Assembly: GCF_000003605.2 (NCBI RefSeq)
Contig: NW_003108579.1
Coordinates: forward strand, 783,362-843,146
DNA: 59,785 nucleotides
Origin: Saccoglossus kowalevskii
Taxonomy: Eukaryota > Hemichordata > Enteropneusta > Harrimaniidae
Reading direction: 5' to 3'
Under the pieces are notes generated by a model. The model searched no databases and was not told the DNA's origin. It saw only the letters and a program-made list of their open reading frames with translations. A program made the translations under genes and the position numbers. Each line of letters begins with the position of its first letter. Within the stretch, counting starts at the first letter, position 1. Positions 1-59,785 of the stretch are shown here, piece by piece.

Positions 1-67
1 AGTTGATGCCATCGATGTGTTTTAAGACACTGTCCACTGCTGACGCGACAATTTCCTTAGAAATCAT
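1..67 (-). CDS. Possible N-terminus of a gene running off the left edge
   Basis: Reading the minus strand from an ATG at 67-65 gives 22 codons without a stop, to the window edge: M-I-S-K-E-I-V-A-S-A-V-D-S-V-L-K-H-I-D-G-I-N. The start has A at -3. The segment has the spacing of an amphipathic helix, with I, V, A, V, L and I on one face, loosely like the helices in A-kinase anchoring proteins, but that is pattern resemblance only. Its start faces the plus-strand gene that begins near 208, which fits a bidirectional promoter. A 22-codon opening can occur by chance, and the product is not recognised. Confidence 0.3.
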   Translation of the reverse strand, partial: MISKEIVASAVDSVLKHIDGIN

Positions 68-207
68 TTTGATTTGATTTATGGATGGTGAGCACCGACA
101 CTCCGATCCGATGAACTAATCAAAACTAAAATGGCGCGTGTCACGTGACTTTGTTTGACACTCAACTCATTAGTATTCCTCCAATCACAGCTACATCTAC
201 TTTCTGG
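68..207. promoter_or_regulatory. Putative bidirectional promoter with a GTCACGTGAC box
   Basis: This short segment separates two divergent candidate start codons, at 67 (minus) and 208 (plus). It contains GTCACGTGAC at 140-149, a perfect 10-bp palindrome that matches the CLEAR-type E-box bound by USF, MITF and TFEB family bHLH-zip factors, and a GGCGCG CpG cluster just upstream. No TATA box is evident. The promoter role is inferred from the divergent arrangement and the palindrome. Confidence 0.4.
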
Positions 208-287
208 ATGTGCGCAGTCAAATTGTATAGGAGACAAGCTGGAGTCTCGTGTGGCGATAGCGATAACACCGGGACGAATGGTCTGGG
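208..287 (+). CDS. Proposed first coding exon of the coiled-coil gene
   Basis: This frame is open from 130. The first ATG in it (208) gives M-C-A-V-K-L-Y-R-R-Q-A-G-V-S-C and continues to a GTAAGC donor at 288. The exon ends with two bases of a codon, and the next exon at 648 starts with the single base needed to finish it as Gly. The segment has more CpG than the intron that follows, as expected for a first exon. If the ATG is wrong, the exon may be 5' UTR or the gene may start left of the window. Confidence 0.45.
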
Positions 288-3200
288 GTAAGCGTTTGTT
301 ATGCCAAGCATCAGCTTTCCCATATCCAGCAACCTGAGTAATGTACACTGCCCTCTATGGTCAATAATAACTTTTATATATTTTGCCAATAGAGGGGGCT
401 CTATTTCAATGAATGTTTTGTTGCTCCAAATAAAGCGTTAATGCATTTATTTAAAAGCATTATTTAATGAATGTTTTATGTTTGTTTTATTGATTAATCC
501 TAATAAGAAAAAATATTACAAAAAAATATAGCCACATCATTTTTCAAATTTTCCTAGGACAAATATTTAAATTTTTGTTTCACTTTACTCCATTTGTATA
601 AAATACTTGCAATATAGATAAACAGTAATTGTTTTTGTTTTTATTAGTTATGAAGAATTCCAGCAACAAGCTGGCAAGCTAAATTCACTGAATACTTACC
701 CACAGTTAATGCAGAGATCTACACGTATTGGTTATGAGATCAGTAAAGTTGTCTACAGAGGTTACCATGCAGGAGAACACTTGCAGGTATGCTGTATTCA
801 CAGACCCTGGTAGCTTAATAAAGTTAGTGAACTAGTTTTTGTTACTGCCTAGCAGAATTTGATGCAGTTGGAATATTATACATTTTAAATGTCGCCGTCA
901 TTCATATTTGCCTCCAATCTTATCTAGGTGTCGGTGTTCTCTCGAACCAAAAATGGTTGGTTGGTGGCCTAATTTGCATAAGTTTAAATATTAATTTGCA
1001 TATAATTTGCATACACAATTCCAGGATTTAATTATTTTTTTTATTTTTATTTAATTGAAATGTATTTACAAATAATCATTTGAAATATAAACAAATAACT
1101 ATTTTAATTTGCATTGATGGAAATCAATAATATTACTTTATGCAATGCACAGTTCAGGGTCGGGAATTTATATGCTCTCAAAATAAACCGCGATCTTGAG
1201 TGTTACCAACTTTAGGGTATGCAAAGGTGTGATATGCATTGAAAAATTAATTACTGTAAAATACTTTATTTTAGCTGGAATTAATTTTTGCTTAAAAAAC
1301 TTTTAGGTGTTTTGCATTGAATTTATTTTCACTGATATTTGATGAAATATAGGAAAAAATGTATATTCGATTGATTTTATTTTCACTTGATTATCCCTTC
1401 AGCGAAAATAGTGAAAAATAAATTCCAAGTGAAAATAAAGTATTTTACAGTATATATATGTGATCATAATTGCAAAAGAGAAGCCTCTATTTCTAGAAAT
1501 AAATGAACTGGTTTGTGTTTATACGATTTACATATATGTAGTGTCATTGCGTATTCGCAAAGCAGTGTAATACATGTGTTCTATGTGTTTGAATACAGGG
1601 ATAGTCTTGTTCATGCATGTTTACACAATCCAAGCACCAGCTGTGTTCTGTGACTATGTTGTCTAGAACTACATTTGATTGATGCCTACTAAATCAATTT
1701 TATCACATGTCATGAAATTTGCATACCCTTATCCTATGAATCATGTCTGATCCCTCCTATTATCTTAACAACTTGAACGTGGCCAGATAAATAGGCTTGG
1801 TTGGGGTACATTTATGAGTTGACTTCCGCTCTATGCTTAACCAGGGATAGTTCACAGTCATTGCGCAGCATATAATGTCATGTAAATAAAGAATGTATTT
1901 TGAAAATATTGTGTATTTTGCAGGAGACCTTCATTAAGAACGAAAGAATCACAAGGCATGTTTTTTGCCTTCAAATAGTGTTCCATTCTCTATTGCAATC
2001 ACTATAGCATACACCAGGTATTTCATGGCCAGGGGAACAATGAATGTGATGGCAGGAGAGAACAGAACATTATATTTTAGCACAAAAAACAAGTCTTGTG
2101 GCTCTTTGCGAGATCTCCAACAGTCATCAAGGAATAGGGTCTATTAGACTGACTAATTGCTTGTAGGTTTTTGTATAATCCTTGCACAATGTTCTATTAT
2201 AGTTGATGCAAGACAATGCGATAAAGAGTCGCACTGAGTTGAAACTGAACACTGAAATCCAAGAAGGTGAACAGAAGATAGCTGATTACAAAATAAGGAA
2301 AGAACAAGCAAGAAGCAAAGAACGTAAGTGTAAAATTATATAATTAGATCTAATTCTTGTTTTCGGTGGTCTGGTGGCGGTGGTCATCACACAGTGCATG
2401 TTCGAGTTTCATGTAAACAATGTATACGTCGCTATGGGACACGGCATGATCAACTTCACCCTTTAAACTATGATATGCAAAGTGCATCAAATAAAGTTAA
2501 CTTTTACTATGATGGTGCGACTGCGACTGACTGGTTATGTGACATTAAAAAGAGGTTTAAAATTAGTACAATAATACTTGCATGGGTCAGAGGTCAAATT
2601 GCGTATAAAGTATTTGAATGACAACATCCAGTGAAATCTTGATTTTTAAGGCATATGCTTAAAAAGCCATTAGAGTGATAATTTCTCTTGCCATGTGTAA
2701 AGATTTTGGGATATTACATGTCTTGGGAAAAATTATGTTTTACATTGGAATTCCACAACACTTCTACAATGAAAAACAAAAGTGTTCACAAAAATATACT
2801 AATTTTATTCAAATTTTGTATAAACGTCATATATGATGGGTTACTAATGCTTTAACACTTATGACTTTTAGAAATATTTGAAATATGATTCAAAATATTG
2901 TCACACATTTTAAATCACTTTTCAGACATTCCTTGACCGAATTTTGTTCAAATTTCTTACAAATAATATTATACAGGGATTGAGTTAACCCCATGCATAT
3001 TTTGCTTCCCAGACTCCAATTATTGAAGAGTGACCCAGTTTTTCAGGCAAGCTGGGGACCAATCTCTAATAAAGTTATCCAGGTCAAATTTCCTGAAATG
3101 TGAGTGGGACTCGTCTTGCTGAGATACTAGCGCAAACCCTGGACTATACATAATTTGTTGTCTTCAACTGTTAATTCAATCAAACGCAAGCAGTAATAAT

Positions 3201-4618
3201 GTCATCAGTTATTTGTTTTCCTGAAAATTCAAGCATGGCAATCTTGGAATCAGTGCAAAGCTACTTACGAGGGTTAGCCTGATTTGCACACCATTTTCAT
3301 TATTTTATATAAATTACGTTTACCTGCCGGATTTCACAGTTATGACTTTTATAAATATTTTTTTTTTGGCAAATAGAACAAGAGATGGAGAACCGGATTC
3401 ATGAACACAAACAAAAACTTGAAGACATGAAACAAGAGTGCAACCTACAGCTTGCTGAGAAAAGACATATCGAGAATACAAAGCTTGATGAGATGGAGAG
3501 TAAAATGCTGCAGGGTATGTTAACTCAATAAAAGACCATATTTAAAAAAAAATACATTTTAACATTCAGGTTCACAATGTGTTCCAGGTTGTTAGCTGCC
3601 ATTGAAGCAGATCATAAAATTTGACAATGTTGTTCTATTTCATACTGTGTTCACATAATCAAGATAAAAAAACAAATATATGATCACTGAACTACTCTGT
3701 GTACAAATCATTCAATTTGCATAAAAACATGGTATATAGAAAATGGTATTGTGTAGGTAATTATAATCCTTGGTATTTATTCACTTTCACCAGACATTTT
3801 GACCCTTACTTAGTGTAATATTTGAATAAAGTGAGATATCATGTTATTCAGATTTAACACTGAAGAAGGACAATTGATCGAAACATGTGCTAATATTGAA
3901 TAATCAGCATAGATTAAGATTATCTACTACCATTTTCTGTTATTAATATATATTGGCCCCAGGAGCTTTCTTACATTCGTTTTAATAAAAACCTGGTGAT
4001 TTTTAAGCATTGCCTCATTGGTATTAATCATTGATTGATTTTAGGTGCTGTTTAGTTATTCAAAACAGTTGTCAGTTAACAGATCAGCCGAACGGTTATT
4101 GACATGTGAGCCTGGAACACAAGTGATTCACAAGTGATTTTTTATTAGCAGTTTCGTACCCAGGCTCAATGAACGAAACATTGTTATTTTGATCCAAAAA
4201 AAAGATGGCATTGGCCAGAATGTGAACTCTGATCACATCATGTCAGATCACAGAGAACTGTCATGTGTGTCTTTCAAACTACTTGATAGTTCATATGAAA
4301 GTACTACCACAAAGATACAAATAATATTATAACTTATCACAGTTTGATGTCATTTTATGAAATTCATCACCTTTTCAACAGAATAATATAATAAATAACC
4401 TTTATATTAGCCTGTTTACTAAACAAAACACTACGAATGAAGTGGGGAAGGAATGCCGAATTTAACATTTTTTTTTCAATTCTACAGAGATTAAAGCAGC
4501 CGATGATGCCCGTCAAATTGAAACACTGAACAAGTTAGAACAGTTGGGTGTTGACATGACCAAGTATCTTGTTAATCGACAAGGGTCTGCTATAGATCAA
4601 GAAGTCCAGTTCTGTTAA
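208..4618 (+). CDS. Small charged coiled-coil protein gene, five exons
   Basis: Proposed coding exons are 208-287, 648-786, 2203-2323, 3377-3514 and 4488-4618, with the stop TAA at 4616-4618. All junctions are GT...AG and the phases agree, giving 609 nt and 202 aa. Exon 2 encodes a segment including YPQLMQRSTRIGYEISKVVY and YRGYHAGEHLQ. Exons 3 and 4 are very rich in E, K, Q and R with heptad-like spacing, for example QEMENRIHEHKQKLEDMKQE, so a coiled coil over roughly residues 80-165 is likely. The C-terminus is EQLGVDMTKYLVNRQGSAID followed by a short tail ending QFC. The central text resembles the C-terminal region of a widespread uncharacterised eukaryotic family that may be related to band-7/SPFH-like proteins; this is from memory and unverified. 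Exons 2-5 are strong. Exon 1 (start MCAVKLYRRQ) rests on a good GTAAGC donor and matching phase. No signal peptide or membrane segment is seen. Confidence 0.75.
648..786 (+). CDS. Exon 2 of the coiled-coil gene
   Basis: The acceptor TTATTAG ends at 647 and the donor GTATGC starts at 787. The exon adds one base and 46 codons: YEEFQQQAGKLNSLNTYPQL, then a segment containing RIGYEISKVVYRGYHAG. This is the most conserved-looking part of the protein. Confidence 0.8.
1252..1452. repeat. MITE-like element with long terminal inverted repeats
   Basis: The left end (1252-1283) starts TACTGTAAAATACTTTATTT and continues into TTGGAATT-like sequence. The right end (1421-1452) is its reverse complement over about 30 bp, with a small mismatch block. 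About 200 bp long, no coding capacity, inserted in intron 2 of the coiled-coil gene. Elements with TACTGTAAA termini are common in marine invertebrates as far as I recall. Confidence 0.75.
2203..2323 (+). CDS. Exon 3 of the coiled-coil gene
   Basis: The acceptor ...TTATAG ends at 2202 and the consensus donor GTAAGTG starts at 2324. The exon encodes LMQDNAIKSRTELKLNTEIQ, then a highly charged stretch ending in KEQARSKE. It ends in phase 1, and the next exon completes the split codon as Gln. Confidence 0.85.
3377..3514 (+). CDS. Exon 4 of the coiled-coil gene
   Basis: The acceptor AAATAG follows a T-rich tract and the donor GTATGT starts at 3515. The exon carries the core of the predicted coiled coil, QEMENRIHEHKQKLEDMKQE, and ends NTKLDEMESKMLQ. 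It enters and leaves in phase 1. Confidence 0.85.
4488..4618 (+). CDS. Last exon of the coiled-coil gene
   Basis: A T-rich tract and the acceptor CTACAG end at 4487. The exon encodes EIKAADDARQIETLNKLEQL, then GVDMTKYLVNRQGSAIDQE and a short end to the stop TAA at 4616-4618. A possible ATTAAA poly(A) signal lies at 5022-5027. Confidence 0.85.
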
Positions 4619-7600
4619 TGAGCTTTAATCAAATGCTATCATTCTACAAACAAAGTTTGGAAAGTACTATTAGCATATACATGTACTCGCAAAAAAACAT
4701 GTATGTCTTTTGTTAGGCACTGAATATTTTTTAAAATCACTTTTATATTTACATTAATATTTTGAACTTTTTAAATAATATGTGGCCAATTTTATATAAG
4801 AAATGAACTATTTTAAAACTACATATCTGTCACCATTATTGACTTAGCATGACTTTGACAATGTGATTATTTATTATGTGGAAATGGCATATTATATATG
4901 GTCCTCACTACTATGTGAAGTGGCTGTACATCGAGTCTGGCGTATATAGTGTTTGTTATTGTATAATGTCGTAACAACTGTGAATGTTTTGTTTTCAAAC
5001 ATTGCCAGAATGTTGGTTTATATTAAAGCCAGCTCACTAAACCATACAACAGTTGATTCCAAATAATATCTGGTCATTTATCATATATGAAAGCCTGCTT
5101 ATATAAGAAAGTACTTACATCACTGTTACCTAACAGTGATTGACAAGAGTTTATTATTTTCAGGAGGCTTTTCTTCTCTGCCTTAAAATATGACTGGGTT
5201 TTCAAGGAAATCTCGACACATAAACATAATAAATTTAGCATATAATCAGTGTTATGATATTTATAATTGTAAATTGCAGAAAAACCGTTGGCTTTTCTTG
5301 TTAGCTATACATGCTTTCAGTATTATGCGCCAGGTGTGTTCATTGTTCATTACAATCACCCTTGTCCTAGGTTCATTACGTAGCCATATAATAGCAGTTT
5401 AAAGTAACTTTGAACCATTTGAACATGTACTTTCGTATTGCATTGGAATTAAAACTTTAAAGGGCAGTGGTCACAGTGCGACACATTGCGGCCAATACAA
5501 CATGTGTAAAATACATTGTTGACATAACATTTGAATATGTGATGCGTGACGACCATCGTCCTCTTGAAGATTCTTTTTTCACTGTTATGCTACATGCTCA
5601 ATGTAGGCGGTTGAAACGAACATTCCACTAATACATTGCAATGTATGTTTAGTTGTTGAATGTAAAGTAATGTAGCGTGCATATTAATCCGTCATCCCTA
5701 TCATATTGAAATTTACTAGGTGCATATCATTAGTGTCATGTTTGCATAACACTTCTCTGCATGTTGTGTGCGTGTATGAACCAACAAAAAAAATCATGCT
5801 CATGCAGACATTTATGACCCTGCAAACCTCTGTACGGCTTTGTAATAAGAGTGGGTTGTATTGGCCATTTTCACAAGACTTAATAAGTTTGTTAGTCAGT
5901 AGCTGAGTTGTGGATTCCTTGGTTGCTTAACTCCCATGCATGTGAAGGGGGGGGGAATTGATGTTGATCGTCTTTGACTTTCGTGCAATTCACGCACATA
6001 CCATGAAGTTGGATGATGTGTAATTTATATCTGATAGTCTACCAACAACAAATTAGACAAAAACTGAGGCCAAGTAGCTCACGAATGACTACTTGTATAA
6101 AATCTACCCCCTTCTCTGTAACAAGCGTGCTCAGTAAACCAATATATATACATGTTTTATATTTGTGTTTTAAATAGGTTTTTTTAAGGAATGTACATTT
6201 TTATGCGTGTATAATTTAGTCTTCCGAATTGTAAATACTTGTGGACAATATAAAGAAAGTTCATATAACAAGAGGCGATTTATCCAAAGATACTGATGCT
6301 TTACAATATATTTTGTCAATTTGGTTAAATATTTCAAAAACTGAAAGTATGTAAAGCTTTCCCATTCAATGATACCTATTCTAATTGCTGTGTACATATA
6401 CTCATTTGTGCAAAACGCGATGTCTGTTCAAACTTTCGTGTATTTTCCACACTTTGCAAGCTACATAATTATATTTAATTTAAGAGACACAATAATTGCT
6501 CACAAACCACAGGGATGTATCTTGATGGTATGGGACCCATGCAACGTGTAAAAGGTTTAGACAAAGCAGAGTTTTAGTGTTTTTTTTATCTTTTTTTCAA
6601 AAAAGTTGAGAACTGGATGATTCAATTATTCTGAGCTCTATATGTACTACATTGTATTAACGTGCTTATATAGTTTTTCAAATGCGAATAGTTTTGTATA
6701 TTTGTTCTCTTATGTATCTTAGAAGATACAATTGCATGTCTGTAGCAGTATTCCATACACTTCTATAGTCAATTAATTTCCACATAAATGAAAATTACAC
6801 AAATATAATATTACATCAAGAGTATCACTTTTATTGTGGACGGATAATGTGCCAAAGGGCTTTATTATATCATACAATACAATAACAATGGGTTGCAGTT
6901 CTTTATGAATGCACAAGAAACATGCTTTGTTCATATAACATTAAACTGTAAAACACTTAAATCCATATACCTTAATATTCTCAACATAAAAATAAAATGG
7001 TCTAAACCACGTGATTATTGCATGCACATGTGTGTACATTACCCGGGGTCATATTCAATTGGGCAAACAAACGTGTGAAAATGGTTACAAAGTACAGTCG
7101 AGGCTGTGTATTACGACCACCCAATTTTAGACAGGCGGTCTGTATATGATGCTTGAATTTGTATTTCGTAAATACAAATGTGACAATAGTTTGTCGGTTA
7201 AATATCAATTTGTCAACATATTTGAAGAGGCGAATGGAAACTTTACGTCTTGATTAACTGATGCCAAAAGGGCGATGACTGGTCACGTTGGACAGGTGGT
7301 CTTTATACACAGCTTACTTTACATGCAAATAAAACTGGGGAAGCCTGAAGGCGGTTACTAGGGGAAAGGTAGACTATAAAAGGAGGTCACGAACACAGGT
7401 TTAACTAAACATTCTGTTATAAATCCTACTTAAATTATATTGTGTCATACCAACAAAAAGTGATATATTGAGATATAAATTTCTCATTCTCTTTAAGTGG
7501 TTGAAGCTATTACTAAGTATATTTTGAACGTAACTAGCTCATATGTTAAGTCGAATGATGTGATTGAATGACCGTGCTGAGTACCTGTTCATACCACACT

Positions 7601-9035
7601 GGTTAAAGTTTGTACGATGTACACGGTGGGGCTGGACTATATGTATACCAAATACGTCTCTTGACTGCATTGTACAGTCTGTGATAAAAGTGTTACAAAG
7701 TAATTCGGTAGGTATGTGATACGAAAACCTGAAAGTTGCATGTTATGACTTGTGACTCTTCACTGGTCAAATAATTGAAAATTAAACAAATGCTCGGGGT
7801 TTACTGCTAAAGTGTGCTTACAATTTATATCACGTAGAACACTCTAAAACGTAGTAAAATGTGTAAGATCAGGAATAATAATCGTAAACTGAACAAACTA
7901 AAAATGCTTAAAATAAGTCGCCCTTTCTGGTGACAAGGCGCTGTTGTCTGAATGAATGGGAAGCCGAACAACAACGTTAACGTTGCTTTGATCTGAAGAA
8001 TGTTTCTGTGTTATTTGCACCACCCGATGACAACACGCCCAAGCAAGTTTTGAGTGATATTTACTTCATCCATATAATTCACATAACGCGTTATCCGTAG
8101 AGAGTGCTGCTGTTGGGTAAGGTGCACTGCATCCACGTGATTCTGGTGAAGTAACCTTGTCAGATTTAGAACAGTCGTTAGTTACTATCATAGTGCAGTA
8201 TTAACCAAGTTACAGACGCATATAAATTAGTATACTTCCATATTGAATCAGATTTAAATTATACTAAATTCGCATATGTACATCATATAACAGAGGTTAT
8301 GCAACACACCAGAGTATGAATACATTATATTGAATTAAAACAATTATCAGATAAAAAAAAATTCATATCGATAAAAAGGAAAAGAATTCTGTACATATCT
8401 GTTATATCATTATTCATATTGTATTAATACATTTGCTCTTTAAACAAAACTACTGTACAATTTTCGAGAAATATTTCTCGGTCGTTTTCGCTACATTTGA
8501 ACCACGTGCGTGTAAATAATAGAGATCGTCCAGGGTTATGTGTCGTTTATCAGAAATCTTATAAATATTAAAAGTCCTGTCTGGTAAATCGTGAATGTTA
8601 AATGCATTTTAATATATCTTAAAAAAAGTTTTATAAATAACAAAATCTTTCGATACCACAACTACCATCTTGTGTTTTAAAAGAACGCCTCTTTTCAGTT
8701 TAATTATTTCGTGTGTTGAAGCCAGGTCAGACTTTGTAGGTAAATATTGAGTTTCTCTATGACTCCTGGTAAATTACGACGTAGTTTTTAATATTGTTCT
8801 TCAATGTACCAATCGGTATTCCTCAGCTACCCACAATGGATTGCGATCGCATACAACATCCGGTACTGAGTGAGCTTATTGATATTGATCTTCGTTCATT
8901 ACCAAGTACTTATGTTGTTCGTAGAATGGTAGTATATATCAGAAAATAATATCCAGAATTCATGTAAAAGTCGAGTGAAAACCGCGTGATCTTGTACCAG
9001 GAGCATCGAATCAGATCGGCATTGCATTTCTTTGA
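4619..9035. other. Gene-free convergent spacer between two genes
   Basis: This segment lies between the 3' ends of the plus-strand coiled-coil gene and the minus-strand receptor gene. It is AT-rich with only short, compositionally unremarkable open frames. Apart from the transposon-like element at 7093-7402 and possible poly(A) signals near both ends (5022-5027 plus; 8787-8792 minus), I see nothing in it. Confidence 0.6.
7093..7402. mobile_element. Non-autonomous DNA transposon remnant, pogo/Tigger-like ends
   Basis: The left end reads TACAGTCGAGGCTGTG, followed by ACGACCACCC and an internal GACAGGCGGTC. The right end holds the inverted form (GGACAGGTGGTC at about 7289-7300, then GGAGGTCACGAACACAGG at 7383-7400). 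Repeated GACCACC/GGTGGTC motifs just inside a CAGTCGA-type terminus are typical of pogo-like non-autonomous elements in marine invertebrates; family assignment is from memory. No transposase remnant is seen. Confidence 0.45.
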
Positions 9036-9577
9036 TCACGCCAATTTCATGTTTACTTCCATGCACTTTTTGATTGCTCTGAAATGACAAAAACAGTGTG
9101 AGAACTAAACGTTAACTATTGGCGAACTGAATGTTAAAAAATAAATCAATGGAAATAAACTGACACCAACTACGTTAATATCGACGGGTGGATATATCTA
9201 CAGGGCGTATAAAAACAGTATGTCCAAAGTACACTATACATTTCCACCGCAATGTGAAGATGTTCGACAGTTGTGTCAATATACTGTAGTAGAATCAAAG
9301 GATTCATCATGTTTTTAGACGGCGACATAAACATAATCAACGGTAGTAACAGTGCCAACATGTTATGACATGTTATGGCTGTGTATGAACTAAAAAAGCG
9401 TGTAAAATTATTTTAAAAAATCATGAGAACGACGAGTACTCACGTACCCTTAGATTCCCTGCATTCTTTTGTCGCATGTGTCGTCTTGGTGTACATTGAC
9501 GAGTGCTCTGTATTCGAAATCGAAGACATCACTGATGACGATGCATGCTTTCGTTTTGCTATAAATGCCTTTTTCAC
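9036..9577 (-). CDS. Receptor exons: cytoplasmic tail, end uncertain
   Basis: The exon starting at 9577 gives VKKAFIAKRKHASSSVMSSI and a Ser/Thr-rich stretch to TKECRESK. Two donors follow: GTACGT (exon end 9448) and GTGAGT (exon end 9444). Joined to the exon at 9078, the first gives EQSKSAWK and a stop at 9055-9053; the second gives GTAIKKCMEVNMKLA and a stop at 9038-9036. The third frame of the last exon stays open for about 60 codons but is reached by neither donor. The basic start after TM7 and the many Ser/Thr fit a short regulatory tail. Confidence 0.65.
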
Positions 9578-11083
9578 CTTGAGATACAAACATAGATAAA
9601 TACCAAAGTTATGAAAAGTAAACCTCAATGTATGTATAAACATGAATACAGACTCTAGTTTATTTGGGTGTCGCTTATGAATGCATTAAATAATGAAACG
9701 TGATAACATCAATATCAAACACCATTCGTTTTCAGTTTCTTGGTCAATAAAGAATCCTAAAGGTCACTTGAATAAACATAGCAACATATCACACAAAAGA
9801 CATATACAAGTTGTGTGAAATATTTAATTTACATATGTAATTGGTATTGTATAATTTTATTTTTTCGATAAACGTTATTTCACAATTTTATATTCCTTAT
9901 TTAGCCAACAACTTTCTCAGTATTAATTGAAGTTCTTTTAGATTACACATTTGCTCCTAATTTGATTATCTCACTGTAATTATTCATATCACCACAGTGT
10001 AATGTACAATTATAAGTATTCATTGGGGTTACTATTGGTAGATAGGATTTTGCATTTAAATATCTATATTAATTTAATATATCTACTTTAAGTTACACAC
10101 TTTCTATGTTTTACTTTATATATTAATCGAATTTTAAATTCATTCAGGCATTTTTACAGGCACCTCCCCCTATACTATAAGCAAAATCTAATTGAGACTT
10201 GCAGCTAAACATTTGATAAGGAAATTGTGACACTACATTATAATATTGGGAAGTGAAATGTGCCACAGAGCACTGTTCACTCACCTCGTCATTCATAATA
10301 CAGTGCAGGACGAAGAAGAATACACCCTGTAAGGAAAAAAGATTGTACATATTAAATATACAATGTTTGACACACTGTGAGACGTGAAACATACTTGATA
10401 TACTTGTATTATTATTATTATTATTATTATTCTTTCTTTATTCCGCACTATATGGCCACCGGCCTAAAGTACTGTTTCACACTATATACTTGTATATTAA
10501 CTTAATTTCACTCCAACAAACTCTGAAGCAACAGATGTCAAAAACTGAAAGAAATGTGCCAATAATATTGGTTTACTAAGTGTGATGCATGCTAAGAACC
10601 CAAGATATATTACGACTTTCTGTGTTACAAAATGTGTTCGACTGCTTTTCCCAACAAGCAAACAAACTTCCAAGTCGGGACTATAGTTATTATTGAGTCT
10701 TAGTATGCAACAAAATAAAACTGAATCACACCTGGAGCGAGTTTAGTACAATGAATAAATACTGCAGCTCCTGCACTATTCCAATCAGCCACGTGAGACC
10801 GAGTAATGGCAGCAATACGAGGGCGGCACGTAAACCAGACCTACAAAATCACAGAAAAAAAAATCAGGTACGTGGCATGGGTTGAGAAAGTAGTATATGG
10901 TGAAATTCAATAAACTGTAAATCAGAACTGAAAAAAATCCTCCTCCACGCAAGTCATTTATATACAAACAATACTGAATCGTTTAGCTCTATAGCGGATG
11001 ATAATATTCGTCAGATAACCTAACTCGTGTACTGAAAATTATCGGGAAAAAGAACATTCGAATAGTATATGCACGTGTAATAC

Positions 11084-11120
<37 letters not shown>

Positions 11121-14100
11121 GGGATTGTGTTTAGAGGATTACAGGAAAGCTAGAGAGCGGGCATACATTCACCAACTGAAGTCAAGGATAATGTAGATAA
11201 TTGATAGAAAATAAACACCTACCCACAATACATTATATATAGGAAAAATGTTATATTCACCTTATTTTTTCTACATTGGATTTGTCAGCATTTGCCTTGA
11301 GAGACATAAATGCGCGTATGACCATGGCAAATACAACACAATTAGCCTGAATAAAAAAAATATTAATTTAAGTATTTTGTGAATGTTGAACGTTAGTAAT
11401 GTAATTCTTAACAAGGTGTGCTATTATATATGATTGGGTTTTATTTAAAATTCGTATCAATAATTGTGTGTACGTACCACAAGTACCAATAATACTGGAG
11501 CCACAAACGCCCATATCAATCCATCTTCAGTACTCAGCCAACATTTCGCATCTCTGGTAATATAAGCATATAAGAGTGTTGTCGAGTTTCAGTACTTTGA
11601 CGTTGTATTGTTCATCTGCATTAAGTTCATTACATTGTATCGTATATAGTATCGTGTCGTATTGTGTCGTATTACATTGTTATGTAAGTGTCTCTCCTAA
11701 TATTGATGAACGCAGATAAATCCAATGGTAAATGTAATGTAATGAAATGGAATATTTACTTACATGGGTCCCTCGCCGTAATTATTGAATCGGACCGCTA
11801 CAGATACGCCAACAATTACAAAGGGGATTCCTAAGACAAATTAGAGAAATGAAAAATCAGAGTTGTTGAATCATTATTGCGACATTGGTTATTGCATTTA
11901 AGTAATTTATACATTTTCAATTCATTGGGGCATCGCATGTTTTTCAATTATTTATAAGTTTCACTGTATATCAGTTTGTGCCAACACCATTACACTAATA
12001 ATGTTTTGGGTTTAACTCACCCCAGCCAATAGCCATGTATATCCTAGTCTGCACTCCCTTTCCAATGGCACCGGATGATTTGACATATAAGTTGATGCCT
12101 TCCACAAGCATCCAGCAGAACATTGCCAAGAAGAAATAGTGCAACATTATGGCCACAGACTTGCACAGACCCTGGTGGTAAATATAGTGATATTGTGATT
12201 AAGCACAGCTTTGTGTGTAACACCATTTTTGTGTTGTCGTGAATCTTGAAGTAGATCACTTGCGATTGTCACTTGTTACTTTGGTCCGTGTACGTCGCGT
12301 CGAGAAATCAGCCATTTTGTTCAACCCAGTTAGCACCGTATCCCGTTACAATAACAAATGTGGATGATCAGTATAGATACTGATTTGAATGGTAAATATG
12401 AATTAGATTATACCGCACACCCGACGCCAGCAAAGGGAGAACATTGAACGACACCACTGATGTTTTAATAACAAAGCCTTGTTCAAATACGTCATTTGGA
12501 ATCTGAGAACTTCTAGGTTTTACGACAACCTGATGGTTTTGTGACACTTTCAAAATTATATCCAACTGACATATTTAGCATTCTCTTTTATTTGAACTTT
12601 TAGAATAAAGTATTAATTAATTCCAGCACTGAAACAGTAACGTTAGTCTTAGGAGTATTACGTAAAATATGTTTCACAACCCATTTCTTTTAATGAATGA
12701 TACATCATACTTTGTAAACGCACTAATTATTCAGTGGTTTTTGCTGATTGGTAAAATATGCTAAATTAAATATAGGTTAACATGTAAAATAACAATAGAA
12801 CTAATTGTTTTTCTGCCAAGTTTGTGTAACTGATAACCAGTAAAATGGCTCAAACCACCGAAATAGTTAAATTAAATGCCAGTGAAAATGACTTGGTAAA
12901 GAAATCTCCTTTACAAATTGAAAAAAAAACTTTCTTGGTTCCATTTGCTCTTCGATGCGTTGAGGTGATAAAGTAAACGCGTTGTGAATACTCAGCCGAA
13001 GATTTGATTCGTAATACATATAGACTTGTTCATAGCGACTATAATTATTGTAGAAGTCTGTAATTACCTCACTGAATTCAGCCAATCCACTCAGTAGAAA
13101 CAGCGTCTGTGCTATCAGTAGAGCAACCGCAAAATTCATATGTATAACGACACGCTGAGATCTGTGAAGTCTGAAACAAGAAAATACATGGGTATTATTT
13201 TAATCCATGAATTCTCCTCGAATGATTTCTTCTTCTAACTCCAGAATGCCCGGGATTTTGCACACAAGTACACGTTTCGTCCATATTATTGGTGGGAGTA
13301 TAATGCAGTAAATGGCCAAGGTAGTTTGAAAGGCTAGCGCTGTTCACTGTATATAATACATTATTCGTTCAGTGTTGAAAATGTTGTTGAATTTGCTTGA
13401 AATATCAATCTTTTGTTTGATAGAGTATAAAATATAATGGTAATTTTGAGACTCCTTTTTAACTTATCTGATATAAATATATTTAACCTTTTAGAATGAT
13501 TTAAAATCTGCGTGATCGAAAATAACATCTTTAATTCATACATTTGAAATACAGGCTGCGATGATAATTAATTAGCTGTATTAACAAGCCTGAAAGCAAG
13601 AAAAGGGATTGTCGCACAGGTACGCAACTCTTGGCGAATATTTATATTGCATTTGGGTATCTGCGCCAATAATGCGTTTTGGCATCATGATCTGATATAT
13701 GTTACGTAGGAGTGTGTTCAACTTACTTTAATGTGACAAAGAGAAACAGCGATGCACACAGAGCAAATATCGAGAGACCAACTCCCCCATACGTCAGGTA
13801 TGTCATAATTTTCGCATCTTTCTCGGATATCTGAAATACAATGATAGGACATTTGTTTGTCACATGTTCACGTCCGTTTCCACGCATAACGCGGGATCCC
13901 GCAGTTTGGTCATCTGAACATGATGTAAAAATATTCAGTAGAGTGCAAATATGAAGAATCCTTTTAATTGTGATTAGCACTGTAATTCGAATCTTACAAA
14001 CTTCATGAAAATTACACTCTGGGGATATTCTATAGACATATGTGAACACAGAGTTCGATGTGATAATGATAATTACGACTATAATGTAGTATTTTTGTTT

Positions 14101-17100
14101 CTTATAACACATGAAGAATATCTACTGATGAACTTGTTATTTCCTCCAATGTCAGATTTTAATTTTTGCTAAATTCCAGGGTTAGGTGATATAATTTCAC
14201 TGTTTGTGGGAATGCGCGTGAAAAACAAATCCAAACAATTGTTGGCGTCTGTAATCTGTAATCAGTCGTTGTGTCTTGCATATTTTATATTTCCCCCAAA
14301 TGAAATACGTAACTGTTCAAACCTATATATGACGAGTATTATCAGTATTCTCACCACTATGTCCGTGATTCTCATTAATGCCGCAAAACTAGTCATGTGA
14401 TTGCAGAGACACGTGATCTTTACGTTAGATGTTGCCTCGATCGATTTCCAACAGCCTTCAGTAGACCAGCCAGGTTCTTCGTCCGGGCTACAATTATAAC
14501 AACACGATAATGTTTGAATACATTTTCTCTCATACATAATGTATATATGTAATCTCCTGTATGAATGCCTTCAATGTCTGCATATATACATACATATGTA
14601 TGTGTATGCGTGTTTCTTTGTGATTATAAGAAATGTATCACTAAACATTGTTTAGTCTGTTTGTTCTATATAATTGCACGTATATCTACTAAACGGCAGA
14701 TGCTGGTATATGATTAGTTCACAAAATATATAGTATTCATTTGTTTCAACAATGTGCCAGACAAATGCATATGCTCCCGAATCAGAATTACGTATCAAAA
14801 AATTGAAAACGCACTTGCATTCCATTACACATTCACTAGTTCACTTGGCAATAGTTCATACTATATACAATATTGCACGAAGATATAACGAATATTCAAT
14901 GTTGTTCATATTCGCTTTTTGAATAATGTATCAATGATCAATAGACGCGATATTTATACCTCTTCCGAGGATTTTTACGTCACTTGTTGTTATCGTTATT
15001 CAAACTTACCTGACTTCTGTTTTCCGGAAGACACATACAGGTTCTTCCTTCTCTACGTCATACTGGGAAATGAATAAATTATAGTGAAATAGAGCGCTCG
15101 GATATGTAAATCAAACTTCATAACTAACCCCATGTCTCGTTAAATTATATACATACTGTAGTGTAGTTTACGTGATACTTGATACTAGATTACGTCATCA
15201 GCTGGGAGGCTCGTTCCCGGTTCGTACACTCTCGGAATCGAACCAAACGACTGCACTTTTCATATGCCGTGGAACTAAACAGTTACCTGCCAAGTGGGTA
15301 TATATTCTGGGAATACTTTTTGTGATCATGGTGGATTATGACGGATTCGATGCAGTACTTTGAGCAAACATGTCAGGTGACGACGTTCTACTTCTCTGAG
15401 TCATAACCGAGAATGCAGACCTCAAGACATCGAATATATGTAACTAACGCTATAGCATCCATATCACGCAACCTGTCTCAATATATGACGTAATCACTCC
15501 TAATGCGTGATTAAACCCGTCTTATGACTTAACTCTGTGGATAGACTCCATACACAGTCCCTGGATAGAGGGACTGTGCTCCATAGTTATGTACGTGAAA
15601 AACAAATATTACTGGCATACCGTTTGTACTTCCAGTGTGAACGACATGGCAGCGACGTCTGATAACAGGATCGGACTGCCGTCGGTGTGGTACGCAGCAC
15701 TAATCGATACAATAGTCGTACCATATGACTTATAATTATGACCTTCAACACTTGCCAAGTTCAAGATTGTTGTCATCGTATCGTAACTGGTGACGGTCAC
15801 GTCCACTGCAATGAAAACGTGACAAGACTTGTGTTTGAAAGAGTATTTTTAAGTGGGTTGTTTACAAGCAGTCTGTTGTGGTTTGAATATTTAAATTAAA
15901 CAGATACCGGTTGAGACTGGTTCTATCTATGTGGACATAATGTATGGGTACAATTCCTTTCATAGGATACTCGTTCATTTGACCCAGTACGATCCAGTAT
16001 GAACCAGTATTTTCGAATCTGTTATTGGTCGCGTGGTGTTATGACGTGGCAAGACATGATGCCATGAAACGACATTTTGCATGTCCACATATTTTCTCGC
16101 CGGAACAGATAAGAATTCATTGTCGCAATTGTCGTATTTTTTACATGAAACAGTTAGAAACATGAATTGATATTTATTATAAGTAGGCGAGTTTTGCATA
16201 TGGAAATACATATACCGGTAAACTGAGAATAGAAAGTGTAAACAAACATTTTCTGGAAGTATGTAAAAAGATCTCACAGCGAATTTCAAATTATCAAACC
16301 ATACAGCGGGAATCAATTCAGCGCAACAATTATTTGGCGTGTGTTATGTGTTAAAAAATACAAACGATGTCACTATCCAGTAGTCGAACTGAACAGATTT
16401 GTGGGTGGAGTGTGAGGGTGGGGATGAGGTGTGAGGTAGCACTATATAATGTACATGGTATAAATTTTAAAAGCGCCTCACCGTCACCCTCGTTTAATAC
16501 GCTCGCAGGCAGCGTGACAGTTCCTTCCGTTCCGTATGTGAATACGGCTCCATCTTCTTTCGACACCACTTTTGCATAAAAACCTGCGAATTAAAGTGCA
16601 TGCATTAATGCAGCTGCCACTCCATACAACAATATGGATCTCGTGTATAATAAAAATTAATCGGACGTCACTGTCGAAATTACGTAAAGAAGCCTCATAT
16701 TAGTGGAAATAACCCAAATGTAGCATCACATCAAACCCTGTGCAGATATAGTACGCGTGGTTCGATTGTGTTATATAAACTTTGTCGTTCTCCAGGTTGT
16801 GTTCACACAATTTGTATAAAGTGACTTGATTATTTTAGGGATTTACTTACAAATTTGTGGCCTCATGGATATACATTTGAAGGAGTATTTATTTTAGTTA
16901 TTACAAAAAGACAAGCTTCGAACTAGAATGAACCAATATAGTGATTTGATGACGTACTTGAACAGAAATCTCATTGGCACTAAAACCTGCATATGGTAAG
17001 CTCAGTAGACTTGTATATGTTGCTAAAGTACATGGTAGTACAAATACGTTCGTATATGAAATACAAATCTGTGATGACAACATGGTTCGGTTTTAAAATA

Positions 17101-20100
17101 AGGTGATCACGTTACTGGCACGTACCTTAAAATACAACAAGCACAAGTGTTTAACTAACCTATATGTGTCTTCTCAAATGCCACTTCAGAAGTATATTGC
17201 AGAAAAGTTGACGACACTGATACCGCATAATCCTCCATACCATTGAGGAATAAAGCAGCTAACTCTGGCTGCTCCTGAAATGGATTGCGAGAGTCGCATA
17301 ACATTGAATCAATGTTACTTTAGTAGCATAACAATATCCGCCGTCTTGTACACCTAACTTTGCAGTCGTTTAAAAAGTATTATTAGTGTTGAACAAAAAT
17401 ATCTATAAGTTCAAGCGACAACTTACTTCAATAGCTTGTACCAGTGCCGGCACGTTTGAAGAGCTGACCAATTCATTTGCTACATCAAAAAAGTTCTGAA
17501 ACAAAACAATTGTGCCAAATGTTATTATTTAATGTACGGATCTGTGTGATTCTATCGAGAGATTAAGGAATACGACGACACAATCAATCGTCGCTCTTTG
17601 CATCACTGCATAGTTATGTCATATGGCACACTTATTGCCTGATTGTGTTTTCGGAATTCCGAGGAGTTGGACATATTTTGAAACATAAGAAAAATTTTAA
17701 TTCTGGTAATAATTAAATCATCTAGTGTAAAATTTTCACATGAAAAAAATGTATACCCGTAAACAAAATGGCTATAAACCTGCTATATTTGAAGATGGGG
17801 AAAGATACTACACACGGCAGTAAACACGTGCTTCCATATTGAATTTCAATAAACTGCGTAGGGATAAACAGGATAATATCCTAACAAAATCAACGACTGG
17901 GATATGAACACAAAGCACAATTCATGCTTACTTCAGCTTCCAAAGCGTTATCGGTATAATGACTAGAAAGGAAAACCATTGCTTGAAAAATTCGTTCAAC
18001 ATCTGACTGACCCATCGTTCCCGAACCCGCGATGTCCGAGATAGCTTGCAGAGCCAAATCAGCTTCAGTGGTACTCACGGCGCCACCATTGACGATAACG
18101 TTGTCTATTGCACCCTGTGTAAATATAATAAATATATTGTTATCGAACACAGATATAACTATTGCGTTCATGGTCATTATATTTACCGATTTTACTAGTA
18201 TTGTCGAGGTGGTGGAGAGTTATGTAAGTTCAGCATCCAGTATGAAAATGGGTCAGAGTCCGATGATTACACTAATCCCTCACTGGTCGACTCCTACCCT
18301 GGGTGTGTGTGCTACAGACTCTACGGGAAGGCATATTCCACTGGCTGAGATTCATTCACTAACGAATGCGACTTTAGGAGAACCTTGGTTAAGGTTCGCA
18401 GGTGCTTGTGTTCGACCGCGGCAGGTTGACGCCAGGATAGCGCATTAAACTATCATTTGATAGAGAGATGGCCGCACAGCTCTGTCATGTAGTCCCAAAA
18501 CATGAATATGGCTTCTGTGGCAAAAATGAACTATATGTCAGCACTTGCAACTTGCACATACAATAACAAGTCAGACGAGACAACAGAGACATTCAATGTC
18601 CTCAGCATGACCAACTAAATTACCAAATTACAACGGAAAACGTTAGAAGATTCACATACAATAATCCGTTTAGTGATGAGGGAAACAGTTTGTGATAAGT
18701 ACTACCATGACCGATAAGTGTAAATATTGGAATAGTTAATGCAGTTGTTGCCGACGACGGCGTTTACCGCGTCATACCTGCAGTAGATCCCGCCTGTAGA
18801 GGGCGTGGATTGCTGGTATTAGCGACTCGGATGAGTATGGGGGAGTGAATACTTACGTTTGCGGGTCCAGTTCCTTGCAGTGCAGCAGTAGTTGGTGTCG
18901 ACGCTGTTGATGTAGAGACAGTCTGAGAACAAATTAGTGTCATTGAGTCAGTTAAGTAATTGGGTCGATGAAATGAACAATTTATGACACATGGAAGAGG
19001 AAATATTTACGACATTTAGCATGTAAATTTGACCCACAACGCGACAGCAAATGTCGTACATTTTGATGCGAATACACTCAATTATTAAAATATTTATCCA
19101 GTGCCCGGGAGGGGGCAGTCGTTTAAGTACACATAATCCGTTCTTCTGTGGAAAGAAACTGCTTGAACGGAATGACGCATTGCATACTATTTTTCTGCGA
19201 TAACCAACTACATTAAGCCACCTTATAATCGTCTCATTTGCATAAATCAATATCGTCTTTTCAGTAAAATTGTGCTAAAATGCTTTTCGATAGCATACAT
19301 GATAGTTCTAAATTGACTGATTCTATCGTCACGAGCTGAACAAATATACCTAAATACTGATGTAAAGGTGTTTTTGAGACACGGTTTTGATCAGACTCCA
19401 GCAAACTGTTGAAAGTAAAGGTTTTTTTCTTTACCCTGATCATAGCAAGTTACGAAATTCATGGAGAGTGCAAAGACACGTTTATATTTCACTCTAGTAC
19501 TAATGCTTAAAATTGCTCAAAATGTTTTCAGTGATTTTTGTATGCATTTCGAGAAACCACCTCGTGTGTGTATGCGCAGTTTGAACGCAATAAAATCACG
19601 CGTAGAACTCGGACTCCAGCAAGATATTGTGGCGTCAAAATGGTTGTCGGTTGAATTGTATTGCAATATACATAATTTTAGAGCCTGAATTTTTTTGCGA
19701 GATGTTTTTTTAAGGATTATTCTGTAAATTATATTATAGCATTATCAATACCAGTGGATTTTATGACGTCATTGTAGCAGATTATTCGCGATAATGTATT
19801 ACATTATTGAGCATCAAGGCCCTGTCCCTTGTATATGATTACAATCTTGATTTTGAAAACGAATAAAGAAGAAACTATTGAAAAAGAGAAATTGTTAGAT
19901 AACAAGTATTTAATACCAAAATCGACATCAAATAAAATGGTCCATAACCAATAACAGCGGATTTCAATATCGAAATCAGACAATATTTTGAAGGCATCGT
20001 CGTCTGAACTGTACGCTAACGCGCGTTCGGTCGGTCGAAACGTTCCATCTAGTACGCGCGCTTCTAGATTCCGCGACTGATGCCGCTGTCCTGGTGGCCT

Positions 20101-23100
20101 CCTGATTAGTTTGTCCTGTCGTGTTGATGAAGTGAGGTTAACCGAGGATAATTTATCCAAGCAAATGCAAACGAAATGGGGGTACAATGTATGTCTACGA
20201 GTACAGAGAGATGTATTTGTTCTGTGTTTGTACTACAAAATTTGCTGAACGAGATCGACGAAAGACTGACGTGACTTGTATTTTCTCGGCGTCGACTTCC
20301 GGTAAATGTAACAGTACGGGCACAGTTTGCATAAATAAATGAAAGTATCCGTGTTCTCATGTGTGTATCTGTTTATTTTATACAGTGTGATTAAAATCAC
20401 TGTTGGTTCTCCTTCAAGGATGGCTAACACCCACTAGCTTTCCGGTCATGTTCGTTCGCCCGCTACGCTACGTTTGGCTTAAAAGTATTCGTCAACTCGT
20501 CGCCCTCCCGTGGAATTTAAAATAACTATTACGCAGAAAGGACAGTTTCCAATAATATCTACCTTGATTGTTTGAAAACACTAGTGGGATGGGGTAACGG
20601 AGCAACTAGGTACATGTACCCCGGGTACTCATCCCTACCCACAGTCGATCCAGCTGGACCACGGCGGCGATCTAGCGTAGTGTAGTGCAAGCCGTGGTGG
20701 ATACCGATACGGCGTACCAGTCACGGCGTGACGTTCGCTCGAGCGATCACTGTAATGCTACTCCACACCACACATCAGTCACTCATTCACTCGCAATGTA
20801 AATGGGTTAAATACAATAAATATTTGATGGATTAAAACTAGTTTCTTTCTTAGTTTGCCATATCAGATTGTGGAAACAATTTCCAGAAAGACATTTTAAA
20901 TTATTCAGATTTACGGGCCAGTGACATTGAAACTATTCCGTTCACTGTAGATTTTTCTCCAATTTTTTCCGCTTTTTTAGAGACAGCAAATCCACTGGTA
21001 ATGACAACGCTACAAAATAAAAACAATAATGAACTCCCCGACAACCTATAATGGACTCAAGCACACTTTGTGCTCCGTATATGTACTCGACTCACGCCTC
21101 GTACATATATGTCGCACAAAGTGAGCTTTCGCCCATTATGGGTTGGCGGGTCGTACATTATTGTTTAATTAATCCTCGGGGCGGACATCCGGGCATTTTC
21201 ACCGCCTGGCAACCCTAACGGTGAAAACAAAGGCCCACACTCACAGAAAACGGTACTTTGGAATGATTGTTGAGACTCCTCTGAACAGTGTAACAAGATT
21301 AGCCCAACGTGTGTAACATATATAAATTTGGTTGTTCAGGATTACTTCAAAGTTGAGTTTGTGTTGTTTTCTCGAATTTTCACCGGCTCGACCGGCGTTC
21401 CACAGCAGCGCGCACAGAGCCCATAGAAATGCATGGTACAGTGGTGCGCGCGGTAGCAACGTGGAACGTCTTGTGACGTAGCTCCGCCCCCGAGAGACTG
21501 GGAATCGAAACGATTTGCTATTAAATAACAATCATGGATGACCCGCCAACCATAGACATGAGCGGCGTTAATGATTTTTCGCTGTCATCATCACTGAGAT
21601 CTACATAATTATACACAATGCTTGAGACGTATTCATTTAATTAACGTTTTGTTACGTAAATACGGAAATAATAATAATAAAAATACGAGTAAAATGAATA
21701 CAGGTAACTCTGAGTTTCAACCATCCATTTTTTCCTATACTTTTTTTTTGCAAAAATTAGTTGCATGATCACTTTTTTAATGCTTAATTGTTGTCACTGA
21801 AGTAATCACACTGACTTGTGGAGCACGTATTGTGCCTATAATAGAGAGTTTAAGATTTGCGTACGTAACGGGAACGTAACGTGATGTTCTAATTTCGTTT
21901 GCGTTACGTTCTCGGGTGTCAGAAAAACGATTAAGTACAAGCGCCCACAACGGGAACGTAACTGAAACCAGAACCATGTCAATCCGTCTCTCATTGGGCA
22001 ACAATAACTACCTAAATTAATTTGTTATGTCATTTCACGTCCGGAATCAGAATTAGTAGTTAGTTCACAGACATTTTGACAGAGCTCTCACTATTTCCAT
22101 CCACTCTGCTGAGGTCCTAGGCCTGTTTGCCGAATCCTCTTTCAGCAGATCAATATCATGCGTTTTCAGTGNNNNNNNNNNNNNNNNNNNNNNNNNNNNN
22201 NNNNNNNNNNNNNNNNNNNNNTCATTATATTACGTAATTATTATGACAAAACTAGCCGAACTCGCAAATAAATCCAAGAGATGCATCACGGTCATAATCA
22301 TACCAAGCCCATGAACCCATTAAAGATGTTTGATTCATCACCATGGAAACGTAATTAGCCTCCATCTCAAATGGATTTGGTTCGCCATCGTCCCATCTGT
22401 TGTATGTCATTATCTCTCCGGGCGGTGTGCCGTTATCTAGATTTTAACCCCAGACAACAATGATTTACAGTCATTAAAACGTTGTTAATATTACGACTGG
22501 AATGTGTAATATATGCTCAATGAAATACATGTGTATTGGCTATTAGAGAGTTTAAGATTTGCGTACGTAACGGGAACGTAACGTGATGTTCTAATTTCGT
22601 TTGCGTTACGTTCTCGGGTGTCAGAAAACGATTAAGTACAAGCGCCCACAACGGGAACGTAACTGAAACCAGAACCATGTCAATCCGTCTCTCATTGGGC
22701 AACAATAACTACCTAAATTAATTTGTTATGTCATTTCACGTCCGGAATCAGAATTAGTAGTTAGTTCACAGACATTTTGACAGAGCTCTCACTATTTCCA
22801 TCCACTCTGCTGAGGTCCTAGGCCTGTTTGCCGAATCCTCTTTCAGCAGATCAATATCATGCGTTTTCAGTGGGTATAAATGTCAGCTAAAATGCATCCA
22901 ATATTTCTTATTTCATCATAAATATTCAAAAACACTCTAATATAAAACGTTTTATTAATGTCAATGAAAATTATTCAAAATTGACAGCGAGAAAAGCTCT
23001 CGGAAATCAACTACGAGTCAGTCACCTTGATCACGTTCAAAACGACTGCCGAACGACCAGGCAACCGATGACGTCATTGGTTCGCGCGGAGGTCATGCAC

Positions 23101-24257
23101 AAAGCAGTGACGTATCCGTTCTCGTTCCGTTCTCGTATGCGCATCTTAATGTCTCTACTACCTCCGTCCATCAGAAAACCACGCGTGCGATTCGATGTCT
23201 CGATGACGCCCTGAAAACTCAATCGGTCATCTTGCGGGTACCTTAATAAATCATTCCGTCTTTCATGTAGAACTACATTAGTTTTGAATTTGGGGTAAAC
23301 GCTATGAATTGTGGGTAAATACATAAAAAAAATCGAAATATAATAAAGAAAATATTTCGAATAAAAATGAACTCACCGTTGCGGAGTTTGTCGTTATGGC
23401 GCCCGCTGTCGTTGGAGTGACGTCATTTTTCTCACAAATCCACCCTCTTTGTAAAGTACATTGGATACCCATCCACTTTCCCATTTCAGGTGTCACATCG
23501 AATATGCCAATATTCTGCACGTCGCTACTGGAATACGTCTTTGCTCCACAGACAGGGGTAGATAACGTATTCACATCAAATCCACTTACCCATTCAGCGG
23601 AGTAGACAAGCTCGTCGTTGTTATCGTACATCCAGTTGGAGACAGCCTGCGAAGAAAAGTAAACAAACTATGATCACATTCTACACCTGTTCGGCATGTG
23701 CCAAAGATTTGTCTTAGTCGCCACGTAAACTATGTGGAAGCTGATTTTAATACGTTTTTCCTATAAGTTGCGCCCTCTTGCGACGAAGCGCGAGTATAAT
23801 GACAAGGAACTGCGAAATATCCTACGCATGTAGAGACACTAATCTCAATTGTGAACGTGGGAGGGCGGTATACAAGAAATACTTTATAATTACAATTTAC
23901 GTGTGCTACAACATGAATGTGTGCAAGAGTGCTCCAGAAATGTACAAATAACGTTAACCACTGTGATGAAAAGCAAAAACCTACATCATCGTATTTCAAG
24001 TCTATCCAGTAACTATCGGCCGCACTGAGACTGTTCAGCAGTATGTCTATATCGGAGTCTTTGCTGGCGTCCGAGATTTTTACAAGCAGTGCGCCCTCGC
24101 CGGAACAATTCGTCACTGCGGCAGCGTAATGAAGTTGATTTCCCTGCGTCGAGACCAAATAACAAAGTCCATTTAACGATTCCCATCCAGACTCACACGC
24201 GTGGGAACATGTGGGCTGTAGAAGAAGAAAAACAAACACTAATAAAATCAATTTCAT
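9036..24257 (-). CDS. C-type lectin adhesion G-protein-coupled receptor (multi-exon)
   Basis: Exons in transcript order: 24215-23985, 23646-23377, 18922-18857, 18114-17932, 17495-17427, 17274-17160, 16583-16482, 15805-15621, 15062-15010, 14487-14355, 13830-13727, 13170-13068, 12171-12021, 11830-11764, 11553-11478, 11346-11261, 10840-10732, 10326-10285, 9577-9448 (or 9444), 9078-9053 (or 9036). Every junction is GT...AG with matching phase. With the distal signal-peptide exon the model is about 781 aa; with the local start at 24257 it is about one residue shorter. Domains: signal peptide 1-20, C-type lectin domain about 21-165, Thr/Ser-rich stalk to about 205, GAIN about 205-470, GPS with cleavage predicted between M471 and T472, seven-helix domain about 490-735, short cytoplasmic tail. 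Known for the family: GAIN autoproteolysis and a tethered agonist. Inferred: plasma-membrane receptor that recognises a ligand through the lectin domain. No hormone-receptor motif, EGF, Ig or cadherin domain is seen. A vertebrate orthologue cannot be named. Confidence 0.85.
10285..13830 (-). CDS. Receptor exons: seven-transmembrane domain
   Basis: Eight exons (13830-13727, 13170-13068, 12171-12021, 11830-11764, 11553-11478, 11346-11261, 10840-10732, 10326-10285) join in phase. TM1 includes GVGLSIFALCASLFLFVTL. TM2 is IHMNFAVALLIAQTLFLLSG. TM3 has the class-B2 signature CKSVAIMLHYFFLAMFCWML followed by VEGINLY. TM4 starts MAIGWGIPFVIVGV. The second extracellular loop has AKCW, so the TM3-loop disulphide is available. 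TM5 has WAFVAPVLLVLVANCVVFAM. TM6 is LRAALVLLPLLGLTWLIGIV. TM7 includes GVFFFVLHCIMNDE. The P-L-L-G-L-T-W and L-H-Y-F-F-L-A motifs place it firmly in the adhesion family. No inactivating change is visible. Confidence 0.93.
10408..10490 (-). repeat. SINE-like 3' end with an (AAT)n tail
   Basis: On the minus strand a segment containing GGCCGGTGGCCATATAGTGC runs into GGAATAAAGAAAGAAT and then a pure (AAT)n run at 10432-10408. A short conserved-looking body ending in a simple trinucleotide tail is the form of a retroposon 3' end. It lies in the intron between the last two TM-coding exons and the tail exon. Family not known to me. Confidence 0.45.
11086..11117. repeat. (TA)n microsatellite
   Basis: About 16 uninterrupted AT/TA dinucleotides in a receptor intron, likely polymorphic. 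Confidence 0.95.
14355..15062 (-). CDS. Receptor exons: GPS motif and tethered agonist
   Basis: Two exons, 15062-15010 and 14487-14355, join in phase 2. The first gives YDVEKEEPVCVFRKTEV, the second SPDEEPGWSTEGCWKSIEAT and then ITCLCNHMTSFAALMRITDI. The four GPS cysteines (VCVF, EGCW, TCLC), the W before GC and the C-x-C-N-H-M/T motif are all present. The residue before the cleavage site is Met rather than the more usual Leu, and the nucleophile Thr is kept, so cleavage is expected. The new N-terminus TSFAALM is the probable tethered agonist. Confidence 0.92.
15172..15300 (-). repeat. Possible tRNA-derived SINE fragment
   Basis: The minus strand carries GGTTCGATTCC (15246-15236), a perfect RNA polymerase III B box, with an A-box-like TAGTTCCACGG about 40 bp upstream. 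No cloverleaf with acceptor stem could be drawn, so it is not called a tRNA gene. It lies in the receptor intron upstream of the exon at 15062. Confidence 0.3.
15621..15805 (-). CDS. Receptor exon: GAIN subdomain B core
   Basis: Acceptor TCATTGCAG, donor GTATGC, phase 1 to phase 0. It encodes VDVTVTSYDTMTTILNLASV and later GTTIVSISAAY and SDVAAMSFTLEVQT. The last part corresponds to the strand that precedes the GPS in GAIN domains, where relatives often read V.I.F. Confidence 0.8.
16482..16583 (-). CDS. Receptor exon: GAIN subdomain B strand segment
   Basis: Acceptor TTCGCAG, donor GTGAGG, phase 1 to phase 1. The encoded FYAKVVSKEDGAVFTYGTEG followed by TVTLPASVLNEGD is typical of the region where adhesion receptors show I.LP...L. 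Confidence 0.8.
17160..17274 (-). CDS. Receptor exon: GAIN domain continuation
   Basis: Acceptor ATTTCAG and donor GTTAGT, with entry phase 0 and exit phase 1. It encodes EQPELAALFLNGMEDYAVSV and then a stretch ending VAFEKTHIG with the split codon. MEDYA fits the helix in which relatives read LE.LA, after which the beta-sandwich of subdomain B starts. Confidence 0.8.
17427..17495 (-). CDS. Receptor exon: GAIN subdomain A helix
   Basis: Twenty-three codons, NFFDVANELVSSSNVPALVQ then AIE, between TTTGTTTCAG and GTAAGT. The N-x-x-D-x-x-N-x-L-V pattern is typical of the helical GAIN segment in which many adhesion GPCRs read NLL. Confidence 0.8.
17932..18114 (-). CDS. Receptor exon: start of the GAIN domain
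   Basis: Acceptor TTACACAG, donor GTAAGC, phase 0, 61 codons. It starts GAIDNVIVNGGAVSTTEADL and contains QAISDIAGSG and VERIFQAMVFLSSHY. The alternating hydrophobic helices fit GAIN subdomain A of adhesion receptors. Confidence 0.8.
18347..18466 (+). repeat. Dispersed repeat, copy 1
   Basis: This segment aligns over about 120 bp with 27974-28094: both start GAGATTC.TTCACTAACG and share TTGGTTAAG, a TCGACCG core, GTTGAC and ACTA...TCAT. TTGGTTAAGG resembles a Pol III A box and TGTTCGACC a weak B box, so an old tRNA-related SINE is possible. Confidence 0.5.
18857..18922 (-). CDS. Receptor exon: Thr/Ser-rich stalk
   Basis: Twenty-two codons in phase 0 between TTCTCAG and GTAAGT: TVSTSTASTPTTAALQGTGP then AN. 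It is a short mucin-like spacer between lectin and GAIN domains and extends the Thr-rich end of the previous exon. Introns on either side are in phase 0, so the exon could be skipped without a frameshift. Confidence 0.8.
20430..20790. other. CpG-rich intronic block
   Basis: CpG density here is clearly above the surrounding AT-rich intron, with clusters such as CACGGCGGCGATC and GATACGGCGTACC and a palindromic GCTCGAGC. No coding exon fits the receptor frame. It may be an inserted element or an internal promoter; there is no further sign of either. Confidence 0.3.
21020..21166. repeat. Foldback MITE, near-perfect 147-bp palindrome
   Basis: The left arm starts AAACAATAATGAAC and includes CACTTTGTGC and TATATGTAC. 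The right arm is its reverse complement, ending GTACATTATTGTTT, with only scattered mismatches over about 65 bp per arm and a loop of about 14 bp around 21090-21101. It is in the large receptor intron. Confidence 0.85.
21137..21556. mobile_element. Composite element sharing the foldback terminus
   Basis: The right arm of the neighbouring palindrome (TTGGCGGGTC...ATTATTG, 21143-21164) recurs inverted at 21529-21554 as CAATCATGGATGACCCGCCA followed by ACCAT. The 420 bp between these ends are CpG-rich (GTGACGTAGCTCCGCCCCCG around 21473-21492) and non-repetitive. The layout looks like a longer relative of the MITE, or two nested insertions. Confidence 0.5.
21843..22171. repeat. Direct repeat copy A, left of the N gap
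   Basis: This 329-bp segment, starting AGAGAGTTTAAG and ending CGTTTTCAGTG, matches 22545-22872 base for base except for one extra A in a run of five. It abuts the 50-N gap. Each copy contains two AACGGGAACGTAAC motifs and an inverted CGTTACGTT. Confidence 0.95.
22172..22221. other. Assembly gap (50 N)
   Basis: Fifty consecutive N. The gap lies just beyond the stop of the orphan lectin exon and between two nearly identical direct repeats, so local order and copy number are unreliable. Confidence 0.99.
22252..22436 (-). CDS. Orphan C-type lectin half-domain exon with EPN motif and its own stop
   Basis: The acceptor ...AATCTAG ends at 22437. The frame GTPPGEIMTYNRWDDGEPNP continues to SWAWYDYDRDASLGFICEFG and a TAG stop at 22254-22252. 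MTYNRWDDGEPN and FICE match the second half of a C-type lectin domain and include EPN, the mannose-type calcium/sugar motif, unlike the receptor's own second half. Two of the usual cysteines are missing (EDC appears as EAN, and there is none before FICE). It enters in phase 1, which only the second, 4-bp-downstream donor of the 24215 exon could supply. It may be an alternative terminal exon giving a secreted lectin, or the tail of a neighbouring lectin gene brought here by misassembly. The N gap begins 30 bp past the stop. Confidence 0.55.
22545..22872. repeat. Direct repeat copy B, right of the orphan lectin exon
   Basis: This second copy of the 21843-22171 segment is 328 bp and differs by one indel. 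Its minus strand includes an open stretch with THDIDLLKEDSANRPRTSAE followed by WMEIVRALSKCL and a stop; the same stretch is in copy A. Near identity next to a gap suggests two haplotypes placed in tandem, though a recent tandem duplication is possible. Confidence 0.95.
23037..23222 (-). other. CpG-rich open segment with CRE sites in the lectin intron
   Basis: After TTTTCAG at about 23212 the minus strand is open for about 58 codons (GVIETSNRTRGFLMDGGSRD ... VVRQSF) to a TGA. It has high CpG and includes a perfect TGACGTCA at 23068-23075. It does not fit the lectin fold. It could be a cryptic or alternative exon, or a regulatory block. Confidence 0.25.
23377..23646 (-). CDS. Receptor exon: C-terminal half of the C-type lectin domain plus start of the stalk
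   Basis: The acceptor TTCTTCGCAG and the donor GTGAGT frame 90 codons in phase 0. The exon starts AVSNWMYDNNDELVYSAEW, contains PVC and GKWMGIQC, and closes the domain with RGWICEKN. These supply core cysteines 2, 3 and 4 at the usual spacing. After the domain come DVTPTTAGAITTNSAT, Thr-rich and likely O-glycosylated. Neither EPN nor QPD is present, and WND is replaced by KWMG, so calcium-dependent sugar binding of the classic kind is not expected; the ligand may be protein, or bound in another way. Confidence 0.85.
23985..24257 (-). CDS. Receptor exon: N-terminal half of the C-type lectin domain, with an in-frame local start
   Basis: The certain part is 24215-23985: PTCSHACESGWESLNGLCYL, then AAAVTNC, and near the end a WIDL motif, the counterpart of the canonical WIGL. 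HAC and GLC match the extra cysteine pair of long-form C-type lectin domains, and TNC matches the first core cysteine. Immediately upstream and in frame is an ATG at 24257 whose 14 codons (M-K-L-I-L-L-V-F-V-F-L-L-L-Q) read as a signal peptide. The same bases form a perfect polypyrimidine tract and CAG acceptor, so they may be intron. The exon ends at GAT-GAT before GTAGGT, with a second donor 4 bp further on at GTAG/GTTTTT. Confidence 0.8.
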
Positions 24258-24534
24258 AGCCTATAAATGTTCAAAGAAGCGATGTTGATTATAGTTAGTT
24301 AATCAAGAAAGCAGTTGAACCATATATCAGTCATTTATTTACACACATTTTCATCCACTTATGAATAAATGCTAAGCCAACCTGCAGTAAAATCAATTTA
24401 TTTTTCTTAGATTCCTGTAAAAAACTTGTTTGCACTTTTTAGTATGAGCTTGTCTGCAAAGAAATTCATCCGTGTTATGCCATGGGCATAGTGTCTATGG
24501 CATTTCCTCTCGTACAAACAGCTGTTGTATTCGT

Positions 24535-24665
24535 GAATCGTAATTCACGTGCGTACATATAATACAGTGTGTAGTTCGAGGCGCGCGTGATAGCTGCCGG
24601 ATTTCCCAATGACGTCATCATCACGATGAATTGCTCACGCGAGGCGCGTGGCTGCCGTCTCGTTC
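24535..24665 (-). promoter_or_regulatory. Candidate promoter of the receptor's local start
   Basis: A small CpG-rich island about 300-400 bp upstream of the ATG at 24257. It contains GGCGCGCGTG, a second GAGGCGCGTGG and a TGACGTCATCA cAMP-response-like element at 24610-24620. The flanks are AT-rich. Its place just upstream of the local ATG supports transcription starting here, though this is inference only. Confidence 0.35.
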
Positions 24666-27600
24666 ATACAAACAAATGAACCAAAACAAATTCATTTTTT
24701 TTCATGATTTCGCGGTGTTTGTAATCAGATATTTACCCGTTGTGCAGTTAGTGATGCAAAAGATGTATATTTAAAGGAATTTAGTAATTATTGTACGACT
24801 TGACTAGGAACGAGGTGGAATATTGTTTGACGTGTTTAAGCAGTAAATGCCACTCGATACAACAACGGCATTTGGTCTTAGGTGCATTATTTTTAAAGAA
24901 CTAACGATAATAGCCCCAATAAATAGCAATGAATTAAGTGAACCACGGTAAGACGTTTCATTGAGTTACTAGTATGGCCGTGTTTTTTTTAAACAAAGAG
25001 ACTTCGTGATATTCAATTTATTGGTAATTATATTCAAAAGTAATATTGTGTTTCCCTTGCAATGTGACGAATAGTAAATGTGAGGAATTCTGAGTAGTAC
25101 TATAAAACAGTCTAATGACAGATTACCAGTTAATGTACTTTCTTTTATTAATACTCATGGTCATGGATTTCCGCAAATTCCCATTGATGTTATCACATAC
25201 TTGTTTGCACGATCACGGCGATCGGTCAACTATCAAAGAAAAACACATAATCACAGAGTAGGCTTAGGTTGTTTTTCAACTGTTTTCAAAGACAGGGGAC
25301 CCTTTTTAACTCCATAACGAAAGTACCTCAAAACAATCAATCATTGAGAATTATACCACGTATAGCTTATTATCAGATACAAGTAAGCCGTCTAGTGTTT
25401 CTATTTGTAATTTAAGATGATGTATTTTGTGCTCAGCTAATAAACTAGCCTCCAGGCAGGACTGAATATTATAAACATCACGATATTTTCAAAATTACTA
25501 TATGCCAAATATGCATTTATAAGTGAACATAAAAATAGATAGATCGCGTCATTAATACATAAACTGTATTGCTTTTTCGCCAGTGGAACCACTTTTCATT
25601 ATTACTTAAAAACGCAATACGCGTACTATGCGTGTCATACTAGTTTTACTGCAGAAATTGGATGAATAGATTTCACTTAGAAAACTAATACATGTCGTGA
25701 GGAAAAATAAACACCCCGCTGAAATATGTAATGTGACCGTGGATTTATCTGACATGGTTCTATTTTACGTTTTTTTTTAAGAAGGGGAGCTTGCTCTAAA
25801 GGTTGAAATTTTGAAAGTCGCATGGGCAACACGTATGTTAGATTTCTTGAGGGCTTAGCAATTTCTTCTCTATAGTTATATAACGACCATATACCTATAT
25901 ACCTATACCATATACCTTAATCTTGGCCTTTGGTTCATAAATGTAGCATGGTTCATGTAGTTATATTGTATAGTATAAAAATACTTGACCTTTATCCTTG
26001 ATATTTTGTTTCTAAAATTGTTATGTCTTGACTAATTTCCCAGGTATACTCCCCTGTAGATGAATACTGAACATACTTGCATACATATTATGACCTTGAC
26101 CTTTAATCTTTCGTCCCGAAAACGCGACCCTCTATCGCGAGTTGCGCAGGGAGAACGTTTGCCAAGTATGCAGTCCCTAGTTATTTTTCTCCAAACTTAC
26201 ATAAACTATGACCTTACTAAATAAACGAATCATAACTGTAGTTCATAAATTCTGAATAAAAAGATATACATGCTACACACAGAAAGATGAACTCACGAAA
26301 ATCGCAATTTTAGAGCGATTTACCATTGTCTCAAGGATTACAAGATCTCATGAAAAAACAATGTGTTTTGAGATTGTTACTCGTTTAATAATGATCATGG
26401 ATTCCTTTTTCAGATAGCTCTTCTACAAAAAATATGTTGTACTCGATAAAAAACAAACTAAGAGTTGTTGACGTATATTTCAATTAATTACTAGACGCTC
26501 TTAAAACACAACAAAAGAAAGGCAATTGCTTAGGTACAATGTATATAATAGCGGCAGAATGTTGCGGATAACATTTCAACTATTGTTTTTACATTAATAT
26601 ATACGTGTAGTGTACATAAATGTGTTCCATTCAGGCGGTAGTCTTTGATATTCCAAAGTAATTCCAATAATGAGCTCATTACGTTTTGTTAGTCGATGAA
26701 CGTTTAAATCATCATTTTCTTTGTTCGTGTGTAAAGTATTTTTTATTACGCTCATATTCAAACTCGCTCCCAGTGCAGAAGATTAATGACAGTGAGTTGA
26801 ATGAATATGACAGATTCGTACACACGAACCGAACGTTGCATTTGAGTATGAGTATAGTCCCAGTAATTGCAATGCCTATGGTGTCAGATGAATCAAGAAA
26901 TACACAATTTCTCAACACAAAATGGTGTGCCACGTGATTGTGCCCAGACGCTTACGTTTATGCTCGTTCGTCTATTGAGTGTTCCCTTGAGTAAACAAAA
27001 CACACATGCGCCTTGCCATAGCAAGCAAACACGCCCCATATACAATCATATATCAGTTGGCACACCAGTCTGGTTTTGAACGTTAAACAAGCCGAACCCG
27101 GCGATAGCACCGCGGATAACATATGACACATGAAATCGACACTTAATCCAATATGGTGCGGAGAGTCTTTCATTTTTTATACTAAAGTATTGAATCGCAC
27201 TTATTTTTAACAACACCACATCTATCAACATTATGACAAATGAACAGCAACTATTTTGATGCATTCAAACGACGATACTACAAGTTCAAATAGAAGTCAT
27301 CTCACAGGTCATGAACTCAATAAAATGGAATTAAATACAATACGTGGCATCATAAATATTCACCACAGATTACAGATTAAATGTACACTTCAAATTACAG
27401 GTTTGTGTAAAATGAATCCCTGAATCATATATGAATTTTAATTTCGTGCTTGTCAAATTTTCGAAATAACATTATATGACTATGATACCGTTCACCGATT
27501 TGAACATTGTGTAGTCGATCATACAAGATCTGATCATACAAACGTCTGATAAAAATGTTGCATTTTTACCATAGAAACAATGCATCTATACGCGGACCTA

Positions 27601-27973
27601 TCTATACCAATAAGCGATTTTTTAAATATAGCAATAGCGGGTGCCAGTAAAATATGTTGTCAAACATGTCGTCCAATCTAGCTTTACAATACGACGTGAA
27701 CAAATTGTGTTACAGAAATCGGGCTTTTATTGGCGTGCTGATTAGTAACACACGTTTACATTTAGGGTATTTGATATCAATTTTTAGAAGCACTTGATAT
27801 TATTTACTGATTTGGAAGTGCATCTTGATGTCATTTCAAAATTATTTCATTTTATCCGACTATGTGCGTCAATTGTGCTAATTGTATATCACCAATGTCA
27901 CGTGTTACTGCATGATTTGAAACTTTAATTTGAGTGCTCTGGGTGAGTATCCCACCAAAGCCACTGTCTGTTC

Positions 27974-28094
27974 GAGATTCGTTCACTAACGGATACAAAT
28001 TTGGGTGCGAATTGGTTAAGTTGGCTGAGGCATGTGATCGACCGATCCTCGTTGACTCTGGAATACACTAAATTGTCATAATTTCACTCGGTAG
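27974..28094 (+). repeat. Dispersed repeat, copy 2
   Basis: Partner of 18347-18466, about 9.5 kb away in the same orientation and diverged by roughly a third by eye. Shared blocks are GAGATTCGTTCACTAACGGA, TTGGTTAAG, GATCGACCGATC and GTTGACTCTGG. Confidence 0.5.
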
Positions 28095-30658
28095 ATGCGC
28101 ATTGTCACCTAAACCACAAACGTCGAATGGTACATTATTTGAAGGGTGAAACAAGTTTCGTGGCTCTCTGTATGTTTATATATCTATATATGTATGTATG
28201 TACTTATCTGTATGTTTAATAAGTAAATTATATACGTCATTTTTGAGATTATTCGAGTATAATCAACAAAACAATTAGATATTTAGCCTCCATTTTACAT
28301 TTACACTCCAAGTTTTATTTATTTTTGAGTTCTCATTGTGAATAGAATAATCAGATATCGGTGTGGTTTCTAAGAAATGTAAAATGGTGGTTAACATTAT
28401 GATGATGCGATTAAGACCATAATTATGAAATGTACAACAGCTAGCTTTAGGGAAATTGCATGTTTTCATTCCGTTATTCGCATGTGAATGACAGAAGAAT
28501 GCTTTAATGGAATAGTATCACAAGTTCAAATCCATAGTAACAAAGGAAGTGACGGGGAGGAAGTAACACTGACTGAAAATGACAGTGTTAATTGATGTAA
28601 AAAGCCCATATCAGTCACCCTTCACATGGGGGGGGGCTGAGATAGAATTAGCTAGACAAAAGGGTGCATGGCATGAGCTGACTATAAACGAATGAATGCA
28701 ATCATCATGAGTGAGCAATTAACGAACTGGATGTCTCCAATACTATCGCAATCATTGTGTATTTACGGGTTCCACCATTGATGAGGCCTTTTATTCTAAA
28801 CAAGTCCAAATTACTCTAAAAGCATTGGCAATCCGTATTGGGGATTATACCGTGTCCGTTTAAATCAAACTTCCTATCACTTGAAAAAAGGATTGCATTA
28901 GAGGTGTCATTATCGTCAACACTCTCCGCATTTAACGCATGGGTGAGCTAACGTGTTCTAACTGGTTTCGACAGGTATCTTGAAGAAGTTAACTTCAACC
29001 TGTTCAGGTATGCAAATATATAGAGTTCCATTTCCGTAAACGTTGTTAGTTTATCGGGCATTTGATAACGCGATAGTATATAGGGAAATTATTAATTAGT
29101 ATATTATACTTCCGTCTCAATAATAAACTATCATTTGTGTGAGACAATACCAAGACGTAATGTCAGGTGATCTCCTCAAGTTACAAAATTAGAAAGCAGT
29201 CCGTCCTTATAACGAAATCATATCAATTTTCACAGTTGTATCTTTTAATGCGTTATTTGTTTTTTATCTTAAAACAAAAAAATATGAAATATTATTCAAT
29301 ATTATTTCTTTATATTCGCAATTTAAGAGGTAAGACATCACGTACCAATATGCGCAGCGAAATGAACGCGGTCGCTGTATGCGTGTCAGCGTTTACTCTC
29401 GACAAATCTAAGTTCTCAGTAAACTTATGGATCAGTGTGCGGTTTTGCGTTACATTTCCAGTTATCCCTATGTTCACGCACGAACAAACACGGTATCGCT
29501 AAAAAAAGAAAGTGTACCAATTTACACCGCTGTGAATGTCAGCGGTTATAATAAACTGCTTCTGTAATTAGAACTCATGAAACGGAAGTTTAACGTTGCC
29601 GGCGAAGCGTGTCTAATGGGTATCGAACATCTTGTCATTTAAAGCTTTAAATATGATAGTTATAGTACAATTGAAACATCATATACAGACGAGGTTTACT
29701 GCACCCAAGCCAATCAATACGAAAACATATTGCCCATATTGATTCACCGAGTCAGTAACTGACGTTCATATTAATATAATGTATAAAAGTACGCTGTACT
29801 GATTTATTGAAATGCATCCGTAGCTGATCAGATTCTCAGCCTAGAATGTCTTAGCCTAGAATATACTTCGTATCATATTTTGCAATTATAACTCAACCGC
29901 ATCAGTATATACGTATAGTCCCTACGGGTTAGATAAATCCAGCTATGCACAATGCTAGGCAGCGATGTTTTTAATCTTTCGAATAATCATAACACGTTAT
30001 CACGTGTGCTGCTATGATCCTTTAGTAACACACAAATACTTCTTTGTCCAAACAAACATACGGCATAACGGTTTAAAATGGTGATATATTCATGTTGGGT
30101 AGTTATCAACAGGGATGTCTGCGATCATATTTAGGTGACGAGCTAACGAGCAGGACAACCGGAAAGTGCGCATATGTCGTATATGAATATATCCCAAGAA
30201 TAATTCTGCATAGCTCAAACAAATAAGTGTCGTCTCTAGTAATCCTTCATTTTTTCCTTCAATCAAAACCGCAGTATTCGTGTCACGTACAGCCTTTGAA
30301 TAGGGCTCGGTTTTAAGATTGTAGTGTTAATCGGATTTCGTCGTTTTCTTCATAAAGTCTTTCAGTAACATCGTTGGGGGATTACATTTGTTGATCACAA
30401 AGTGCCAGGAGTTGAGAATCTCGACAATACATGGGCTGTCTTCTTGAAAGGGACGTTAATCGCGACCTAAACACTTTTTTTAATGTGTCTTTTATATGGA
30501 ATTCATGAAGGTGTAAGTGTGAATTTGTTGTCATTGCAGTATAAATTTGGAATACATGTTTTGATGAAGAAATTGGTGTTATCTTGCAACTGAACTGTTA
30601 TTTCATTTACGTATATTAAAAATAAAATATACAACCAGTTGTTAAATCCACTAGAAAT

Positions 30659-30703
30659 CACGAAGCAGTATTTCACGAAGCAGTATTACACGAAGCAGTA
30701 TTT
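30659..30703. repeat. Three-unit 15-bp tandem repeat
   Basis: CACGAAGCAGTATTT at 30659-30673, 30674-30688 (last base A) and 30689-30703. Confidence 0.9.
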
Positions 30704-33700
30704 AATCTCATTTCATAAAAGTTACATTCCCAAATCTGCTTTGTCAATACAAATTGAAAAAGGAAAAGAAAAAAAAAAACGTTTGCAATTACTATTAAGT
30801 TGCCATAGAGACAGTACATTTTGAGTATCGATGCGACGGCTTACTGTCTGAGTGCATACTTTGTAATATCTCCGTGATAACCTTATTATATTGTAATGCA
30901 TCTTCCCGGTACAATATCTTAGTCTATGCAGTCCATCTCTGTTCAATATGGTGGAATGAAATGACGAGCTTGCGAGATTCACGGGGTTTAGTGACGTATC
31001 CATCTTAAAAAGCAACGCGCTATCGCTTCTTATTTGGTATATGGAGTTTTCATGACCTAATTATTTATTACAATACGCTGTAAATAATACCCAATGATAC
31101 AAATATAACCAAAATAACTAACACATTGTGTACATAGTGCATTTGCATTTAAGCTCCCTACTCTACAAAGCATATTACCTGACACCCGTCCCGGTATTAT
31201 TGCGCCTCACTTTGTAGTGCGATATTTTAAATGGTTACTAGTATAAGTGGACCCTTTTGAACGCGTCGGTCCCTGCCACACTAAGTGGCGCGGTTTCAAA
31301 GTGGTCTCTTTTTATGTTCTACTTTTACCTTCGTTTGTGTTAACACCACGGTTGTGAGTTTTCTCATTCGAGAACACACATGTGACCACACGTATTTGTA
31401 AGCAATGATGAGTATTTGTGCGCCGTTTTTATCTTACTGCTTTGGGGGGATTACAGACAACTTGAATTTAGAGTGCAGTTGCATGTTAATATTTGTGTGT
31501 AATAATCTGTGTCTAATTTGCATCAACCCTCCCTATCCGTTACATATCATGTTGTAGAATTTAAACAAGTTTGTCGATATCTATTACCATCATTTTCAAG
31601 TTTATCAAGATACAAATTCAACGTTGCATGATCTAGTTTACTAAAACGCAAATGGCCGTCGTAGTCTCGTTTAAAATGAGAGATTGTTTTCCCTCGCAAC
31701 TAATTTTTCATTCTCTCTTGTCATCGCGTCTTTTTTTCTACTATCTATGTTACCATGGTAATTGCTACTTTATAATTGGCTCGGTAGTGGAAGAGAAAGG
31801 AACGCCTATTAAAAGGTAAACACGTGTCACGTGGCTATCCCATCTTCGACGAGATCATGGCGACCATTTTTGGCAAACTCTATAGGTCATTTATCCACAT
31901 TACTTTATCGCGGTAGGCATTGTGGCTCTACCGGTGAGGAATGTCAAGCTTCAGCGATGCAGAGACAACGAAATATATCAACCGTACAGTAGTAATATAC
32001 ATGTACCGCAATTGCATCAAAAGTAATTGGGGAGGAAGTTACGGTAATGCACGTGTGTTTATTAGCGTTCTCGTCATCCGGGAATCACTGCAAAACAGGT
32101 GAGTATTAAAAATTATACGCAAATCATTCATTGATAAGCAATGTTACTGAACGATATGTATCATATTAGGAGCAAGCGTTTGAAGTGGGTTCGGACTGAA
32201 ATGAAAAAAAAATATGCAATTTGTTTCATATCATCCAGATGCAATATATTAAATTATAAAAAAAACGTATCTTGGAACACTGCGTGAGGGTAATAGAGAA
32301 CGCAACACTGTTAGAAGTGAGGGGCAAAAACAAATTGCGTAGTAGTCTCGCTCTTAACGAGATCCCGGTAATCATTTTCGAATAAGGTCTATGAAGCACT
32401 TCGTAGTTGTTTGCACGCTTGTTAGAGATTACGATAGTCAGTATTACTTCGCGTTTTCTGTGTTGAGTCTCGTTTTCATCATACACCAACGTCGCGCGCA
32501 TTCGAGCCAGTATAATGACTCCGATGGGTTAGTAAATGAACTACGGGAATAGGGGCAGAATGCTTGAATATGTCATCAACGCGCTTATATTATCGATGGC
32601 TGCAACGAATATATGAAATCATGCTCTTTATTATCATATGTGACGGGAGACTGATTGCGCGATGCTGGTATATATATATATTGTATGCTTTCGATTTTTT
32701 ATTTTCATCTTTCCGTGGGGGACACAAAACAAAAAGAGATGTATATTCAAATTGTCGTTTCCATGGAGATCATTCTTCGGATGACTACTCATGTCTATCA
32801 AATGCATCGCTGCGAAGGTTGTTTTGTGCGTTTGAGAACATACGGGTGTGTAAGTGGAAGTCGTTGTATAAGCCTAATTTCACAGCAGATTTACTTAACT
32901 GATTAAATCTATATCGGGAAACTAAGGATAAAGTAACAATGTAAGCAATGTTGACAATGATGTTTCCCCCAATGTCATAGCGCAATAACATTACCCGTCA
33001 GCTTCCTCTTCTACGTATGCAGTTACATCGATAGCTCGTATCAACAAACTGTGCCATTACACCATATTTTTCATACACTTTTATATATATTTAAATTCAG
33101 TTTGCCTGGTGCGTCTTATGTTTCCCTCCACCCATTGTGTACAGTTTTATTGATGCAATATCATTTTAAACAAGAATGATTCATATTTATATTGCACCGA
33201 GTTTAGGAAAATATCACGTGGTGTGGTTAGGAAGCACATGGCTGTATAACATCGATGTGGCGATGAAACTGCAACCGCGGTGTGCGTTCCGCGTGTGTCA
33301 CTTCGAAAGTTTTTTTTTTTCTGTGTTCAAGAACATACAATGGTAAATGCAGACTTTGATTGGAAATTAGCCAACCTCAGCGTGCTATGACGTTTACCGC
33401 ACTATCATGTAAGAATCACGACATCCGGGTCTTTCCAATTAGAGGAATGTGTTTCGCAACTCTATTGCGTTGCTTGGTTACGCAGTAGGTGCGTGAAATT
33501 ACGCTTTGCCAATGATACAATGAAGTTGTCAAAAACAACAATTCATATTCATTTTGTGAATAACTAACGACTATATCACACAGAATTTCCTACACTGAAA
33601 CGAGTGTATGTATCGCCATTAATGCGTGTGACATTTACGTGACTCTCGTTGACCACTTTATTTGATAGTTGTTACGAGACCCTTGACTCACGAGATTTAT

Positions 33701-34395
33701 TTTGTGATGAGATTGGGGGGTTATTTCACATTTATTGTGTATCCATATTTCGTGTAAAAACTATATTTCATGCGCGCCGCATGCGCCTCATCGTGATACC
33801 AACATCAAACACGCGTCGAGACGACCATCGTCACAAGAACCGTTAAAAGCTTCATTGATAATACAACAGTTTAAGACGGGCGCACAAAAAGAGGGTACTC
33901 CAACAATAATTAAATTAATTTACAACATAGATTACAGCATGTGAATAAAAAACATACGCAATTCCCCGCAATCACAGTTTCACCAGAACGATCGGGCAGA
34001 GCAAGCCGACCTGACAGTAGCCTACATAGTGAACACAAACAAAGACATCTAGAGCACCTAAATATTACTCGCTTTCAAAATAATTCGTGTTTATTAATCA
34101 ACGCACTTGTCTCTTATCGATGCTACACCTTTACATATCTCTATATCGCCCTGGAGTTAATTGTGTTATCAAAATAATTCTATTTTCCGTCGTTCTAATG
34201 TATGCATAATAACAATTCATTGTCTCACCGCGTATTAAAATAGCAATATTATAATAATCTAATATCAAATAAAGAATACGATGAATGTCAATTAGCACGG
34301 CGGTTTTCTTCGAGGTTTGTATGCTAATATTATTGACGATATCACACATGTATATTTTTTTATAAATTCGTGCATACCAAAGTACGTGTTTTGCA

Positions 34396-34590
34396 TACTG
34401 TAAAAGGTGTTAATTATTCACTGGGTTTTAATTTTGCTGATTTCGCTGACTGGACAATGTGTTAAATTAAAACCCAGTGAATATGTACAATTTAGCATAG
34501 AACACATTAAATGATAAAACCGTGAATTTAAAACCCACCGAATATGCCTGAAATTCTAAATCAGTGACATTTAAACACAGTAAAAATTAA
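34396..34590. repeat. Inverted-repeat (MITE-like) element
   Basis: It begins TACTGTAAAAGG, like the element at 1252. TATTCACTGGGTTTTAATTT at 34415-34434 is exactly inverted at 34464-34483, with TTTGCTGATTTCGCTG in the loop. A further AAACCCACCGAATATG and a terminal CACAGTAAAA near 34577-34586 suggest the other end. Confidence 0.55.
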
Positions 34591-36248
34591 TAATTTTATA
34601 GTATTTTAATGCATATTCGAATATTTGAGTCATGTTACTTTGCAGAAAATATGTTAAACTTTTCACTCCCATTTCCAAACTGCATTCGCATTCAATCAAT
34701 AATATAGAACAGTGGAGGATTCCGGGTTTTGTGTTCATTTCATATAATGAAGTCGCAATATGTGATGACAAATGCACACTTGTTTGATGCCTTATTATCG
34801 AGACTACATTTAATGTTTTCTCTTTTTGTGTAGCTTATTCGCAGCCGGTGTAATATGAAATGCAATAACTTCAACGACAGGTTGCTTTTGAACTTGTCCC
34901 GCAATACATCGTCGAGCAATTCAGTGTTGAATTCAGAGCTAATTTTATCCGGCTATCATTGCATTTAATTTCCGCTGCTACTAACAAACCCTCGCCACGA
35001 AACCGATGTGACGCACATCTGAGGTTTACAAGTTGTCTCCGAGAGCCATGACAACGAGAAATGCAGATTTCAATTTTCGGGAATAATCGTGTTGTACTAT
35101 AATAAATGACATTGACATAGCAGCGTCAAAGGTGAAGTAGACAGAGGCAAGGGGGTTTTGACACAGCAATCACATTTACCGTACGCCTCATTGCTAAATT
35201 GTTGCAATCCAGACAGCATACGTGACAGGGATGTCGATAACGTGATTTGATTCGGGGAATTCAAGCAGAAAATCTGTACCCCGAATGTAATTGAATAAGG
35301 CCTTTGCGAGACACCAGACACATACCAGGGCATTCTCCCCGGAATTGCAATTCTATACCGATAAGGGTTCTTTTGTTTAATTTCAAACGTAGTCATATTG
35401 ATGGAGTAGAAACTGCTATCTAGCCGTCACGGGATTAGTGTGCCATCAGCATTTGGTGGTTGACATGGTTACGATGATTGGTGATTTGAATTTAATAGGT
35501 GGCAGAGAGGAATTAATTGCGCGGGTCGGGTTAACGATATGTCGAGGCATGCAGACCTGGTCTCTTTTTGACAAGTGGTCTAGATAATTCATGCACCTTC
35601 TTTTTCAGAATTATCTAAAGCGTTCGGTTGTCATCAAAAAGGTACATCAGACGAGACGATTTATTAATAGGTGTGGTTCTACAAAAATAGAAAAAATAAA
35701 TTACGCGATTAATTTATGTTAGTTTGTATGCGGAGTTGTCCGTGTCAATGTAGATTTTCTTTAAAAACCAAGAATGTGAAATTAAATATTAAACTTGAAT
35801 TTGATCGCGTAGTTGCTTCCGCCAACCTGATGGCTCAGCTTTCTTAATTAGTTTTGATAATGCCTGTTTTAGGTTTTTAGTGACGTCATTCATTATTGAC
35901 CACCTTAAAAAGCAGAGGAATAGCTTGATTGTATCTTCTCCACCGATTCATACCCTATAACATTAAGCTGACTTGTTTATTTTAATTATGCACGTTTAAC
36001 TAATCAGAATAAATCTCTTGTTGGTCTACATGAAGTATGTAAATGACACCATTATATCAGTTATCGATTTTCTACGAATTAAACCAGTTGAGATAGTAAT
36101 AAATACACTCTCCAATTTTGTGATCGTCCACATTGTTAACTATATCAAAACGTTTTAAACATATTGATTTTTCCGTACACACGCTTTTGTGGGATGTGTC
36201 TAATAACGGATGAACGTATTTTGAATAGAATACATGGTTAGCATTGTA

Positions 36249-36370
36249 TATTGCGCAAGTGGCGCCTGTATGTTAATTCTGGCGTCTGTATGCGATATAT
36301 TGCGGCTGCAAGCGGGATAAGGCGCGTGTACAACAGCTGTTGTGGCTGTAAGCGTCTATGTGCGAGCACC
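36249..36370. repeat. Degenerate tandem array of about 21 bp
   Basis: At least five consecutive diverged units: TGGCGCCTGTATG..., TGGCGTCTGTATG..., TGCGGCTGCAAGCG..., GGCGCGTGTACAAC..., TGTGGCTGTAAGCG.... The array is far richer in G and C than its flanks. Confidence 0.55.
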
Positions 36371-37489
36371 CAATGTGAAACATACATCACATGAAATAAA
36401 GCACATACCTTTTGGATATCTACACATAGCGAATTGACTGACTATGTGTAACTAATCCCTTAGCTTATTAAACGTATGTTAAACGATTGACATGTGATGA
36501 TTATTCATGTATATTTCTATATGTATATGTATCTATATTTATCTGGAACGTTTAGGGGTTAAAATGTGAAATGCACGGTGACGGTAAATGTTATTGCCCA
36601 TGATGATGCATGATGGTGTTTCACGCAGACCTGTCCATTGAGAAACGGGTAGTATTCGCCATTTTACGAGCATAATTGTTTTACTTTCGATTGTGTAGTA
36701 TGTGGTTCGTGATGTCAACTACGTTGATCCCTAACTAATACTCTATCATGTTTCATAGCAACTTTCGTACAGTTCTAGACAACCAATTAAGACTTATTGA
36801 TCACGGTGAGTGTAGTACATTGACGTAACTAACTCGATCTTAAATTCCACTAGTCTAAATGCATGTACTTAATTAAATAATGTGTCACCACCTGCTTTAA
36901 CTAAATCTTTTCCAATATGTACGTTCATCTATCCGACCATACAATTGCAACTGTTATTGATAGCGAAGGATTAAAACTGTTGAGTCGAACAACAGTGGAC
37001 GCCCACGACTTGTTCGGCGAGATGCAATTATGAAGGCAGACTACGGATCACGTGCCCATTTTTTTGCCCTGTTAATATTTGTCAGTTTCGATATATACAA
37101 GGGTTAAATAACGCAAAAGCAATTACCGTCGCGATCACGTGATTCGCGAAGTGTCTTACGCAAAGAAATAGTGTGAAAGGATGGTGGGAATTCAGTTAAT
37201 TGTTGGAAACATGAGAAGTTTCAATTCAATTTTCCCAGTTTGTATATAAGAGTCACGATGAAAAAAAAATGCTGAAGGGAATTTAACGAACAAAAAACGA
37301 GGGAGTAGTGTAGATAATTTATGAAATGTAATTCTAATCTACGAAAATATATCCACAGGGAAGTACAGTGCCTTCAAAATCTTTATCGTTTTAATATTAG
37401 AAGAGTCTCGTCGGACACTTGAATTAATAGTTTTCGTACAATAAAAACAAATAAATAAAACTTGTTTTCCACAAATATTGAACCTAGAC

Positions 37490-37690
37490 GATTGTCCATT
37501 TAAAGCGGGGCGGTCGTCAGTTGCGCACGCGCGGGCATTGAGTGTCAAGCGACGATAACAACACACGCTAAAAAGCAAAGACTAATGGATAGACGCTTGT
37601 TTGTGAACAATGACACGATATGGCCACCTGACGCATGCGCAGGTGACGACTCCCCCGCTTTAATCTTTACTCCTCTTGCGTGATCAATAA
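37490..37690. promoter_or_regulatory. CpG-rich block with NRF1-like and paired E-box sites
   Basis: TGCGCACGCGCG at about 37521 fits the NRF1 consensus YGCGCAYGCGCR. At 37625-37645 CACCTG and CAGGTG flank ACGCATGCG, an almost perfect palindrome. No gene start is recognised beside it, so a promoter or enhancer role is only suggested. Confidence 0.3.
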
Positions 37691-38370
37691 CCTCGCTACT
37701 CCAATTGCTCAGCTAGATTACTGACGTAATGCATGTTTACACATTTGCAATCGTGTTGCAGGGGAATGTAGTCAAATTAATTGTCACACGGTCTTAGCTA
37801 AATCTCTATTTTACGTGATACACACCCAAAATGACGTCATTCCTTTATAGCACTTAGTGTTGAGTTGATCTGTTCGCAGCATCGTTGTCCATTCGTACCT
37901 TGTCAAGCGATTTCTAGTTTTCAGTTTGATGTGCAATCACATAATTGGAACAGACTCCATCCCGTCCCATATGAGGTATATGTCTTATCATAATCAGCTA
38001 TCGATATCACTTTACGCAAGCAATTAACGCAACTGGGACAGTAATAAACATGCTGTCTAGCAATTTAGTCTTTGACCTATTAACTCATTTTACGTTTACG
38101 TACTACGTTGCTATCCATACTTAGTTCTTCAATTGTAAGTATAAGTGCTGGTGAATTAAAATTAGCTATTCGTGACTAAGCTGATGAGTAAACAGCATGT
38201 ACGTTATTTCAGAATGTTTTGATACATGAATGAATTAACTAGCTTATTTGTTTTGTATGAGTCATTTACATCTCTGATGTTATTCTGCCGCAAACATTTG
38301 TCGCTACTTTCGATTTGATGACGTCGCAATTTCACGTAATCAAACAATGTATTTTACACGCATTTTTCAC

Positions 38371-38568
38371 GTCGCTATAAGTCCCATATCGAACAGGACG
38401 ACGACGACCACCGCCCTTCAAAAAATTAGGTGGTGATGAAACCAACCCTCGTTTTTTACTACTGGGGGTTGGAGATCTGAATTCCACTGATTCGCCCTTG
38501 TGATATGAAATAACAAGACGTTTAGAAGTAGTGTTTGGTTTTATGGAACTTGTGTCATCGGCCCACAT
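38371..38568 (-). CDS. Isolated exon-like open segment, basic, peptide-precursor-like
   Basis: On the minus strand the acceptor TTTACAG precedes 66 open codons to a GTGAAA donor-like site. Text includes MWADDTSSIKPNTTSKRLVI, then RSPTPSSKKR, GLVSSPPNFLKGG, GRRR and PVRYGTYSD. A K-K-R site, a short peptide, Gly and then R-R-R is the arrangement of an amidated neuropeptide flanked by processing sites. No signal peptide exon is seen upstream within reach, and no family is recognised. It may equally be a chance open frame. Confidence 0.25.
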
Positions 38569-41500
38569 CTGTAAATGAGCTGTCAAATCCATCCATCAAC
38601 TTGTTTTTGACTCATCCTCAGCGTCTTGCCAGTAAACACCACACATGGCACTAGTCGTTCTTCAGAATGCATATGTAATAATGGTGTGAAGTCTATCGAA
38701 TTACCTACGTATACACACTCAACTTGTCTAACAGAACAACTTTGTCACACAAGTTATCTTCAGCGCAAGATGTTGGATTCATGCTATTTCATTGAAAGTT
38801 TTGAAATAATAAAGGTTATTGGACTCTCCATGTGCGTTGCATGTGAACATACACGTCTTTGAAATATGTCTTTTTTGCGCATCAATCATCCGATGCGTAC
38901 AACTACCCCCGATTGGTAACGCTTTAAAAACTTTTGCTGATGATCACACGAAACCGTCGTCCAGTCAGAGAAAGCCGGTTACTGAAGTCGCCATTTATGC
39001 ACATACGTTCTCATTGGTTCACGTCATGTCTCGTATCTACGTCATACCATACTCAGCCTCGTCGAATCAAGTATACGAGCACGCTGACTCACTAGGTGTA
39101 ATATGTATATTTTTATAATGGCGCCTCGCACTGTGCACTATATAAATTAAAATGCAGTTGCCTATAGTCACGTGATATGTAAATACGTAAGCCAAATGCC
39201 ACTGTCCAGTTGTTTAAAAACTGAAACCTGTATTCATCATCGAATTGTTTTTGGACAGACGGCTGTTCAGTACGCTCGATTGGAGTTCTGTTTCACGTGA
39301 TTTAGTTGTTTTGTTTTCCGGCATGTAGCATGTTTTCTGAGGTATGCCCTTAACATTTATGGAATCACGAGCCCAAATAATTCTGACGTCATTTGTTTGT
39401 ATACGATTATGTAACAGGCAACACGTGCATTATAAATCCATAGAAGAGGTTTTCTCTCAGACAATGTAGTAACAATCACAATCATATACAGTCACGTTGT
39501 TTTCATTTACGGGTCACATTTTGAGATACGGGTCATTTAACGACAAATGAGAGATAAGGTTACAAAACACTTTTCGATAACCTTGATGCTGTTTATTGAA
39601 AAAAACGTCTGTCTGATTACAGTTGTGACGACGGTAGTATGCCTTGAAACTGTGGCAACAATAAACATACAAAATAATCATACGAATAAGCATTTTATGA
39701 CATCCTTCTACAAAATTATGATATTAAAATAGAAATTTATGTTGCCGCCAGCAAAATTCTAATTAATTACACTATACAATAGAATGCGCTTAGTGGGTAT
39801 GTTAAATGGTTTACTGTCTAGTCGTTATATTTACCGCCTGTTGATAATATACAAATTCGATTTTGTTTAATATTATTTTGTTAATGTTCGAAGAGGAAAA
39901 AATCTGCACACTTTGATATATTGTTAATAATGTGTTATATTACCTAATATTCGTATTTATATACGTTTTAGTACTACAGATTAGTATCGGCTGGACTTAT
40001 TGGAAGAAAGCCCCAGCTTGTGTCCTTGTTTCATAAGAGTTATTATCGTTCGTTATAAAGTACTCTTATATGTTTTTATATTTTAAATTTAAGATGTGAT
40101 TGTTGATTTTAATATTTATTTGTTTATGCTCAAAGAAGAACAAACTGGACATTTTATATATTGTTAACAATATGTGATTTTACAACGTAATCATTTACGT
40201 TTTATCACCATGGATTTGTCTCGTCTGGTATTACTGGAGGGGGTGTCACAGCTTGTGCCCCATTTTAGTTATCTTCTTGAATCCCTGAAACATGAAACAC
40301 ATGAAACTATTTTTTTTTTATTTAACTAATAAAATGCGATTTATTGCTGAAACATGTCGCACTTTAAAATTTCTGTTAAGTCCTACAGATAAGAAATATT
40401 TACAGACAAATGTGTTTCCCAGAGCGCACATCTATTTACTCATATGTGTTTTGACGTGAAGTTTTGATACTAAGTACGTGTTATAATATATTGTGGTGGG
40501 TGTGGATTGTTATTTAGAATGTAGCTCCATTTCAAATTTTGCAGCCGTTGGACTTACCCTTATATTCACAATTGCGACCCGACATCCAAAAATCCCCATA
40601 TTACAATCATGTTATTTTATAATTTAAACCACAAAACCAGTAGTCCGCTGTAAAATGTATTTCAGATACACACATCGTCCATTTCAAAATATAACGTCTC
40701 AAAATATCAAAACGACGTATGGTACATTACACACATCCGATCGTAAAACAATCCGTCGTCTTTTGATGCTGTCAGAACGGTAGGAACATATTGTGCATAT
40801 TGTGAGCATAACAAACAACCTAAATACATAAAACTTCATGTCGAAGATGATCGGTGAAATGGTCTTCTATTTTAATGATTTTATTATCATTACTAATGGT
40901 ATTTTACGCATATTGCCCGTGGCATTAGACGGAATATATTTATAGCTAGATCGTATATCATGTCCTTTAAGAACTATACGATGTTCAGGTGGAGGAAACA
41001 AAACAAAAAAACGTTTCTTCTGAGTGTATAAGCGTATAACTGCTAGATAATCACAATGAACGATGATTCCAGGTAATGGGAAACTGAGTAATCATTTGTC
41101 TGTACTTTTAAAAGCAAAGGTATATTTGTATCTGAAATGTATCTTTCTGCGATCTAGTTTTCAATTGTGCACGACCGCAGATCTCGTTTAATATGCCGAT
41201 TAACCAAGTATTCTGGTCTTTTAACGAACTAATTCTGCCTCTACAGCATAACCTATATCGCTATAAGATGGAAATCGTCATATAAAGCCGCTTTCGAGAA
41301 TCGAAATTACCCGGTTTACTGAGTAATAGCCTAAATTGGCGGGGTGTCCCCATTGCGATCTGAAAACGACATGATACAATTTTTAACTTCCTTGTTACCG
41401 AATATTTCGTTATGTAATATTATTATTATACTTTATTGCAGAAAAATGGGTTATATAGAAAATAAAAAATACTGATTTAAAAAAGACGTGAAAAGAATTA

Positions 41501-44500
41501 TGATACGATGGTCAACAAGACATCGCATTATTTATTATAATCAGTTTGTAGAGTTGCTTTATATAGAATATTTCAAATGTTTGACATCACCTTCTTTCTT
41601 CAGGGGACTCGGCGTAAAGTTTTATTAATTGTTCATGGACAGCTTTGATGTGGTTATACATCAAGAACTGTGCTTATACGCTTTTGGAATGATTTTTTCT
41701 GATCAGTCAATGTCAGATTTTCGTCAGTTTGCAGTTCATTGCTCAGAATCTAATCAACAGAAATGCTGAAACTGACTCTCGTATACCTGTTAATCCTTTT
41801 ACGTAGAACAAAACTTATACACACCATGCGAAGGATATAATCCCTCCGGCGAGGATTAAATATAAAATGTTATTCCGTACGATTGTTATGTTAATATTGT
41901 GATTTGGAGCCGATTATCTTGATTTGAAAAGGTGAAACGGTAATGACATACTAGTATGCATCGCGAAAACTTAATATTGTTGACACGACAAACGGCGAAG
42001 CCAAAATGAATCCGTGCTTGTAGAGAGGCTTTATTGAAGTGTTTATCTCCGCGTTTATGTGCCAATAATTGGCTTTGAGTTTAGATCAGACGTGCGTTAA
42101 CACGTGAAGCACTGGTTTATTAAAAGTAAATCGCTCGTGAAATTCACAAGACACGTCAACAAATGTCACGTTAAAGTTCCCAACAATGAGACAAGGTGAG
42201 TGACGCACTGAAGTAGCGCGGCATTTATTTTCCGGTACCATCTCCGGCTTTGCATTGTCAAAGAAAGTCGCGCCAAGACGTTTTCTAACACGTATTCGCA
42301 ATGACGCAACATCACACAAAGCAGAAATTGTAACTATATATGAGTACTTATATATTAAGTTACAACATTAGTGCTTCATTCCGTTACGTGACGGTCCTTA
42401 AAAAAACGTCGTATAACTTGTGACGTCGCTGATAGACATTTATACAAGCAACACACAAAGGAAGGATCATATGCTAATATAGTATTATATTATTTATTAT
42501 TTATTAATGTTTCTGTCAGTATTTTTACACTGACTGGGGTTCCGATTTATCTGAAGTTCAAAGCACTCATGTAGTACTGAACTCATGCTTCTTTCAGGAA
42601 TCGAAATCGGAATATTACTGAAGATTGACTGGATTGATCGCCCGACTTTACCCAGGATGCAAATCACACCATGCCAGTTCTGTGGTATATGGTCGTGTAA
42701 TAATTTTCAATATCGCCGTGGTATATATGATGATATCAGTAATCTGATTGATCATTCATGGGATTCAAATGTCTGGCATCCTCGACAAACAATCACCAAC
42801 AGGCATAACAAATACACTAGTTTGTTTTGATGAACAATTTCTTTTATAGTATAATTATAACATATCTGAATATTTCGAGTTATTTTAGATATCTGATAAA
42901 TCGCGTTTTAGTTATAACGTCATAAAGACCACGTAAATTCCTACTCAACATTCTGCAAGATGAATGTACACAAATCGCGCAAGCGTCACCCAACTATTTG
43001 ATATGTTGTAAATGCTTGTATGAAATCCACCTCACAATGCAGAAACATATTCAACAGTCGCAAGCGAGTTAACATTGGCAGAACGCTGAAAAGTCATGGA
43101 TATGCGCACACATCATGATTTGGAACTTCTGTTGTAGATTGAAAATGACTTAATATCTGAGATAGGCAGGATTAGTGACTTTACAAATTTAGTAAACTCC
43201 TGTAGTAATGTCACATTCTGATGAGATAAACATGCCAGTGTCGTTATATTTCAGTTCTTTACCATAGCTATAGAAATGCAAATGTTGATCAAACATACTA
43301 TGACAAATTTCAAATAAGATACACTATACGAAATCTCTCAACAATACTCTCTACAGCGAAATTACATGCCTGGGACACGTATGTGAAAAGCAGTGATGGG
43401 TGAAATCAAACGACAAAACATAGACACCGGAGAAGTCAACCAGCAAATAACAGTGTAAAGAAAAGGGGCACTTCACATATATTGGAACATATAACGAGAA
43501 AGTAGTCTTTATTGGAAATTCGCACATGATATTACTGTGGTCGTATCTGCCGCTGATGCGCTATCCACTGTCTCATTAGAAAGAAATCAACGTTTTGTAG
43601 AAGACTGAAAGTCGCTCACACTTTCGCCGTGATAGCTGTGAGTAGACATATTCTAATCAATACACGGTATATCAAACCCGTATACTGACACGAAACACCA
43701 AATTGGTGACAGCGTAATATACGCGTCAGTAAATTGCACACCTAAAAAATATACAACTGGGATGAAAGTGTGACTTCCACGAGCCGAGAGTCTGAGAAAT
43801 AATTTGCAGTAAGACAAATCATCGACCTGCCTTTCACTTACGGTTCAGTTCACAAACTGTTATTAGTAGTAATAACTATTTTAATCCAACACGATATAGT
43901 GCTGCAATCTCTGGGGAAACTTGCAGGAATGTGGAGTTGACGACTGTGTCTTGCGTAGTTGGCACTATTGCGGTGACGATATTCATAATAAATGACATTT
44001 AATTATATCAGTCCCTGTTCGACATGTACCTATGTCAATGCATATATTTCCTGGAAGCATTGATATATTAAGAAAACACATACATCTTGTAATGTCTTTT
44101 GCTTAAAGAGCCATGAAATGGATAATCGCGTGCACAATGCTTTGTGTTTCTACAGGTTGTACAGCCGCGTATCGCTGCAGACATATTCGCAGTGGTTTTG
44201 CAACCGTGGTAATACATTGTCTGTATAGCAATGTACAAAATAACGCTTCTGGGAATTGCCATTATTGGTATTTTATAAAGTTTCACACTTTTAACATGAA
44301 AATTATTATACCCCAGACACAATCCGACAGGTTATTTGTCAGTTATTTTGTGAAATAGATGTAAAAATTTCAGCCACATAGCGCATTTTTACGGCATGTT
44401 GAAGAAGTGAATTCCTTTCTTTGACATTCTTGTTGACACTGCCACAAACAATATTAACAAACATGTCCATATGTATTTTCATAAATCTTAGCTACCAGAA

Positions 44501-45195
44501 TATAAACCCGTTAATATGTTTACGTGTACAATAACTGCCGGAAGATGACTTACTAAACAACTAAGTAATCTCCCGTACGCCACTTCTTGATCCGACGATT
44601 CGTGTATGCAGATTTATTGTGTTTTGTGTTTAATGGATTGCAAGTAAACGCAATAAGTAATTACATTAACAACATATTATAATTTTACATTCCATGAGAC
44701 ACAAGACATTACTTGTGCTCTTATTGACCGCCAGTATTACACCGTATATGTTTAGCAACATAATGTATTATGCTTTCTTTATACTAGTCAATTACAAAGT
44801 GTTCATGAGCAAATATACAATTTGACACAATCTAGTTATGAGTTTACGTTCTCACACGCGTGTCAGTAAGTAATATTAATAAATTTGTGAAAACGTTGCT
44901 TTAAAAATTACCACTCTGTTACAATCAATGGATGCTAGTGTAATTGACCGAATTATTTGCCCAGAAGCAGTCTTCGATGACAGGAAGATGAATAATTGCT
45001 TTCGATTTTGGAGAATATTTCGGAGACCTATGCAAATGATAAATAGCTCTGCAGTTCGGAAGTTACTAAATCTAATCAACTGAGTAGATTTACGCGTCGG
45101 AGTTGGTTGGCCACAACCAGGGACATCGTCGCGAGTTACGTCAACCGATTTACCTTACACGATAAGACGATATGACATGATGGAAAATGAAGATA
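38569..45195. other. Gene-poor region
   Basis: AT-rich, with no coding exon that I can support. The only clear structure is the diverged tandem duplication at 39860-40290. Open frames near 42.1 kb (minus) and 44.1 kb (plus, starting MKWIIACTMLCVSTGC) lack splice or family support. Confidence 0.5.
39860..40290 (+). repeat. Diverged tandem duplication, about 240-bp period
   Basis: The segment 39860-40050 aligns with 40100-40290: TGTTCGAAGAGGAA against TGCTCAAAGAAGAA, ATATATTGTTAA.AAT in both, TACGTTTTA in both, then CGGCTGGACTTATTGG against CGTCTGGTATTACTGG, and AGCTTGTG in both. Divergence is large but order and spacing are kept. Confidence 0.6.
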
Positions 45196-45690
45196 TTAAT
45201 TGATATGACGATATGACGATATTACATGACACGATATGACGATATTACACAATACGACATGACACGATATGGTAATATTACAAGATATGACGATATTACA
45301 CGACATGACATGATACAAAAAGACGATATTACACAATATGATATGATACAATATGGCAATATTACACGAAATGACGATATTACACAATATGACATGACAA
45401 GATATGGTAATATTACACGATATGACGGTATTACACAATATGACATGACACGATATGGTAATATTACAAGATATGACGATATTACACGACATGACATGAC
45501 ACAAAATGACGATATTACAGGATATGACATACCACGATAATGATGATATGACGTGTCAATATGACGATCTTACACGATGTGGCATACATGGCACGATATG
45601 ATTATTTTACGAGATGTGATATTACACGACGATACCTTACACGATATGAAGGTATTACATGATGTCACATGCGCGTAATAATCAGATAGA
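45196..45690. repeat. Satellite of GATATTACA/GATATGAC units with 51-bp higher-order period
   Basis: Short units such as GACGATATTACAC and ATGACATGACACG alternate. Read on the plus strand the array translates as repeats of Y-D-D-I-T-Q-Y-D-M-T-R-Y-G-N-I-T-R (51 bp) with two shortened 36-bp variants. Plus frame 45226-45540 and two minus frames are open for over 100 codons, as expected for units that are multiples of three without stop codons. No start context or signal suggests real coding. Confidence 0.85.
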
Positions 45691-46636
45691 CTACGTCATC
45701 ATAATTTAGTTGGAATTTAGTTGAAAGGAATAATTTATTTATTGTAACGTGACTAGTGCGCGCACATCAACTTCTCGTCGCGTTGGCATTTTTAATATCG
45801 CAACATCACACACAGGTATTGAACTTCCTTCCGTGTTTTTCTCACATCGTGCAGTAGCTATATGCCTGCCATAAAACAGTCATTTTCCATCACATTAAAT
45901 ACATGATTAAGTAGTTCGCAAAAAGATTTGAAAAAAACGTTAATATAAGACATAAAATCGATCATTATACTTGTTGTTAGAGATGACACAATCAAACATC
46001 AATCGGGCACCATGCAAATGAAAAAAATACACTGCGAATGACTATCAGTTCCGTGACACTATACGATGTGTCTATAAAATAAGCAGCGTGATATTAAGAA
46101 ACTAAACAATATATTGATGGATGTCATTCTGTATATATAAATGAGTGATTATGAGTTTCGATTATTTTGTTTGTGAATGTCGGTGTTTATGTTCAGAGTA
46201 GAAGATATCAGGCCAATTTCCATTCAATGATATCTCTCTTATTGTAATTGAATACATTGTTGAAATGGATTCACTGATTACATGATATATGGTTGTAATT
46301 TTCCACATAAAAACAAAAATATTTCTTTGTTTTATGTCGAATGCCGTATCCGTAAATGAGTTTTGATTTTTTGTAATCGTATACTGAGTTTATTATCTAT
46401 ACATTTGTATTTGTCATTAATGGTAATGATACAACCAGTATAGTTAATATACAGAGTGATCCTACAGTATTAGATTGTAGTAATTGAATGTATAATAGAG
46501 TGTAGTAATTGGAAACACATGAGAGTTCGGAGTTCAATACATCTGATATTGCAGGGTCTCATTCGCCTTGTCAGCATTTTGAACCTCTAAAAATTCCCCA
46601 CTACACGGTTGTTCGATTAGTTGATCGATTGATTAT

Positions 46637-46811
46637 ATTCATTCATTCATTCATTCATTCATTCATTCATTCATTCATTCATTCATTCATTCATTCATTC
46701 ATTCATTCATTCATTGTTGGTATATTGATTGATGTTATATAGACGAGTCATTTATTCGTTCTTTCGTTCGTTTTTTCGTTCGTTAGTTCATTCATTCATT
46801 CATTCATTCAA
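46637..46811. repeat. (TTCA)n microsatellite, two blocks
   Basis: A long pure TTCA array at 46637-46714 is followed, after a 40-bp spacer, by mixed TTCG/TTCA repeats at 46754-46811. It is likely polymorphic. Confidence 0.95.
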
Positions 46812-47182
46812 TCGGTTATTATAAAAATGATTTATGGTTGCAAAGGGAATACACTTCGTTATGAATTATATAAATTTCTGTTTTTTCGCTCCCAAAAAAC
46901 AAACGAAAGAATTTCACAATGTCAAAAATGTAAGGTCTTATTGTAGTGTTACTGAACAAATTTTGTGATCGATCATAATTTATTGTTATCTATTATCGAA
47001 GTGATATCATACTAAGGACAGTTATGCTTAGTCGATTGATACAAACAAAACAGGCAAACATACGTTCATTCAATTGCCCCTCCACACTTCGTCTCAAGAA
47101 CCGATATTGCCTGCCGTGCAAGTTATTCCCGGTAGTCAGCCTGTTAATTGCCAATTTGTGAATATGAAATAACTTTACTAAC

Positions 47183-47227
47183 CTGATTTAAAACCAGAAT
47201 CAGAAAGACAGCGGAGATCCACAGCAT
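47183..47227 (-). CDS. Isolated signal-peptide exon, possible distal first exon of the receptor
   Basis: On the minus strand an ATG at 47227 (context AACATGC, A at -3) starts M-L-W-I-S-A-V-F-L-I-L-V-L-N-Q, followed directly by the donor GTTAGT. It ends in phase 0. The first lectin exon at 24215 has a good acceptor in phase 0 and starts P-T-C-S-H-A-C, so the fusion would give a conventional signal peptide cleaved after SHA. No other minus-strand exon with a phase-0 acceptor was recognised between 24.3 and 47 kb. The intron would be about 23 kb, long against the other introns of this gene. It could instead be the first exon of an unrelated gene, or chance. Confidence 0.45.
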
Positions 47228-50200
47228 GTTGTTCTCAGGTGGTACGTGGCAGTAAATTCAATCAATGGTATTAGTGTGAACCTGCAGAGTAATGACGATT
47301 ATGTTATTTTTTTCTGTGTGCGTGTATACTACTACACCAATACACCACCTGCAAAAAAACCATTCCAACCAAAATCAACCATGTGCTTAGAACGCACGAT
47401 TTCAATAAAGTCTACTTACTTACACTTAGCCAGGACAATGCATGGCGCTAGGGTTTAACGGTTTGGGATTCTGGGTAACGTTGTTTAACATTAAAAAAGA
47501 AGGAAATTTAAGTAATATTCTTACGCCTAAATCCCGATCATATTCCCATCTGTAAAGAACGAATCGGACTGAACGAAATTTGAAAAAAAAAGATAGCAGC
47601 TGCTGCCTATCATTCATAGGATTATCTCCCTGTCGCGTAATCCCTGATCGTTTTAAACCAGTCGATACATTTCACAACGTATTTACATACAACAGAAAGA
47701 AAATATTATATCGTAAATTCATACGTTGATACAAACAACCTGGTGTATTACAAGAGCTGACATGTATTCTAGAGCGTCAACTAATTTTTCATGAAGGCTA
47801 ACATAAAGTGTGAATATACAGTCTCTGAGCTGGTTGACAGAAAAAATAGACGCAGCTCCAACTGTCACTGAAGCCAAACGTATTTGTAAACGTCGATGAA
47901 ATTTAAACAAAAGGTTTTGATCATTTGGGAGTACGCACGTGAGTATTGATATTTGACAGCTTACCTGTGCGTCTAGCCAGCTTCAAGGAAAACTGATCAA
48001 ACCACTTGCGTTTTGCATTCCAACTATATGTTCTGCGACGGGTATAGAATAAATCTGCGTGAAGTTGTTAGCCGCCGTACAATTAAGGCAGATGTAGATC
48101 GCCGCCAGCGTGTAACGGTGTCATATAATGAACCCGGCAAAGGAATATTGCCACGCTCTACGAGACTCGCATGGGGGAAATGAGGTACAGCAACTATAAT
48201 ACAAAACCTATAACACGCTCTTCCCATATATTTTTATAATGCTAAATTTAAAAAGAAGATCGACTTTTGGGCGAGACCATTATATAGCAGGTAAAGCCGC
48301 GTACAATACTGGGCGAATACATTACACGCAAAGGGTGGATGCGCTCCACAACGACGAGGAGTCCTAACATGTGTCTACTTAGATATGCTATTACACTTAT
48401 CGTTGAAGATTGCGGATTTTAACTTAAACGGCTAGCTAAAGGGAGTGTTTCGCTTTTCCGAATAGACGACAGACAGTTGTATGCATAGAGGAAATTGAGA
48501 CAAAGCGATATGTAAAGAACAGTATTCAACACGGAATATTTCATGTAAAAACACGCAAAATCAACATTAAGCCCTAAACTAAATACTACAAAAGCACTGG
48601 AAATTTACATTACCGATGAATGAATAATCTGTGTGTGTTACAGATAGATTTTTCTCTAAAATATCCATAACAATTTAACAAATATACTAATTTACAAGTT
48701 AATAATACACGAAAATCCCAAAACAATTCAATTCATACCAAGTACCATATGGTACAGCCAATATTCGCGCTTCGTATAGCGATTCGGTCATGGACGTGGT
48801 TCGATGCCAAATACACGCTGCAAAATACGTGCTCAGCTTTAAAAAAAAATCGATATACATACCATTTCTGGTTCTATATACTGTTCTTTGTGTGTGTGTA
48901 ATCTATGCAGAGTATTGCGTGACCATCAGATGTTGTTCGAAGCTGAATTCCAAAAGCAAAATATACAAAAAACAAATGCAGCTACACAAATAATAGCAAT
49001 AGGTTCTAAGTATATTACTATGACGATCGCCCCATCGGGCGTTGTTCAAGATTGTAGCTTGAGTCGAATCAACGACGTACCTTGGCGCCGTGCTTAGTTG
49101 TATTGCTATTTCAACGACGTGAATGTTTAGCAATAGTCGTTCGTAATTTTCGAATTAGTCGCTCATTACATGTGCTCTTGTACTTCCACGTGTGATTAAT
49201 TGATTTATAGCCGGTTGAATGATAGAATGATTCCCCTTTTGAAATGTCAGTGCCAATGATAAATTATTTTTAAGAATTATATCGTATTATTCAGGAATAC
49301 ACGCAAAGATATCCCGCGGATGGTTTTACGTATTACACAAGTGTCAGTCTGCACCTTGCCTCGAACAACGATACGGGGTATTTTGTGAAAAGCTGCAGTT
49401 ATAATCATTTCCATGTATCGTCACATTTTCAAAACACCATTCACTGTGCAATTTGTTAAGTACTTGCAGCATGTCAAGCCATCCATTTTTTTCAATAAAA
49501 TTCAGACTCGTTATGGCCCAGTCGTGAAATTCATGAAAGTGTCTGTTTTCATAATTCGCCATCACTTCGACATTCACTTAATGGTCCACTTTAATATGTT
49601 GTTATTGCTAGTATACGTTAACGCCGCTGCGTTTTGAAGTGGCAATGTTGTCCAGTAGCATCGTTAGTTTATTTGCCTTTAACTTGTACGATTCGCAATG
49701 GTGAAACTAAGGAAAGGGATGCACATGTAGGCAACAAGGCTGAGTGTTTGGGGAAGACGGTTGGAGTGTTGTCATACTTAAATATGTAGGGGTCGTATTC
49801 TCCTGTCGTCTGTAGTAATTCTATACTACTAAAACAGTGCTCCAACAAGCCAGAAAATGGTATATATGTATTTTCACGAGAATGTCTAAACTTGGTCATC
49901 TCTCTATTTGGCCTTTTTCACATAAATGTTCTTGCCGATTCTAACGTGTAGTTCTAAAGTTTAGAGCTATCAATGGCACCTGTCTTTATAGCGTATCAAT
50001 CTGTTAGACGTCAGAAATGTATTTAGGGTTTTCTACAAACAAAATTGATCAACATTAATTAATATGCCATCTCACCGTTAGCTCAATGCTTTATAACATT
50101 GAACTTTTATCTGTACGTTTAAAACACACATGGGCATATGAAATCAAACAAATATTGTATTTATGTAAATTATAAGATGCATGAAATGTACAACAAGTAC

Positions 50201-52131
50201 GTATAATATCAGTATGTCCATGACGTTGTTCACCTGTAGATTTAATTTTTTTCAGTATTCTAAATGGTATAGTGAAATCTCATTTCGTGATAAAATCAAC
50301 TACATATATAAGTTTTTAAACGTAGAACATGGCTTCACTCTCGCTGCTTTTGTCTACCACATCACTTGCAACGTGTTAATGTTTGTCGTCGTATAGAGGT
50401 TACGCACCACGGGAGAGTTTTCCGAAGTGGGGAATTGCGAGAATTACCACAACTAATACATATTTTAACTTCCGTGGATGATGTTTTTTAATTTTCAGAC
50501 CATCCTTTCATTTGATAACGGTTATAATGCTTTCCTGCTTAACCTCGACGAGGTGTATGAAACAACGTTTAAACCATGAAATGATAACTATGTTACGTCA
50601 ACGTGTTTGACTAAGCAGCATGGGCGAGCGATGTTATATGGTTTTTTTGTGTTTATATTGCAATCCATCAATGGATTTGCGGGAGATTGAATGCAAGATG
50701 TGTCCGGAATTAACATCATATGGCCCAAGGCAAATTGAACATAAGCAAAAGTCTAGTCACCAATGAAACTTATCTGTAGTGCCGACAACACCCATTTGAT
50801 GCGAACAATATTTGACACTGATCCGACGTTTCGATTATTGTTCCCTGTGATGGTTTATCTATCCATTTAAAGATTGCTTTCATTCACGGCATATGGATGA
50901 TGGTTGGTGAATACCGCTTGATGTGAACGTTTGAAATATTGCATCAGAATCGATGACGTTTTTATACAAATGCACAATAGGGAGTATTGCGATGAAACAT
51001 AAATTGCTTAACACAACGGCGTCCACACACGCAAATACGTACGTGTTTCAATTGCAAGGTTCAAATTAAATCGCACAGTCATATTGTTTCTATACATTCT
51101 GCACGGGTAGATGACAACAACATATGACTACTCAAAAGTATAAATATTTGTCATCGCACCGGCGAAGAAATGGGAATAATCAAATTGAAATTGTTTACAC
51201 ACGATGGCATATGACCCTGTGCATGCCGGGATATTATGGCATTCTGTGTATATACTCATTTTATAGCCTTTTACCAGTGTAAACTATAACCGTGTTTGTA
51301 TTTGAGGTGATACGTTAACATGGCTGTGTTTGGATAATTGAAATGTGCGAATCTCCTTCCAGTCTGCGAAATGAGTGCTTCACATGATTCACCGGGGGAA
51401 AATTTGATGACTGGAAGCATGTTTGTGCGTGCGTGTGTGTGTCTGCAACACGACGTGTGGTAGAAGCAATTATATTATCATGTTTGACCACTATATCTCT
51501 CAATTTATTTGAAGGTTGTGGAACATTAATTATCTTTCTTAAATAAAACACGTTACGGACGACGACAATTACATGATAAAATGGTATATTTTCTGGATTA
51601 TTCGATCTCTTCAATTAAGGTTTGGGATTGCAATCAAACTCGGGGAAACATGTTTACAATGGGTGGCCCTCGGGGCATCACGTAAAAATGTGTACGCATG
51701 CTTCAATATGAAACCCCAGTAGAATAAATTTATATTCACACTGTTCAACGCCTATACTCATGTAATAAGTTGTATATTTTCTAGAAAAAAACATTCCAGT
51801 GAATATAGTTACATTTTTGTAGAACTTGGAGCTACATAAAAAGTGGGACAGCATTTTACTTTGACATATAATATAATCAGAAAACACATTTGATTTTGAA
51901 TGAAATTTTAACGACACTAAATACGTGTTTAGAGGTGTTTTTACAAAACTATATTTAACAGTTTGGGTATCAATTTGTTGTGCGAGAATTCTTCGATCGG
52001 GAATGTGGAATTGACTCTAAAACGTCCTCTGTCCTTAAATATTCCCAAATAATTCAGCAGATGAGACTGGTTCTGTGTAGTAGTGACAACATTCACTTTT
52101 TGTAACGTTTTTTTTTTTTTATTCGGTAAGG

Positions 52132-52500
52132 GTGTTTGGTAATGGCATTAAAACGTTGAATACTATTAGAATTTTATATCACTTTTTGATAGTGACAGTT
52201 GTTGCAAGTGACGATAGAACTATTTCTTTCATTCGAGCATTGCTGGATAAGAGGGTGAAAAAAAAAACTTGGATATATTGCGAATGTAACCTACCGTTGA
52301 TTAATCTCGATGAGGTCTTACTGGAACACTTCCGTAATATTTCCGAAAAAATCTGATGATCGATTTTTGACGCCAGTACTGCCAAACTCAAAATCGCGGA
52401 CACAAGGTTCAAGCTGAGACAATACGAATCATAGAGACCACGTGACGTGTTGTTTAATGGGTTGTACGCGAGAATGGTGAGCGTGACCGAACAAAAATGC
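52132..52500 (+). pseudogene. Possible decayed coding stretch
   Basis: The frame from 52132 reads with protein-like composition (RTISFIRALLDKRVKKKTWI, then NLPLINLDEVLLEHFRNISE) to a stop near 52356. Directly after it another frame continues DASTAKLKIADTRFKLRQYE, a stop, then VLFNGLYARMVSVTEQK. Stops and a frame change between plausible segments could be a broken gene fragment. No family is recognised, and the opposite strand is also open for 113 codons, so chance is quite possible. Confidence 0.15.
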
Positions 52501-54864
52501 GTGAAACTTTTTACACTCATTGATATTCGACCAACGAAAATTGCGGAATGAATGCCGAGCCATGTTCAGTTTCCACAGAGAGTTTGAGTCAGTTTGTTTT
52601 GAACTATTAGAACAATTGACAATTCATTCGATTTAAAAATACATCACTGAGTTATGATTTATTGATTCGAACCTTACGTCGCATATCACTCAAATAAAAC
52701 TAATTATTTCTTACTATTAGCCTCTCATAAGCAATGCCACGAATACCTCAAAGTGGACTTATTACAGATTTTATCGCAGAAATGTAGTTGTTACTATGGC
52801 AATCAACTCATCATACATACGCACATATGGTATACTAACTATTGATGAAACAAGTAAGTTTGATCAAAACGACTGAAAGTACAGTGATGTACAAATCATT
52901 TTCAAAATTTACGCATTTACATTTGCGAAATCACCCATTTTCACCTCAAAAGCACAGAAAATATGTCAAGCTGATAGACGAGTAAACCTTCTGTATATTC
53001 AAACATACATATAGCAGTGACAAATAACATGCATGTAGTTGTATTTTCATATCTCTGTAGCCTAAGTACCAAACACAATCCAGAGACTTTCAAGGAGCAA
53101 TACCTTGATTAAAACTCAACATTTGTCAACATCACTCATGAGATAATAACAAACTCGGACATTCATCATTATTTACGAGTAGCATTAATACGTTATCCCG
53201 GGACAATAGTGTTTTCCAGACCTGATAAATCTATTAGGATTATTATAGATTACAAAATGAAAAATGAAATAGTATAAGTTACGAGAAAACCTCTTTATTC
53301 ACAGTGTACTGCGTTGTTTGGATTTGACTATTCAGGATTGCAGATTTGTTATTTTTTGATGAGTGGTGTACCTAAAGCGTAATACTTAACTATATGCAGA
53401 AATGTGTTTTATCCCGGAGACGGACACAAACGGCCGCCGAGAACAAGCTTAAGAATCTACGAGATTTGTGCGTGCTTCTAAAATAGTGTTCGATTTTATT
53501 CTTCAGGTTACTGCGTTTTGTAATCATGGTATTTTGAAGTTTCGTGACTCTCTCGCTTTAGCACACGCATACACGTTTTCAAATAGCGATAGTTACTTTT
53601 TGATTTCATATTATCGTCTGCCGAGATGTTCATTGTAGTGTCCTCGTGTCAAACTAACAAACAGTGTTATTGATGGTTTTGGCGTAAATAATGCAAATTT
53701 CAAAAAGGGGTCGTGTACAAGGAACAATGTTCATATTACCAGGCGATGTTAGATTAATTGATGTTTAAAAAATAAATATATAACTTCAATCGAAATGGAA
53801 AACGTTGACAACATTTTGGGAGGAATCTGCCCGGAAATATATAGATAAGTTTTCGCAAAATGTAAAGGAAATGTATAAAATTGAGCAGAATATAGCTATA
53901 AATAGATTGCAGTAACGAGTTACCGAAGTTATAGCGTATATGTACAGGAATGGTAGGATACGTGTTTAAGAGACATTTACTAGGCAACGTCATCGTTCAG
54001 CTGTTTAAGTCGTTATCTCTTTATTCGGATATATTGAGGCGTGATGAGATCGATGATAAAGATACTAAAAAGGAAATGAACTTGTCAAGCCGGATTACCA
54101 TATACCTTGATTAAAAGGACATACCTTTCAGCTCTCGTTATTGGACAGAGAGAACGATTGCGTATGGATGATATACGCTACAGGTTTCATTTTGGCTGTT
54201 GTTGACTGACGTTTCGATTTGTTAAAAATACCATATTTTTAGAATTTTATTCACAGTGATGGAGCACTTTGTCACTTGACTTTGAGTGCGTATTGTTGCT
54301 CATTACACGTCGTTGACGCATGTTGTAAACTGGTGTGCTCCATTAAGGAAACGAATCTGAAACCAGGGTCAAGTGTTCTTGCTGGGTGAATATGTTATTC
54401 ACAATAACAGATCTGAAGTGTTTTTGTCAGGAAAGTTTTTTTTTATCATGCCCAGCTCTTTAACATAATGAAAAACCGCATTCTAATTTCTCGTAATTTT
54501 GTAATCCTGATCACCTTGATATCAAATTGATATCCTGATTAACATTTCGCCATTTGAATGTACATTTCAACTTTTGACATTTTTCTTATTTGTCAACAAT
54601 TTTGATCATTGTTACATAGAGGGCGCAAAAGGTTAATGGACTGCTTCTGTTTGTATTTACCGGTAAACATACGAATGCCATCATCGTTATGTAATTTACC
54701 TTCGTTCAGCCAACAAGTCTTGTCCGCGACAAAGTGCTGATCTTTTAAATTAAATTGGATTGATTCGTTGCCAAATGTTTACATTTATGGCACAGTTTCG
54801 CTCGTTACGTTAATCATAGAATGTAAATATTACCAGGGACGTGTACATGTGTATATAATAACAG

Positions 54865-54983
54865 CAGCAGCAAAGAGGAGAAGCAAAAAACGTCGCTTTT
54901 TGTCTTTGGGTACGAGAGATTATAAGCCAGTTACTGAGCATGCGCGCAACCGACCGTATTTAGACTATGGTCCATGGGGCAAG
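54865..54983 (+). CDS. Isolated exon-like open segment, very basic
   Basis: Between an ...AACAG acceptor and a GTATAA donor-like site the frame reads AAKRRSKKRRFLSLGTRDYK followed by PVTEHARNRPYLDYGPWGK. CpG rises only within the segment. K-R-R and K-K-R-R clusters could be nuclear-localisation or processing sites. No partner exons were found. Confidence 0.22.
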
Positions 54984-57900
54984 GTATAAATATTGTTTAA
55001 ATATTGTAGTGTATTTATATTTTCATACGTCAACATATTTTTTTTCTGATGGGATTGCATGTTAAATACTGGATACATTACATGTTAAGTAATTTTTCCG
55101 GGTTGGGATTTATAGGCGAGAAATCAGGAATGAACTTTAATATTTAAATAGTAACGCTGCGACATTTACAATGATATTGAAAATATGGACGCTCAGCTTT
55201 ATACACAAAACAATCGCGTATCTTCTATCAGAGTACTGAATACGAATAATTATGATGACTCATTTATGAATTGCTAACCTATAAAATAAACCAAAATCTG
55301 ATCCATATATATATATATATATGATGTAGATCATGTTTCAAAAACATATAAACGGGCAATTTAATTTAAGTTTTACGATAGAACGCCGTGCTAGGGAGAA
55401 ATGCGTAATATTATGTTGCATCCGATGTGTTTTATTAACCGCAAGCTGTGTTAGATATATTAATAGTGATATATAGTATGTAACACATGTGAAATTTCAA
55501 ACAGTGTAAAATCAAATGTCAACGTTCACTGTAGTATGAGACGTTTATAATCGACAGTCGGCCTTGATTTATATAACTTTAGAAAATCTATGAATTGGTA
55601 TCCTGCTATGGTAAGATATCATTATTAAATGGGCATTCGTCTATGAAAATTACCAGCCTATTATATCATATATCATTCATGTATATATCAGGTAGCGACA
55701 GTATTTGATAGGTATAATGTTTTCTGAGACATCTGAGATATAAAGATTGGGAAGATAATGGTCGATACGAACGTGGCATGCAATAAACATCGATGTCAGT
55801 CGCTGCCTCGTTTTCAAACGCTTCTAATACGCGCTGGTATAATTTATAGAGATATTTCATGTAAGCTATAATACCCACTGGCGATGATTGTGTTGTATTA
55901 TACTCACGAAGTGTGATTAAGTGCGTCCCCCCCCCCCCATTGCACATGGATGGTATTACGTGTCGTATTGTGTAATTTGACGATTGTAAGCATTGGAGAA
56001 CTAAGCTCATACCAGCTCATCGGGTATAACAAGTTAGTGATGATGTTTCATAGTTCAGACGCTACGCTAGTAGAATGTCACGTTTATTGTTGGAAACGCA
56101 TTGCACGAAAGAAATAACCGCTACATTGTTTAAATATAATCCGTAGAGAATTTCTTTCTTTTATTTTTTAAAGAAAAAACGCACACAATTACCAGTTGCT
56201 TTTGGTCATGAAGTATATTGATGATTCTGAATGCCAGTTTTTAAATACCACACCCTAGGTTTGGTGTTACAATTTCAGCGTACACAGACCACGTGACGAC
56301 ATGACTGACAAACTTCAAATCAGATGACCGATTTCCACGTATTTGCTATGTCCATGTCATACAAGAAAGGTTTGTTACCCCAAAACACCAGTAAGGATGT
56401 TCTAATATTATACTTTCGCACATTTTGTCCGCCGTACTGTGATGTAAAAAAGTAGTAACTGGTAAAAGCAAACTAACATATATATTCATGGCAGTTTGCA
56501 GAGACGCGGTCTAGCATTAATATTCCCTTAACCTCATAACATATGGGAACTTTTCATTGTGCCTATGTTTGTCATAATATGTTGATACTTTAACAGATTA
56601 CTTAATAGATTTCCGATATGGAAATGAGGAGGTAATCGAGGCGGTTCCATTTTTTCATCTAAGCGCTATCTCTTTAAAATATGGTCATTCATTGGAAATT
56701 AAATCATGAACTTGGCGACGTCGTGATTGAAATTTTAGCTGATTCTTTTGGATTACCACTGGTTATCAAACTAAAAAAATATTGTCAATATTATCACTTT
56801 TTTGCAGATATGATATTTCAAAATGTTTATAAAATCAATTTTGATAAAAAGCAGACATATGTTTGATAGAAGACTGCAGGCAATGGAATAGATGAATATA
56901 TTTAATACAAGTATGTACGAAAAATGTATGAAGCTACTTGAACTTTGAACTCAAAACAGACACGCAAATACCAAATTTCTACATAAAAACTAAATAAAAG
57001 GAGTCAAAGGTGCTCATCGCACTCCTTATCGCACAATCTCATTTGTGACCACACAGCCTGCGTACTTGAATTTCCCTGCGCAACACTTCGGTCTATGCAA
57101 AATACGACGAAGGGTTGTACAAGTGCGTACCATTCAGGATGAAAATAGTTCGAGTGTATGAAGAAAAGACTCTCGTGTCTTTACAATCAATAACCTTATT
57201 CAAACTCAAAATAAGTAGCACCCAATTGATAAACATACTTGCGGTTTGTATATCACATAATTATTTCTTTTCAAAGAGTTTATTGCTAATTGTCAATTAC
57301 TGTATTCTCTATTTTGGTAATGTTTGTTGACAGTATCCTTGCCGCGTAATACAACCGTAGGTCCTCACGAATCTGTTCACCCATACATCATGTGTTTTGG
57401 ATGAGTCGTCTGTTTCGAAAAATACCATCAGGCTGCATGTGACGCCGTTTATTAAGCCGCACGCTGGGCTAACACATGTCGCCTTTTATGTCTATCTCGT
57501 CTTTACTGCCTTGCTTTAGGTTCGCTATTACTCACCGATTACGTAGAAAGCGTGAAACGATTACACAATAAAATAGACGAGGTTTCCAAATATATTTTTC
57601 AATTATAGGGAAAACAATTCAAATACAAGTTGCAAGTGTCAAGAACGAAAGTATCACATAATCTCTTAACATGAAAACAACAACAAGTTGACGTATATGT
57701 CTTTCAGTATCTTGGAGTGGACGGATTTGTAAATCAACATACACTGCGACGATCGATATTACTAGCCATTTGAATGTCGCATGCGTTCAATTTCCTTTGG
57801 CGTTGAGTTTCGTTGCAAATGTACGGTTAATATGTACTTCAGCATTGTACCCGTATATTCAAATGTTAGCTCGTTTAGTAAATGTTAAAGGTGGCGATAT

Positions 57901-58858
57901 AATTGTCTCAGGTGGTAATCTGTCGCTTAGTAGCTTTTTACAGTTATACGGGGATTTACTTGTGGGGATTAATTGCGATCCTAGAAGGGCTGGAGTCTAA
58001 ATAATAATAACGCAAATTACTAACTAGGTGTAAGAATATGTGTACTGGAAAGCATCTAATGTGGTTTGATTGGCACCTTGGTGGGTGTACATTTAAACAC
58101 CGGGCATTAGTATTTTACTCTGATTGGTCGGTATACAACTTGTCTCTGAGTATGTCACACGTCAAATGATTTTTTTTTTAAATAATCTTTGTGTGGTTCC
58201 GATATCTGTTATATTCTAAATGATATCGTTGGGGATATTTTACGCTGTGTATAACCTTCATACAGGATTAAACTATAACAACTATATAAATATAATATAT
58301 ATTAATGAGTAAATGTTTATATTACAACGTATAACATTGTACATTACAGTTTTTATGCTGTATGATTACGAGGATGGCGGAACGACACAACGCAGTTTTG
58401 TTTAGTATTTACCGTATACGTATTTATCAGCTCAGGGCCAGTACATAAACCACGAGCTCTTCAGAACGTCGGATATCAACATTGAGCCACTACTGTATAT
58501 CCTTGTTGCTGTAGGGGTGCTACAAATTGCAATAATCTGTTATCATTATTATTTGAAGATCATCACTCAATTTAAAAATTCTGAGTGACAGCTGAGACGA
58601 TCGTTATTGCGAATGTCTGTTCTTTACATATAAAACACGTTTTGTGCCATTATTTCAACATAGATATAATGTCTAGGGTCAGTAGGAAACGAGATTTGAA
58701 AAAAAAAATCGTGTACAAATCTATGCGATCCATACTACATAATATTTGTTTAAATTGATTGCTGAATTTTATTTGGTTTTTGAAATCCTTATTTACCTAT
58801 TAATATTGTAGTATTGAAGTCCCAACAACCGTGAATTGGCGTATCAGAAATAATGGGA

Positions 58859-59785
58859 CTATAGCCGTAGGCACAATACATATAGATTCAGAGCATGCCG
58901 ATATGATTCTTCCCGTTGAACAAGTAGTAGTTTGTCGTTGCCTTGGGTATTGTTGCCGTAAACAAGTAGGAGTTTGTCGTTGCTCTGGGTATTCTTGCCG
59001 TAAACAAGTAGCAGTTTGTCGTTGATTTGGGTATTGTTGCCGTAAACAAGTAGGAGTTTGTCGTTGGCTTGGGTATTCTTGCTGTAAACAAGTAGCAGTT
59101 TGTCGTTGCTTTGGGTATTGTTGCCGTAAACAAGTAGGAGTTTGTCGTTGCTTTGGGTATTCTTGCCGTAAACAAATAGCAGTTTGTCGTTGCTTTGGGT
59201 ATTGTTTCCATAAACAAGTAGGAGTTTGTCGTTGCTTTGGATATTGTTGCCGTAAACAAGTAGAATTTTGCCGTTGCCTTGGGTATTGTTGTCGTAAACA
59301 AGTAGGAGTTTGTCGTTGCTGTGGGTATTCTTGCCGTAAACAAGTAGGAGTTTGTCGTTGCCTTGGGTATTGTTGCCGTAAACCAGTAGAAGTTTGTCGT
59401 TGCTGTGGGTATTGTTGCCGTAAACAAGTAGGAGTTTGTCGTTGCTGTGGGTATTGTTTCCGTAAACAAGTAGCAGTTTGTCGTTGCTTTGGGTATTGTT
59501 GCCGTAAACAAGTAGGAGTTTGTCGTTGCCTTGGGTATTCATGCCGTAAACAAGTAGTAGTTTGTCGTTGCTTTGGGTATTGTTGCCGTAAACAAGTAGC
59601 AGTTTGTCGTTGCTTTGGGTATTGTTGCCGTAAACAAGTAGCAGTTTGTCATTACTTTGGGCATTGTTGCCGTAAACAAGTAGGATTTTGCCGTTGCCTT
59701 TGGTATTCTTGCCGTAAACAAGTAGCAGTTTGTCGTTGCTTTGGGTATTGTTTCCATAAACAAGTAGGAGTTTGTCGTTGCTTTG
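58859..59785 (-). CDS. Possible repeat-protein reading frame in the minisatellite
   Basis: The minus frame NTQSNDKLLLVYGN is open from the window edge through all units and ends after the array with VQREESYRHALNLYVLCLRL and a stop at about 58859. The exact multiple-of-three period and absence of indels would fit coding, but two minus frames are open at once, no start or splice context can be judged inside the window, and recent expansion explains the same pattern. Confidence 0.15.
   Translation of the reverse strand, partial: QSNDKLLLVYGNNTQSNDKLLLVYGKNTKGNGKILLVYGNNAQSNDKLLLVYGNNTQSNDKLLLVYGNNTQSNDKLLLVYGMNTQGNDKLLLVYGNNTQSNDKLLLVYGNNTHSNDKLLLVYGNNTHSNDKLLLVYGNNTQGNDKLLLVYGKNTHSNDKLLLVYDNNTQGNGKILLVYGNNIQSNDKLLLVYGNNTQSNDKLLFVYGKNTQSNDKLLLVYGNNTQSNDKLLLVYSKNTQANDKLLLVYGNNTQINDKLLLVYGKNTQSNDKLLLVYGNNTQGNDKLLLVQREESYRHALNLYVLCLRL
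58919..59785. repeat. 42-bp minisatellite, at least 20.6 units, runs off the window
   Basis: CAAGTAG recurs every 42 bp exactly from 58921 to 59761 without an indel. Each unit contains AGTTTGTCGTTGC and GGGTATTGTTGCCGTAAA. On the minus strand one frame reads N-T-Q-S-N-D-K-L-L-L-V-Y-G-N per unit and a second reads T-A-T-I-P-K-A-T-T-N-S-Y-L-F; both stay open for over 200 codons. The plus frame (V-G-V-C-R-C-S-G-Y-S-C-R-K-Q) is broken by a TGA near 59023. Units vary at a few fixed positions only. Confidence 0.97.

Follow-up and report, generated by a model that had tools for sequence, protein, structure and literature searches.

In the window, the 59,785-base stretch of Saccoglossus kowalevskii DNA analysed here, a lectin-bearing receptor gene probably takes its signal peptide from a small exon some 23 kb upstream, and the leader-like sequence adjoining its lectin exon is best read as a chance mimic; we give this reading of the sequence a probability of roughly two in three. 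The small phase-0 exon at 47227-47183 would encode the signal peptide core and would be joined to the 24215 acceptor across a first intron of 23 kb, with the cleavage site TCSHA/C supplied by the lectin exon. The 42 bases before 24215 would then be intron, comprising a branch-point area and a T-rich polypyrimidine tract, in which an in-frame ATG at 24257 may complete the leader likeness by chance. We infer that the 47183-24215 splice is made and that 24257 goes unused. The features concerned are:

47183 to 47227, minus strand: probable signal-peptide first coding exon, MLWISAVFLILVLNQ, with phase-0 donor CAG/GTTAGT.
24261 to 24296, minus strand: possible upstream tandem acceptor (TTAACTAAC, TTTATAG) directly before GCT-ATG, 45 nt from 24215 and in frame with it.
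24216 to 24257, minus strand: intron tail with polypyrimidine tract and CTACAG acceptor, from sequence and acceptor scores; its in-frame reading, MKLILLVFVFLLLQ, is a probable mimic.
23985 to 24215, minus strand: exon E1, N-terminal half of the C-type lectin domain (231 bases, donor GAT/GTAGGT).
23377 to 23646, minus strand: exon E2, C-terminal half of the lectin domain, from the exon table and the Lectin_C match.
12021 to 18922, minus strand: the 11 exons E3-E13, Ser/Thr linker, GAIN-like region, GPS and first part of the 7TM, placed by eye.

Profile searches of exon chains returned Lectin_C, GPS and 7tm_2 in this order, all on one strand, and by these predicted domains the gene that carries the lectin exon encodes a receptor of adhesion-GPCR type, bearing a C-type lectin domain at its N-terminus, a GPS and a 7TM. 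The Lectin_C match over E1 and E2 (41.2 bits, cut-off 22.6) is full-length, covering profile positions 2-107 of 107, and E1 also holds the likely cleavage site TCSHA/CESGW by the -3/-1 rule. In the typed chain E8-E13, whose exon joins, as in all typed proteins, were made by eye, the GPS motif (41.5 bits, residues 68-115) immediately precedes a family-B2 7TM (7tm_2, 77.5 bits, residues 131-242), as is required of an adhesion GPCR. The 7tm_2 match reaches profile position 126 of 250, and the modelled chain ends with E13 at 12021; GAIN was absent from the families found in this chain, and the GAIN-like exons were placed by eye. Adhesion GPCRs (Pfam GPS PF01825 plus 7tm_2 PF00002) with an N-terminal Lectin_C (PF00059) have the same domain order, but no close relative among them can be named from a search of the gene's own genome, in which the lectin exon has no close copy (10 other matches, the best at 31% identity, E 0.0014). 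We rejected a soluble lectin isoform made through a second C-terminal half exon at 22436-22252, which does complete a Lectin_C domain (31.1 bits) but would depend on a donor and an acceptor that are both very weak (-2.7 and -6.4).

The translation of the 42 bases is as originally described: 24257-24216 on the minus strand translates as MKLILLVFVFLLLQ, open into PTCSHACESGW, and reads as a well-made leader with Met-Lys, a hydrophobic core and the TCSHA cleavage site. The same bases had been described as a long pyrimidine tract ending CTACAG; the ending holds, but the single tract does not, with pyrimidines at 27 of the 42 positions and at 16 of the 19 before CAG. The genuine tract is confined to the last ~20 bases and the first half is AT-rich, where the branch point would lie; a branch-point-like TTGAT is found 33 nt upstream of the 24215 acceptor, with one AG 8 nt after it. 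The 24257 ATG has G at -3, and upstream of it lie an in-frame stop at 24263, a nearest ATG at 24323 and 16 ATGs within 700 nt in all.

We scored acceptors with a position-specific matrix from 12 sites and, because this is sparse, with a second matrix in which positions were pooled, built from the same 12 sibling acceptors of the gene. The 24215 acceptor scores 6.3 on the pooled matrix, above 10 of the 12 siblings (range 0.6-9.2), a value reached by only 0.30% of the 5361 AGs in the window; on the sparse matrix it scores -0.2, above four of 12 siblings left out in turn (-5.0 to 10.0), and 526 window AGs score at least as high. In tract, CAG and branch point it is comparable to the gene's own acceptors. 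The AG before GCT-ATG, which would make 24260 an in-frame acceptor, was absent from the earlier reading; this AG, at 24261, is weak on the pooled matrix (0.99, reached by 9.4% of AGs) and scores 1.13 on the sparse one. As the order of the two sites is thus reversed between matrices, fine comparison of them is unsafe.

The sequence of the separate, probable phase-0 signal exon is also as described: 47227-47183 on the minus strand encodes MLWISAVFLILVLNQ followed by GTTAGT, and would join the 24215 acceptor in frame across 22,968 bases. Its donor scores 4.4 (3.5-7.3 for the gene's 13 donors), and its core is the strongest among 10 phase-0 candidates with Met, core and donor in 218 kb searched on both strands; E4 and E12, internal exons of the same gene, are among the 10. 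The list took phase-0 exons with a donor score of at least 3 and hydropathy of at least 2.2, and misses less typical ones. Exons as good arose eight times in 92 Mb of simulated sequence, or 0.019 expected per 218 kb of one strand, and the exon is not expected by chance. Its DNA matched its own place only in a genome search that skipped very common words. The nearest in-frame stop upstream is at 47260 and the nearest upstream ATG at 47363, with 15 ATGs in the 700 nt upstream. Ten minus-strand ORFs between 24 and 47 kb, considered as possible owners of the exon, held no convincing Pfam domain and a single chance-level match below cut-off; these were hand-chosen rather than taken strictly by length, two longer ORFs inside a repeat (45199-45569) being omitted.

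The layout recurs in a paralog that lies in tandem on the same contig and strand and shares 60% identity over the matched 7TM exon. Among 10 of its ORFs searched for families, lectin and PAN exons scored above cut-off and F5/8C-like exons below. Its first recognised extracellular exon, at C285:706971, is phase 0 with an acceptor of 6.46, and a phase-0 signal-like exon (MITLFAVALILGSKWT, then GTAAGT) lies 23,629 bases upstream of it, as compared to 22,968 here. The paralog's intron tail is likewise hydrophobic in frame (ILALYINICIVIVLQ), without a Met. DNA homology between the two signal exons was undetectable (nine shared bases; a score equalled in 117 of 500 shuffles). The 19.8 kb read of a third member, on C4196, yielded no signal exon, and the 20 kb read of a fourth, on C1734, no phase-0 signal exon; either gene may continue past the part read.

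Translated in frame, a T-rich stretch yields Leu, Phe, Val and Ile and the CAG yields Gln, which is why acceptor tails often resemble hydrophobic leaders. With an 8-residue mean of at least 2.0 as the criterion, tails were hydrophobic at 11 of 31 lectin-exon acceptors elsewhere and at 4 of the 12 siblings. The 31 derive from 46 lectin loci (L002-L005, L007, L008, L043-L082), 15 without an acceptor of at least 2 having been set aside; L006, L009, L010 and L011 were left out, L009 being the same place as L043. L043-L082 are 40 stretches hand-picked, out of 149 matches, from those starting near the profile start, some of them near-copies of each other, and each control acceptor is the best-scoring AG in the open frame, a doubtful choice in several rows (L005, L007, L044, L075, L082). 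None of the 31 control tails has a Met at least 10 codons before the acceptor; five of the 12 sibling tails contain an in-frame Met, which before 18114 precedes a hydrophobic run. On visual inspection, none of the 40 lectin exons sampled directly adjoins a full signal peptide, L067 (MYVLFIMYL) and L075 coming nearest.

Hydropathy values, the branch-point consensus, simulated residue frequencies and the -3/-1 rule are general knowledge. Of simulated phase-0 intron tails, 1.2% combine Met with a hydrophobic core at a mean Kyte-Doolittle value of 2.5, and 0.11% do so at 3.5. At 2.5, five of the 526 window AGs scoring at least as high as 24215 on the sparse matrix do so, including the 24215 site and 47182. 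Such a mimic is rare per site, yet would be expected somewhere among the genome's many acceptors. The 0.11% rate counts against the reading we prefer, and Lys at position 2 makes the leader more textbook still. The sparse-matrix score of 24215, the 23-kb span to the candidate exon and the 15 ATGs upstream of that exon also count against it, as do the control tails with no Met 10 or more codons out, the undetectable DNA homology with the paralog's signal-like exon and the results for the third and fourth members. Simulated signal-coding sequence contains an acceptor this strong in 0.31% of cases at the phase-0 boundary and in 1.25% in any frame.

The choice originally posed was between one mimic and two promoters. 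We favour the first, taking 24257 for the mimic and 47227 for the real exon, because the 24215 acceptor is strong on the pooled matrix, the distal exon exceeds chance in simulation and the paralog shares the layout; two promoters have in their favour an open frame and suggestive context only. That both leaders are real, a distal promoter yielding 47183 plus the lectin exon and a second start yielding the MKLILLVF form, we consider unlikely. The second start would come either from a promoter inside the intron or from a 5' UTR exon joined to the tandem acceptor 24260. Several features of this site support the idea: the frame is open from 24260 through the lectin exon, the 45 nt keep it, 24261 outscores 24215 on the sparse matrix, and its branch-point-like sequence is the best of 14 acceptor sites examined (CTAAC and TTAAC at 35 and 39 nt upstream, without an intervening AG). 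The G at -3 of the ATG fits as well, as does segment 24210-24720, which matched only itself in the genome search skipping very common words and in which 24481-24700 is jointly GC- and CpG-rich, as are 0.34% of 220-base windows; as a promoter the latter is suggestive only. The low pooled score of 24261 argues against both being real, as do the 16 ATGs that unspliced leaders would meet; given the one at 24323, such a leader must start within about 65 bases of the 24257 ATG. TGACGTCA lies in the GC-rich segment but occurs seven times in the window and so is no special mark, and the paralog's tail lacks a Met. Were 47183 spliced to 24260, the two cores would follow one another in a single product, which might serve as a signal anchor.

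It is more improbable that 24257 alone is real, started from a nearby promoter or 5' UTR exon, with CTACAG arising incidentally from T-rich leader codons and 47227 foreign to the gene. The leader is well formed and 1.25% of simulated leaders hold such an acceptor in some frame, but two coincidences are needed, the 0.31% acceptor and the 0.019-expected distal exon; moreover, the 10 chosen ORFs offer that exon no convincing Pfam owner, and full signal peptides adjoin none of the 40 lectin exons sampled by eye. Least probable of all is that neither is real and the signal exon lies elsewhere, with a weaker donor, in another phase bridged by an intermediate exon, or outside the stretch retrieved. 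The limits of the candidate list (phase 0, donor, hydropathy) leave room for such an exon, but the 47183 exon fits in strand, phase and spacing, as in the paralog.

Vakirlis et al. (2020, PMC7005711) describe a transmembrane potential of thymine-rich non-coding DNA and emerging yeast ORFs from intergenic DNA. Here too hydrophobic segments arise when T-rich non-coding sequence is read in frame, the source being a polypyrimidine tract, and translation of the segment is putative. Nielsen and Wernersson (2006, PMC1626468) report that phase 1 introns are overabundant near signal-peptide cleavage sites; our models of this gene and its paralog share the intron near the cleavage site, but place it in phase 0. 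A signal peptide encoded by a polypyrimidine tract was not found in the literature searched by titles and abstract openings, which leaves its absence unproven.

If the arrangement is the ordinary one that we prefer, gene prediction should take it as a caution: a T-rich acceptor in an AT-rich genome can pass for a signal peptide, and software that settles on the closest Met would overlook the true first exon, 23 kb off. There is a small chance that the tail has a dual use, as polypyrimidine tract in long transcripts and as translated signal peptide in others; equally doubtful, jointly with this, is a variant via 24260 that would add 15 residues to the distal leader, so that a long double hydrophobic segment takes the place of the cleavable signal. 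If dual use were true, a single DNA stretch would be under selection both for splicing and as a leader, and would offer a direct route from intron sequence to secretion signal.

The minus-strand receptor gene comprises 13 exons, placed by eye, that run from 24215 down to 12021 and open with the lectin domain, upstream of which lie two candidate signal sequences:

E1+E2, minus strand: C-type lectin domain; the profile match spans the entire profile
24257-24216, minus strand: intron tail before the E1 acceptor at 24215
47227-47183, minus strand: distal signal-like exon

After the lectin domain the exons encode, in order, a linker rich in Ser and Thr, a GAIN-like region and a GPS motif, followed by the beginning of a 7TM domain of family B2. 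The exon chain matches solved structures of lectin-domain proteins, the secretory phospholipase A2 receptor among them. In the gene model the intron at the E1 acceptor is phase 0; because E1 to E5 all have lengths divisible by three, the first six exons start in phase 0 provided that E1 does. Between E2 and E3 lies a second intact C-terminal half of the lectin domain (22436-22252, minus strand; DNGTPPGEIMTYNRWDDGEPNP...FICEFG, then a stop), which forms a complete Lectin_C with E1 (31.1 bits), has very weak splice signals and may be a relic or a rare soluble isoform. It is flanked by near-identical direct copies (21839-22171 and 22541-22872; identical at 331 of 332 aligned positions, with a single gap), one adjoining a 50-N gap at 22172-22221, that represent either a recent duplication or an assembly artefact. 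A tandem repeat with 42-base spacing occupies 58793-59785 and apparently runs on past the window end (17 overlapping in-register copies of a 300-base reference), with related repeat peptides in the next stretch of the contig (C285, whole-contig coordinates) near C285:844.7-845.0 kb; also outside the window, C285:867181-868395 (minus strand) holds a single 405-codon open frame that by eye resembles a rhodopsin-type 7TM receptor.

Both candidate signal sequences read as first described: the distal exon gives MLWISAVFLILVLNQ followed by GTTAGT, and the intron tail gives MKLILLVFVFLLLQ in frame with PTCSHAC and ends in CTACAG. The description of this tail as a long pyrimidine tract fits its second half (16 of the 19 bases before CAG) and fails for the whole (27/42). 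Either would make a plausible leader cleaved after TCSHA, one of three candidate sites under a simple -3/-1 rule. We consider it probable, at roughly two chances in three, that the signal peptide is encoded by the separate distal exon, which we infer is spliced to 24215, and that the intron tail is a chance look-alike; this figure and the ranking of the alternatives are judgements informed by rates, not computed posteriors.

Both strands of the 218 kb surrounding the window were scanned at a loose threshold for a Met, a hydrophobic core and a phase-0 donor, which gave 10 candidates; among these the 47183 exon has the strongest core and another the strongest donor; two are E4 and E12, internal exons of the same gene. 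Exons equalling it arose 8 times in 92 Mb of simulated sequence, a rate of 0.019 for a single strand of 218 kb, and its DNA matches only its own locus in the genome (572 Mb, 4830 contigs). The base at -3 of its ATG is A, an in-frame stop lies at 47260, and of the 15 ATGs in the 700 nt upstream the nearest is at 47363. Ten chosen minus-strand ORFs between this exon and the lectin exon yielded no convincing Pfam domain. That neither signal is real seems to us very improbable.

How readily does an intron tail mimic a signal peptide? Met plus core appeared in 1.2% of simulated tails at a mean hydropathy of 2.5 and 0.11% at 3.5, and at 2.5 in 5 of the 526 window AGs that reach the sparse-matrix score of 24215 (given below), the 24215 and 47183 sites included. 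A hydrophobic run (mean hydropathy at least 2.0 over 8 residues) is present in 11 of 31 tails of lectin-exon acceptors elsewhere in the genome and in 4 of the 12 sibling tails, those of the receptor gene's other acceptors. Such runs being frequent, the hydrophobic part of 24257-24216 is ordinary for T-rich tails; a published study links thymine-rich DNA to transmembrane potential (PMC7005711). The rare addition is a well-placed in-frame ATG. None of the 31 lectin-exon acceptors has a Met at least 10 codons upstream. An in-frame Met occurs in 5/12 sibling tails, followed before 18114 by a weaker hydrophobic run.

Whether 24215 is a genuine acceptor was judged against the gene's other acceptors. 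With a matrix pooled from the 12 siblings, 24215 scores 6.3, above 10 of them and a value reached by 0.30% of 5361 window AGs; a sparse position-specific matrix gives -0.2, which 526 window AGs reach and which exceeds 4/12 siblings, each left out in turn. The branch-point-like sequence TTGAT sits 33 nt upstream and is followed 8 nt later by a single AG. Of simulated signal-peptide coding sequences, 0.31% carry so strong an acceptor at a phase-0 boundary. That the proximal signal at 24257 alone is real we regard as improbable. Use of both signals, with a second start at 24257 beside the distal exon, is somewhat less unlikely. Directly upstream of GCT-ATG, in frame and 45 nt before the main acceptor, TTTATAG is a candidate second acceptor that outscores 24215 in the sparse matrix but is weak in the pooled one (0.99); it has the best branch-point-like sequence among 14 sites examined, AG-free between. 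A leader spliced there would avoid the nearby upstream ATGs, whereas an unspliced one must begin within ~65 bases to do so. A GC- and CpG-rich segment (24481-24700) lies within sequence whose sole match is itself. On these features the second start is putative.

A similarly placed signal-like exon occurs in a second receptor, found with the GPS/7TM exons ~105 kb downstream on the same contig and strand. Upstream exons encode lectin and PAN domains over the cut-off and F5/8C-like ones under it, and we infer that they belong to one paralog gene. Its first recognised extracellular exon starts at C285:706971 in phase 0 (acceptor score 6.46), and 23,629 bases upstream, as against 22,968 from the 47183 exon to the lectin exon, lies a phase-0 signal-like exon, MITLFAVALILGSKWT followed by GTAAGT, among the same 10 candidates. 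The paralog's acceptor tail reads ILALYINICIVIVLQ in frame, 15 codons open and without Met, so that a hydrophobic reading of the tail is seen again where it does not serve as a start. No phase-0 signal exon was found in 20 kb upstream of each of two other members of the family. Because the DNA of the window and paralog signal exons is not recognisably alike, the layout does not demonstrate a common origin of the exons themselves; a distant phase-0 signal-like exon in both genes does make the layout common to the receptor gene and its paralog.
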